Below are positions 1-64,000 of a DNA stretch of 64,000 nucleotides, one piece after another. This DNA is from Acholoe squamosa (taxonomy: Eukaryota > Annelida > Polychaeta > Phyllodocida > Polynoidae). The translations under genes were made by a program, and so were the position numbers. Every line of letters begins with the position of its first letter. Within the stretch, counting starts at the first letter, position 1. The notes beneath the pieces are model-generated. The model saw nothing but the letters and a program-made list of their open reading frames with translations. It had not been told where the DNA came from and did no database searches. The stretch is from the NCBI GenBank assembly GCA_949317995.1, contig OX439048.1:65849375-65913374 (forward strand), given 5' to 3'.

Positions 1-89
1 AGCATTGACCGATAACCCACCAAGAAGGTATCGGTATTGCTGCTGTTTAAGCCCATAAGAAGGGAAAAGAAGCTGAACAGTCTCAGAAG

Positions 90-317
90 ATGCTCAATGT
101 TAGTTCAAATGCCGAAATAGAAACTTTGGTAAAAGAATTAGTAGCAAATCAGGTGAAGAAATCAAATACCGGTAAGAATTCTCGAAAGGAATGGAAAAAG
201 AAACAGACCTGTCATCGGTGCCAGGTCTTGGGGCATATCGCACCTGATTGTCATGCCCCAGCTCCGGTTCCTAAAGAGGATTCAGTAACCAAACAGGGGA
301 CAGCTCAGGAAAACTAG
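90..317 (+). pseudogene. gag C-terminal fragment with CCHC zinc knuckle
   Basis: A 75-codon open segment holds one retroviral-type zinc knuckle, C-x2-C-x4-H-x4-C, encoded at about 210-252, after a lysine-rich stretch and before a proline-rich tail. In gypsy elements this nucleocapsid motif binds the element's RNA during packaging. The frame closes at 315-317 before protease, so gag and pol are no longer joined here. The start codon of the open segment is unlikely to be biological, because gag should extend upstream beyond the window. Confidence 0.8.
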
Positions 318-639
318 AGTGGGGTGATATTAATGACATAGTATCACCCCAAACCTGAGTAAGCCAAGCCAACACAATCGGTGGTGAGACAATAGTGGTT
401 GCTAACCCAGTTGACAGTGTTTTAACATGGCCTGATCCACCTCCAGGGGACACTATCAACGGGACCAAGCTAATTAGAGCTGGGTAATGAGTAGTCATGG
501 GCCCACACTATTTCACGGATAGGTGGTGTCGACATCTCCCCTGACGACCCACGTTTTCAGTATCTGAAAATTATAGGGGTCGCTCAGAGAAGCGGGGATA
601 TTGAAACAATATCAACCGGGAAGTGCACCCCATTACAGG

Positions 640-1481
640 GTAAAATTTGGTATGTACGTTTGTCCTTCTTCTGGCAGAGAGGTGAGTTTCTTCTCGACAC
701 AAGCGCATCACACTTGCTGATTAGGAAGAAATTCATGTCATTGTTAGGCTGACAGTCTGAAATCCCTCACGAAGGAATAAGGGCACGGATGGCGGACGGA
801 GACAAATTGCAAACATATGGCAAGACTGTTTTACCGATATTGGTTAACGGCAGGATGTACCTAATCTGTCCCACCATTGCCAATATCACGGATGACGGCA
901 TCCTCGGTATGGACTTTGCTGCACTCTATGGGGTGACAGTAAATGCCGGTACGGGGAAGATAAGGATTCGATCACCTTTTGATCATGCTATCAAGTGTGA
1001 GCTCAGGGTTGAATCTGGAACTGCCTCTGTAGTGCAAACCACCAAAATCAGCCCAGGACAGATATCTGATGTCTTGATCAGCTGCGTAGGTGTAGAGGGG
1101 AACAGACAATCGGTATTCGAGCCTGAACAGTCCACCCTAGCTTCTCTTGGGCTGGAAGGCTTCGATACGATAATTGTTAACCCTCGATGAGCTGTGGTAC
1201 GGATAAGCAATCCTACTACTGAAACTGTGGTTTTGCCGAAAGGAATGTTGGTCGGTACCTCGGCCCGTATTGTGAGTCACGAGTTGTCACATGATAATGA
1301 AATGCATGTCTCCGCAATGGGAGTACCCCCACCTACGAGCCCACCAATGCATTTAGTACCATTAGTCATGGACTCTGACTTAGGGGAGGAATACCATCAG
1401 GAGGTTATTGATAAGCTGTCCCTCTATAGGACTGCTTTTACTGCCCCTGGGGAACCTCTCGACCGAACCAACATGGTTTAA
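640..1481 (+). pseudogene. gypsy aspartic protease region and linker to reverse transcriptase, broken
   Basis: The protease N-terminus is read at about 680-750 as a hydrophobic stretch ending in D-T-S-A, where retropepsins normally have D-T/S-G-A, so the active-site glycine appears replaced. A stop follows about 20 codons later. A second open segment at 789-1190 contains the I-L-G-M-D-F motif (about 900-915) typical of the second half of retropepsin-like domains. A further open piece at 1194-1481 links to RT after another stop. It is a decayed protease, called by position and these two motifs; the individual boundaries are approximate. Confidence 0.7.
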
Positions 1482-1487
1482 CACCAG

Positions 1488-2980
1488 GTGGACACTGGCA
1501 ATGTCCGACCTATCAAGCTGCCTTACCAACATCTACCCATAGCTAAGAAATCTGATGTGGAAGACAAAGTAAATAAAGTGCTGGCAGAAGGAATCATCTC
1601 TCCCAGTGATAGTCCCTGGTCTAGCCCTGTCGTTATGGTGACGAAGAAAGACGGGACACATCGGTTCTGTATCGATTACAGAAAATTGAATGGAGTCACT
1701 AGGAAACTGCATACCCCTTATCTCGAATCGACGAATGTCTAGAATCTCTCGGCGGAGCCAAATGGTTTTGCACTCTCAACCTGCAATCTGGGTATTGGCA
1801 GATTGGAATGGACCCGAAAGATAGAGAGAAAACAGCATTTGCGACTCATATGGGGCTGTACGAGTTCAACGTTATGCCATTTGGATTATGTAACGCCCCG
1901 GCGACGTTCGAGGCAATGATGGAATCCATACTTAGGGTTTATCTGTGGGATAAATGCCTAGTGTACTTGGATGATGTCATCGTCTATGGAAACACATATC
2001 GACAATGTCTCGATAATCTCTGTGCTGTGCTAGATCAACTAAGAACCAATGGTCTGAAGCTGAAACCTAAAAAATGCAAATTATTTAGGAATTCAGTAGA
2101 ATACCTGGGTCAGATAGTATCTGGACAGGGCATCGCTGCCCATCCAACCAAAGTCCAAGTAGTGGAGAATTGGCCTTTACCGACCGATAGCAAGGAGATC
2201 CGATCCTACTACCGGGACTTCATCCCTAACTTTTCGAGAATGTCGGCTCCCCTACAGAAGCTAATAATCCACAAAAAGAAGGGGAGACAAAAGTTTATAC
2301 TGGGCCAGGATGCCATCAGTGCATTTGAAACTAAAAATGTCCTCAGTGAAACTCCAGTTCTAAGTTACCCTAGAGCCGACGGCAAGTTCATCTTGGATAC
2401 CGTCGCCTCCAACGAAACCATTGGAGCTGTGTTGTCTCAAATCCAAGATGGAAAGGAGGTACCCTTAGCCTTTGCCTCCAACAGCTTAAACAAAGCTCAA
2501 CGCAACTACTGTACCAAAAAAGAGAACTTCTTGCTGTGGTCGTCTACACGAAGAAGTACCGGCATTTTCTCTACCGTGGAGATTTTGCTCTGCGTACCGA
2601 CCATTCCGCACTCCAATGGCTCCTTAATTTTAAGGATGCTGAAGGAATGATGGGGAGAACCACCTCTCTGAGTTTGGCGTGACTATGCTCACATCGAACA
2701 CAGAAGTGGTACTAAGCATATCAATGCCGACTGTTTGTCCTGCATCCCCATATGGAAATGTCATCGGATAGACTATATAGATTGTGGAAGTCACAATGCA
2801 ACAATTGCTTCGGTAACGCTGCCGATCCCCAACTTGACTCTCCAGGATTTGGGAGGGAAACAGTTGGGAGACCCTATCATTTCCAAAGTTAGACTTCGGA
2901 TCGAGAAAGGTGAACCCAAACCAACTAGGCTGGCATTGTCTATAGAACACAAGGAAACCCGAGCTTTGATAGCTTTATGG
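1488..2980 (+). pseudogene. gypsy reverse transcriptase and RNase H, frameshifted
   Basis: Two open segments cover the domain. 1488-1742 has the fingers motif ([14 protein letters not shown] then FCIDYRKLN). After a break at about 1742-1807, 1808-2650 carries the palm, including F-G-L-C-N-A-P-A-T-F and the catalytic Y-L-D-D box at about 1964-1975. RNase H follows from about 2390 (LDTVASNETIGAVLSQ, then the Y-x-x-x-x-x-E segment near 2505-2525) and decays after 2650, with remnants to about 2980 where the insertion begins. The enzyme would copy element RNA into DNA; here the frameshift and stops make it inactive. Motif content identifies it as Ty3/gypsy. Confidence 0.9.
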
Positions 2981-2981
2981 G

Positions 2982-5164
2982 ATCCCAGCAAATTGGAGTC
3001 AGTGTGAGTCATAATGAGGTGCTATGTGTGAGCAGCTTTCGGGTTGTAACACCAGTGCGTCAGCTCGTGTCACAAGGTGTCAATACTCCCACTGTTTGAC
3101 TCATTATGACACTTAGTGACTCATCTCCACAAGACATAATGTGGCACAAGTGTGAGCATGCGTCAGTCTGTGTCAGTAGTCACACAGTGTGACACATGGT
3201 GACTCATTTCCTAACCCATTTGAGCTAACATCGCGTCAGTATGTGCCAATATGGGTGAGTAGTCACAGGGAGTGACGCATAGTGACGCATTTCCTTATTT
3301 GCGTGAGGTAACACTGAGTGAGCATGAGCCAGTCTGTGTGAGTAGTCACACGGACTGACCCATAGTGACTCATCTTTCAAAAGATAGGTGTTGACGCTTG
3401 AGTGAACATGGGTCACTATGTGTCAGTACTCACCCGCAGTGACTCGAAATGGCATCAGTGTCAGTATAAAGAGACTGGGGAAATTGTATAGTTCCACTAT
3501 ATACTTGCACTTTGGGTTTGGGCCAAATTAGGGAATTGCTGTTTCTATTGATGCTGCCTTATAAATCAAAGTGTTTATAGATGATATCTATCAATATATA
3601 TATAGGGAATATAATGCTGACTGAAAACATGGGTTTATATTCTCTTTTGGTGTATTTTAAGACAATTTTCTTTGTCTATGGGAGATAACACTGAGTTTCA
3701 ATTATCAACCTCCTATGTGGTATTCAGGCTTACATTAGTCTTGGTGTAGTAATTCCTTGAAAGTATGGTATATGCTGCCCAAGGTGATGCCATATTACCA
3801 TGAGAAACAGGTAAGAATTCATAATATGAGGTGAATTATAATGTTGTTTTGGGTGATAATAGGAGCAAAGTGCCTCACTTCAACAAACACATCAGGTTCT
3901 GACACATGCGTCAGTATGCGTCACTATGTGTCAATACTCACACATATTCACACACCTTGACTCACAGTGACCCATCCTGAAATTTTCTCTCCAGGAAGTA
4001 CCTGACACATGTGTGACCATGCGTCAGTACTGCGTCAGTATTGTGTCTGATTGGTTGATTTCAAACTCCTGGTCCCTCATTGGTCCATTTCAAAGTTCCC
4101 GCTCTTTTCTTGGTTTCTTTGTTCTCAGTATTTCACAACACACAGACACAGAACAGCAAGGAGAGAAGACAAGGTGGGTAATCCTACAGTCCTACAGAAC
4201 TCCAAGTAACCTACAGTAATATATCATGGTATCTTCTTTTGTGCCCACCTTAATCTTTAGAGTCTATTACAGTATTGATACAGTTGATATAGCATATGTC
4301 AGTAACTTGCAGGTTTGGGGGCCTGGGAGAGTGGTGGACTAGGTTGTGGTCAGTTTGAGGGGCAAGAATATTATTTTTGTTTCTGAGGGTGGGGGGTTGA
4401 TTTTGTCTCCAAATAATTTTATCTTCCCCTGCCCCCATTAAAGGTCAACTCATTCAGGGAGAGGGTATGTACTTGGCTCAGGGGGAAATTCTAGCCCCCC
4501 CCCCCTCCAAAATGAAAATATCTCACAACATATTTTCGAGGGAGGGGAGGAGGTGAGGCGGGTAAAATATCTTGTGCTGATTATATTAAAGGTATTTGTG
4601 TAATGCATTATTGAACTTAAATGTTTAATTTTTATTTGACAGGCACAAAGAAGGCATTTTGAGGAATGGAAAAAGGGAACAAAGGAATCTACAGGAAACC
4701 CTTCCATGGACATAGATATGCAGCTCAATTGATGACAGTGATTCAGAATAAAAATGAATGAAGAATAAAGTCATACCCCCATCCCCCCCTCCAAAACCCC
4801 CTACCCCCATCCCCATCCCAGTGGAAAAAACCTGACGCATGTGTCAGGATGAGTCAGTATGGGTTAATGCCCAGGTGTCAGTATGAGTGTGCATGTGCCA
4901 TGACACATGTTTCAGGCCTGAGTCAATGTGCGTTATAGCTCAGGTGTTAGTATGGGTGTTGATTTGCCATGACGCATGTGTCAGGCCTGAGTCATTATGT
5001 GTTATAGCCCAGGTGTCAATATGGGTTTGCATGTGCCATGACACATGTGTCAGCATGCGTCAGTATGGTTCATCAGTCACACCTGGTGGCGCATTTTTTT
5101 TCTATACAGCACCAGTGTGAGTACTCACACACAGTGACTCAGAATGACACCAATTTGCTGGGAT
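2982..5164. mobile_element. 2.2-kb insertion in gypsy pol with 15-bp inverted ends, rich in TGTCAGTATG-like repeats
   Basis: The gypsy pol sequence stops at 2982 and resumes near 5165. The junctions carry a perfect 15-bp inverted pair (2982-2996 and 5150-5164), and TGGGAT occurs at both edges (2978-2983, 5159-5164), which may be a target duplication. Next to the ends and at 3890-4070 the DNA consists of degenerate short motifs such as GTCAGTATG, TGACACATG and AGTGACTCA in both orientations. The middle (4080-4800) is unique and C-rich in places. No transposase is visible, so it is non-autonomous. Class is not known. Confidence 0.6.
4840..5070. repeat. 69-bp tandem repeat, about three units
   Basis: The block GCCATGACRCATGT...TCAGGCCTGAGTCA starts at 4897 and 4966 and in shortened form at 5035, a 69-bp spacing. 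It lies at the right side of the insertion in gypsy pol and includes the palindrome TGACACATGTGTCA. Confidence 0.75.
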
Positions 5165-6015
5165 GACTTGTGTGTCAGAGACAATGTATTGTGTCGATGG
5201 AGAACCCGACCGGGTAGACGAAAGAATTTACAGCCGGTAGTTCCATACGAACTCCGCCTGGAAATAATGGACTTCTGCCATGGGCATAGGACCTCGGCAC
5301 ATTTTGGAAGGGAAAGGACGGAACAAAAGATCAAATCCCGTTACTATTGGCCAGGTATGACGGAGGACATCCGCCGATGGGTTAAACAATGTAATAAATA
5401 TTGTCTAGCCAAACCAGGATTGGCCTAGGGAAGCTTCCTTTAAGCCAAGAGTTCTTTGGTGTCCGTTTCGCCCGTATAGCTGTGGATATCATCAGTGGAT
5501 TCCAGAGTACCCTGGCAGGTAACACATGTATGATGGTAGTGCAGGACTACTATACAAAGTATGTCCAAATATATCCTCTACCGAACCATACTGCTGTCAT
5601 CTGTGCAACAGTGCTCTTCGTGAACTGGATTCTCACATGGGGAGCTCCATTGATGTTGCATTCCAACCAAGGCCAAGAGTTTGAATCTTGCATTTGGGCT
5701 GAGATGTGTGAGAAGGTGTACATCTGTAAGACACATACGAATCCCTACCGACCTCAAAGTGACGGTCTGGGAGAACGATTCAATCAGACTCTTATAAGCT
5801 GCCTCACCACTATGGTGAATGAACATAGAGATGACTGGGATGACCAGTCTCGCTATGTAGCGCATGCTTATAATGCCACCAAGTATGCATCGACCGGGTG
5901 TACCCCTAACCTATTGGTAATGGGAGAGGAGATCCTCATGCCTTCTGATATGGTGTATGGAGTCCCAGGGGTAGCCGGTGAGCAGCCCTGTACTGTGACT
6001 TTTGTCGGACACTAA
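5165..6015 (+). pseudogene. gypsy integrase: zinc-binding and catalytic core, broken
   Basis: The N-terminal H-H-C-C zinc-binding domain is read at about 5240-5410 (GHRTSAHFG ... YYWPGM ... C-N-K-Y-C). A stop at 5426-5428 separates it from the core, which is open in a second frame to 6015. In the core the first catalytic Asp lies in AVDIISGF (about 5485), the usual second Asp in H-S-D-Q-G is replaced by Asn (HSNQG, about 5662-5676), and the Glu is kept in GERFNQTL (about 5770). Integrase inserts element DNA into the chromosome by a DDE mechanism. With a lost catalytic residue and a split frame, this copy is dead. Confidence 0.88.
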
Positions 6016-6543
6016 GACAACGATGGGTATGCTTACTCATTGGTACGAAGTAATTTGGAGCAATCTGCCAGATTACAGAAAGTGGCTTACGATACTGGAC
6101 TTAAGATCTGACGGTTTGCACCCGGGGACTCAGTAGTTCAGTATAGCACTCCACAAGCCAATGAGAAGGTCAATTATGACTAGGTTGGACGTCAGGAAGT
6201 TTTAGAAGTAATAAATGAAACCACTGTTCTTCTAAAGTCAGCCTGTGGTAGGAAATACAACTCTCATGTGGCCCACTTGCGACCCTGGAATGGGGTACCG
6301 GCTGATGAGTCTGACCTACCGACCGGTGATAAGGAATCAAAGATTCCTAAAACCACACAGACCGCTACACCACAGCAGGTCAAGGTGCCCACTGCCACTA
6401 CCAAACATCACAGGAAGAAAAGTCGTAAACATGGAAAGAAGGCTAGAATCAACAAAGCCCCGGCTATTGTATCAATCATACCCACGGCTCATGACCGAGG
6501 TGATAGGTTGAAGGCCAGGTTAGCCCGTATCGAGGAAGGCTGA
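6016..6543 (+). pseudogene. gypsy integrase C-terminal tail, basic
   Basis: After the core, a segment with H-V-A-H-L-R-P-W-N (about 6268-6294) matches the end of the small barrel domain at the C-terminus of gypsy integrases. It is followed by a Lys/Arg-rich tail (about 6405-6460). I see no aromatic cage residues that would argue for a chromodomain. The stop is at 6541-6543. Upstream stops show that it is no longer joined to the core. Confidence 0.6.
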
Positions 6544-8140
6544 GCTAGAGAAATCTAGTTCAATCGCCTCGTATATGGCTAGGCGGTTACGGCGGAGTCG
6601 ACACAAGGGTGGTGGTGATAAATCAGTTCTTATCTAAGACTGTACACCACATTGCCCTGATTGTCTTGTTATTTGTCGTAAGACTACCCTCCTTTCCCCC
6701 ATACGCCACAATGGGATCCTATGGTCCTATAGAATAAAATCACACAACGAAAAGTACTACCTCATGGTGACTACACAATCATATGTCCGGTGAGGGAGCA
6801 TTGTATATTGAAACCAGGGATCCAATATATGTTGTCAATACCATGGCCAGTCGCAAATGAAACACTTTACGCAGTATCAAGGAGTCAATGATCCAAGGCG
6901 ACCTGATGTCAACAATCATAATAATCTCCTTATTTGGTCAAGTCTTTTTGGCGTCAAACACGGGTGGCACTAGATTGCGATGCGCTGATTGGCTGTTCAC
7001 ACCGTCCGATTCCACCGGACAGCCCACTATAAATAGAGGCACGGACGAGATCAGAGTTCAGAATCATTTCTAGATTCTACAGTCAACATCTCCCAGAAGA
7101 TTTGACTGGCGTTCTGATACAGGTACCACACCTCAGGCCATACTGATACCGCCACCTCCCCTAACGCTGCCAGGGCAGAGTGTACCGAAGCCGGTAGTTC
7201 TCAGAGAAGAGGCCATGGAGGTCGACTCTACTGATACTACCGACACAGAGTCCAAAGAAAGCACAGGAGACTGATGCTGTCAAAGCAGCAAACCAGCCGA
7301 AAGTCTGCAAGACAAGAATGGTCGTCACTGGGTGCCTAAGCTGTTTGACCCCGATACCGGTCTGTCGGACAACGAGGACTGGATAAGCGACACAGACCAC
7401 CCTATTGAGTGGTTTGTGGAGGAACTCACCTCACTCCTCGATTCCAACATCCCGACGCCGGGTCATGAGCTTCGGAGGAAGCTCAAGTACTCCTGGAGGA
7501 ACGCTCCAGGCGACCCCTGTCCCTTTCAAAGGTGCCAGGAACGCTCAGATGCACCAGCTTGGCTCGCTTTGCTTGGCATCTGTGTGATAATCACCTCCCA
7601 ACCCACCTCCTTGTCTATTGTGTCCCAGCTTATGAAGGTAGTATCATATACCATTTTATTATTCGAATTATCTGAACATATTACTGTATTAATCAAAGAA
7701 TATATAAGAAATTAATACATTGAATGTCTAGAAGAGCGTTCATGCTCCACTGAACACCAGCTTTGTCAAGTATACATAGGTTACAACATCAAAGAGTCCG
7801 CCCTCATGGTCCACTGCACAATATAATGTTTTTAAGAGTCAAAGAGACCGCCCTCATGGTCAAGTGCACAATATAATGTCTTGTAGGTGAATGGAACCAG
7901 CCGTCATGGGTGCCTGGGCACCGCTGACGCCTTCATGGGTGTCTGAGCACCCAAGACTGAACAATAGGTTACATAAGTAATGACGCCATACCCTTCCGGT
8001 CGCTCTAGCATCGCTCCAGAGCAGTTATGTAACCACCATAATTAGACGGTCAAAATGAGTTTAAGATCAAGGCCCAACTCCCATTATTAAGGAAGTTATG
8101 CAACCGGGACGGTTTTGACATCCGAATGCGCTACAGAATG
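6544..8140 (+). other. 3' region of the gypsy element, probably including LTR promoter sequence
   Basis: Non-coding sequence follows the pol end. At 7028-7036 there is TATAAATAG in a GC-richer context, with a plausible start site about 30 bp downstream, as in LTR promoters. A 127-codon open segment (7332-7715), acidic then basic and unrelated to anything I recognise, follows and could be leader or gag-like sequence. Short direct repeats with TCAAAGAG(A/T)CCGCCCTCATGGT occur near 7793 and 7838. No second LTR copy is in the window, so LTR limits cannot be fixed. Confidence 0.4.
7028..7036 (+). promoter_or_regulatory. TATA box, probable LTR promoter
   Basis: TATAAATAG lies after the gypsy pol end and before an open segment. 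This agrees with an RNA polymerase II LTR promoter. Support is from motif and position only. Confidence 0.45.
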
Positions 8141-8141
8141 C

Positions 8142-8343
<202 letters not shown>

Positions 8344-9735
8344 CATCTCACAGGTGGAATGGAACAGAACTTTATACTTTGTAACCAATTGTATATTTAC
8401 TGTGTGTGGAAATTACCTGCATATTAACATTTGTATTACTGATACGTAACATGTTCTGCCTAAGCTGAATAAAGCAGTGATTACTGGAATAGCACTAATA
8501 AGAGCTTGATATTCTTACTCTCTATATACCACTAGTCATATGATATTTCTCATATGACAACTTGATCATGCACAATTACTAGTATGACAGTAGCACGGCC
8601 TGCCGGCTGTGGGATGATGGTGAATACCACCGAAATGCTCGTCAAGGGATAGTGGTAGGCCATCTGATGAAGACCTTATGGGTGTTGGATCCTACAATTA
8701 CAAGTTGGGTGAATCCCACTATAGGGGTGGTGATAGGTGACATATCCAGCAAAACACAAGAAGTGCTTCAGTGGGGAATACTAAAAGCCAAATGTTTAAA
8801 ACTACCATGTGTACTCTTTGGTGTGGATGTGGCAAACATATTATCCAATTAGATCAACCAATAAACCTTTACTTTAAAAAAAAGGAAGTGTTGAAATTGG
8901 TTTACAAATCATAACCATTACTGAAAAATTGTAATACTTTGCATTCCAGTGAAATGCTCTTAAATGATAAATTAATATACGTACAACTTTGGACATAGAA
9001 ATCAGGGAAGACTCTAATATATTCCTATACCCAGCGTAGTCGAGATCAGTCCAGTTGGGATATTTCGGGACTCTTCTCGTTATGGAGGGCAAAGGCTGGA
9101 CACTCTTGAGAAGGTGTGTGATGAAGGGGCTGGGACCATGGAGTGGGGAAGGTGGGCGACAGTCTCTGAAGGTAGCGTGTGTGGGAAAAGCTAGGGGGGA
9201 GGGCAAGGGTCTGGCGCATAGAGAGGGGGGAGAACTACGGGTAGTAGGAGGAGACTGGGCTTGCATTTTCATTTCCACACAGTTGAAAAATATCTAAGAG
9301 TTTTACCCCGATAGCCACATAAATGTAGGTCCAATAAACTGGGCAGCAAATACTGTACGGCACTCAGATACTATATGGGGTGGATGACTTTGCTGGTGGA
9401 CGACTTTTCTGGTGGAGTTGGTGGTGGATGACTTTTCTGGTAGACGAGTTGGTAGTGGACAACTATAGTGGTGGACTAGTTGACTGGAATTCTCTTATTG
9501 TAAGATGGCATTTATAGAAGATATCACTATAGAGGAACTGGTGGTATAGGATGACCCCTTTCCTTTCCCTCCTCTGGTCTGTCTCACACATTAGCATCAG
9601 TGATATACCATACTATTCAGAGCTTCTACTACAAACCTCCTCATCAACCTCCATGACTTGTAGAACAGTCTTGAACTCAAATTTCAGTAAGCAGCTACAT
9701 TTATTTTTTACAATGATCTCCTCATCCTGCATTTT
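8344..9735. other. no gene seen; AATAAA signal and degenerate tandem repeats
   Basis: AATAAA is at 8468-8473 and could be the LTR polyadenylation signal. 9375-9485 is a run of degenerate units of about 20-25 bp around GGTGGACGACTTTTCTGGT. The 66-codon open segment at 8652-8852 shows no recognisable domain. Nothing else stands out. Confidence 0.5.
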
Positions 9736-9990
9736 CCTATAAGGCCCCTCGATGTCTCAATAAAGTCTAGAAAACTCCCACAGCCATGACCAAGTGCATT
9801 ATTCCTGTTATAACACGGAAGAATCACCGATCAGCCACCTGACAACACATGAATATCAATTGTGAAGTCTAAAGGTGAGATGAAGTTAACCTCCTTTGCC
9901 AGGAGTGCATTATCCATCTAGATAATGCATGGTCAATCAGCCAATCAGAACACAGCATTCAGGATAATGCACTCTCACCTCGCCCAGCAG
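9736..9990 (+). repeat. dispersed repeat starting CCTATAAGGCCCCTCGATG, with palindromic inner part
   Basis: 9736-9802 is repeated in inverted orientation at 16420-16485. In both copies an inner palindrome around ATAATGCAC lies within about 100 bp (9905-9980 here, 16325-16390 there). Similar ends with palindromic interiors suggest one MITE-like family. No coding capacity. Confidence 0.6.
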
Positions 9991-10120
9991 TGTTATAATC
10001 TGGATTACTGCATTTTCTCAAGTTGAGGTAAGAGCTTTGGAGCTAATACTGCCGCATGGTACATTCGAAGGTCACACCACAGTTTGAGCTGATAGATAGT
10101 TAGCATTGGTCATTATATCA

Positions 10121-11018
10121 AAGATTATCTCACGATTCTGGCCCCACAGCGTGCTTTTTTGTCATAACCCCATTCGGTTATCGGGGTTTAACCGCACTCT
10201 GAGACTTCATTTTTTTTCCAAGACCATCTTGGTTAGAACCTGAGCATGTTGATAAATTGGAGAAGGATACAAATTCACCCTCACCATACATTTCCACTTG
10301 AAACCATTCTGGGCTGTATGGGAATCGTACACCGGGCGCTGTGGCAGGAGACGAGCTCGCTGTCCACTATACCAAGCTGACCGGTGCTAGAAACCAATGT
10401 ACATGAAGAATTTGAAAAAGTTTTCCGACATACCTGATGTTTACACACCTCGTTAGTAAAGAATCCAACGGTGCCAGGTGGATTTATTAACAGGGAAACA
10501 TCCTTAGATATCCTAGATGAACATGCCATGCCTAATTTCTCCATTTTCTTATAAATAGATAAGAATCCAATTATTTTACATAGCGATCTAACACACACAG
10601 CCATTCCGTCTTGTTTAGTGAAGCGGGTAGGTGCTCAGATGTAACCTGACATACTTTAGGCTGAAGAACTATGTCAAATATGGGTCGAGCAAGGAATGGC
10701 CGGATGGGGCTGGTGCAGACATGTATCGCTATGGAAAATCAATGGATTCTTATTTTTTTATAGGAAAATTGAGACAAAATGTAGGCGAACACCAACCAGA
10801 GATCATATATTTGGCAGTACTAGAAGTACAGGACTTGACATGCTTGGATTTTACCCGAAAAATGTGTGTAAAGGTGGAGGTATGTTGGGCACAGTCACAA
10901 CATGGCCACGACAGCTTGGCAAACCGTGCGGATCGTATACACTTTCAAAATATCTACTCCTGGATTTATTCTGGGGTTATAAGGTAAGAAATTCATACAT
11001 AATGGATGAATAAGTGTG
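10121..11018 (+). mobile_element. foldback element copy A (about 0.9 kb)
   Basis: It is homologous over almost its whole length to 45778-46660 (copy B). The 5' end reads TATCTCACGATT. The 3' end shares GGTTATAAGGTAAGAAATT with copy B and with the reverse complement of 18850-18880. Inside are two inverted arms, 10537-10586 and 10724-10775, both containing a version of GGAAAATCAATGGATTCTTA, around a 137-bp centre. The centre is inverted relative to copy B. A degenerate tRNA-like block lies at about 10303-10380. No protein of its own; the open frames are shared by chance among strands. Confidence 0.75.
10303..10380 (-). repeat. degenerate tRNA-like module in foldback copy A
   Basis: The reverse complement has an A-box-like TTGGTATAGTGGACAGCG and a decayed B-box region. 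The better-kept counterpart in copy B is at 45970-46040. It is interpreted as tRNA-derived SINE sequence and not as a working tRNA, because arms do not pair well. Confidence 0.5.
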
Positions 11019-11023
11019 ATAAA

Positions 11024-11146
11024 CGCATTAATGCATTGATATTCTAGGACTTGGTGAGGTTAGCTGGAAATATTCCCCTGCCCGCTACACGGTCGGGCAA
11101 ACATTTCCAGCAAACCTCACCTCGTCCTAGAATATCAATGCATTAA
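11024..11146. repeat. hairpin at the 3' edge of foldback copy A
   Basis: Arms of about 50 bp (starting GCATTAATGCATTGATATTC at about 11026 and returning at about 11096-11146) surround a GC-rich loop. The stem is unrelated to the hairpin found at the same place beside copy B (46672-46792). Confidence 0.85.
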
Positions 11147-12029
11147 TAGCTTAATCTTCTTACCTGTCTGACTCCCCACTCAGGTCTACCACCAAGCAGT
11201 CAGATAGGGATCCTATTATATGTCTCTGTATAACTGTGGCATTGATGATAACAAACTTCTAGTTCCGTCCATTTGAGGATCATAATGTCACTTTACTTAC
11301 CACAGTGCCCGGAGACCATGTTTCATTTCTGAGTCTGTATCATTTTCATAATTATGCAAGTAAAGTCTCTAACAGTGTTATATCTTTAGGATAACTCAGT
11401 TGAAATATTTAGTATGAATCATGAAAAGAAATGTGCAGGTACTACTCATTGAAATCTATTAGCATGATTAAGTGATGGATTGTACTTTAACGTTAACACT
11501 GGGTCACCTAAATATTTACTTACTTAATATTGTGTAATGCCTTGTTCTCAGCGAAACATATCATTGTGTGATATTTGCTTATTGCACACACTACAAGGTG
11601 ATTTTGTCACAGAGAATAATGCATGGTGGTTATGTACATGCCTTCAGTAACCAAGTGCACAGAAAACATGTCGCTGCCTAAAACTCATCAATACTGACAA
11701 GTTTAGGGTAGTCAAGGTCGAATGACGACCTAAACTTGTCATACTGACAATAGAAAGTCGTCATACTGATGACTTAGGTGGTCAGGATGACCACCTAAGG
11801 TCGCCACTTTAATGACCAAAGGCTGTAGTTTTAGGTATCCTCAACCTGAGGACTTTATTATATTATTCACCAAGATGGCGTCTTCTCCTATTGACTATAT
11901 TCCACCTGTGGTCATTGTCCTCTCCAAGTCATATTGAGTAATTCTATTCATCATTAACATGCAAAGATATATATGTTGGAGTCACTTTCTGAGCAGTTGA
12001 GGCTTTATCTCATACTATCTATAATAAGA
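11147..12029. other. no gene seen; short perfect palindromes at 11700-11800
   Basis: 11773-11799 is a perfect hairpin with 12-bp arms CTTAGGTGGTCA and a 3-bp loop. GACAAGTTTAGG-type arms pair between about 11697 and 11738. The rest has no pattern I can identify. AAGATGGCG occurs at 11873-11881. Confidence 0.6.
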
Positions 12030-13580
12030 TACTATCTATAATAAGACACAAAAAACAGCATATAAACAAGCCCACAAGTCAAATACACCAGAGGACTGGG
12101 CCAAAGCAAAAGAAGCGAAAATTTGGCTACAAAGGCATGTAGGTCAGCAAAAACTGTATTGATCAAACAACAAATCAGAGCAACCCAATCAAACCCAAGA
12201 AAATTTTGGCAAATAATCAAAACTCTACTTCCAGATGAAAAAAACAATGAATCAAAAAATTAATCTGTTTGACAAAGAATTAAAAGTCCCCATCCCTGAA
12301 GACCAAGTTCCAGACATTATCAATAGTTTCTTTGCCAATATTGGTACATCAATACAGGTAATAACCAAATTTTGGATCATAAAGGCCTAAAATTCAGAAC
12401 CCGATTTGAACTACAACCTATAAATCCCGAGCAACTTCAGAAAGGTTTAAAAAAGGATCAGCCTAAAGAAGTCCTCAGCTGTAGAACATTATTTCATCAC
12501 AAGTCTTTCCATACATTTGTTTACATATTTTCAATACAGGAATAGAAACCGGTGGGTTTCATGTAGGAATCAATAGTCACCCCACTAAAGAAAGTACACT
12601 CTGCCAATCACCCATAACAGCTTAGACCAATTTCCTTAATCCCCTTACCTGGAAATTATATGAATTAATGATACATGAACAATGCACTGAATACTTAATG
12701 GCCAACAATATAACAACTTTGGCTCAAAATGGCTTCAAAAAAGGCGCTTCCACAATTTTGACATTTGTTAAATTACTTGAAGATATTCATTTCATTATGG
12801 AAGAAAAGCAAACCACCTTAAATTACATTCATCAACTTTTCTAAGGCCTTTGATTGTATAAACCACTCCATTTTGTTGAAAAAAAACCCTGAAAAAATAG
12901 GTTTCCAAAACAAAATAATTTCCTGGTTTCCAGGCTATTTATCTGAAAGGGAAAAAAAAGGCAAAATCCTCTCGGCCATGGAATATGGAAATGTTCTGTA
13001 TGTAACAGCTTCTAAGGAGAGGCTAAAGAGTTTGCATACACTACAAAACTTTGTCTTAAACAGAGTCTAGGTTTACCCAACATTACACACACCAAACAAG
13101 TGAACAAAAAGGCTAATATTAACTTCCTTGGTGACAGAAGGAACAATGAGTTACTGAAACTCATGTTCAAATGGTCCAAAGACGAGAAATATCTGGACAA
13201 CAGAAACCTGCAAACAAGGTCACACCAGGGCCCTAGGCTAAAAGTACCCAATCTTAAGTTGTTTACAACCCAAAAAACATTTTCCTACAAAGGACCCTCT
13301 AATTGGAATGGGCTTTCAAGAGACATTAGGAGCATTGAGAAATTCAGCTCCTTCACTAATATTCAGAAGCTAGGATTGAAAAAGCTACTTACACTTTAAT
13401 AATAAGAGCTCATAGTTGCTATGCTTCATCCATCAACATCCTCCTGCACTACATGAATATATAAAAAAACTTGTATACCTACTCTCTGGTATGGACCTAA
13501 GAGAGGAGAGATTCGTTGTCTATATCAGGATAAATAAACAGTTTCAATTTCAATTTCAAAATTTCAATTTCAATTTCGAT
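12030..13580 (+). mobile_element. decayed CR1/Jockey-type LINE, 3' part
   Basis: Scattered fragments in different plus frames follow the order of a non-LTR ORF2. There is a pre-RT region (about 12050-12360), an RT palm piece FSKAFDCINHSILL at about 12838-12880, and a C-terminal segment at 13100-13399 with N-F-L-G-D-R-R and W-N-G-L. The same order is seen in the better LINE at 53.4-56.2 kb, to which it is only distantly similar. It ends with AATAAA (about 13533) and a (CAATTT)n-like tail (13540-13580), typical of CR1-type 3' ends. Many stops and frameshifts: inactive. Confidence 0.8.
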
Positions 13581-14590
13581 CTTGGCTGTTTTGCTGACCT
13601 TTTAAAAAATGCACTCACTTGCAATGTCAACCCTGAGTCTTTATTTGCATGACCATTTTGCTGTCAATCTTACCTACAACTGAAAACTTCATCTGGACTA
13701 CTGAAAGTACATATTGCCTGACCCATCAATGGTGGGCCCCCGCTTGAAGTAAAACAATTAGTTATCAATTAAAATCAATATTGATTATAAACTAGTTACA
13801 AATGATAACATATTAGAAGGAACTCCCTGGGTTTTAATGACTCCTGACATTGTACTGGTATATTCTCTTGTCTTTGACACTCTTGATTATAGGAAATAGA
13901 TCATGCCTGTGATTTAATGATATATTGTGACTCAATAACCATTGGCAATCTAGTAGATTAGGTCACAGGATACAATTGCCACTTGGCTCACTATAGAGAT
14001 ATATACCATCAGACCAAATAATGAAATACCTGTCAATTTGTAAGTTAGAGGAATGTTGTTTATTGCTGACAAAGCCAATATAGATAGGACATGACATATT
14101 CAGTGAAGTTGATTCTATGTAAAAAGTATATAGTATATAAACCCTCTGGTGGGAGACACTTTTCTGTGACTGTAGTTGATTAACTAGAATAAATAATGAT
14201 GTTTGATTGTAAATGCTAGGCCATCCCCTTTGATTATTGTTCCATTTGATTAGAGATGTTCAATGATAATTGAATGATAATCTTAATTCTTAATAGAATC
14301 AAGCATACTTATTCATGATAGCTTACATTATTACTGGGATATATTGTACAAATAACAATGGTTTGGTCAACCTAATTGTATTGTAAGAGGAAGACCATTT
14401 GAATAGTCTTGTACAATAAATATGTTTCAAACTAAAATTCAAACTCATTGGTCAATTCTGTACAAGAGTATCACACATAATGGTACTGAAACTCTCGCCA
14501 TTGACTTGGACTTAAGTTCAGAAAAAATAATTACTGTATACAAATTGCAGAGTAAAGATGCAAGGTCACATTATATGTCTCATCACAGTT
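13581..14590. other. no gene or clear repeat seen
   Basis: AT-rich sequence with no long open frame, no recognisable domain and no strong inverted repeat. Confidence 0.5.
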
Positions 14591-14936
14591 TGAGCATTCA
14601 GTAACTGAGGAAGATTCCAGATGCCTTCAGGGACTGTCCGTAATATATTACCCAATATATCTTACCACCATAACTGAGTCAGTTTGGCAATCTCTGAAGG
14701 CAATGTGTTTATCCTGCTTTATACCACGATTTCTTGGTTACTAGTGCTTTTTGGTGGCTATTCCCATACACATATCTGTCGATATTGCACACCCTATAGG
14801 CTGTAACATGAATTTTGTAAGGTGTGCGGTTGTCCACGGATAACCCACACCCAGTGCCGTTATCCATGGATAACCTGCATGCCTCTCATGTCCTTCCATG
14901 TCATATGTTACATGTTAAAACCCATGATAGACTTGA

Positions 14937-15008
14937 CCAGGGCAGGGCTCGAACCTGCAGCCTAAGATTCCTAGTCCAACTCCCTATGCAGTGCGCCACA
15001 GTGACTGA
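14937..15008 (-). repeat. tRNA-like module 1, left arm
   Basis: The reverse complement has an A box near the 5' end (GTGGCGCACTGCATAGGGAG) and a B box GGTTCGAGCCC. Its mirror partner is 16969-17041. It is a SINE-type module, since arms do not fold into a standard cloverleaf. Confidence 0.6.
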
Positions 15009-15129
15009 CGTGTGATGGTCTGGGTTTGCTTGGTAGGCTTATAGAGGTAGGCGGGACGAGTCCTGGTCCGGGCGTATATTTTTGTTCCCTACTGTCAAAC
15101 ATAGCCAAGTCAAGACGGGCGCTGAAGGA

Positions 15130-15206
15130 GGAGACGCGGTGGTCTAGTGGTTAGCGCATCGCGCTCAGCCGTGAGAGGTCAGCGGATTGAGCCCTGGTCC
15201 TGGCGC
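15130..15206 (+). repeat. tRNA-like module 2, left arm
   Basis: The A box TGGTCTAGTGGTTAGCGC is strong and the B box GGATTGAGCCC is slightly altered. Its partner on the other arm is 16761-16836 on the minus strand. Confidence 0.6.
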
Positions 15207-15577
15207 ATGTTTTTTTCGCCGTGTGCGCTGTTGCTGTCCGCTGGCGGGCAACGAGGTTTATATCTAATCTGACAGTTAGTAACACGGTCCGGGCGCGTCT
15301 TTTTTTGCCGTGTGCGCTGTCGCTGTCCGCTGCCGGGCAAGGAGGTGTATTATACACAAACATAACAGCGAGACACATTGAAATCTTTAGCCGTGTGCCG
15401 CTGCCTGTCTGAGCCGAGACGGCCGCTGTCACTGTCCGCTGCCGGGCGACGAGGTGTATGTACCGATCATGTACAAACAATGGCTGGCATCGAGTCCCGG
15501 GGAGGGGGAATAATTTTTGTTTTCAAATTGAATTTATTGGTATTCTATTGGTTATTTTTTGGGTTCGTGGTATAAAA

Positions 15578-15638
15578 TAAGTAGACAATGGATAACTCAT
15601 TCACTAACACACACTCGTCATGAGTTATCCATTGATTA
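15578..15638. repeat. hairpin after a CGTGGTATAAA-type terminus
   Basis: GTAGACAATGGATAACTCAT pairs with ATGAGTTATCCATTGATTAC around a short loop. Just upstream is TTCGTGGTATAAAATAA, the same terminus as in the neighbouring foldback elements. The preceding 80 bp resemble 29420-29500. Confidence 0.75.
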
Positions 15639-16319
15639 CTTGTTCAATAATGCAGCAGTTAAATAACAGCAATATATAACTTATATTTCAACCTGCCTAA
15701 CCTCGAGAGACCTACATCATTCAGCCTCTGTCAGAAAGATCAAAGTAGTTCATATCCTACCTCCAGGGTTGACACTGAAGAGGTTCCATATGGGTTTCTT
15801 GAACATTAGACGTTTCGGAGCTTTGCTTCAAATAACAACAAATATAGCATAAGTCCACATCCTATATCCACGCACCAGGTTGTATATAGAGTGATCTCGT
15901 TTGTAGTAAGAGAATCACATATTATCGCAATATATCGTCTCTTCGAGACATGAGTACATTTCATCCAGCGATAAGTTTAATAATCCTGATTGGTGATGTT
16001 TGGCAGTGGTAGTCAAAAGGTGATATAGATACTAGGACTTCTCAAGTAGCTACTATGGAAGTGACTTTGAGACACAATGAAGTATTTAATTAAAAAAAAA
16101 AATTATAAATTTATAAGACTCTGTAGGTTTTGGCACTACAACTCTGGTTTTGTTGCCCATGGCCTGTCAGTGTAAGACATAGTTCAATGTTACCCTACCT
16201 TGACAATTTCCTGGTTCTGCCTTCATAATCTGGTAGTTAAACACACAATTTTGGAGTTCCCTATGAGTCTGTAGCCAGGGTTACATGTCACATCAACCTA
16301 GCAGTCAGGGATCTGTCAC
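15639..16319. other. foldback centre, no gene seen
   Basis: Sequence between the arms with no long open frame and no recognised domain. Confidence 0.4.
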
Positions 16320-16485
16320 ATCTTGACTGCCTATTGTCCTATAATGCACTCAGATGCATTCATGCATTATAGGACAACAGACAGTCTCGATGTGAAGAAG
16401 ATCGTTGTCTATTCTCTAAATAATGCACTAGTTATGGCTGTGGGAGTGCTCTAGACTGTATTGAGACATCGAGGGGCCTTATAGG
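16320..16485 (-). repeat. second copy of the CCTATAAGGCCCC repeat, inverted
   Basis: 16420-16485 is the reverse complement of 9736-9802 with few changes. The adjoining palindrome 16329-16385 pairs TGTCCTATAATGCA with TGCATTATAGGACA. Confidence 0.6.
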
Positions 16486-16760
16486 ATTCGAAGCCAGCCA
16501 TAGTGTGTGAACAGGTACATACACCTCCTCGCCCGGCAGCGGACAGTGACAGGGGCCGTCTCGGCTCGGACAGGCAGCGGCACATGGCTAAAGATTTCAA
16601 TGCGTCTCGCGGTTATGTTTGTGTAAAATACACCTCCTCGCCCGGCAGTGGACAGCGACGGCGGCACAGGGCGAAAAAAAAGATGCTTCTCGCGGTAATG
16701 TTTGTGTAAAATACACCTCGTCGCCTGGCAGCGGACAGCGCACACGGCAAAGAAAAAGGC

Positions 16761-16836
16761 GCGCCCGGACCGGGAATCGATCCGCGGACCTCTGACGGCT
16801 GAGCGCAAAGCGCTAACCGCTAGACCACCGCGTCTC
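16761..16836 (-). repeat. tRNA-like module 2, right arm
   Basis: The reverse complement shows A box TGGTCTAGCGGTTAGCGC and B box GGATCGATTCC and is 76 bp long. This is the best preserved tRNA-like unit of the element, but stems of a full cloverleaf are not convincing. Confidence 0.6.
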
Positions 16837-16968
16837 CTCCTTCATCGCCTGTCTCGGCTTGGCTATATTTGAATGCATCCCGCGGTTATGGTAGCCGACA
16901 GCCCGCAGTCGTCGCCTTGCCGGGCTTTGTATCATATCCAGAGTGGTTAGAACCAGGCATTTCTCGTC

Positions 16969-17041
16969 AGTCCCTGTGGCTCAGTGCATAGGGAGTTGGA
17001 TTTGGGATTCGAGACTGCAGGTTCGATCCCTACCCTGGCCT
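16969..17041 (+). repeat. tRNA-like module 1, right arm
   Basis: A box GTGGCTCAGTGCATAGGGAG and B box GGTTCGATCCC, correctly spaced for RNA polymerase III. Mirror of 14937-15008. Confidence 0.65.
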
Positions 17042-17503
17042 GGAATATTTCGTGGGTTTTAACATGTAACATATGACATGGAGGGACATGTATAACCTGC
17101 ACCGGGCACAGGTTATCCATGGATAACCCACACCGGGCACAGGTTATCCATGGATAACCGCATGCCTTACAAAGTTGATGTTACAGCCTACAGGGTGTGC
17201 AATATCGACAGATATGTGGATGGGAATAGCCACCAAAAAGCACCCAGTAACCCAGAAATCGTGGAATAATATGGGATAATCAAAAATGGCAAAGACGAAT
17301 ACATGACAACCTGCAAGCGAGGTCCTGCTATATACCATAGCTACCCCTATGGCTTAATGCCATAACTCTGAGGAATAATTCATATTAAACCAGTTGTAAA
17401 CTACACATTGTTAGGTTTAATATTCATTTACCTGTGTCATTCTTTGGAGTTTCAAATCACAGAGGTTGTGTGTAGTAGTAGTGCTTTAGGTGCCCTAAGA
17501 AAC

Positions 17504-17700
17504 CCTTTAAAGTCTGCTGATGCATTAATGCATCAAGCCCATTGGTCGTCGTGATACTGCAGCCCTGGTGAGTTACTCACCAGGGCTGCATTCATGTATC
17601 ATGCCAACCCTACAGGGTTGATACAGTCCGGGATGCAAGACTGCTTGCCAGCACTTCATTGGTGCATCATGACGACCATGATAGACTTCTGCATCCTGAT
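17504..17700. mobile_element. MITE of the CCCTTTAA/GCATCATG family
   Basis: It begins CTTTAAAGTCTGCTGATGCA and consists of inverted modules (GCAGCCCTGGTGAGTTACTC with its complement; CAGCACTTCATTGGTGCATC). Members of this family recur about 18 times in the window with ends near TTAACCCTTTAAGGGC. The right end here is decayed. Confidence 0.7.
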
Positions 17701-17814
17701 TCTGTACTTAGTGTTGAATCAGCCAGCTGGCATTATGAGATTTTTCAAAGAGTGATACAGTTCAAGGTTTGAGGTAGGAAAGATGGTAGGTTTCTAGTCA
17801 GGAGGCTTTTTTTA

Positions 17815-17930
17815 TTAAAGGCAGCTGATGCAGGAGTGCATCATGCCCGTTGATCGACATGATGCACCAATGAAGTGCTGGCAAGTCTACACGTCACCAG
17901 CACTTCATTAGGGGCATTAGGTGCCAAAAA
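17815..17930. mobile_element. short MITE of the same family
   Basis: Left end TTAAAGGCAGCTGATGCAGG, then the inverted pair CACCAATGAAGTGCTGG / CCAGCACTTCATT. The right terminus is truncated. Confidence 0.65.
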
Positions 17931-18299
17931 ATGTTTGACGTAATTTATGGATGGTATCATGGATATACAGTAGATGGCGTTAGTGTCGACCAAGCCAAAT
18001 TGCTCCTGCTACAGGGGCATGGTGAGTTCCTCTCTTACTCACTGCAGAGTATAGAAGGTGTTTGGTTAATTTTTTTCAATCCAATATTTATGAATTACCT
18101 AGATACACCATTTCTCTCTGCATATCTCTGATTTCTAAGCTCTTGGAACTGTTTTTCAATTTCAAAACAGTTTAATTGTGAGAGGTGTTTTTGTCCCCTC
18201 AATAGGCCTATGGGGCTGCAGGGGCTGGGTGGGTGAGTAGCCCCTGTAGCCTAGGGGTCAACTAGGACGCCATCTAGTGTATCAAACTGATAAAACAAT

Positions 18300-18625
18300 T
18301 GTATAGGGTTGGCATGATACTTGAATGTAGCCCTGGTGAGTTACCCACCATGCCTATATTCATGTATCATGCCAATTTATGGGCATGATGCATTCATGCA
18401 TCATGCCCATGGGTTATCATGATGCACCAATGAAGTGCTGCCGAGACTGCTCTCCAGCACTTCATTGGAGCATTATGCTCACCCTCCGAAAGTATATGTA
18501 TCAACCCTGTAGGGTCGGTATGATGCTCCAATGAAGTGCTGGTGAGCAGTCTCACCAGCACTTCATTTGTACATCATGACGACCAATGGGCATGATGCAC
18601 ACCTGCCTCAGCAACCGTTAAATAG
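18300..18625. mobile_element. MITE of the same family, internally rearranged
   Basis: Alternating modules GATGCACCAATGAAGTGCTG and its complement, with GACCCT(A/C)CAGGGTTGAT-like spacers. The right part ends CACACCTGCCTCAGCAACCG before unique sequence. Confidence 0.65.
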
Positions 18626-18741
18626 TTAAAAGGCATGGTTACTTCTACACATAGCCACTGTGATTTGAAACTGCAAAGAATACTTCAGCTAATTGTAGGT
18701 ATAACCCTACAACTGCTAACAATGATTAGCACATATTAAGC

Positions 18742-18824
18742 TAATAGATCATGGATATCGGGGCCCTAGGGCTGTATATGCTGTATATACAGCCCGTGAG
18801 GCCCCGATATCCATGACCTAATAG
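18742..18824. repeat. hairpin next to a foldback terminus
   Basis: TCATGGATATCGGGGCC at 18749 pairs with GGCCCCGATATCCATGA ending at about 18816, with GGCTGTATAT inside. It touches the left end of the element at 18830. Confidence 0.85.
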
Positions 18825-18829
18825 GTTTA

Positions 18830-19800
18830 TGCCACGATTTCCTCCATTTTGTATTAATTTCTTACCTGATATCCAAAGATTATAGCCAGGAGAATACATT
18901 TTGTAAAAGCAAGCGATACGGCCCAGGTCCACTCTGCGCGAAGCCATTGTTTTTGTTCCTTGCCGGGAGAGGTACCGCTGTGTATATAAATAGGAATCCA
19001 TTGATTTTCCAAACCGGTCCAAAATTTTCGGCGTCTTCCTTGTACGGGGAGCGGATGACCTATATCCACATTCGGGCCACTGACACACTTTCGCCGTACA
19101 AGGAGGCGGGTGGGAATGGCCGGACCGCGACTCGCGTACGTTGGGAAAATCAATGGATTCTTATTTATTTTGAATATATCGGACATGTCAAGCATGGAGT
19201 ACTCATCTAGAATGTCTAAGGATATGTATGTTTTAATCTGAAGACTTGTCATGGTTGGATTCCATGCGAAAAGTGACTGTATACACAGCGGTACCTCTCC
19301 CGGCAAGGAACAAAAACAATGGCTTCGCACAGAGCGAACCGGGCCGCGACTCGCGTACGATGGCAAAATCAATGGATTCTTATTTATATCGAAGAAAATG
19401 GAGAAAATTAGCACGCATTCCTCGTCTATGGATCGCATACTTCTTGGGATTTCAATATTATAACATGACAAGCTTGGAATCAAGACGAAAACTGACTGGA
19501 AATGGACCACTAGGACCTCAGGTTAGAATTTATTTACTTTCGCATTGGATTTCATCACCGTTCAGTGTGGCACTATGGCTAAGGCCTTCGCCTACCACCA
19601 CTGCGGCCGGGGTTCAATTCTCCTACGAGTTTGGACGATTTTTCACAATGGAAAATGGCTAGACTGACTTTGTATGTCCGCCACACATGACCCCGAAAAA
19701 GTATATACCAAAAATTTCAAAAATGCACATGTGTGGTATATGCAGAATAATGCACGGCTAAACTGCATATAAACCCACCGGAAGTCCCGAAATCGTGGTA
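18830..19800. mobile_element. foldback element related to copies A and B
   Basis: The ends are GCCACGATTTCC (left) and GAAATCGTGGTATAAGC (right, about 19787-19803). The motif GAAAATCAATGGATTCTTAT occurs inverted at about 18990 and direct at 19143 and 19362. A duplicated block GTACCGCTGTGTATA / TATACACAGCGGTACC with GCCGGGAGAGG, and ATGGCTTCGC(A/G)CAGAG, appears inverted at 18910-18980 and direct at 19270-19340. The left end, reverse-complemented, matches the 3' ends of copies A and B. Open frames across it (the longest 218 codons on the minus strand) show no domain. Confidence 0.7.
19563..19640 (+). repeat. tRNA-like module
   Basis: A box TGGCTAAGGCCTTCGCC (Ser-tRNA-like) and B box GGTTCAATTCTCC, about 40 bp apart, inside the foldback element. 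Confidence 0.5.
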
Positions 19801-19803
19801 TAA

Positions 19804-20497
19804 GCAGTAATTACATAAGCTTTGGTTGAGCAATCATACTAGGGAAGGCATTATTAGTGACTGATATAATCTGATTTTCTGATAATCTCAATTCATATTG
19901 GGTCTACCCAATATGGCCAGGACGCCATTACTTGACACATTAAGACTGATCTGCTTGGTAGAGCATACATTAAGAAGAAAGCATTTCTAAAATATATGTT
20001 GAGAAGATATGTGTTACTAAAAATGCATTTATATCTCATTGGAACTAGAAATCACGGAAATTAAAATTCTGTGTCCTCAGTTCTTATGAACTGCCCCCTT
20101 GGCCAGTTATTTCTTTCCAGGGTTGCATTTATGCATCATGGCGACCATTGGGCATGATGCATAAATGCATTACGAGTGGTTGAAAGATTAATCAACGATA
20201 TAGTATCAATTTGAAACTGTATGAATCTATTATAAATCCACTTAGTCCAACTATTTCTATCCTTTTCTTTTGTGTTTGCCAACATTTGGAAAAAGTTTAT
20301 AAAAGTGTTTTCTCAAACTTAACTCACATGATATTTAAAGGGTGTACCTGGTGGACTGCAGGTACTCAGCAATCCGTTACTCACGTGTTACGTAAAGCAG
20401 TGTAGACATGTCTGAGCCTCCATTAAAGCCTGCCTATTGTATGAAAGAAAACAAGGTGGTCTAAAAGTGTGTTATTATAAGAACTTCTAATAGATTA
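19804..20497. other. no gene seen; one solo MITE module at 20112-20175
   Basis: 20112-20175 holds an isolated GCATCATG / CATGATGC inverted pair of the main MITE family. The rest is unassigned. Confidence 0.5.
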
Positions 20498-20842
20498 ACC
20501 CTTTAAGGACTGATGACGTGTCATGCCGTGCATCATGCCGCTCATCATGCTGTGCATGATGCCGGGCATGATGCCTGGCATCATGCCCGGCATCATGCCG
20601 TGCATCATGCCATACATCATGCCTGGCATGATGCCTGGCATGATGCCCGGCATGATGCCATGCATCATGCCATGCATCATGCCGCTCATTATGCTGTGCA
20701 TGATGCCGGGCATGATGCCATGCATCAATGCAGCGCATCATGCCGTGCATCATGCCATGCATCATGCCGCGCATCATGCCACACATCATGCCGTGCATCA
20801 TGCAGCGCATCATGCCGCGCATCATGCCGCGCATCATACTTT
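20498..20842. repeat. 12-bp satellite (TCATGCCGTGCA)n grown inside a MITE
   Basis: It begins with the MITE end TTAACCCTTTAAGGACTGATG and runs for about 27 units of 12 bp with the pattern T(C/G)ATGCC(N)(N)GCA. His-His-Ala and Met-Met-His-Gly open frames on both strands follow from the period being a multiple of three. A related short run is at 47930-48000. Confidence 0.92.
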
Positions 20843-21475
20843 GCTGTTGATACAGTCCCTTAGGGTTGGTTTGCATGGTGCATGAAGTGCTGGTTAGTGA
20901 GTCTGCTTTGATACACTCAGTGGCACTAAACCACTAAAGGCAGCTGATGCAGGAGTGCAACATACCCAGTGGTCACCATGATGCACCAATGAAGTGCTGG
21001 CCAGACTGCTCACCAACACTTCATTGGTGCATCATGCTGACCCTACTGGGTTAATAAATATACTCCCGCAGGGTCACCATGATGCACCAATGAAGTGCTG
21101 GCAAGACTGCTCACCAACACTTCATTGGTGCATCATGCCGACCCTCAGGGGTTAATACATATACTCCAGGAGGGTCGTCATGATGCTCCAATAAAGTGCT
21201 GACGAGTAGTCTCACCAGCACTTCATGCCCATTAGTTATCATGATGCATGAATGCAGCCCTGGCGAGTAACTTGCTAGGGCTACATTCAAGCATCATCCG
21301 GACCTTATGTCATTGATACACAAACTCCCGGAGGGTTGGCATGATGCTCAAATGAAGTGCTGGTAATCAGCCTTGCCAGCCCTTCTTTGGTGCATCATGA
21401 CCAATGGGCATATAAGGTATCAGTGGCCCTTGAAAGGTTAATGCACCAGTGGTCCTTAAAGGCTCAGAGTATTAA
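20843..21475. mobile_element. one or two MITEs of the CCCTTTAA family, merged
   Basis: Multiple inverted modules (CACCAATGAAGTGCTGGC / CAACACTTCATTGGTGCATC) are separated by GACCCT...GGGTTGATA-like spacers. A second left end, CTAAAGGCAGCTGATGCAGG, is at 20934. The right end, CAGTGGCCCTTGAAAGGTTAA, is near 21421-21440. Confidence 0.7.
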
Positions 21476-23302
21476 CAGATTTGGGACCAAGTACTGCTGG
21501 GTTATTTGCTTGTATAGACATGTAGTGCCCCCCCCCCACACACACACGGAGAACGCCTACAGGGTGTTGCGCATAATGGAAAAGGTAGTTTTGCCTCAGC
21601 AGTGCCTCACCTGCAGTAGTCACTTTTTTAACAGTCAGGACTGTTTTTTTGTTGTTGCTCAGAATTAGCCAGGTGCAAGAGAATTGTGATGTGAGTAGGT
21701 AACTTTTCAAGGGTAGTCAAGTACCTTCCCATAACTATGATAGCTACTTAAAATGATAGCAGAAAAGAAAGAGTCAGGCAAGGAAGTACCTCGATCTTTG
21801 TTCAACACAGTTCACTTTTTTAACAAGGCAGGTTGCTTTTCATGTTTTTTGGACGTGTTTTTACATTTGGCCTAATGAGCTGTTATGTTCATTGGAATAA
21901 CAGGGGTGTAGGAAAAAAGGGAGTGGGGGGCCTTGGCCCCCTCAATCATAAAGGAGAGGGGGTCTGATCTGCCTGAGCCCCCCCCCCCCAAGAAAAAAAA
22001 ATAAAAGAAGAAAATTCATAATAAATTGGACAAGAAGCTAGAACGTTGCATTTTAAATTAGATTGATATAGTAATCCAATAGGAGAATGGGGGCCTGAGC
22101 CACAAATCAAACATAATATTCAACAAAATTACTATACACATTCTATATAGGTGTATATAGGCGCCATTACGCTTGAACCAACAGTCTAATGTGATTGTAG
22201 TGGGGCCCATGCTGCCCCCCCCCATGAGGATTTTCTTCCTATGCCTCTGAATAATGGTATATAACTTTAATATGGTAAGTCGAAGTTCATGGGTGAAAAC
22301 AGAGTATGACTTTCAAGCGTTAAGTACCTACTTAGAACTCTGTTTAGCTTATATACAAGACCTTCCAAGGTGGAGTGAGTTCTTATTGAGTCTGTAGTAC
22401 CGGAGTAGACCAAACTTGTTGGTGGTGTTATTTGGTTATTTATTATCGGCTACCTATAGCTACCAGACTTCACATATACACGCTGGATAAAGGCCACCAA
22501 ATATGAATGGGTAAGTGAACACAACCCATTTTAAACATGTACTCAGAAAACCATAAATTATTATTGTCATTTTAGAACTATCAAAATGCATGTGGATGAG
22601 AGCTAGACGGAACCATCGCCAAGCCTGGAGGAGCGATGGTAAGCGGTGGCACTGGTGTTGTGGTGGTGGAACTTTCAGAGTAGTTTCCCAAGCCCCCAAT
22701 GAAAACTGGGTCCCTAGTCTTAACTGGGGTTGGTCTTTGATATCTTAACTCTAGGACCTACCTATTTCTTGTGTATTGTTTTGAAATGTAAGATCATATG
22801 CCATGCCTTTGCTTTTTGTAACTTGATATCTGGGGCCCAGGAAGACTAGGCTGAGCCCTCTGCAGACTCAGTGGACATCAATTGCTGGGCCTCTGAATGA
22901 ATATATCAGGGCCCGGTTAGCTGGGTAGTTGAGAGCCAGCTACAATCAGGGTATCATAATCTTTGATTTAATAGCTAAAAAAAAAACAACAACAGGTCAC
23001 CCTTGAATAGTATTGGTAAAGATAACAGAAGTATAGGGATATTGTCTTGCAATCAAATGGGGAACAAGATATCAGACGTTGCCTTCCTGGGTCATTTGGC
23101 ATTTTTGCTTGCCTACAAAATATGACCACGAACTTTTCTATATATAGACAAAGGTTCATTAGTTCATGAGTAGCGGGCTTTATTTCATGTTTTCTCACTA
23201 ACAAATGAACAAAACCCATTCAGAACGATATAAAATGATGATTATTTACATGTTCATTTGGGGTTCTGCGAAATACGGGACTGGGTTATTTGAACTTATT
23301 CT
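21476..23302. other. no gene seen
   Basis: About 1.8 kb with only C-runs (21531-21545, 21975-21995) and no domain, splice-supported exon or inverted repeat that I could defend. It may be intergenic. Confidence 0.45.
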
Positions 23303-24390
23303 TTAACCCTTTAAAGGCTGCTGCTGCAGGAGTGCATCATGTCCATTGGTCGTCATGATGCACCCGTCATGTCCATTGGTCATCATGATGCACCCATGAT
23401 GTCCATTGGTCGTCATGATGCACCCAGGATGTCCATTGGTCGTTATGATGCACCCGTCATGTCCATTGGTCGTTATGATGCACCCAGGATGTCCATTGGT
23501 CGTCATGATGCACCCGTCATGTCCATTGGTCGTCATGATGCACCCGTCATGTCCATTGGTCGTCATGATGCACCCGTCATGTCCATTGGTCATCATGATG
23601 CACCCATGATGTCCATTGGTCGTCATGATGCACCCAGGATGTCCATTGGTCGTCATGATGCACCCGTCATGTCCATTGGTCGTCATGATGCACCCGTCAT
23701 GTCCATTGGTCATCATGATGCACCCAAGATGTCCATTGGTCGTCATGATGCACCCGTCATGTCCATTGGTCGTCATGATGCATGCATCATGTCCATTGGT
23801 CGTCATGATGCATGCATCATGTCCATTGGTCGTCATGATGCACCCAGGATGTCCATTGGTCGTCATGATGCACCCGTCATATCCATTGGTCGTCATGATG
23901 CACCCAGGATGTCCATTGGTCGTCATGATGCATGCATCATGTCCATTGGTCGTCATGATGCACCCAGGATGTCCATTGGTCGTCATGATGCACCCAGGAT
24001 GTCCATTGGTCGTCATGATGCATGCATCATGTCCATTGGTCGTCATGATGCACCCAGGATGTCCATTGGTCGTCATGATGCACCCGTCATGTCCATTGGT
24101 CGTCATGATGCATGCATCATGTCCATTGGTCGTCATGATGCATGCATCATGTCCATTGGTCGTCATGATGCACCCATCATGTCCATTGGTCGTCATGATG
24201 CACCCATCATGTCCATTGGTCGTCATGATGCACCCAGGATGTCCATTGGTCGTCATGATGCACCCGTCATGTCCATTGGTCGTCATGATGCACCCGTCAT
24301 GTCCATTGGTCGTCATGATGCACCCAGGATGTCCATTGGTCGTCATGATGCACCCAGGATGTCCATTGGTCGTCATGATGCACCACTGCA
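23303..24390. repeat. 30-bp satellite (GTCCATTGGTCGTCATGATGCACCC...)n inside a MITE
   Basis: The left MITE end TTAACCCTTTAAAGGCTGCTG leads into 34 full 30-bp units (23341-24360) and a partial one to about 24384. Units differ mainly in three to five bases near the end (GTCAT, AGGAT, ATGAT, ATCAT, TGCATCAT). It is open in several frames on both strands, including 385 and 402 codons, because 30 is a multiple of three. There are no spacers, so it is not a CRISPR array. Confidence 0.97.
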
Positions 24391-24764
24391 GTCTTTGCGA
24401 AAAGTTTTTCACAATGCAGGACATTCGGTCCTGCAGATTTCTAGTTCTGCAGGCCTGGTTCAATTTTCTCAGGACCGAAATATAATGAGTATCTAAGGGC
24501 ATTTTCTGCAAATAAAAAAAATATCATAAAGCAAGGATGTACACCCTATTTTTATCATGAAATCCATTAGGATTCATGAAGTTCTGAGAAAAAAAAATCT
24601 TTAATAATGGTCCGATTTGAATGCCGTAAAAAATGGCATGTAGCCTTAGGTCTGCTGATGACATCCAGACATTTGGTCCTACAGTCTGACAATTTCTGAC
24701 GGCCCGATAGCCATTCAGACGGCTATAGTGTCCGACGGGATTTGGCAGACTGCCACTGAAATGC
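24391..24764. other. degenerate palindromic sequence around CATTCGGTCCTGCAG
   Basis: CATTCGGTCCTGCA...GGCCTGG...ATT...GGACCGAA at 24422-24480 has relatives at 24665-24720 and 59300-59370, so it is a dispersed repeat. No gene. Confidence 0.45.
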
Positions 24765-24890
24765 TGGTTGATACTTAAATTCCCGTGGGGTCGTCATGAT
24801 GCTCCGATGAAGTGCTGGTGTGCAGTCTCACCAGCACTTCATTGGTGCATCATGACGACTAATGGACATGATATATTAGCAATCCTAAAG
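24765..24890. mobile_element. short MITE of the CCCTTTAA family
   Basis: Inverted pair GATGAAGTGCTGGTGTGCAG / CTCACCAGCACTTCATTGG with CATGACGAC. Ends are partly lost; it abuts the next palindrome. Confidence 0.65.
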
Positions 24891-24894
24891 GCAT

Positions 24895-25133
24895 GATTTA
24901 ATACCCACATGAATATCCCTTTCTACCAGACAGCTCACACATGTAGAACTATGGAACTGTAACTATAGAACAATAAAAATATTGAACAATGTACACATGT
25001 GTCAACCCATGTGTCCCATTCTCAGTGTAGTTCTATTGTTCTATAGTTGCTCTATAGCCCTATAGTTATAGTTCCATAGTTCTTAATGTGTAAGCAGGTA
25101 GGTAGAAAGGGATATTCATGTGGGTATTAAATC
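24895..25133. mobile_element. palindromic MITE with perfect 33-bp inverted ends
   Basis: 24895-24927 and 25101-25133 are exact reverse complements (start GATTTAATACCCACATGAAT). The interior continues the palindrome imperfectly (GTTCTATAGTT / AACTATAGAAC). Perfect arms suggest a young or gene-converted copy. Confidence 0.85.
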
Positions 25134-25341
25134 CTTCCTCCTAATAAATCTTTTAGCCTATAATGACGGGCATACGCACTCACAGTTTAAATACATACAT
25201 ATACATATAGCTCACATAGCCATTATCAGCTGGGGGCCGCCATTAGACCCCGACTCCACTATGACTAACACCTTCAGCCCCCGACTCCGCAGTTTATGCC
25301 AGGGATGCCTCCCATTGGTCAATAATACAATAGCCATGTGC

Positions 25342-25342
25342 C

Positions 25343-25417
<75 letters not shown>
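25342..25417. repeat. (AT)n microsatellite
   Basis: About 34 AT units with one slip near the start. Confidence 0.97.
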
Positions 25418-25421
<4 letters not shown>

Positions 25422-25459
25422 CATGGAATGCCATACAATTGGACTGCTCTCAATTTCTG

Positions 25460-25805
25460 AGAGTTGCTGAGAGTACATGATGCCAGTCAGGTTACGATGC
25501 ACAAATGAATTAATGTACATTTCTCTGCTTTTTATCAATCGATTTCAAAGTGTAATGTATTGATTTCAATGTTTTCAAAGATACTGACTCTATTTTCTTT
25601 TTAACATTTAGACCCATATTCCGGATGGTTTCTGAGATAGAGTGCATTATGCCAGTCAAGGCATGATGCACAAATGAATCAATGCCTATTTCCTGGCTGT
25701 TTATTGACAGATTTCCACATGTAATATATCAATTTCAAGGTTTTCCACCATGCCGATTCCATCTTTTGCACTTTTGAATCCATATTCTTGATGGATGCTG
25801 AGATG
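25460..25805. repeat. 170-bp direct duplication
   Basis: ATGCCAGTCAGG...GATGCACAAATGAATTAATG near 25480 recurs as ATGCCAGTCAAGG...GATGCACAAATGAATCAATG near 25650. The following TTTATC/TTATTGA...GATTTC and CCATATTC blocks keep the same order. Confidence 0.7.
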
Positions 25806-26154
25806 GATTTTCAATTTCAACAAATATTATTACCAGAATGCAGCCCTGAAGGGACTTAAGTGATGTTTTGAGGGTATGAGTGACAGCATAGGCTCGATTT
25901 TCAAAAGCACCACACCACCTTAGCAAAAGCCTGCGCTTATGGTTATGCATCGTATGTATGTATAAATGTTTGTTTATATGTAGATTCCTTTATTTATACT
26001 GAAGTCTTGTAGCTCACTTAGCTGTAATTAATTGTAGAAAAACATAAGTTATGTAGCAATAAGTCAAACTAATATTCAGATTCATGTTAGTTCATATATG
26101 CACAACAGCGGTCCTTTAAAGACACACAACTACTTTCCAATCTAAGAACGAGGG

Positions 26155-26690
26155 TTTTTACATTTATACCACGGTTATCACTTTTCAGAAGATTTTGGGT
26201 GCCCAAACAGGATAATAGGGAGGTTTAGCGCCCAGTGCGTAGGCAATAAAACGCAGACGTACAGCATACCTACAGCACTGGTACGTCTGCATTAATTGAG
26301 ATACGTCAGATGTACATCATGGTTGCTAAACCTCCCTAATATGAGTGCTTTTGTCATATGATAGAGGAACTAAGTTGACACTTGAATATTGACAGCATTC
26401 TTTTTCTATAGTATTCATATATGTGACAGCAGCTCAGGTTTAGCTTTGACATTGGTTCATACAGGAAAAGCTCAGCATGGGTGGGACTAGAACCAGCGAT
26501 CTTCTGGTCCAACGTGCTACATGCTATCCATTAGGCCACAAGGCTGGACAATGGTGTTGGATAAGATCAGTTTTATGTGTGGGACCCTATGGATACCATA
26601 AATATATTTGTATGTCAATGAATGCAGAATGCATTCTGATGCATTCTAATGCATCCTGAAGGAGCAGACTGTGGTATAAATGCAATAGCT
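26155..26690. mobile_element. small element with ATTTATACCACG / TGTGGTATAAAT ends
   Basis: The termini at about 26160 and 26670-26685 are inverted and match the CGTGGTATAAA-type ends of the foldback family. An inner palindrome GGGAGGTTTAGC / GCTAAACCTCCC pairs 26217 with 26335. A tRNA-like unit lies at 26474-26552. Confidence 0.5.
26474..26552 (-). repeat. tRNA-Arg-like SINE head
   Basis: The reverse complement contains TGTGGCCTAATGGATAGCAT (A box, Arg-tRNA-like) and GGTTCTAGTCCCAC (B box). The anticodon stem is degraded, so it is not a working tRNA. Confidence 0.6.
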
Positions 26691-28549
26691 GCAGACCAAA
26701 TACCTCACTGTACCTCTTGTGGTAGTGTATGAACAGAATTAGGTGGTAATAGTGGTCTATTTATTGGAGCCCCTCCACCCCCACCCCTCTACCTGACATA
26801 TGCCAGATTGATTTCACTAGGACGACCGTATTCACCCAATGGGGGTATAGTAACAGCAGATCCTAGGAACCCGCCACCCATCCCCTCACCCTACCTCCCA
26901 CACCCATTGGCATTACCATACTGTACCTCATATACAATTATATAACAGTGCAGGCTCGTGATATTGGCCTGTTTGTAAGACATGCCGAGCCTCCACCCCC
27001 TTGCACTGGACGACCTTATTCAACCAATCAATGATAGCAAAGCACTTCAACCTATGAACCCAGTTTGAGCGAATAGGACCTGCCACTTTTGGGTTACCTG
27101 TTATTACTATGCCAAATTGGAATAACTGTCTCTTACAGAAACATTCAATGACATCACATATATTAAGAAGAAAAAAAAAACCCAACAAGAACTGTGAGCT
27201 CTAGACTAGCTAGAAAAAGTGGACATGATTTAGCTATAGAAGTGAATGGCAAACGTATGGCAATAATGGAAAAGAAATTCTGAAGCAAATGTGCCCAAAA
27301 ACCATGAAAATAGCTTGTCCGGCGGGCGCTGACTCTTACCTAATGGGAGAGTCAGGCTTCCTGCATAGGGCTAATTTGTCAGGTGGCTGGAATTGTAGGA
27401 CATAATTTTTTTATGTCAATTTCCTCTTAAGGATGGCTTCCTAAGACATGTTTGTTGCCATTTTGTGAGAAACCTTTCATACGGGGGCCCAGATTATTTG
27501 GTTCTCGCAAATCTGTTAGCCTTCACATCAAGTTTAGCTGCCACGGTCGGCCATGATGGAAGTGGTTTCAGGTCTCACAACAGAGGTGTTATTCATGAAA
27601 TAATGGTATCCATGAGAATCTGCTTGGTGAGTGGAGATTGACTTCCTGTCTGGCAGAAAATGCACCTGCTGATAGCTACCTGTTGCAGCCCACACAGCAT
27701 GTGCCAAACCTTGGAAAAAGGTGCGATCTAAAGGTTTCCAACAAAAGACGCTCTTCCCACTCACAGACAGCAAAACTAAGGTGGTACTCTTGTCAATGTT
27801 ATAAGCTGATTGTTGGGAATTTGTTTCTGTCAAATGTTATTCTTAGAAACTTGCTGTTTCTAGAGCACCTGCAAGTTTTAGCTAGGGCAGTCCCAGCGAC
27901 TCAGTCCTTAACTGAGTCGAGCACAGTGACTAGAAAATAGCAGTCTATAATTCAGAATTTAAGTATCCAATTACAGTAACCCCCAGAGGACACTGTAGGA
28001 AAAATAGGAAAAGAACTAATCTAAAATGTTACATTATGACTTTGCTAGTGCAAACTGTGAGTTCTAACAATACTATTATTCCACAACAACTGCAACCTTA
28101 ACAATACAAACTCACAGATTCAACCAGTTCAACAATGTATTTATACTTTTCCGATCTGGGAAGTCCTTTACACTTAATGTAGGCACTTACAAAAACTAAG
28201 CGCCGCTCTCTCACGTAGGTCCCGGTGTTGTTATGCACTCTCTCAGAGCCTCCAGGGATCTTATCTGACTCTGAGGGCCCTCCTGTCCTTAACATTTGGA
28301 CTAGAGGAGTGATTGGGGTCTTGTTTTTTCCACACAAGAATGTTGCTCAATCTAATTATAATACTTGAGGAGAGATAGAAACTATCCATTTGTTGATGGT
28401 ATGATCACTCATGTTACAGGACATAATTATAATGAAATAATGTGATTTGGAGAAATTCGAAACCTGTGGGTACTGGATATTATGTTGTCGACTAACCCTC
28501 TAAAGGTGAAGCTCAATGAGGATCATTGCCCAAAGAGACCAAAGTGGGC
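26691..28549. other. no gene seen
   Basis: About 1.9 kb without a convincing exon, domain or palindrome. Open segments up to 100 codons look random. Confidence 0.4.
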
Positions 28550-28870
28550 ATTTGGTACACTGTTAATTTGGTGTTTAGCACCAGTGTTTAGGATCTAAAA
28601 GCTTAGCTAAACACATTCTTGTCCCACTTTTCTAAACACATTTTTGGCTAAATGCATTTAGCTTTAAATATGTTTAGGTAAAAGGTGTTTAGCCTTTGGT
28701 GGTGTTTAGCTTTGGGAAGTGTTTAGATACATGGTGTTTAGCATCAGGACGTGTTTAGATAGATAGTGTTTAGCTTTTGGAGGTGTTTAGATTCAAAATG
28801 TGTAGTTCTCGGACGTGTTTAGATAGATAGTGTGTAGCTTTAGAATGGGTTTAGATGGGTAGTGTGGCAT
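28550..28870. mobile_element. GTGTTTAG-rich element, first copy
   Basis: It starts near TACACTGTTAATTTGGTGTTT and consists of degenerate GTGTTTAG(C/A) units every 15-25 bp with a few CTAAACACA inverses. It is related to 29668-30185 and 63778-64000. Confidence 0.65.
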
Positions 28871-29419
28871 ACTTTAGGTACATATTTATACAATTGTGAG
28901 TCGTCAATGGCTTGCAGGGATGCGGGTTAAAGTAGTTTCGCCCCCTGGTTGCTGTAGTTCATTTTTGTATGCAGGTACCTCACATAGTAATCCTCCCCAG
29001 AAAATGGGGACCATAATCTCCAGATATGAGAGAGGTATTCCCTAGAATGCCGACCAGATGAGGTTGGGTTCCTTTCCAAGCCTATTTAACAATCAATTAT
29101 TGTGCATATGGTAAGATTGGACAACATTATGCTGATGGACAAATCGTATGGCGGTTTGAGACAGAAAATTGGGGGTATAATCATTGTCTCTTCTGAAACA
29201 TACCCCTATACATATACCATAGAGGTTCAGCGAGGTCTACTTCAAAACAAACAACGATTTGGCCCTCTTTCTTTATTCTCATACTATCATAAACTTTATG
29301 ATTGCTAAATAAATTGGTTGCCTAAGCTGCGCGCAAGTAAAAGGTGACCCGCAACAGGGTGGCAGGTTCGGGCCCTCATAGCAGGGTCACATTCTGGACC
29401 AATAACCGTGGGGAGTCAA
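28871..29419. other. no gene seen
   Basis: Unassigned sequence; a 68-codon open segment at 29102-29308 has no recognisable domain. Confidence 0.4.
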
Positions 29420-29592
29420 ACATTTTTTATTCAACTTGTATCTATTGATATTCTATTGAGTTTTTTTTTGACAATTTTTGATGAATCGTGTAATAAACTT
29501 AGTAAGGAATGGACAACAGTCCATTAATTCATGCCTGGTATTGATACATGGCATGAATTGACTGTTAGTCATTCGTTACCTAGTTTGTACTT
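29420..29592. repeat. terminus-plus-hairpin unit like that at 15500-15640
   Basis: ATCTATTGATATTCTATTGA and ATCGTGTAATAAACTTAG resemble the left flank of the 15578 hairpin. The hairpin follows at once (GGAATGGACAACAGTCCATT with partner to about 29590), but with a different stem. Confidence 0.6.
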
Positions 29593-29667
29593 GCACTTAG
29601 CCCCATGATATGACACTAGAAATTACCAGACAGAATGAGCCTGAACGTGTCATTCCTCAAGCATACA

Positions 29668-30185
29668 CTGTAAAAAAGGTGTTTAGATATTAAACACTTA
29701 TCTAAACACTTTCCTGTCCCACCTTTCTAAACACTTATTATATAAGTTTATAGGGAAGTGTTTAGGCAAAAAGTGTTTAGACAAGTGTTTAGACAGCCAA
29801 AAATGTTTAGATAAGTGTTTAATTTCTAAACACTTATCTAAATAAGTGTTTAGAATCTAAACACTTATTCAAATGTTCTAAACACTTTTTGAAATGTGTT
29901 TAGAAAGGAAACACTTTTCTAAACACTTTTTGGGAAAGTGTTTTGTGTGTAAACACTTTTTGACTAAACACTTTTTGCTAAACACTTTTCAAAAAGTGTT
30001 TTGATTCTAAACACTTTTCAAAATAAGTGTTTACAATCTAAACACATTGTTAATGTGTGTTTAAAATCTAAACACATATGGATGTGTTTAGGTGAAATGT
30101 GTTTAGAATGTAAACACTTATGCAATGTGTTTAAAAAACTGGGACAAATAAGTGTTTACAATCTAAACACTATTTTTTACAGTGT
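29668..30185. mobile_element. GTGTTTAG/CTAAACAC element with CACTGTAAAAAA ends
   Basis: The inverted ends CACTGTAAAAAAGGTGTTTA and TAAACACTATTTTTTACAGT bound a body built almost wholly of AAGTGTTTAGA and its complement, in mixed order. No coding capacity. The ends resemble cut-and-paste DNA transposon termini; superfamily not determined. Confidence 0.8.
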
Positions 30186-31200
30186 ACGTTTCAGACTGAA
30201 AAATGGAACCTGTACTTGAAGAGTGAAGTTTTCCCAGTTACCGCCTATTTATGAATGAGGCATGGTGGGATTTAAATATAGCGTACTCCTGCTAGTCATG
30301 TCTTGCCCTTTGGTGTACATGGGTGTACCCTGCTGAGGGATTATACCTCAGTAAAATCCCTATTGAGTGATTAGTGGCTGTGCCCAGATAGACGCCAGTG
30401 GCCACCACTCATGCAGGAGCTGTAGGGAGAAGTCATTTGTTGCTAATTGGGAGGGAGAGGGGTAGTAGAATTTTGCAGGCTAGCATATTTTTTTTTCAGA
30501 TCCCCCACATCATCATTGACCACCTGGTTATATACCACTAAGGATAACAGAGCAGCTAGTCACCCCCCCCACCCCCCACCCCGATCCTTGCACTCGATAT
30601 CTATCATAACACCATGCTCGTTACAGGATTTTCATAACACACACATATCACGTTGCCTTTGGGTGTAAAGAACACCCCTTTTTCTTGAAAAATATGGCAT
30701 TTTAGACCTCTATGAACCACTTTCGAAAAACACTGACATGTTTCCAAAAAGCCCCCTTTTTCTAAAACTGCTGACTTTTCAAAAATGAGCATATTCCTTA
30801 AGAGGGAAATTAACAATATCACCAAAGGACACCCTTTTCTGAAAGCGTTGACCTTGCCCCAAAATATACCCCCCCCCATTTCTTTTATTTGCAGAGATTT
30901 CACATCCCTTTTCCCGCAACTCCAGGGACATGCAAATACCCCTCCCCCCATCTCTCTGCTTTTTGGTAACCCCCCCTCCCCAAACTGACTTATTAAAATG
31001 GCTTCTCCCCCCCCTAAAAATGTAACAAATCATCGTATGAATAACAACCCCCCCCCGCCCCCCATACCTACCACATGGCAATAAAGAACTTGTCCCTAAA
31101 CAGTTTATAAGTAATAACAATAAAACACAGTCGGTGGGAGTGACAAGTATGAACATGTAGACACCAGGGGAAAGTCTGGGTGGAGAGATTAAGTATTGAG
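30186..31200. other. no gene seen; C-run-rich repeat
   Basis: 30540-31075 contains repeated runs of C after AAAAA- or TTTTT-rich units, resembling the interiors of the TAAGGGAGTGG MITEs further on. Open frames here follow low complexity. Confidence 0.45.
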
Positions 31201-32819
31201 TGAGTATCACAGTACAGTAGCCGACATGGTGGAGGATTTTGTAGTGGTAGCTGTGGTGTTCCTTACCCACTTAGATCTGCATGATAAGGGACTATATGAA
31301 CATTTCACACGCTACAATGCTGGGGTAAGTCACTATATTCACAATTACCTTCATTTACATTTTACTGCTGTAGGGGCCAGCGTACAAAATGCCCCCCCCC
31401 CCAAGATTCAGCCCAGACCACCGGCCAGCACCTATAGACTAGAGGCCTGGGTTGGAATCTTGGTGGTCAATGAAATAGCTTGGAAAGCTTATATTTACTG
31501 GCCCAGTAATGTCTTATCCAGAATCTTTTACTTTTGTGCCCCTCAGGTCCCTCAAATCTCTCTGAGAATCAATTCCCAAAGCGGGTATCGGTCTGTGCGC
31601 TCTCCATAGATTTCATCGATTTCTAGCATTGACATGGAGGTATGGTCCTTTCCCATAGAAAAAATGTTTACAGGGCCAAGAAATTTGACATGCTGATAGC
31701 CAAGGGGCACCACCTGAGGTGCTGAGTGTTATTCTCTCTCTAGGTGCTATAATTCACAGAAATATCTGGCTAAAATATATGAAAAACCCTCAGAAATATA
31801 ATGTTATAAAGGAATAAATTCAACAAAATGCATCGTAACTCCATGTGTAATGGCTTAGATGGCCCTATTTACACATTATTCAATGCATCTATGCACTGAG
31901 AGTCCTGTGCCCTAATCACTACCCCATGTGTGGTCAGGTGCAGGATAGGGGTGAAGAGGTAAGAAAACATAAGGGTCTTTAAAAAAAAAGTATAAATTTC
32001 TCCCCAAAAAGTTTACTGGAAAAGTATACTTTTTTTGTACTTTTTTGACTATGTGGAAGCAAAAAAAAAAAGTAAGTAGGGAAAAGTATACGGATTTAGG
32101 CCTTACGGATTTTTTCCCTTACTTATATGGAATCAGCGCTTTAGGTAACCTACCCTATAAGGGGGCTTGTGGTTGATTTCTTACCCAAACCTTTCTTGTG
32201 GTTTCTCGGTTAAAAACTTCTTTTTTTTTTGCTAAGTGAACATGTACTTTTCTCACTTTGTTATATTTAAACTGTAACCCTTTAAATCCCTGTATGTAAG
32301 ATATACATTGTTATAGTACTGCAAGTATTCAGTATAGGGAAAGAAAGTGTTAAAATGCTACACGGCTGCCTGTTATATAAAAGTCTTCAGTACAAACTCA
32401 TAGTACACCACCTACCCAGTAAACACACATTCATAGATCTATGGAGATTGCACGGAGGTAGATTTATGTAGGTGCCAACTACTAGTATTGTTTGGTATTT
32501 TTAAAAACAAACGTTAAGGTTTACATACGTTTTAAAGACGTAGCAATACGTTTTCATACGTTTTCTACATACTTGCAAAAAGAAAATGGGAAAATAAATA
32601 AATGTGGTGTCATAGGGGTTCGGCCTCAGGGATCATTTATTTCACCTTTTGTAAATAATACTTTCATGAATGTATGCATCCACAAATTAAGATCTGAGAA
32701 GTAGATTATAGAAAAGAAATAACAAAAAAAAAGGGAACAAGAAAAAGAAAGGTGGGGTTGCCGGGGCAATCCCAGAATTCGTTTAAATTTTGTTCAATAC
32801 ATAATAAATGGTGAAACTT
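31201..32819. other. no confirmed gene; AT-rich low complexity
   Basis: An ATG-initiated 33-codon stretch at 31226-31324 ends at a good GGTAAGT donor, but its phase does not fit the downstream exon chain, so it is not annotated. 31980-32110 is A/T-homopolymer rich. Confidence 0.4.
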
Positions 32820-32921
32820 ACCCTGCTAGCACAACTCATCCAAATAATGTCTTTTTTTACGTAAATCACATGAGTTTTCATGTAAGAATCATGTAAATTG
32901 CACGAGTTGTGCTAGCTGGGT
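32820..32921. repeat. hairpin, GCTAGCACAACTC arms
   Basis: ACCCTGCTAGCACAACTC pairs with GAGTTGTGCTAGCTGGGT across about 65 bp that is itself partly palindromic. Confidence 0.75.
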
Positions 32922-33010
32922 AGAGACCTTTATTTTATCATAAAGTTGTAAGGTAAACACATACCTCACTATTGCCTAATCCAATTTAATCATTTATAAT
33001 CCTACTTTAC

Positions 33011-33212
33011 CCTTTAAGTGCTGCTGATGCATTAGTGCATCATGCTCATTGGTTGTCATGATGCACCAATGAAGTGCTGGTGAGTCTGCTCCACTTCATT
33101 GGAGCATCATGCCGACCCTCCATGCAGGAGTATATATGTTTCAACCCCGGAGGGTCGTCATGACGACCAATGGCCATGATGCATTAATGTATCAGCGGCT
33201 CCTTATGGGTTA
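33011..33212. mobile_element. MITE of the CCCTTTAA family
   Basis: Left end ACCCTTTAAGTGCTGCTGAT, inner inverted CACCAATGAAGTGCTGG / CCACTTCATTGGAGCATC, right end CAGCGGCTCCTTATGGGTTAA. The right end runs directly into the 18-bp array. Confidence 0.8.
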
Positions 33213-33651
33213 ACAGGGAGGTTGGGGTTAACAGGAAGGTTAGGGTTAACAGGGAGGTTAGGGTTAACAGGGAGGTTAGGGTTAACAGGGAGGTTAGGGT
33301 TAACAGGGAGGTTAGGGTTAACAGGGAGGTTAGGGTTAACAGGGAGGTTAGGGTTAACAGGGAGGTTAGGGTTAACAGGGAGGTTAGCGTTAACAGGGAG
33401 GTTAGGGTTAACAGGGAGGTTAGCTTTAACAGGGAGGTTAGCGTTAACAGGGAGGTTAGGGTTAACAGGGAGGTTAGGGTTAACAGGGAGGTTAGCTTTA
33501 ACAGGGAGGTTAGCGTTAACAGGGAGGTTAGGGCTAACAGGGAGGTTAGGGTTAACAGGGAGGTTAGGGTTAACAGGGAGGTTAGGGTTAACAGGGAGGT
33601 TAGCGTTAACAGGGAGGTTAGCGTTAACAGGGAGGTTAGGGTTAACAGGAA
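33208..33651. repeat. 18-bp satellite (GGTTAACAGGGAGGTTAG)n with TTAGGG motif
   Basis: About 24 units, most reading TTAGGGTTAACAGGGAGG, some with TTAGCG or TTAGCT. The first unit overlaps the MITE's GGGTTAAC end. Open frames are a by-product of the period. Confidence 0.95.
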
Positions 33652-33671
33652 GCGTCAGGCCAGCAGTTTGC

Positions 33672-34012
33672 CTTAGGGAGTGAACAATCTTTTATCAAAG
33701 AGGGGGGGGGAGGGCTGATTGGTTTGCTTGTGGATGTGTGAAAAAAAAGATTAGGCCCAATCCCGTCTTGAGGGTCAAACTTTTTTTGACCCCCCAGAGG
33801 GCCGAAAATCGCATGTGAACGCACCCTTTTAACCTGTAGCAATGCGCAGGGTTTTTCGCTGAAAACAGGTAAAATTATTTTGACCCCCCTGGTCAAGGGG
33901 TTGAAAAAACTTCGGACTCTCAAGAGGGGGGTCAAATTATTTTCCTGCGAGTCCACATGCAAACCCACTAGCCCCCATCCCCCCTGTTGTTAAAAAATGA
34001 CCACTCCCTTAA
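33672..34012. mobile_element. MITE with TTAGGGAGTG / CACTCCCTTAA ends, copy 1
   Basis: The inverted ends TTAGGGAGTGAACAATCTTT and TTAAAAAATGACCACTCCCT flank G-run- then C-run-rich DNA. The ends match 35867-36092. Confidence 0.7.
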
Positions 34013-34057
34013 GAACCTTTGTCAACTATGATTTAAAATATAATTCTCAGCTTTCAA

Positions 34058-34150
34058 GATGCTTGATTATCTCAGTTTGTAGAGCATTTGACTCGTTGAA
34101 TCTGAAGAGCATTTGACTTCTTGAGAAGTTCGAATCCCCATAGGGTAAGA
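34058..34150 (+). repeat. tRNA-like SINE head
   Basis: ATCTCAGTTTGTAGAGCATT (A box) and AGTTCGAATCCCC (B box), with a duplicated GAGCATTTGACT in between that makes it too long for a tRNA. Confidence 0.6.
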
Positions 34151-34318
34151 CTTTTTATTAGAACCTGTAGAATTAAATCTACGTATTTTTACATCAAAAT
34201 AAGTTTTCTTTTCATACTAATAACTCCAAATTACATAGAAATAAGTTTGTAAATCACGTTTGTATAAGTCTAAATGAGGTAGAAAAACTTATTTGAAACA
34301 CCTATGTATCTAGAATGC

Positions 34319-34532
34319 TTTTGTCAAAATCCCTCTCACCAAGGGTCACTTTTTACAATTTCAATCTCAGGCGACAAAATTTGCATCAATTTTTGGAATT
34401 TTCACTAAAAGAACCTGCCATAAATGGATACTTTTGGCAAAAATCATGCTCAGCAAGGGTAACTTTTGACAAAAAAAAACAATCTCAGCAAGGGTCACTT
34501 TTGGTGAAAATCCCTCTCACCAAGGGTAAGGT
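34319..34532. repeat. degenerate tandem repeat, AAAATCCCTCTCACCAAGGGT
   Basis: Units at about 34328, 34438, 34480 and 34508 share CTCA(C/G)CAAGGGT(C/A)ACTTTT. Confidence 0.6.
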
Positions 34533-34569
34533 TAGTCAGAGGTGCAACCGCATATCCATGTCAGTAAAA

Positions 34570-35071
34570 AATATGACAAACAATATGTCCATTCATACCG
34601 AGTGGTCAAGACTGCCTGGTCTTGTAGGGTGACACTTTCTGTTTTTCACTTAAGCCATTGAAATTAATAATATATTTAATCTGTCTTTGAATCAGTCAAT
34701 AATTCATGTCAGAATTGTATAAGCAGATTCTTGCATCAATCACAAATAATGTAGACTATTATCAGCCAGGTGCCTCACCACTAGCAGTAAGCACAAGATT
34801 GTGCAGAAATATACATAGTGTCTGGGTATTGGTCTTTACACAGCTGACACTGGAGGCTCACTGGTAGGGGTCGCACTCATATACCCTGCACGAAGCATAC
34901 CCCATACATATTACAGATGCATTCAAGTGCCTGATGTGCTTGGAGAATTATTATCAGAACATACAACAGTGATGCAAGGTCAGAATATACTACATCAGGC
35001 GGGTTTTGCATTTCCCATCGGCCTGCATGCATCTGCCCCGGTCAGGTCTATTTGATCCCCACTCACCCAGC
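34570..35071. other. no gene seen
   Basis: Unassigned non-coding sequence. Confidence 0.4.
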
Positions 35072-35332
35072 AGGGCATTTCTCAAGATGGTACGACTAGA
35101 TACAACCATCGCAATTTGAAACCCTCAATATCAGAGTGGGTGATGTTAGGTAACACAGTATGACTACTCTGTATGATCAGCACTTGAGACAGTAATTACA
35201 TAGGGTTTGGTAGGGCAGTCATACCAGTGCAATTATTAGCGGCCACTAGATGTAGGGCTGTAATGGCATTTAATTGAGGCATCTCACTACGACTTGAAGG
35301 GGGTCTAGTCATACCATCTTGAGAAATGCCTT
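35072..35332. mobile_element. MITE with about 29-bp inverted ends
   Basis: AGGGCATTTCTCAAGATGGT at 35072 pairs with ACCATCTTGAGAAATGCCTT ending at 35332; one mismatch in the inner part of the arm. Not seen elsewhere in the window. Confidence 0.75.
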
Positions 35333-35735
35333 CCTGAAATAGAACTCCGCCGAATCCTTATCGGGCAAGTATTGCTCCGTCAGCACAGATGGTGGATATA
35401 CTGGTAGACTATACGCCTCAATGAACACTTAGTTCACACATTTCCCACCAGGTGCTTCTGGCCGGAAGTTGGGCAGATTACACAACTGCTGCTTGCTAGC
35501 ACCTCTACCAAGAAACTTAGATACTGTAAATCCTCGCCTCTACCCTGAAGTAGCAAGAACCAATTAACCTTTCATTTAGCCTTTTAAGTGTGATGACGAG
35601 GTAATATAACATCAGTTAAATAGGGCAGGTGAAATACTTTATCGGGGACAGAACAAAATTTGCAATTTAAGAAAAACCATCACTGACTTATGACAAATAA
35701 TCAACCCTTTTCTTTTTCCTTTTAAACACCAGCAG

Positions 35736-35789
35736 GGACGCAGACTCTGCAGAAGAACCAGGCCGGCTGAGCCGTTTGTTGGAAACCTT
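35736..35789 (+). CDS. candidate upstream exon of the GT92 gene
   Basis: A pyrimidine-rich tract and CAG precede 35736 and GTAAGT follows 35789. When joined to 39958-40029 and then to 40875, one reading frame stays open across all three pieces, in which this exon leaves two bases of a split codon. It would code for about 18 residues of a cytoplasmic tail (acidic, then Arg/Leu-rich). No start codon is seen in it. Support is splice signals plus frame only. Confidence 0.35.
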
Positions 35790-35866
35790 GTAAGTAAAGA
35801 ATTGCCTGGATTTTAAAATCTCTAAATTGTGGCCACTTTACCCTAACAACTGTAATGCCGTGTGTA

Positions 35867-36092
35867 TAAGGGAGTGGTCATTATTTAAAAGAACGGGGGG
35901 GGGGGGGTTAGGAGTCAAGGAAATTCAGATCCCTCTTTGGAGAAACAAAACAAAATCACTCCTTTTATGCAGAAACGCCCAAGATACTGATAATGGGGGA
36001 AGGCACAGAAATTGTTTTGCCACGCATGAGGGCAATTTCACCAACCCATCCATTCCCCCCCCCACCAATGTTAAAAAATAACCACTCCCTAA
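35867..36092. mobile_element. MITE with TAAGGGAGTGGTCA ends, copy 2
   Basis: TAAGGGAGTGGTCATTATTT at 35867 is inverted as AAAATAACCACTCCCTAA ending at about 36092. The interior holds a 13-bp G-run and a C-run near the opposite end. Confidence 0.75.
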
Positions 36093-36629
36093 GGTATCCT
36101 GTGTGTAAGATGTGGGTGTGATTGAAAATGACATAACTTCTATTCTATTCAATGGATTTTCAAATTCCAAATTCTCATGAAATCACTGCAATGTCACCTT
36201 TCTGCTCGAGCAGAAAGTTAACACATCTGAAAAGATAATCCATCAGTGTTGTCGTCTGCCATCCAGAGAATCGTGTTCTATGTTTTTTTTTCTGTCTAAA
36301 CTGTTTGTTTGTGTGTGTGTGTGTGTTTTATCCCCATTACCTCTGTTCTGTTTCTCTATGTTTATCCTCGGCTCCAACCTTCGTCTAAAAGGGTTTGTTT
36401 CCAGTTACCTTACCGACCCTCGCAGATTCTTTGTATTCGAGACAGGGCCATAGTACAACACCAATAGAGGTACAGAAATGGCAGACCACTTTTTGGAAAG
36501 ATCTCTCTCTGCCGTTTAAGCCAATATGCCAATGTTCATAATACACATTTTGTTTATTTGGCTTAGACCATGTTATCATGTTTGTATAATAAAAACAAAT
36601 AAATAAGAAAAAAAGGAACTTCCATCCCC

Positions 36630-36862
36630 CCATGGAATATGATATGATGCTTGTATTCCATTAACACACCCCCCCTATCAACAGGACGGGGGGGGGGGGG
36701 GGGTGTACGCGCGGGTGCGCGGAAATCTTTTATGCTGCACTCTTAACTGTAGTAGCACAAATCTTTTTACACCCCCCAGGAGGGGTCCAAAAGTTTTAGG
36801 CCCCCCCCGCCTCAAACCCATCCCCACCTTGTTGATAAAAAACTACCATACCACTCCCTTAT
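36630..36862. repeat. partial relative of the TAAGGGAGTGG MITE
   Basis: The right end AAAACTACCATACCACTCCC with C- and G-runs inside matches the family. The left end is not clear. Confidence 0.45.
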
Positions 36863-38744
36863 GTATTGACGGACTATTGTGGCCACATATCCTCTCAGAT
36901 TTACCTTGAAATTATGTTCCTTTTGATATATAACATGCCTATATTGGATAAGAGGAAGACTCCTCTCCCAGCCCCCCCCCCAAAAAAAAAAAAAATAAAA
37001 AATAAAATAAAATAATAATCCGACCTACCGACCCTAGCATTGCAGCTCATGTAACTGGAAACACACCTTTTTTTTGCCCTTACTTGTAAATTTTTGTTTC
37101 ATGATATTCTTTATCCACATTTCCTTCACATAAAGAACATTGCTGCTTTGTTATTTCATGTCATCTTTTTTCCCTATTATTTGTTTAACCTTTTCCTTTA
37201 GGTGTCTTTTTTCATTACTCATTTTTCTCCTGCCAAAACCCTTGTCCCTGGACCTTTCTCCTATTTGGTTTGTTGTAAGCCTTCTAATGACTTGTCGAAG
37301 CTCTAAGGTGAAAGGATAACCGAATCATTAACTGCCATCAGCTGATATCGTCACAGAGTGACCGGGCCTGAGATCTATTTGAACCAATATTTAAGATCAT
37401 TTCATGTTGAAAGGTGTGGAATACGAACGCCTCATAGGTTTACAATTGGAGTACTGTATCTCACCCCAACGAGATAACCCATCGCCGTATCTGAAGGCCA
37501 GTCTAAGCAATCCAATAATGGTCCTAAAACATCTAAATACTCATCATTTTATATCGTTTTAAATGAGTTTTGAACATTTCTGACTCAGATAACATGAAAT
37601 AAGTACAGAAGTACACTCTTAGTGGCAAAGCCTCGTGAGATAACCCTCCGTCAGACCCACTACCCGTGAACCTTTGTCTATATATCTTTTTGTCTTCTTA
37701 TTGTTTAAAATCTCCTCCATCTTTCCCTCATAAACGTCTAATTCTTCCTTCAGTGTAGGAGCAGATGCCGATTAGAAAGGTGACCAGATCTACAAAAACA
37801 CAATAAATTATCCTATCTTAAAAATTTGTCTATATCCTTTTTTCTAAGCTATCTATTTTGTATTCCCTTCCTTCTTATTTGTTTAATAGTTCTGTTTTTT
37901 TTCTCACTTTGGTTACAGGTGACATGCCACTGGGAAAGGTGACAGAAAATAAAAGATTCACTATTTCTTGCCTTTTGTCAAAGAAAACTATGCTTTCATT
38001 ACAGTTTGTAGGTTTTAGTGTCTCTTTAGCATTCTCACATAGGTTATGCTTCTCAAAGTGATATAGCTTTAGTTCCTGTAGGCTTGTGTCCAGCGGCTGG
38101 TGAAATTAGAAAGGTGATATGCCAATGAGAAAAGTGACACAGTAATAGAAATCCACGCTTCTCATGTCCAAATATCTGTCTTCATTTCATGTTTGTTCAT
38201 ACTCATGTAGTAGTTCGTCTCGTTAAGTTAGATTAAGTAATCATAATGAAGAGAGAGAGCTTTTATTTCATAGCTTATGTTACATACGATCACAGCCTAA
38301 GAGGACTACATGCTACTAGGGCATTCGGTTACCCTTTCGGGTAAGGACCTGGTTGAGCAGTGGGTAAAACCACTACTGGAGAACATGGGGGTAGAACCAG
38401 CCTTATATAGGGGAAAAGCCCGCGAAACTCAGACCGGCCACGTGACGTGTGGTGGACGAGTGGTAGGCCCTCTGGTGTAATGGATACGAACCCAGAGGCA
38501 GGTGGTGCCACCTGCCATCCGGATTCCCCCACTACACCCGAAGACCTAGGTCTGAGTCCCATGGGTACATGAACGTAAAGTGTAAATACCATACCCCTAC
38601 ACTCATAAGAAACATGCTTTTTCCCTTTCTGCCTGTGTCAGTCTGTATTCTTAACTCCTCTTTGAAATACAATATATAAGTATAAATTGCACTGAGGGTC
38701 CATCCACGCATATAAGCCACACTTTATATGCCGGTCATTAGCCC
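36863..38744. other. intron or intergenic sequence, no further exon seen
   Basis: AT-rich. (GT)n occurs near 36308-36327, upstream of this stretch. 37915-38130 has a degenerate duplication of ATGCCA(C/A)TG(G/A)GAAA(G/A)GTGACA. 38455-38570 has a weak tRNA-like unit (CTGGTGTAATGGATACGAAC, GGTCTGAGTCCCA). Confidence 0.4.
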
Positions 38745-38910
38745 GCAGTGGCGGATTTAGAGGGGGCGCAGGGCGCACCTCCATTTTCCCCAGTACTTAA
38801 GAATTTAACTACAAATTTTGGATCCCAAAATTTGCCCAAAAATAGGGGGTGCGCCCCCCCTCCTTTTTGGCCACGCTCCCTTCTTTTCCAAATCCTGGAT
38901 CCGCCACTGC
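38745..38910. mobile_element. 166-bp MITE with GCAGTGGCGGAT ends
   Basis: GCAGTGGCGGATTTAG and CTGGATCCGCCACTGC are inverted ends. The interior is itself palindromic (GGGCGC...GCGCCC; CAAATTTTGGGAT-type arms). Ends of the AGTGGCGGATCC type are common in animal MITEs; superfamily not assigned. Confidence 0.8.
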
Positions 38911-38912
38911 TG

Positions 38913-39178
38913 AGCCTTTCAAAGGCTGCTGATGCAGGAGTGCATCATACCCATTTGTCGTCATGATGCACTAATGATGTGCTGGTGTGACGCTCGCCAG
39001 CACTTCATTGGTGCATCATGGCAACCCTATGGGGTTGATACATATTCTCCCAGAGCATCGGCATGATGCTCCAATGAAGTGCTGGCAAGCAGTCTTGCCA
39101 GCACTTCATTGGTGCATCATGGCGACCAATGGGCATGATGCATTAATGCATCAGCGGCCCTTAAAGGGTTTAGCTAGC
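38913..39178. mobile_element. MITE of the CCCTTTAA family, well preserved
   Basis: Left end GCCTTTCAAAGGCTGCTGAT, right end GCATCAGCGGCCCTTAAAGG. Two nested inverted pairs inside (GCACTAATGATGTGCTGG and CCAATGAAGTGCTGGCAAGC with their complements). Confidence 0.8.
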
Positions 39179-39957
39179 TTAGAATTAGGTCTCAAGGTAC
39201 AGGCTATAGGTCTCAATATATAAGGCTTTACTTCTACTAGATTCAATAATAGTGTCAATACCACTGAGATTTTTCTGTTTTTTTTTTATTATTTGTATTC
39301 CACCTGACAAAGTTTTTTAATTGTATTTGGGAATGAAAAAAAAATGTAGAAACGTTCTTCTATGTGCTTTGTCCGTTTTCAACTTTCTGTTTGTGAACCT
39401 TTACAAGAAAGCTTGTTATCTATGCTTTTTGATGCTGAGATTATGTCTTTTTATTTACCTAAACAAATGTTATAGAATGTTGGAAATTGTTTCGTTGGGT
39501 GCATGTATATCTTAACTCCTTATGTTTCAAACAACTTAATAACCTGCAATTGACATTAAAAGAGAGAAATAAAATGTTTTTTCTTTCAAGTGAGATTAAC
39601 AAAATCTGAACAGCCAACTACATTACCCCAGGCATAGAATACATAGACAACTGTTTACTCCCATTGATCCCTACTGAGTGTTATCACACGAGACTTCACC
39701 TTGGTGGGAACCAATGCGATTGCTCCTTTGTATTTATCTCAAGTTATTTTTGTCAGAAATGTTCAAAACGTTCATTTATTTGGCATAAGTAATCTTTTCA
39801 TCATTAATTATGTGACCATTTGCAATGATGTACCTGGCAGTGCGATACGGGGAAGGGTTATCACACTGGGGGGTGTGATACAGAGGTTCTTGGTTAAACC
39901 TATGGGGCTGTCATATTTAACTTGAGATACAGTTTATATGTGATTGTTTTGTTACAG
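39179..39957. other. probable intron, no exon seen
   Basis: AT-rich sequence ending in the TTGTTTTGTTACAG acceptor. Confidence 0.4.
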
Positions 39958-40029
39958 ACAGAACCATATAGACAACCATCTTGTGGCTTCTTGGGAAAAC
40001 TTGGGTGAGACATTTCCCGCTGTCAGAAG
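39958..40029 (+). CDS. candidate second exon of the GT92 gene
   Basis: A strong acceptor (GATTGTTTTGTTACAG) lies just before 39958 and a strong donor (GAAG/GTAAGT) just after 40029. Read with one leading base it is open for 23 codons, and its last two bases join the first base of the 40875 exon to form an Arg codon, so the frame continues into the membrane anchor. It would code for part of the cytoplasmic tail. No Met is present, so a further 5' exon is expected. Confidence 0.5.
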
Positions 40030-40036
40030 GTAAGTT

Positions 40037-40285
40037 TAACCCTTTAAGGGCCGCTGATGCATGAATGCATCATGCCCACTGGTTGTCATCCCCACTGGTC
40101 GTCATAATGCCCTGGCGAGAAACTTGCCAGGGCTGCATTCATGCATCATGCCGACCCTATGGGGTTGATATGACCCTGGAGGGTCGGCATGATGCTCCTA
40201 TGGTGCATCAAGATGATCATGATGCACTCCTGCATCATGCCGACCATGATACCCTCCTGCATCACGGGCCCTTTATGGGGGTAAA
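40037..40285. mobile_element. MITE of the CCCTTTAA family, in a GT92 intron
   Basis: Left end TTAACCCTTTAAGGGCCGCT, right end CATCACGGGCCCTTTATGGG. Inner module GCCCTGGCGAGAAACTTGCC and GGGTTGATATGACCC. Confidence 0.8.
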
Positions 40286-40874
40286 ACAAAAACTCGTCAG
40301 ACATTAGCTTTTGCCAGCAAAACCACTACTGGGCCGGCTATAATTGCTTGACTAATTGTTTGGCTGTAATCTTGGTGAATGGGACCTTAGGCTCATTTTG
40401 TTTTTTGTAGCTTGCAAATCAGACCAAAATTAAGGTTTTTACAGCCTAAGACATGAGGCATTCCTGTGCGTTAAGGTTTAAAGAGTTTAATAATATGAAC
40501 TAGTGAGTTCATTCTTGTTACACTAGAGTAACATACCAGCAACAACAATGGTGGGCCATGTATACTTGTATTTTAAAAGCTCCATATGCCAATACAGAGG
40601 ACCTACAGATCAATACGGCAAGAAAGGGTGACTTTTCAGATAATTGTTGATAAGGTTTTTGGACTTTTCTCAGGGAAATCTATTGAGATTGCAAATTCCC
40701 CTTGTCAGGCCTGCTATGTAATACCTATTATTTGAAGGATAATTATCTTGTGAATCCTTCGGTGTAAGTCATTTGCACAAATATTTTTAGAGACCCAATA
40801 AAATACTTTAAAAGAAAAAAGATCTCAGTGCATTGATAAATAATCAAGTTGATATTTGATATCTCTACTTGCAG

Positions 40875-42393
40875 GTTGCCTCTGCCTTCTGGAAGGAAAG
40901 TTCTCCTCCCTGTGATTGTATATATCGTCATCATGGGTGCAATATACATTACAAGTAGTAGCCTTGGGAAACCTCATCCGAAATATGTCCGGGAAAAGGG
41001 GATTTCATGTTCAAAACTCTGGTGGCCTGATGTTGAAATAGAACGGAGGTCTTTTGTCAACCTAACTGGGTATTTTCCTGGAAATGATTGCATCCATGAT
41101 CCAAAATACCAAGACAGAAGAAATCTTGCTCAAAAGGAACTTACCAGGATGCGACGTAGTTTAAAAGGCAATCGCACTTATGTAGGAGCTGCAAATGAAT
41201 ATTTTACTAAGCTTCTTAAGCCACCACCAGTGGAGATCGGACAATTTCAGCCAATTGATTTTACAGGTGGTTATGTGTTGTCTGCTTTCCACAACCGTAA
41301 AGATGAGTCTTTCCTAGGGTTGCGGGTTTTGTACCTTGTTCCCCTGGCAACACCTGACCTATATTGTCACACACTCTGTAATGGTGTATACACTACTATA
41401 AAGGGACGTCCAGAGTTCCTCAGCTTCTTTAATATAGCACATGAGAGATGCATCTGGGATCAGTACGTCCTTCACTGCCATTTTGCTGTAGAGTGTGATA
41501 ACGTTACTCATGTTTCCGTTACTTCGGATCCTTGCATCAAACCAACTAATATTCTACCTGTAGTGAAAGCTGATGCTGAGTCAGCAGCCCCAGGTTTAAT
41601 TGGAGGGTGCTTGAACCACATTTACAACATGACCACAAAACACATTCCTACAATCATCAACTTCTTTGAAACCTCTCTGTATTTTGGAGCAGAAAAGTTT
41701 TATCTTTACGGACACACTGGCATTGATGCTAATGTATCCAAAGTGCTGCAGTACTATGTGAAAAAAGGAATTCTACAGATCTACAACTATACCATTCCTG
41801 AGGACGTTAGCTCATTGTTTTACTTTGCACAGGTGTTACAGCATATGGACTGTACATTCCGTCACTCGAAGCAGATGGAGTACCTTTTGTTACTGGATCT
41901 TGATGAAGTCTTGTATCCTACCTACCAATCATCATACCGGGAAATCGTCAATCATCTTGATATATTTACTAGCACTACAGCAAGTGTGTCCCTACTCAGG
42001 ACTAGAACATATCCACCTCTTACATTAGAGTATCCTCACACAAGTAAAACTAACACTAATGATAAACAGATCCAGACAAAAGCCCATGGTGAAAACTATA
42101 GACTTTGCAGTGTTCCTACAGCAAAATTGTTGATAAGACCAAAGTTTGTTCTCACATCCAAAATTCATACGGTATCATGGACTCTTGCACCGTCTACACA
42201 AGGTACAGTGATTCCCAAGCACATTGCTACTGTTTTTCACACCATGAGCCCTGACTTTAACTGTCCAGCACATTTACGTATGCCATATTATGAAACTATA
42301 CCTATGAATAACACTCTGAACAAGAACTACCCACACATCAGGCAAAGAGTGAAAAATGTCTACTCACAGGTGCTTCGATTACGACTTAAATAA
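40875..42393 (+). CDS. glycosyltransferase family 92 (DUF23) protein, main exon
   Basis: One exon codes for about 505 residues. A type II membrane anchor lies at its start (VLLPVIVYIVIMGAIYI, about 40903-40955), then a stem, then the GT92 domain from about 41263 (YVLSAFHNR) to about 42330. Hallmarks: F-F-E-T-S-L-Y-F-G-A-E-K-F-Y-L-Y at about 41660-41707, the metal/nucleotide-sugar motif D-L-D-E at about 41896-41907, and H-x-x-S near the end. GT92 enzymes such as nematode GALT-1 transfer galactose to core fucose in the Golgi; the acceptor here is unknown. The exon starts after the acceptor CTACTTGCAG; the ATG at 40849 lies in the intron side of that acceptor and is probably not the start. Several N-x-S/T sites. 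The frame is intact, unlike everything else in the window. Confidence 0.88.
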
Positions 42394-42624
42394 AAATATG
42401 TGAGGTTGTAAAATTTGAAGTTGTTTACTTTTAAATTCAATTATCTGTGTCATGTACATTGCATTTACTGTATACTTGATCAGTGATTTATCAGTCATAT
42501 TTCATTAGACTGAGACTTGGCGTGAATTTCGTGACCAAGTATAGATAGTTAGTTTATTACCTAACTAAGCCATTACTCATTCTTTAAAAAAATGGTGTTC
42601 ATCAATACCTATTTGAACAGCTGG
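42394..42624 (+). other. probable 3'UTR of the GT92 gene
   Basis: AT-rich sequence after the stop. No canonical AATAAA is seen before the next MITE. Confidence 0.4.
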
Positions 42625-42753
42625 TATGGGATATGTATAGTCCTGAAGGGTCAGCATGAGGCTCCAATGAAGTGCTGGTGAGCAGTCTCGCTAGGACTTC
42701 ATGGCGACCGATTGGTCTGATGGATTAATGTATGTGTGGCCTTTAAGGGGTTA
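42625..42753. mobile_element. short MITE of the CCCTTTAA family
   Basis: GCTCCAATGAAGTGCTGGTG module and right end GTGTGGCCTTTAAGGGGTTAA. Left end truncated. Confidence 0.7.
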
Positions 42754-43174
42754 AGGGTGTGGCTTATAATACACAGGAGTTGATGATATACATGGGTATT
42801 ACCATAACGAGTGATCAATCAATAGCAGAGCCGTGTCTAAGTCTGTCTTGTGTATGCATGGGGACAAGGTGGCCTAATGATATAGGGAGCCTAAGTCTCG
42901 CGATAAACCATGTCGTAAAAAAAAAATTCTGCTTTGGAACTAAAATGACCAATATTTCAATTGACCCCCACCAACCACATATGAAATCTTTTGGCTCAAC
43001 TCTCATTCTTTCAAAAGTTATCCAAGGCCTTAAAAATCCCCCACCCTTCAAGCTTGCGGGCGATAATACTGCAAGCACAGAACAGGTGCTCATCTGCTAA
43101 TAAATCAACCCTTTATTGACAGGATGTTGTCCGGGAGCAACTTAAAACAACATTTTAAAGACACTAACAAAGTC

Positions 43175-43345
43175 ATGGGGAGAATGCTTCATGCCCATTG
43201 GTTGTCATGATGTACCAGTGAAGTGCTGGTGAACCTGCTCACGGCATGATGCTCCAATGAAGTGCTTGGGAGGAGTCTCGAGGGGGATCATGACAACAAA
43301 TGGGTATGATGCACTCCTGCAACAGCGGCCTTTAATGGGTTAAGA
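43175..43345. mobile_element. MITE of the CCCTTTAA family, decayed
   Basis: CATGCCCATTGGTTGTCATG, CCAGTGAAGTGCTGGTGAAC and right end CAACAGCGGCCTTTAATGGG followed by TTAA. Confidence 0.7.
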
Positions 43346-44689
43346 GTACCTCATTGATTCAGCATGACAAATTTCCTGGGGATGTAAACCTTAGTAGGTT
43401 GGCATAATGCATTAATGAAACCCTGGCAAGTTAGGCTGGGTTGTTATATTAAATTGGTTCTTCGTTATGTACAAAAAAAAAGGTTCACTGAGAATGCCCC
43501 CCAAAATAAACTTTTTGGACACCCAAAAGGACGTTTTTACAAATAAGTATACTTTTTGAGGGAATAGATATAATAACGGTTGAGAATGGACTTTTTCTTC
43601 AAATATTTTACAAAAATATCTTGAAAAATCTCAGCAGTCAAATGTAATTTTTTTTTTATTTTGGCAAGAAAACTCAGCGCCAGATATATATGGGTCAGGT
43701 CGCCAGAAAGCAGTAGATTTTGTGTTTTTGGGGTCATTTTGGACTCTTCTGGCTCTGGAGAAAGAAGTTGTGAACCAATCTTGTCTCACATAGACTCATT
43801 TGATAGAGGACACATAGAGCTATCAGAAAAATGTTAATTTGTGGTCATGCATCAAAAACTCTCTGACTTGTAGCCTGCCGAAGTGAAAAAATGGCCAAAT
43901 TTGTTCTTTTTTTCCTTTTTGTATTTTTTACAAGTGTCCTGTATTGAATAAAGAACATCTGGAGTATCCCAAAGTTATTTTTATATTGTATATGATTATA
44001 GGTATCATTTCCATGAGGTTTTGACATGTTATTGAATGGGAATTTTTCATCATGTGTCTTTGAAAATGGAAATCTGTAATTTGTAATGTCCAGTACCTAA
44101 ATCTAAATCAGTTATATTACATGGAAAAAATAAAGCTTCAACATTTTTGTTATTACCTATATAAAGGGACCTATTATCCCCTACTTTGGTGAAAAAATTA
44201 TGTGTCTATCAGCATTTGTCTCCATGTGAGAGCAGCTTATGTGAAATAATTCTGATAAAAGTACCGGACGTTACGTAACATCCGGTACTTTTATCATCAT
44301 GTAAGAGGCAGTCTACTGTGCATGCATAACTCAAATTTTGTTCCATTTCGTAATTGAAGACAATAATAGATATATTGACCTTGCTATTGCATGTGTTCGC
44401 TATGTATAATGGGACATTCTATAATACTGACAGAAACTTTAATCACCTCCATATGTCATCATTTTGGTACCGGACGTTACATGACACAAAACAAGCAATA
44501 AAAATGGAACCGGATGTCCTAAGTCGGTATTTTTTGGTTTTCTGAGCTGAGGGGATGTCCCTTCACAAATTTGTTAGGGTTATATAAAGTAGTTAGAAAA
44601 TTAATTTTTAAGGGCCTTCAAGGGCAAAATCTTACACTTTCTGACGACCTGACCCATATAGAATCCAAGTTATTTTGATTAAATGGCCT
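43346..44689. other. no gene seen; long palindrome at 44254-44295
   Basis: 43400-43440 has a solo MITE module. 44254-44295 is a 42-bp palindrome with one mismatched pair. The motif TACCGGACGTTAC recurs at 44467. Remainder AT-rich. Confidence 0.5.
44254..44295. repeat. 42-bp near-perfect palindrome
   Basis: The 15-bp arms GATAAAAGTACCGGA and TCCGGTACTTTTATC are exact; the centre GTTACGTAAC is also a palindrome. Only one pair is mismatched. Confidence 0.95.
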
Positions 44690-44935
44690 TACTCGCCAGG
44701 GTTGCATTTGTGGATAATGAAAACCAATGTTGAGATGCGGGCTTGAGGCACATGATTTCTGCTTATGCATTAATGCATCATACCGATTGGCTGCCATTAT
44801 GTATGAATGCAGCTCAGGAGAATAACTCACCAGGGCTGCATTCAAGCATCATGCTGACCTTACAGGGTTGATACAGTCCCGGAGGGTCGGCATGATGCTT
44901 CACTGAACTGCTGACGAGCAGATTTACATCGGTAT
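44690..44935. mobile_element. MITE of the CCCTTTAA family, decayed
   Basis: Modules GAATGCAGCTCAGGAGAATA / ACTCACCAGGGCTGCATTCA and GGGTTGATACAGTCCCGGAG. Termini not preserved. Confidence 0.65.
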
Positions 44936-45777
44936 CCATAGGATGAGATGTATGGTATATAATTGGTGCCTTGGTCCTACCACAGACCACTGTCATAAAA
45001 GTCCCATAGAGAAGTCTCTTTACGTAGGCCCTTTGTCAGCCTTGCCAGCAAGCTGGCCCCAACTTGGAATGACCTAATTCCCTCACTGATTGTGGGTAAG
45101 ACGTGACCTATATCTTTTTATTCCGATGCCGAAGTTCTGGGGGAATGGCGAAAGTAGTCCCGGCCAGCTATCCCAGTATCCCACCATGTCAGAGAAGGAT
45201 TCGCCTGAGAATACGAGCTGAGGCTAGATTGCCTTGCCAGGTTCTGGTGGAAAACCTAAAGATGTGACCAATTCTCACCACAGTATTAATTATGTTGAAC
45301 AATAACTAGTACTGGACTCACTCACAAGGTGGAAGTATGTACCCACCCACTGTATATGTAGCTGAGGTCATTGTTCTGATGAATTTACCACATGGAAGTT
45401 GTTTCGATTCTTTCTCCAATATGCGCAAAGTGTGTGATATTTACAATGCATCTTATCATGGTTATCATGCTTATAATGGACCCTCTACAAATTATCAAAC
45501 ATATGAGGATAATGATTGAAATAATCCAATTAATCGTGGATATACATAAGTTCTGCTAATTGGGTACAACTCAGAAGGCAAGGTAATTGTGTAATCTTAT
45601 TCCTATGATATACATTTGCAAAATCTAAGAAACTCATATTTGCATATATATATACAGGAAAGGAAGAATAAATAATGATTTTGCATAAATTATTCTAATT
45701 AGGTAATACCCAAATCTCAAGATAAGGGTGTATTCTTATTTTTGTATATATCTTTCTGAAAATGGTTCATTTGTGTT
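44936..45777. other. no gene seen
   Basis: A weak palindrome 45640-45760 (ATATATATACAGGAAAGGAA against TTCTTATTTTTGTATATATC) lies directly left of foldback copy B. Confidence 0.45.
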
Positions 45778-46660
45778 ATCTCACGATTTTGGCTTGGACA
45801 GTGCTTTTTTCCTCATAACCCCCGTGCATTATCCAGCCATAACCCTACTCTAACACCTTTTGGACATCTTCAAGAGGCTGCTGGTTTCAATCCGGACATG
45901 TTTAATAAATTGGAGAAGTATACAATGTCAACTCCTCCATACGTTTCCCAGTTAAAACCATTTAGAGTTCAACGGGGAATCGATCCCCGGCCGCTGTGGC
46001 AGGAGACGAACTCGCTGTCCATTATACCAAGCCGACCGGTGGTGGAAGCCAATGGCCGTGGAATATTTGAAAATTTTTTCCGACATACCTGATGTTTACA
46101 GACCTCGTTAGCATAGAAATCAATGGTGCCAGGTGGAGTTATTAACAGGGAAACATCCTTAGACATCCTATATTAACATGCCATGCCTAATTCCTCCATT
46201 TTGTTCGAAATGAATAAAAATCCATTGATTTTCCACATCGATACGAGTCGGGACCCGCCCCGTCCGGCCATTCCTTGCTCGATGCGTGGCTGACCTAGTT
46301 CTTACATCCGGGCACCTCCCCGCTTTGTCAACAAGACGAAATGGCTGTGTACCGGGCCGTGTGCGTTGGATCGGTATGGAAAATCAATGGATTCTTATTC
46401 ATTTCGAAGAAAATGGAGACAAAATATAGGCGAACACCAACTAGAGATCGTATATTTGGCGGTGTTAGAAGTACAGGACTTGACATTATTGGATTATACC
46501 CAAAAAATGAGTGTAAAGGTGGAGGTATGTCGGGCAGAACGACAACATGGCCACGACGGCTTGGCAAACCGAGCGGATCGTATGCACTTACAAAATGTCT
46601 TCTCCTGGATTAATTCTTGGGTTATAAGGTAAGAAATTAATACAAAATTGAGGAATCTAT
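45778..46660 (+). mobile_element. foldback element copy B (about 0.88 kb)
   Basis: It is collinear with copy A (10121-11018) in both flanks: CTGTGGCAGGAGACGA, TTTTCCGACATACCTGATGT and GGCGAACACCAACTAGAGAT all recur in the same order and orientation. The arms are 46192-46240 and 46370-46419. The 129-bp centre (46241-46369) is the reverse complement of the centre in copy A. A tRNA-like module is at 45970-46040. Confidence 0.78.
45965..46042 (-). repeat. tRNA-like module in foldback copy B
   Basis: The reverse complement has CTTGGTATAATGGACAGCGA (A box) and GGGGATCGATTCCCC (B box with paired arm). Better kept than its partner in copy A. Confidence 0.55.
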
Positions 46661-46671
46661 GAGATAAATGC

Positions 46672-46792
46672 CTTAATGCATGTTATGGGAACGCACTCGT
46701 GTATTTACAGGTTAATAATCCACTCCCCCTACGGGGTCGTGGATTATTAACCCGTAAATCCACTCGTGCGTTCCCATAACATACATTAAACG
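46672..46792. repeat. hairpin at the 3' edge of foldback copy B
   Basis: ATGTTATGGGAACGCACTCG pairs with CGAGTGGATTTACGGG-side partner through CGTGCGTTCCCATAACAT; arms about 48 bp, loop rich in C and G. The stem sequence differs completely from that beside copy A. Confidence 0.85.
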
Positions 46793-47694
46793 CATAATAT
46801 TCATAATGGTTTTCTGTGTTTCTGTATTGGTTATCTTGGCCCATTAATATGGTGATGACCCATGTATATATGTATGAATACACACTGCCAACATATTGCC
46901 AACAATTATGAAGACAACTTAACATTTTACATGCTTTTCATCAATTGTTAGCATGTAGGTCCCAATAATGTTAGCCTGCTCCTTCATGCACTCATTGCAA
47001 AGCTCCCACTCTAGAGGGAGAATCTCCAAAGGACGTAATACAGAAAGCGACATGCAGGCCTTCAGACATAAACCCATTATGGCTACCGAAGTACACCATA
47101 TTGCATCAAACTGTCAGATTGCACCATATTTCTTATTGCTGCTCTCAAAAATAATGCATTCGTCATGAATTATCAATATCCTTATAGATTTCATAGGGGA
47201 AATTTTATTTTTTCAGGTTTTTAAGAGAAAAATCATTCTAAATCCAAGATGGGTTCTCAAGAATGGTCACATCAATTTCTATGACCCCAAAATAGTACTC
47301 TAAGCATTTTTGTTTGTGGTTGTAAGTGAATTAGAAGCAGAGATACAGCTTTTCAAAGATTTTGATGGTAGCCATACAGAAACATAGTGGCCATATTGGA
47401 TTGAGGTACTGGACTGATAGGCCCCAAATTTCACATGATTCTCCTTATTATCAATGAAGTGAACATTTTCAAAATAGTTAAGTCTTATTGCTAGAACTTA
47501 CTTTTTTGAAAACTAGCCATTTTAGAATAACTGTAGTCATGTGTTGTATCATTCTCAGGTTTAATTAGGTAATTTTGCAAATTTGAGGCCTTAGTATGCA
47601 AAGTCCAGGATGACCCTATTCTCTGGAGAAAAACTGAGTAGGAACCAACCATTGAACATAAGACAACCATCATGGTTAGTAGATTAGAGATTTG
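46793..47694. other. no gene seen
   Basis: Unassigned AT-rich sequence. Confidence 0.4.
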
Positions 47695-48055
47695 CCCTGT
47701 CTGTTAGTGCATCATGCACACCAATGGACTAATCAATCAATGGCAGGAATCCCTCCCTCAGACTCATCAGCAATTCATTGGCACATCATGATGACCTTCT
47801 TTGGGTGTGTAAACCTTTTACAGTCATCATGATGCATATATGGTGCTGTATTAATGTATCATGACAACAGCACTCCGCACAGGGTTTAAGCATCATGCCA
47901 ATTGGTCGGAATAATGAATGAATGTCACTGTGCATCATGCCATGCATCATGCCGTGCGTCATGCCGTGCGTCATGCCGTCTGTCATGCCGTGCATCATGC
48001 ACGTCTGCTCATTGAAGGACTTGATGCACTCCTTTAGTGGTTTTTAAAAGGTTTT
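47695..48055. mobile_element. MITE of the CCCTTTAA family with a short 12-bp satellite
   Basis: GCATCATG modules throughout; 47935-48000 is a five-unit run of CATGCCGTG(C/T)(A/G)T like the larger array at 20498. Confidence 0.65.
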
Positions 48056-48240
48056 TCAAAAGTGAAAGCTAACAAACACTACTGCTATGGAGGACTGGAG
48101 GGGAATGACACATATGGGCATGACAGTGCACATGCATGGCATTTCTCTAGTTATTACAACTAGATAACTTAAGTTAAACTCAAATATACCATCGAAATTT
48201 ACTATAAGGTATCACAGATGATTTTCAGATATTGTAGTTA

Positions 48241-48518
48241 GATATGTGGAAACAGTTTGGATGGATAAACATAGTAAAAGAAGAAAAGCAGTTTTTATTT
48301 CATCAAAATTGGTCCAGCGGTTTAGATTTGGCAGCCATTTAAAGGTAAGAAATTGTGATCTGGATTTTATAAAAAAAATTTAAATTTTGATTTTGTGAGT
48401 GTTCGATGACAATTTTTAAACGGCTGCCAATTCCAAACCGCTGGACCCAGTTTGATGAAATCAAAACTGTTTTTCGTCTCTCAATGTGTTCGTTCCAGCT
48501 AAACAATTTCCACACATG
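48241..48518. mobile_element. palindromic MITE with about 100-bp arms
   Basis: GATATGTGGAAACAGTTTGG ... CATCAAAATTGGTCCAGCGG ... GGCAGCCATTTAAA on the left pairs with TTTAAACGGCTGCCAATTCC ... CCGCTGGACCCAGTTTGATG ... on the right, with a 70-bp AT-rich centre. Confidence 0.75.
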
Positions 48519-49096
48519 GTTGAAAAAGACCTTGAGTACATAATCTTGTTCTTGTAGTACTTCTTGTACTGGTGCACCCTGCCCGGTGGTATAGTTCTGA
48601 ATAGCCCGGTAGGTATACAGCACAAAATTACCTTTCTAACAATACAGCACATGACATGTTGACTATAATATTAGGTTCTGAAAATTCAGGTTAATATATA
48701 TTTGAAATGTTTTCAAATGTACTCTATTTGAAATGTTTTCAAATGTACTCTAAAGCATAAGTCTGTGCCAACCATTTGAATGAAAAAGTAAAAATTCATT
48801 CTCCTGGCCGATTTTACTATTTTTCCCAACTTCACTACCTCATTTATACAAGAAGATATCATGATAAGGTGAATTTAATGCTTTGTCATGATAGACATAC
48901 ATTTCGTCTCTAATTTCCTGTCCTCTAATCATAGATGTGTTAGTTCAGGCATGAGTGACAGCATTTTCACTATATAATTTTGAAATTATTCAAGACTTAC
49001 CTGTAAGTTGAGGTACGTTCACGCTAGGTCCCCGCTAGGTTCCATTGGTATAATCTTTAATATAATAACCTATCAAGAGTGCTCTTTGGACTATTA
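48519..49096. other. no gene seen
   Basis: Includes a 21-bp direct duplication (TATTTGAAATGTTTTCAAAT) at 48698 and 48725. Otherwise unassigned. Confidence 0.45.
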
Positions 49097-49195
49097 CTGG
49101 AGGTTAATTCAAAAGGTCCTGGGATCGCTACCTCAGCAATCTTAGGAATTATTCTGCCTTATCAAATTAAGCGATCTTAAGAGTAGATTGTATTG
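49097..49195 (-). repeat. left member of a 100-bp inverted pair bracketing the LINE
   Basis: Reverse complement of 57676-57775 with about ten differences (CTGGAGGTTAATTCAAAAGG, CTTAGGAATTATTCTG). A third partial copy is at 57255-57312. Confidence 0.85.
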
Positions 49196-49460
49196 CTTTT
49201 TCACAGCCAGCACTAAGATCGCAGTCTCAGCCCTCCTACACCAGGAACAATGGCACAAGGTTAACATCGGTAGAAGACTGCAACGGCGGGATATGCTGGT
49301 TTTTGAGCGTTTCAGTGTTACTATACCATATTGAGAGGTACAAACTCAACTATAAAGCGACAGTGAGCAAATATAGGACAAAAAGAGACCTTAACATACC
49401 TCATGAACTCAGCAAGGGACATCTAAAGTTTTTCTTGAAACGCCGAGTTGAAAATTTTCA

Positions 49461-49471
49461 AAGATGGCGCC
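49461..49471 (+). promoter_or_regulatory. YY1-like motif in the LINE 5'UTR
   Basis: AAGATGGCGCC matches the YY1 core AAGATGGC; it recurs at 51271-51281 in the second unit. A similar core in the first coding exon of unit 1 (about 49719) is changed in unit 2. Human L1 uses a YY1 site at the start of its 5'UTR, so a role in transcription is possible. Confidence 0.4.
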
Positions 49472-49642
49472 GCCCATGACAACAAACCCCGGTACAGTTT
49501 ATAACCAATAATGTCATGAACACATTGGACCAAAGGACTTCCTTACATTCAAATTAGTCGTTTTTCAACTGCTAGAATATTTTAACACGCAGTGGAACGC
49601 CTTAAATAGCCATTGAAACCCTCAAGTTTAATACGAAAATAG

Positions 49643-51289
49643 ATGTCAAATCGTACTACTAGAAATACGCATCGCTCCATAAGTTCTACGCCGGACTCTA
49701 CAGGGTCAAGGTCATCCAAGATGGCAGCTTCCGTTCTAAACAAAAATGACACTACGCACGATGAAAAAATCGACTCTGAAGACGAGGAAACCCATTTCCT
49801 GCCAGCTTTGAAGTACAAAGCACCCCCAAAGGCTATAATTGACAAAATTAATGAGTTGGATGAAAGACTCAAAGCCCAGGAAAGTATTTCAAGGCGAACA
49901 ATCAACCTCCTTAATGGTATGGAAAAGAGAATGTTTGGCCCAAAGGGAATACCTCAAGACAAGACGGCTACTATCCCCGAGCTGGCAACAAAAATGAGTG
50001 AATATGATGCTACACTCTCTCAACACAGTGATAAAATAGATAAAAATATCACCAATATATCGAATCTAAGTGAGGTATCTGACAAACACACTGACCAATT
50101 CACCAAAGTAGATGGGGAAAGGAAAAAGAGAATCCTGATTATTGAAGGCCTAGATGAGGACCGCCCCGGTAGTCTACGGGATACTCTAGACCAATTGACA
50201 AATGATCTAGGCCTGGACTTCAATAATTCAGTCGCCCAAGTTCTCTACAGAAGAGGGAAAAAACAAACATTAAATGAAAACCAGAGAAGGAACCCAAACT
50301 TTAAACCACGTAAGAGACCAGTGGTAGTTATTTTCTCCTCTGCCCACTACAAAATACAAATCTTCTCTAAAATCAAAAACTTGCGAGGTAACATCACCTG
50401 GAAGGGCATTCACCTTACTGATGATATTAGTCCTGAAGAAAAAAACATGCAAAAAGACCTTCGATCCATACAAGCACTTGCAAAAAGCAAAGGCATTGAA
50501 TGCACAATTAAAGGTACACAAATCGTAATCCAAGGTCACCTATATGCATACAAAGACATTGGTAATTTACCTATGGACCTGTCATTGAAAAATGCTAAAT
50601 CTGTACCAACACCGGATGGTGTAGCATTTCAGGGCGAACACTCGGTCTACTCGAACCTCTACAAATGTGATATACACTTTGAGGGCCACCAATACGATTC
50701 AGTGGAACGAGCCTACCAAGCTAAAAAGGCAGTAGTATGCAACCAAGTCCACATACTGAGAAGGGTAAACATGGTAAAAACACCCCTAGATAGTATGTAT
50801 GCTGCAAAGTCATGCAAGTTAAGCAACGAATGGTACGACGAGGATGAAGCTGTGATGAAACGACTACTAGAAATAAAATTCTCCCAACCTGCACTGCTAC
50901 ATGAGCTAACACAGACACAGGGAAAATATTTGTACGAGGCTACCCTCAACAAGACATATGGATCTGGGTTTTGTCTAGGACAAAAGGACACTATAACCAT
51001 CCAAAATGTAGCAAAAAATGAACACGAGTGCGCAAACAAACTCAGAGAAATGCTGATGAGCATTAGATACATGCACACAAATGAGAAACCCTCAACCGGG
51101 ATATGCTGGTTTTTGAGCATTTCAGTGTTACTATACCATATTGAGAGGTACAAACTCAACTATAAAGTGACAGTGAGCAAATATAGGACAAAAAGAGACC
51201 TTAACATACCTCATGAACTCAGCAAGGGACATCTAAAGTTTTTCTTGAAACGCCGAGTTGAAAATTTTCCAAGATGGCGCCGCCCATGA
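49643..51289 (+). CDS. LINE ORF1 protein, unit 1: coiled coil, RRM-like, NADAR domain, foreign tail
   Basis: 548 codons. Residues about 1-60 are Ser/Thr-rich and polar. About 60-160 form a heptad-rich coiled coil. About 165-310 resemble the RRM and C-terminal domain of L1-type ORF1 proteins (KKRILIIEGL, then RPVVVIFSS and a D-x-S-P-E-E motif), which bind RNA and act as chaperones. About 325-475 read as NADAR: S337-N338 (YSNLY), E355 in SVERAYQ, W397 followed by VM-K-LL-IKF, E432 and Y439-G-x-G, then N465-K-L and S-I-R. The normal end is lost at 51092; the last 65 or so codons come from the 5'UTR of unit 2 read in frame, so this tail is probably not functional. Unit 2 shows the native C-terminus. 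The NADAR call is by motif order, not by search. Confidence 0.85.
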   Translation: MSNRTTRNTHRSISSTPDSTGSRSSKMAASVLNKNDTTHDEKIDSEDEETHFLPALKYKAPPKAIIDKINELDERLKAQESISRRTINLLNGMEKRMFGPKGIPQDKTATIPELATKMSEYDATLSQHSDKIDKNITNISNLSEVSDKHTDQFTKVDGERKKRILIIEGLDEDRPGSLRDTLDQLTNDLGLDFNNSVAQVLYRRGKKQTLNENQRRNPNFKPRKRPVVVIFSSAHYKIQIFSKIKNLRGNITWKGIHLTDDISPEEKNMQKDLRSIQALAKSKGIECTIKGTQIVIQGHLYAYKDIGNLPMDLSLKNAKSVPTPDGVAFQGEHSVYSNLYKCDIHFEGHQYDSVERAYQAKKAVVCNQVHILRRVNMVKTPLDSMYAAKSCKLSNEWYDEDEAVMKRLLEIKFSQPALLHELTQTQGKYLYEATLNKTYGSGFCLGQKDTITIQNVAKNEHECANKLREMLMSIRYMHTNEKPSTGICWFLSISVLLYHIERYKLNYKVTVSKYRTKRDLNIPHELSKGHLKFFLKRRVENFPRWRRP

Positions 51290-51452
51290 CAACAAACCCC
51301 GGTACAGTTTATAACCAATAATGTCATGAACACATTGGACCAAAGGACTTCCTTACATTCAAATTAGTCCTTTTTCAACTGCTAGAATATTTTAACACAC
51401 AGTGGAATGCCTTAAATAGCCATTGAAACCCTCAAGTTTAATACGAAAATAG

Positions 51453-52955
51453 ATGTCAAATCGTACTACTAGAAATACGCATCGCTCCATAAGTTCTACG
51501 CCGGACTCTACAGGGTCAAGGTCATCCAAGATGACAGCTTCCGTTCTAAACAAAAATGACACTACGCACGATGAAAAAATCGACTCTGAAGACAAGGAAA
51601 CCCATTTCCTGCCAGCTTTGAATTACAAAGCACCCCCAAAGGCTATAATTGACAAAATTAATGAGTTGGATGAAAGACTCAAGGCCCAGGAAAGTATTTC
51701 AAGGCGAACAATCAACCTCCTTAATGGTATGGAAAAGAGAATGTTTGGCCCAAAGGGAATACCTCAAGACAAGACGGCTACTATCCCCGAGCTGGCAACA
51801 AAAATGAGTGAATATGATGCTACACTCTCTCAACACAGTGATAAAATAGATAAAAATATCACCAATATATCGAATCTAAGTGAGGTATCTGACAAACACA
51901 CTGACCAATTCACCAAAGTAGATGGGGAAAGGAAAAAGAGAATCCTGATTATTGAAGGCCTAGATGAGGACCGCCCCGGTAGTCTACGGGATACTCTAGA
52001 CCAATTGACAAATGATCTAGGCCTAGACTTCAATAATTCAGTCGCCCAAGTTCTCTACAGAAGAGGGAAAAAACAAACATTAAATGAAAACCAGAGAAGG
52101 AACCCAAACTTTAAACCACGTAAGAGACCAGTGGTAGTTATTTTCTCCTCTGCCCACTACAAAATACAAATCTTCTCTAAAATCAAAAACTTGCGAGGTA
52201 ACATCACCTGGAAGGGCATTCACCTTACTGATGATATTAGTCCTGAAGAAAAAACCATGCAAAAAGACCTTCAATCCATACAAGCACTTGCATAAAGCAA
52301 AGGCATTGAATGCACAATTAAAGGTACACAAATCGTAATCCAAGGTCACCTATATGCATACAAAGACATTGGTAATTTACCTATGGACCTGTCATTGAAA
52401 AATGCTAAATCTGTACCAACACCGGATGGTGTAGCATTTCAGGGCGAACACTCGGTCTACTCGAACCTCTACAAATGTGATATACACTTTGAGGGCCACC
52501 AATACGATTCAGTGGAACGAGCCTACCAAGCTAAAAAGGCAGTAGTATGCAACCAAGTCCACATACTGAGAAGGGTAAACATGGTAAAAACACCCCTAGA
52601 TAGTATGTATGCTGCAAAGTCATGCAAGCTAAGCAACGAATGGTACGACGAGGATGAAGCTGTGATGAAAAGACTACTAGAAATAAAATTCTCCCAACCT
52701 GCACTGCTACATGAGCTAACACAGACACAGGGAAAATATTTGTACGAGGCTACCCTCAACAAGACATATGGATCTGGGTTTCATCTAGGACAAAAGGATA
52801 CTATAACCATCCAAAATGTAGCAAAAAATGAACACGAGTGCGCAAACAAACTCGGAGAAATGCTGATGAGCATTAGATACATGCACACAAATGAGAAACC
52901 CTTACCGACGGCTGAGGAAATCAGACTTGAAAATGCGGCAGCCCAAGGAGACTAA
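51453..52955 (+). pseudogene. LINE ORF1, unit 2: native length (500 codons) but with one premature stop
   Basis: Same protein as unit 1 with a handful of substitutions. A TAA at 52293-52295 replaces the Lys codon seen in unit 1 and cuts the protein after residue 280, before the NADAR domain; the rest stays open to 52955. It shows the native C-terminus, which ends about 25 residues after the NADAR domain. Here the NADAR motif near the end reads N-K-L-G, which is nearer to the family pattern than N-K-L-R in unit 1. A retained Met at 52383 could in principle start a 190-residue NADAR-only product; that is speculative. Confidence 0.88.
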
Positions 52956-53372
52956 CTACTGTATTAATCCTACCATTATATGATCGCTCTTTCCCTATGG
53001 CTCTGATATCAATGTACATTTTTTTATTTGGTCTTTTTTATTTGGTCTAACCACTGTAGTACCTATTGCAATAACTATTATATATAGTATATAATTATTT
53101 AACCTCAAATCATGTTAGTACTTGTCAAACTGTAACAGTATATCCCGTGCCTGAAAGGTCTTCACCAGGATGTTATAATAAAGCTTATCAATGTATTCAT
53201 ATATTGGGGGCGGCATAAAGGCCTATGTCCCTTGTTGGATACTGAATTTGATTCTCTCTATATTGAGAAGGGGGGGGAATGAAACTCTGTACCGAAAAAA
53301 ATCAATTGTAGAAATTTTGACTCTCTGTTCACATGTTGACCATCATATAACAAACTATATCCATGATGATAC
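52956..53372 (+). other. spacer between LINE ORF1 and ORF2
   Basis: About 417 bp, AT-rich, with a G-run near 53271. No coding signal. How ORF2 is translated is not evident. Confidence 0.5.
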
Positions 53373-56236
53373 ATGCAATATAGTAACATGATAAGCCTTA
53401 AGGGCACCAGAGGTTTGCGCTTCATGCATTTGAATGCTCGTAGTTTTAAGGCAAACTATACCACATTATGTGCCGAAATATACCCAGCAAATCTAGAAAT
53501 TTTTTCTTTCTCTGAGACGTGGCTAAAAGATGAGGATGATGAGATGAACTATCAATTTAATAATTATACCCGCTATAGACTAGATACACAAGTAATTGAT
53601 AGAAAAGGAAACATAAAAACTGGTGGTGGAGTCTTTGTGAAACATGGATTATCACATGATTATAACATAATCCCACTACTGAATAGATCTGACAAAGACA
53701 TCGAAATTCAACATGTTATAATCACCAAAAGCCATATGAAACCTATAATTTTTCTAAATGTTTATAGACCCCTTGATGGGGACAAAAATGAATTTGTTGC
53801 TATATTTGAAGGAATTATTTAAAACATTGAAAATAGGGATAAATTTGAAATTGTGGCCATGGGCGACTTCAACCTCAATGCGGCTAATGATAATGATGTT
53901 TTAAATAATTTACTTAATCGATTGAAAACCTATGGTCTGAAACAAGAGATTCATGAAGGTACATGGAAGAATGCTATCCTAGACTTAATCTTTACAAATA
54001 TCAGACCAAATTTTATAAAGACAGGGGTCTCCAACAACTACATATCTGATCACCTTCCAATATATCTAATTAGAAAAATATGGAAAATTCCGGAAGAAAA
54101 GGTTTATATAACTGGACGATCATATTCACGCCTTGCTGATGATGTTTTATTAAATGAATTTGATAATTATGACTGGGATACTTTTAATAACACAAATGAT
54201 GTAAATTGTGCATGGTTCCATTACGAAAAAGCTATACGCGAAATACTTGATAGACATTGTCCTGTCAACAGGTTTTTAGTGTCCAAACATAGAGATCCAT
54301 GGATGAACCAAAATGGCTTTGAGTTAATTCGGGAAATAAATTCAAAATTATGGAAAGCTAGGAAATCAGGCAGAGAAGCAGATTGGAAAATATCCGCAAA
54401 CTTTCGAAATAAAGCAAATAAAATAATAGACAAAGCCAGGAAAAACTTTTTCAAACAACAAATGGAAACTTATAAAAATGATCATAGGAAATTTTGGCGA
54501 GTCATAAACAATATACTACCTGGTCAACCAAATAGAGCAAAAGACATATGTTTAATTGATCATGACAATAATGACACTTTGGTTCCTCATGACAAAATCT
54601 CTGATTTTATCAACCAATATTTCGTAAATATTGGTCCTGTACTTGCTAAAGATTTAAATATCCCATGGAAACCATATGATGATTGTATAATTGACAAAAT
54701 AGAACCTTTTACTACAAATGTGCAAGAAGTCAACAAACTTATTCATGACATACAGGTAATCAAATCCTCGGCAATTAACAATATATCTACATCAGTACTA
54801 AAAAAGTGTTCAAACATGACCCTGGAAAACTGGTTAAGCTTTTCAACCTTTCTTTTCAAACAAATACGGTACCAGATTCCTGTAAAGGGTCTAAAGTCAC
54901 CCCTATACCCAAGTCGGGTAATTTAAAACTTGTTAATAACTATAGACCTATTTCTCTGTTACCATTGCCCTGCAAATTAATTGAAAAAATTGTTCATAAT
55001 AAAGTTTATGGTTTTTTGTTGAAAGAAAATATCCTGACCAAACACCAAGGTGGCTTTAGACCAGGTTATAGCACAATTGATACCCTGGCAAGGTTTACTG
55101 ATGAAATCAAAAGAAATATAAATATGGGCAATTCTACAATAGCTTCTTTTATAGACCTGAGTAAGGCTTTTGACACCGTAGACCACTCGATCCTTCTCAC
55201 TAAGCTTAACCATTATGGTATAAGATCAGACAATTATCACTGGTTTGAAAACTATCTTACAGGTAGAAAACAGATTACTATAGCAAATGGTGTTCAATCT
55301 GAGAGGGAAAGTGTGGTATGTGGGGTACCACAGGGATCAATTTTAGGTCCCTTACTTTTTCTCCTATACATAAATGATGTAACTAATTGTATTAAAAACT
55401 GTAAAATCAAGCTCTATGCAGACGATACTGTGATATATTCAACTCGTACCAACTTTAATATTGCCAAGCGAGAGCTACAAAGTGATCTGGAAATTTATTA
55501 CACTTGGTGCATCCAGAATAAGCTTTCTATAAATGTAACTAAAACCAAAGTAATGATTTTCTCATCGAGTTCAAAAAAATTGAATACCCTAACAGCCAAT
55601 ATAACTCTGAACAATCATTTGCTACAGGTTGTGCCTAGTTATAAATATCTTGGTGTAACTCTTGATTCACTATTACATTATAACCTGCACCTGAGCAACC
55701 AAGCTAAGATAATTACCTATAAGTTATACAAACTTTGCCTACTACGCAAATATCTAGATGTAAAACTTGCAATAAGAATATACAAAACTGCTATCCTACC
55801 TTATATGGAATATGCTGACATTTGTTTTATGAGTACCTATGATAAATATCTAGACCCACTCCAGTACTTCCAGAATAGATGTATAAAAGTTTGTCTACAA
55901 GTACCACACCTAACCAGTACAAATCTCATACACAATATGAATAAGATTAATTTTCTATGTGATAGACGATACATTCACCTTGTCAACTATATGTATACTA
56001 GATCTCGTGATAATGATTTTCTTGACAATAGACCCATTAGAACTAGACTACATGATGCACCAACCTTAACTGTCACAACTCCTACTTGCCTAATGTATGC
56101 AAGGAGCGTAGAATATCTTGGTGCTGTAAGCTGGAATGCCTTGACAATGGGTAGGAGAAATGCCCCTAGTCTGGAACAGTTTAAAACTGAATCCAAAGGC
56201 TACTTGGCAGGTCTTTTCCCCTATGTCAGGCCATAG
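53373..56236 (+). pseudogene. LINE ORF2: APE endonuclease and reverse transcriptase, one stop and one frameshift
   Basis: The endonuclease runs from about 53373 to 54090 with MHLNARS, F-S-E-T-W-L, NVYRP, GDFNLN and S-D-H-L-P-I in the order of AP-endonuclease-type LINE domains; it nicks target DNA. An in-frame TAA at 53820-53822 interrupts it just before GDFNLN. A basic linker follows (54100-54500). The frame shifts at about 54800-54840, after which RT is open to 56236: PIPKSG...NYRPISLL, S-F-I-D-L-S-K-A-F-D, GVPQGSILGPLLFLLYIND, and the catalytic L-Y-A-D-D at about 55414-55428. The C-terminal region (W-N-A-L near 56131) matches the CR1/Jockey group. Only two lesions in 2.9 kb suggest recent death. 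Confidence 0.93.
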
Positions 56237-56819
56237 CGCAATACTTTTTTAATAGATCTTCAAACATATTAATTTGTTACACTGTATCACCTTGTGAATT
56301 TGAGTGAATGACTATGCTGTATGTCTTCCAATTGATTGATTTTTTTTTTCTTCCTCATGAGTTATCAAATTGATTATATAAATCTCTCAAATCTTCCCTC
56401 CCTCTTTCTCATTTATTTTTCTTATAACTTAATATAATGTGTCAACTGTATTGCAAACCATCGAAAAGAAGAAAGGTAGAACCAGAAGAATCAACCCTTA
56501 CACAGAATATTGTGGGGATGAGGTTCTCTTCCTTCATTGTTATCTCGATGTAATATATATCATTTTCTTACACCATGTCTTTTTTGGTTACTGATTGGCA
56601 TTGATTACCTTACTGATATATGCTATGTTTCCTGGAGAATTCAAAATACAAGCTATTATGTACTTATCAATGTACCTTATGCTTATGAAACTATTATTTA
56701 TTACCGGTAACATTACGCATGCAAATATATACTATCAATGTACCAAACAACCAAAGGATTCTCATGAATGTATAGAAATCTTGGGATAATAAAGTAAATT
56801 CAAACCAAAAAAAAAAAAA
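56237..56819 (+). other. LINE 3'UTR with polyadenylation signal and poly(A) tail
   Basis: AT-rich, ends AATAAAGTAAATTCAAACC then 13 A. Marks the 3' end of the insertion. Confidence 0.85.
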
Positions 56820-56834
56820 GTATAACACACTATG

Positions 56835-57664
56835 CACAGGGGCACGAGGCCCATAGTGAAAGAATAGCAGTGGAAACACTCCTTCTCACAACATTGATTA
56901 CACAATCATCCCCTCCCCCCTATATGAGCTACTTAATGAGTATAGAATGCAGTTGACCTCGTACAGTATTCAAGTGCACTTCATGCCTGAGTAGCCTGAA
57001 GAGCCCTAAAGGACTCTCAGCAAACATCCTCCCTCCCCTCTATATGTATACAGCAGGGACATTCACTCTTGGGAGCAGGAGTGTTCCCTGTGAGTGCTCT
57101 TGTACTCAGGTGAAACCACTATGCAATTATTTTACTAAGATTGCAGTGATCTTACGGCTGGAAAAGGAATAGTGAAGGGATCTCAGGACTTGCTGTGCCT
57201 GACTGGCCTGCAACCACTGCATTAGATAGGGTAGACTGGCTAGGTCTTATGTGCCTACGCTAAGATTGCAGGGGTAGAAATCTCAGGACCTTTTGAATTA
57301 ACCTCCAGGTCTCCCACATTGCTGACATAACTGATATATTGACTTTTACATCATCAAGACTAGCCAATATTGTGGGTATATTCTGACCTGGGAGGAGTTC
57401 GGCTAACCCTGCAGTATTGTTTATGAATCGTGAGTGCAGAATGTCCTTGAGTGAATGTCCCTGCTGTATACATATAGAGGGGAGGGAGGACGTATGCTGA
57501 GAGTCCTTGAGGGCTCTTTAGGCTACTCAGGCATGAAGTACACTTGAATACTGTACAAGGTCAAATGCACCCTATAAGTAGGGAAGGGAACGCTTGTGTA
57601 ATCACTGTGGTGAGAAGGTGTGTTTCCACTGTTATTCTTTCACTATGGGCCTCTTGCCCTGTAA
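56835..57664. mobile_element. 830-bp foldback element with about 220-bp inverted arms
   Basis: The left arm 56835-57068 (GAGGCCCATAGTGAAAGAAT, TATGTATACAGCAGGGACAT) is the reverse complement of the right arm 57450-57664. The arms differ by scattered substitutions and small indels. The centre holds a partial copy of the outer inverted repeat (57255-57312). It starts 15 bp after the LINE poly(A). No coding capacity. Confidence 0.88.
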
Positions 57665-57675
57665 AGACAGTCTGG

Positions 57676-57775
57676 GCAAGACAGTCTAATCTTAAGATGG
57701 CTTAATTGGATAAGACAGAATAATTCCTAAGATCGCTGAGGTATCGATCCCAGGACCTTTTGAATTAACCTCCAG
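57676..57775 (+). repeat. right member of the 100-bp inverted pair
   Basis: Pairs with 49097-49195; see there. It touches the start of the beta-helix pseudogene at 57776, and its end AACCTCCAG could act as a splice acceptor, though this is unproven. Confidence 0.85.
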
Positions 57776-59290
57776 TGGATTTGGCATATTACTATAATGA
57801 AATCATGGCAGATGGAGGGGCTATCAATGTATTTCATATAGATACTAACATTGAACACTGTTTTTTTCATAAATAATACTGCCTGAAGAAATGGATAAAC
57901 TATCTTTATCCAAGTTGTTACCAATTATTTGTTTTCAAACACATCAATAGAAGGCAACTATAAAGGTTTCATACTTTTTGTGTTAGAAGGATATGTCAAG
58001 ATTGAACATTCAGAATTCATATCCCATCTATCTGGACACAACATGATATCTGTCAGTTTGAGAGATGATGACTACAATATCAGGGTATTTCAATCTTCCT
58101 TCAGTTGTCCACAAAACAATCGGTTAGTATCAAATGGTACTATTGTGTCAGATGGACTAGTATTCAAGCATTTTCAATTGGGCTGCACTGCATGTGCTGA
58201 TTCTTATAGCTTTGTCAATGGTTCATTTTATATTTACAACGCTTCAAATATTAACAAGAAAGAGATAACTTGCCATCACTGTCCTTGTGGTGTTAACTGC
58301 AACTCTGGCGAGCCCCGTGTGAAACCATATTTCTGGGCTTATGAACATGAGGGAAGAATGTTTGCCATGAGATGCCCAAGTTCCTACTGTCTTGAATCAA
58401 AGTTTGGTGAGACCTCAGTCTTAGGTGCCAGCTGCAGAAATAAAAGAGTTGGTATTCTCTGTGGGAAATGCAGTCAAGAATATTCAGAAGCTCTATTCTC
58501 ATCCAAGTGTATAAAAGATGATAATTGCAATGGGTATTTGATATCCAGCCTGGTCAAATCCTGTTGTTTTATATATTCTATATTTCTTCTCTTCCAAAAG
58601 GATTTTGTCGGTGCAATTATGAACCATATGTCCATAGATATGTGTTATGTATGTTGGAGAAATAGTGAGAAAAACTCAATCAGGAAAGTAGAAAAAGAAA
58701 ATGATTTCGTAAGTAGGAAGGAGGGTGGCGGATTCATCATAATTTTATTCTACTACATCCTAGATGCATCAATCATATCCATTCCAGCTCTTCATCCACA
58801 GAAACCTGACCACTCAATCTCAAAATTCAAATCTGCTTTAGGCAGTATTTCCAAATTTAGGATTGAATTTTTTAATTTGGCAGCGGGGGAAGTTTGCACC
58901 TTTCCGGGACTTGCCCCAGAAGGTAAACTCTAATTAAATGCAGCATTTGTACCTCTCCAGGAGGTCGTTACACAAACAGCGATTTTACGTTACGTTATTT
59001 TCTCCCAAATCAGCGTACACCTTTAAGACTTCTTTTACTGTTTGTGTTTCTGTTCACCATACATTGGCTTCGAAGATCCCTCATAATTATAAGAAGAACA
59101 TCGGAGCTAAACTATTAAAAAGGGCCGTCTCAGGATCAGTGACAGCCTTAATGTTCTCATACCAGAAACCTGCAGTGACTACTTGTGCACTTCTCTCATG
59201 TGTTTCATATAGAGACACTATATTTTGTATCTGTCCATTTTTCTTGGTTCTCATCTTTGCTCCTGGTTTACTACAAAGTCGTAAGTTTTC
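57776..59290 (+). pseudogene. Cys-rich beta-helix / multi-pass membrane protein, degenerate
   Basis: The upstream part (57776-57928) reads like beta-helix repeats (GGAIN...; F-F-I-N-N-T-A) but has a frameshift in a T-run (57861-57867) and stops at 57884-57886 and 57896-57898. The main open segment to 58933 has beta-helix coils, a Cys-rich block (C-x2-C ... C-x2-C-x-C-G-x-x-C), then R-V-G-I-L-C-G-K-C-S-Q-E-Y-S-E-A-L-F-S, and weakly hydrophobic stretches. It lacks an ATG at its left edge. After the stop the sequence goes on in other frames to about 59290 with KALLS-type membrane helices (MFSYQKPAVTTCALLSC). This order matches a large uncharacterised family of animal proteins with an extracellular beta-helix and a multi-membrane C-terminus; function unknown. 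It could instead be part of a real gene with sequencing errors, but the number of lesions favours a pseudogene. Confidence 0.65.
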
Positions 59291-60984
59291 CCGTTGAAGG
59301 CCATTCGGTCCTGCATTTTTTTTTATTCCACAGGCCTGGATTGATTTTGGCTGGACTGAATACCTCAAGATTATAATTGTCAGGAAGGTATAATTAAAAC
59401 AAGAATTGGCTGACTGAAAAAAGTCTTCCTGACAAAGTGACATGTATACCCATGTCAACTTGATTTGACACAGAGAGCACATGTCACTGGGACATGTGCA
59501 CATATGTCACCATGACAAGTGTAGCACACAGTAATCCTCATATGAGTTGACATGTCTTAAAATGCCACGTCATCTGTGAGTTGACTAGGGTCACGGCAAT
59601 GTGGAAGGCACTTGACATGTGATGGTTTGACATGCATAATTGTTCTAGGATATTCCACTAGATGGGGAAAACAACTATTTTGGTACCAGGAATAATCACT
59701 ACCAAGAAGTACCTCCAACACTTGAGACATTTGATGCATGTTTGACATTTTGTTTTCATGAAGAGTAGATCACTAAGGTTTGTCAATACTATCAATGAAT
59801 GGTAGTGAAATCCATTTCATTGTTAAATTTGCATTTGTTATTGAATATCAAAATAGACACCCACAATCCTGAATTCTCCTACTGGAGATGTTAGACACCT
59901 TATGTGTGGGTCAGTGAAAATACCAAAGGACTGTATTCTAACCCACAATCTATAATCTCAGTATTTACAGTACAGAGAGACATATGGCATTGCCATGCAC
60001 ATCCATGCCCTTGTCTTATGGACTACATAGAGGTCCTCAGTCAAGTAGAAGTTCTGTAGTTAGGAAAAAGTGGCTTAGTGTTGCAGGCCTGTGGGACTGT
60101 GATATCCCCTGCCTTCTAGTATAGGCCTGCCTTGATTGAACCATTGGTACATAGTTATTGACTGCTCTTGACCCTTACATAATTGTCTCACAGTATTACC
60201 TAGCACTCAGGTGAATGGATCAGAAATATGTGACTTGTCTTCATTACGCATGTCAAGTGGAGTTGACAAACCAAATATGACAGTGTCAACCTCATTTGAC
60301 ATGCCTTCATACATGTCATGTGGGAGACAAATTGTGACCTGAGCAGTATGCGTCAAAGCGATCAGTGTTCTTCTCTCTGTGTATCTTAATCATTCAATTC
60401 TGTAAATCTTAACGAACAGTGATGTCTTTTATTTGAGGCTGTGACAACCTTAATGATGGTCCAATTTTCAGGCCATTGATAACAATATGTAGTCCAGCAT
60501 CTTAGGATTATATATAAATAGTCAGTCCTGCAGTCTGGTAAATCCTAATAATTTTGCCGGCAAAAGCTGATGTCCTGCGAGTTTTTGTCTTGACTGTTAG
60601 TATTGTAGTGGTCAGCAGAAAATGTCATGGAGCAACCGGGGACCCTCTAACTTCAAAGTGGAAGCTCTACCCCTGAGTAACTTCCCCTGGCCTGACATTC
60701 TCTACTTTCCAACTACCCTGGATCGATATGGTATACATAGGGGGAGTGACACAATCAAGTGAAAAGTCCCTCTGAAGGCTCTGCTGATGCTTCATCAAAG
60801 TAATATTGACAGACAGGGTAGTCTTGTTTTTTATTTTTCCATTCGGTTGGCACTGACATAAGAGTAAAAGGTAGTCTTGATATTCCCTACAAGGGGGCAG
60901 CACCTCGCCTTAACTTCGGTGTTGGAGAGGCATGTATACTGATAAGATAATGGTCAGTCTCTGAAGCCTTTTAACCTGTTAACT
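59291..60984. other. no gene; dispersed repeats with GACATGT and CATTCGGTCC motifs
   Basis: 59300-59370 resembles 24422-24480. 59440-59640 and 60240-60330 are rich in TTGACATG / CATGTCAA in both orientations, echoing the style of the 2982-5164 insertion but with a different core. Confidence 0.5.
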
Positions 60985-61312
<328 letters not shown>

Positions 61313-61807
61313 GGTTAATACAGCCTTGATGATTGACTGAGTATCGTCTCAATATTGGCAAATTGCCACTGAGAGCACTCATTACACATGGAGTTACCAT
61401 AATAGAATATATCTGTATTTTTTATGCGATCCCATGTCAATTTCTCTCCTTTTAGCTTTCCATAGTATGACATCTAATGCAAACTATCTAATGAAACTGG
61501 TTTCTCCTGATTATCAATCAAAGAAACTGCTTGGATCTAGAGAGTTTAAAAGGTCAGTCAGGGTTTTGGGATCTGGGAAGATTTGAACTAACAGACAAAA
61601 TCTCTGATATCAAATGTATGCCAATGTGCACACCCCTCCTTTGGGGTGTGAGCCCCATTCAGCATACTATGAAGTATCAAATACTTTCAAAGTTTTTTTT
61701 TTTCCAGAAACCCTTTTGTTTATATGTGAGCCACAGTTTCATTCCATAAAACCTTATTGAGTGATTAGTGGCTGTCCCCAGATAGCCACTTATAGAGGCT
61801 TCCTTGA
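61313..61807. other. no gene seen
   Basis: Unassigned; TTATTGAGTGATTAGTGGCTGT at 61753 also occurs near 30361 and marks a dispersed repeat. Confidence 0.45.
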
Positions 61808-62350
61808 ACGGCGAACCCTTTGAGGGCGACTGGTGTATTAATGCTTCATGCCCATTGGTTTTTCATGATGCATTAATGCGTCATGCCCATTGGTCGTCAT
61901 GATGCATTAATGCGTCATGCCCATTGGTCGTCATGATGCATTAATGCGTCATGCCCATTGGTCGTCATGATGCATTAATGCGTCATGCCCATTGGTCGTC
62001 ATAATGCATTAATGCGTCATGCCCATTGGTTGTCATGATGCATTAATGCGTCATGCCCATTGGTCGTCATGATGCATTAATGCGTCATGCCCATTGGTCG
62101 TCATGATGCATTAATGCATCATGCCCATTGGTTGTCATGATACACCAATGAGGTGCTGGCAAGACTACTCACCAGCACTTCATTGGAGCACCGTGCTGAC
62201 CCTAGGGAGATGATACATTAACTCCCAGAGGGTCGGCATGATGCTCCAATGAAGTGCTGGGTAGCAGTCTCACCAGCACTTCATTGGTGTATCATGACAA
62301 CCAAAAAGGGCATGATGCAATTAATGCATCAGCGGCCCTTAAAGGGTTAA
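61808..62350. mobile_element. MITE of the CCCTTTAA family containing a 34-bp satellite
   Basis: Left end ACCCTTTGAGGGCGACTGGT. 61847-62125 has eight units of 34 bp (TCATGCCCATTGGTCGTCAT + GATGCATTAATGCG). Then come the usual inverted modules and right end CATCAGCGGCCCTTAAAGGG + TTAA at about 62330-62350. This is the most complete copy of the family. Confidence 0.9.
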
Positions 62351-62663
62351 AACAAGGGAGCGCAAACTATGCCTTTCCCCCATTTTGAGATCAGTATATA
62401 TGTACTAATGTGAATTATTTACAAGGAAATTAGCCGCAAATGGCAGGAAATCTTTTTTGATTTGAAATCCCGCTCTTGGATGTGCCAATTAAACACAGCT
62501 CCCATTTGTCGCAGCTCAACTCTTATACATTTGTCCTCTGCTCAGTGTGACCTAAACATTCAAAAGATCCAGAATGTAAGACTTGCGCTGCAGAGATGCC
62601 AACATCCCCGCTCTATATCACGTTGCCTTTGACACCCCTGCATTGCTAGGCGTACCTTCCTTT

Positions 62664-62870
62664 ATTAACCCTTAAAGGGCCGCTGCGGCATGATAATTGG
62701 TCATCATGATGCACCGATAAAATGCTTGCAAGTAGCCTTTGCTGACCCTTTGAGACTGCATCAACCCTGTAATAAGTCAGAAAAGACTGCGACTGGAGGA
62801 GAGTTGAATATGGCCTCTATGATGAAGGGGATGCATGATGCATTAATGTGACCCTGCAGGACTAGTAGGC
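62664..62870. mobile_element. MITE of the CCCTTTAA family, decayed
   Basis: Left end TTAACCCTTAAAGGGCCGCT; one CATGATGCACCGATAAAATG module. The right end is not clear. Confidence 0.65.
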
Positions 62871-63777
62871 CTACAGAGCTTCCCCATCACCACACCAGGG
62901 GGCATGCCATGTCCCGTGCAGCACAAGATTAGCCGAGACTGGTACTTTGAGACGCTGATCTACAGAGAATGAGTCCTGTATTACTGAGGTTGTTAAGGGC
63001 ACCACAAAGTGGACAGTGAATTAATCAACAATCATTGATAGAGAGGAGGCAGGAAATGTTGGAAATAAGAGCAGATTTAAGATTTAGTTAAGTCAGTGCA
63101 TGGGTAGCTCAGATCTCAATGGATGTGTGAGCATTTGACCGGTTGTCACGTGACCAGGTTCAAAGATCTGTTTCTAAGGGGACTACTTACAAAAAAAAGA
63201 CTACTAAACCACAGGGCTCATGGAGACACGGCAGCATCTAAGGGATAAGAGCAGTTGAGAGATACGATACCGCAGATGCTCTTGCTAGATCCATTTGAGG
63301 AAGGAGAGCCTCACAGCCGCCATTTGCATGACACAATAATGAAATGCTGACCAGGGAGTTGCTCCCCACACTTCATTGGAGCCCTATGCTGGACCTCTAG
63401 GAATTTATCAGCTTTTAATGCCGGAAGTCAATAATGACGAATGCAAGCAGCGTTGGCCAGACTTACTCACAAGGGCAGTGAAATCATGTATCACAATACC
63501 CAAAAAATATATAAGCAAATGTCAATGACCATGGGATATCTTAGCATCGTATTCACCAAGGTGATTCTGCCCATATTCAACGAATCCGTTATGTGGGACT
63601 TGACATCTGCATTTATGTCATGGCTACAGGGTTAATTTTGGTTTTAAAGGCAAGAAAACTATCAAAGTTTCTTAATTTCAGCGTCTGTTTTTTGAAGCAG
63701 GTCACGTGACCACTAGCCATTGGATATGGGCACATTGAATTCAATACCCCCATTGAATACAGTTGTTCTAATCAATA
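62871..63777. other. no gene seen; weak MITE module at 63315-63400
   Basis: TGACCAGGGAGTTGCTCCCC and CACTTCATTGGAGCCCTATG at 63345-63395 are remnants of the main MITE family. A weak tRNA-like stretch is at 63095-63170. Confidence 0.4.
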
Positions 63778-64000
63778 CACTGCAAAAATGGTGTTTAGAT
63801 CCTAAACACAATTCTAAACATATTCTTGCAACATTTTTGTAATCACATTAATTTCCTAAACATGTTTAGCCAACAATGTGCTTAGCTCAAGTGTTTAGAA
63901 ATGTAGGCGTTTAGGTTAAAAGTTGTGTTTAGATATATGAATTTAAGTGTTTAGGTGTTTATGAATTTTTGTGTTTAGATGTTCACATGATTTGATGGAG
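63778..64000. mobile_element. GTGTTTAG element, third copy, cut by the window end
   Basis: Starts ACACTGCAAAAATGGTGTTT, the same end as 29668, then degenerate GTGTTTAG units to the last base. Confidence 0.7.

Follow-up and report, generated by a model that had tools for sequence, protein, structure and literature searches.

A selected NADAR domain in the L1-type ORF1 protein of LINEs, a putative ADP-ribose N-glycosidase

Introduction

Why would a retrotransposon carry a NADAR domain in its ORF1 protein? The accessible text of earlier work describes NADARs that remove ADP-ribose from guanine in vitro (PMC11543638, PMC11125620) and, in six edible clams, guanine N2 ADP-ribosylation of DNA and an activity that makes this modification (PMC11209040), and states the role of animal NADARs as unclear (PMC11125620). 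We analysed a 64 kb stretch of DNA, called the window here (contig C14 of genome G000; assembly of 1.48 Gb in 63 contigs), which holds a LINE on the + strand at about 49287-56819. An initial annotation, made from the letters of the window, had recognized in this element an ORF1 with a coiled coil, an RRM-like part and a NADAR domain.

Results

ORF1 ends in a NADAR domain

Sequence profiles and a structure model support that architecture. Residues 332-475 of the first of two ORF1 copies (window 50636-51067) matched the NADAR profile PF08719 with 47.1 bits (E 4.1e-12), and residues 22-165 of the ORF at 52383-52955, in the second copy, matched with 58.7 bits (E 1.1e-15); the curated cut-off is 35.1 bits. 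The motif order listed in the initial annotation is present, and its domain bounds were roughly right, with the domain extending slightly further, to about residues 326-482 of copy 1 (50618..51088, +) by PF08719 profile, fold and residue alignment. In copy 2 the profile places the domain at 52446..52883 (+). E. coli YbiA (2b3w) was reached by single-sequence phmmer only at E 0.0025; a profile built from ten NADARs, of which eight belong to LINEs, reached 8bau at 4.2e-25 and 2b3w at 7.5e-22. The AlphaFold model of the window domain has the NADAR fold, with block-mean pLDDT of 91–98 across the domain and 59 for the last seven residues, and its structural matches include viral NADARs. Arg468 of copy 1 is Gly in all seven fetched copies of the window family.

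Upstream of the NADAR domain, copy 1 contains a coiled-coil region (residues 61-161; 49823..50125, +; model helices 63-98 and 111-161), and coiled-coil proteins are among the profile matches. It is followed by an L1-ORF1p-like RRM (residues 162-262) and C-terminal domain (CTD; residues 263-318; together 50126..50596, +), assigned by a fold match of the model to human L1 ORF1p, which the sequence profile reached only at E 0.0025, amid coiled-coil matches. As modelled, the window ORF1p has the type II (L1-type) order of coiled coil, RRM and CTD, plus the C-terminal NADAR.

The window element is a dead LINE copy with a duplicated ORF1

Self-comparison revealed a tandem duplication with an offset of 1810, whose first copy (49287..51096, +) comprises the 5’ leader and ORF1 to about residue 485. 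The two copies are identical at 1788 of 1811 positions, so the two NADAR copies seen by the initial annotation are real and yet stem from one duplication, not from independent elements. The duplication is head-to-tail (49287-51396) and precedes the full element; it could have arisen by template switching or unequal recombination. ORF1 copy 1 (residues 1-487; 49643..51103, +; junction from the duplication alignment) is an open frame that past residue 487 continues into the copy 2 leader as far as 51289. ORF1 copy 2 (51453..52955, +) has an in-frame TAA at 52293-52295.

ORF2 is represented by a 5’ part (53373..54926, +), endonuclease-like with an SDHLPI motif and broken by a stop at 53820-53822, and by a 3’ part in a different frame (54779..56236, +) that encodes the reverse transcriptase (RVT_1, E 1.3e-40). 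The element ends in poly-A (56807..56819, +), preceded by AATAAA at 56788. The two window pieces of the 5’ part had no Pfam match; the endonuclease profile PF03372 matched in the intact relative L013 (29 bits, cut-off 24.5). By sequence, the window element is an APE-type LINE, with a reverse transcriptase and poly-A of its own and an AP-like endonuclease recognized by profile in intact relatives only. No 6-mer to 16-mer is shared around the assumed ends as a target-site duplication, the true 5’ end being uncertain. The copy is dead: a stop interrupts ORF1 copy 2 in frame, ORF2 is broken both by a stop and by a shift of frame, and ORF1 copy 1 reads on into the copy 2 leader.

Inverted repeats of 101 nt (92%) at 49096-49196 and 57676-57776 flank the LINE, which seems to be nested within a larger TIR element. 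Elsewhere the window contains minisatellite arrays at 23189-24508 (30-nt unit), 33102-33767 (18 nt) and 61795-62202 (34 nt); CCATTGGTCGTCATGATGCA is common to the 30-nt and 34-nt units and also occurs in a repeat family dispersed through the window. A nested imperfect palindrome of ~2.5 kb (14744-17243) has arms of 113–150 nt that are 85–93% complementary. LTR-type reverse transcriptase and RNase H domains lie at 1808-2650 and 5401-6015, with an integrase-core match under the cut-off, and an open frame at 40849-42393 encodes a GT92 glycosyltransferase domain (E 4.9e-22).

The fusion is widespread in the genome

Were the NADAR domain missing from other copies of the element, the fusion would be a peculiarity of this locus. 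A genome search with the window ORF1 gave 3422 candidates. Scoring covered 88 of these: in 86 the match extends at least to residue 482, in the other two it reaches 454 and 455, and 73 of the 88 have no internal stop. Other LINE copies with the same fusion, which the initial annotation had proposed to look for, thus occur across the genome. A separate search with PF08719 gave 3224 first-look candidates, and all 150 that were scored exceeded the cut-off. The two lists do not overlap and together comprise at least 238 NADAR places, 216 of them without internal stop and 160 of these with open frames of at least 400 aa; fusion to a window-type ORF1 is demonstrated for the 88 scored ORF1 places.

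Among 20 of the 150 PF08719 places, chosen for inspection non-randomly and for the most part from the upper end of the list, 18 are LINE-like and two are uninterrupted stand-alone NADAR frames (L009:3755-4420 (-), 222 aa; L010:3444-4184 (-), 247 aa). The nearest relatives of these two are a database protein (66–67% identity) and a protein of the annelid Ridgeia (66%), and both carry the residues of stand-alone NADARs at the active-site positions counted below.

NADAR-ORF1s accompany three groups of reverse transcriptase

A reverse-transcriptase match was present in the same stretch at 17 of the 18 LINE-like places (at L014 just as a piece of 311 aa); the exception is L011, with its split ORF1, which had none at the length used. 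Reverse-transcriptase motif and score set three groups: A, window-like, with G(V/I)PQGS (L012, L013, L015, L019, L020, L021, L025, L027, L028); B, with GVLQGGVLSP (L016, L017, L023, L024); and C, with GTRQGCCLSP (L018, L022, L026), which L014 joins by its NADAR. The window reverse transcriptase scored 179–276 bits with group A, 82–85 with B and 32–42 with C. One ORF2 per group was compared with known elements: that of group C (L026) matched human L1 ORF2p at 1e-96, that of group A (L013) matched R2 (1.4e-13) better than L1 (2.3e-8), and that of group B matched L1 at 1.5e-26 and R2 at 7.6e-19. Tx1 belongs to the L1 superfamily, and the ORF2 of the window element is not of this Tx1/L1 type. Its GVPQGS motif, which we take as a pointer to a CR1/L2-type reverse transcriptase, and its type II ORF1 suggest a CR1/L2-type element. 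In the reverse-transcriptase tree, the branches that carry B and C have lengths of 3.7 and 5.6 changes per site; a branch separates group A from the rest in 40% of bootstrap trees, so that the unity of this group is unsure.

The pairing also holds when approached from ORF2. Among 25262 candidates for reverse transcriptases of the window lineage, 89 were scored, and at least 38 of these are preceded on the same strand, within 6 kb, by a NADAR-ORF1, 36 of them at a distance of 1742–1914 nt. For places with a stop-free open frame of at least 900 aa the proportion is at least 28 of 41. We read upstream of six of the 13 intact ORF2 places that have no listed ORF1: two (L039, L040) hold a 5’-truncated ORF1 that still includes the NADAR, one (L036) has, on the opposite strand, a fragment of another NADAR element, and three gave no ORF1 match. 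No NADAR-less ORF1 was seen in these six upstream regions.

The ORF1 modules vary among the groups. An RRM-CTD profile made from group A and database ORF1s, with no member of C, found the group C ORF1 at 4e-16, and none of 100 shuffled group C controls was listed at E ≤10. The group B ORF1 was not listed by this profile. Residues 1-375 of the group C ORF1 had no PDB match by sequence. The group B ORF1 C-terminus is SGNH-esterase-like (SASA, E 0.0025, 17.9 bits, under the cut-off of 24.8), with nothing under E 0.9 in a sequence search of the PDB. In one group B example (L024:1874-4144 (+)) a single 757-aa frame encodes the NADAR and, after it, the esterase-like C-terminus, and a 1167-aa ORF2 frame follows directly.

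Trees leave one capture or several compatible with the data

The NADAR tree was built on 145 columns; its branches are long, its bootstrap is not settled, and its 60 stand-alone rows, drawn from the 120 best of 4580 profile matches, favour one NADAR subfamily. Two sequences are absent from both the tree and the residue counts: L011, where a stop splits the domain, and L018's partial second NADAR. The sole starred grouping (100/99) separates A, B and five database ORF1s, as one NADAR clade, from the rest. A single clade of all LINE NADARs is not rejected (p-AU 0.715, likelihood 15.4 above the free tree), nor is group C together with the stand-alone genes L009 and L010 (p 0.709, likelihood 14.1 higher), so both one capture and two are compatible with group C. 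A clade of A and the database rows without B is likewise not rejected (p 0.351, likelihood 9.6 lower), so that transfer between A and B remains compatible. Within A, the subgroups L013/L015, L012/L019 and L025/L027/L028 are common to the NADAR and reverse-transcriptase trees, which suggests joint inheritance of the two domains.

The domain is under purifying selection in the window family

Selection was assessed with the window copy and its four closest copies (86–88% identical to the window), taken from seven fetched ORF1 copies of the window family that were chosen for open frames, a choice that favours functional copies. The NADAR dN/dS was 0.04–0.12 in 10 of 10 pairs; in the same pairs it was 0.03–0.14 for the RRM and 0.22–0.46 for the N-terminal 60 residues. 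Of the 28 window-family pairs, the remaining 18 have a saturated NADAR dS. We read these values as pointing to a sustained need for the NADAR in the window family. From few differences, two group B pairs gave 0.18 and 0.10 for the NADAR and 0.40 and 0.38 for the region before it, and one group C pair gave 0.38 and 0.33, respectively; selection on the NADAR would be suggestive or neutral in these groups. The stand-alone genes L009 and L010 gave a NADAR dN/dS of 0.14.

Glutamates are kept and the pyrophosphate site is changed

The ligand residues of 8bau (PMC11543638), whose chain numbering is two higher than that used here, were mapped by profile alignment onto 31 LINE rows and 122 stand-alone rows (the 120 best database matches plus L009 and L010). 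The LINE rows are 11 from group A, including both window copies, seven from the window family, four each from B and C, and five database ORF1s (P0001-P0005); the rows within B and within C are nearly identical to one another and the window contributes two rows, so that the 31 rows represent fewer independent events. E43, W89 and E125 are each present in 31/31 LINE and 122/122 stand-alone rows. The stand-alone rows also have K50, K75, R79, D130 and W133 in 122/122, whereas the LINE rows have K in 21, R in 8 and M in 2 at K50; K in 19 and M in 12 at K75; R in 1, D in 13, K in 11, H in 4 and A in 2 at R79; and D in 20, N in 7 and H in 4 at D130. W133 is kept in 12 of the 31, and R93 is variable in both sets. 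According to the accessible text of the 8bau paper, R79 contacts the ADP-ribose pyrophosphates, with K75 as its partner (PMC11543638). In other work, YbiA and SNA-3 are described as requiring an aspartate and a tryptophan of the D130/W133 kind.

By this alignment the ribose-coordinating glutamates are held and the pyrophosphate site is changed in LINE NADARs. The window copy keeps E355, K362, W397 and E432, including the counterparts of E43, K50 and E125, and has an altered ligand pocket, with M385, K389, N436 and Y439 at the K75, R79, D130 and W133 sites; it is still a NADAR by score and fold despite these differences from the ADP-ribose contacts of 8bau. Among the nine window-family rows, R79 is K in eight; all nine have N or H at the D130 site and Y at the W133 site. 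A basic contact may remain in this family, because lysine mostly replaces R79. We read the pattern as that of a putative enzyme whose ligand has shifted; the main rival is a binding module.

Discussion

The best explanation of these results is that selection maintains the NADAR as part of the LINE machinery, in many LINE families of this genome. We lean, at somewhat less than even confidence, toward a fuller reading in which the window holds a dead two-ORF LINE whose L1-type ORF1p carries a selected NADAR, likely an ADP-ribose N-glycosidase that shields the element from a host ADP-ribosyltransferase. It builds on observations: the domain, its predicted fold, the architecture, the spread, the pairing with reverse transcriptase, the purifying selection in the window family and the kept glutamates. 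From these we infer a mechanism. By analogy with L1 ORF1p, the protein would probably coat the element RNA as a coiled-coil multimer, which would bring many NADAR domains onto that RNA and the nascent cDNA; there the domain would most likely act as an N-glycosidase that takes ADP-ribose, or a related N-linked adduct, off bases, and such removal would protect the element from the putative host transferase. The initial annotation’s suggestion that the element may use the domain to strip ADP-ribose from its RNA or cDNA agrees with the kept glutamates and the purifying selection, which are compatible with such a role.

Several findings count against the enzyme: the retention of R79 in one of 31 LINE rows, the M at K75 in 12 and at K50 in two relatives, and the changes at D130 and W133 in all nine window-family rows. 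In exon-by-exon searches of the element’s own genome, DarT (PF14487) had no match, with one of 14 control genomes positive, and a Scabin-like transferase (PF22596) had none, with 0 of 14 positive, so that an enzyme of the latter kind may still be present. The step that invokes a host transferase is made less likely by these searches. A bolder form, in which LINEs of several reverse-transcriptase lineages use the ORF1p NADAR to repair guanine ADP-ribosylation of RNA or cDNA and so defeat a host defence against retrotransposons of which we met no description, the shared change at the R79 site marking a LINE-specific substrate, is speculative and in our judgement less likely than not.

The changed residues bear most directly on the idea that the NADAR is no enzyme but a module that binds nucleic acid, a host protein bearing ADP-ribose or a protein partner, thereby aiding RNP assembly or targeting. 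R79 is changed in 30 and W133 in 19 of the 31 LINE rows. The variation at K75 and D130 adds weight to this idea at the enzyme's expense, yet it stays on the doubtful side. C. elegans SNA-3 is described as using NADARs in an RNP context, one of its three lacking the YbiA catalytic residues. Retention of both ribose-coordinating glutamates in 31/31 rows, across three different reverse-transcriptase groups, would be unexpected of a domain that does nothing but bind.

The changed phosphate site would fit a changed ligand, and roles in destroying small NAD-derived signals of host defence (cyclic ADP-ribose and its kin) or NAD-type RNA caps, in place of base adducts, have been proposed for viral NADARs in the accessible text of PMC9503650. 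The RNA-binding type of the fusion partner points instead to a nucleic-acid or RNP-bound substrate, and we consider this alternative improbable. The YbiA function, a riboflavin-pathway N-glycosidase hitch-hiking with no role in transposition, is more improbable by far: both window copies match the corresponding equivalog TIGR02464, at 49 and 59 bits, but under its cut-off of 73.7 bits, and a dN/dS of 0.04–0.12 would be unexpected for such a passenger of a mobile element. A chance fusion or assembly artefact, which the duplicated and broken window copy might suggest, is ruled out by the 88 scored ORF1 places, 86 of which match through the NADAR and 73 of which are stop-free.

If the preferred reading, a glycosidase acting for the element, is right and the domain is active, a retrotransposon would here carry an eraser of nucleic-acid ADP-ribosylation, something of which we met no earlier description, and this would suggest that animals use nucleic-acid ADP-ribosylation against selfish RNA. 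The many open natural NADAR-ORF1 variants in this genome make the question testable at the bench.

Comparison with known systems

A NADAR partner was called unusual in the initial annotation. This holds in part: one sentence in the accessible text of PMC12477816 already reports NADAR in the ORF1s of several Crassostrea gigas Tx1 LINE families and suggests processing of RNA intermediates. Among the openly accessible papers examined, we found no report of NADAR in non-Tx1 LINEs or of a NADAR-esterase ORF1, and no selection or catalytic-residue analysis of LINE NADARs. The oyster elements share with ours a NADAR in a LINE ORF1; our L1-superfamily group C (L018, L022, L026) may correspond to them, whereas groups A, which includes the window, and B have reverse transcriptases unlike the Tx1/L1-type group C. 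The same source describes a NADAR likewise captured by a retrotransposon, an Ectocarpus Gypsy element; unlike the LINE ORF1s, its carrier is an LTR element of a brown alga with the domain in the N-terminal region of Pol.

The window ORF1 has the coiled coil, RRM and CTD order of type II ORF1p, reported in the L1, CR1, L2 and R1 clades, for which exchange of ORF1 between lineages has been proposed (PMC4120745); as far as that paper’s accessible text goes, none of its five ORF1 types includes a NADAR. Esterase ORF1ps, including those of RTEX, are covered in the accessible text of PMC3905857; the group B ORF1 also ends SGNH-like, but adds a NADAR before the esterase-like part. The P. nicotianae NADAR (8BAU) and the DarT1-linked NADARs, as described in the accessible text of PMC11543638, differ from the LINE rows, in which R79 is kept in 1/31 and W133 in 12/31, and unlike them the LINE NADARs are fused to ORF1p, with a putative activity. 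Animal positive-strand RNA viruses (PMC9503650, accessible text) are, like these LINEs, selfish RNA-based elements with a NADAR; they are viruses and not retrotransposons, and the likeness of their domain to that of the LINEs is structural.
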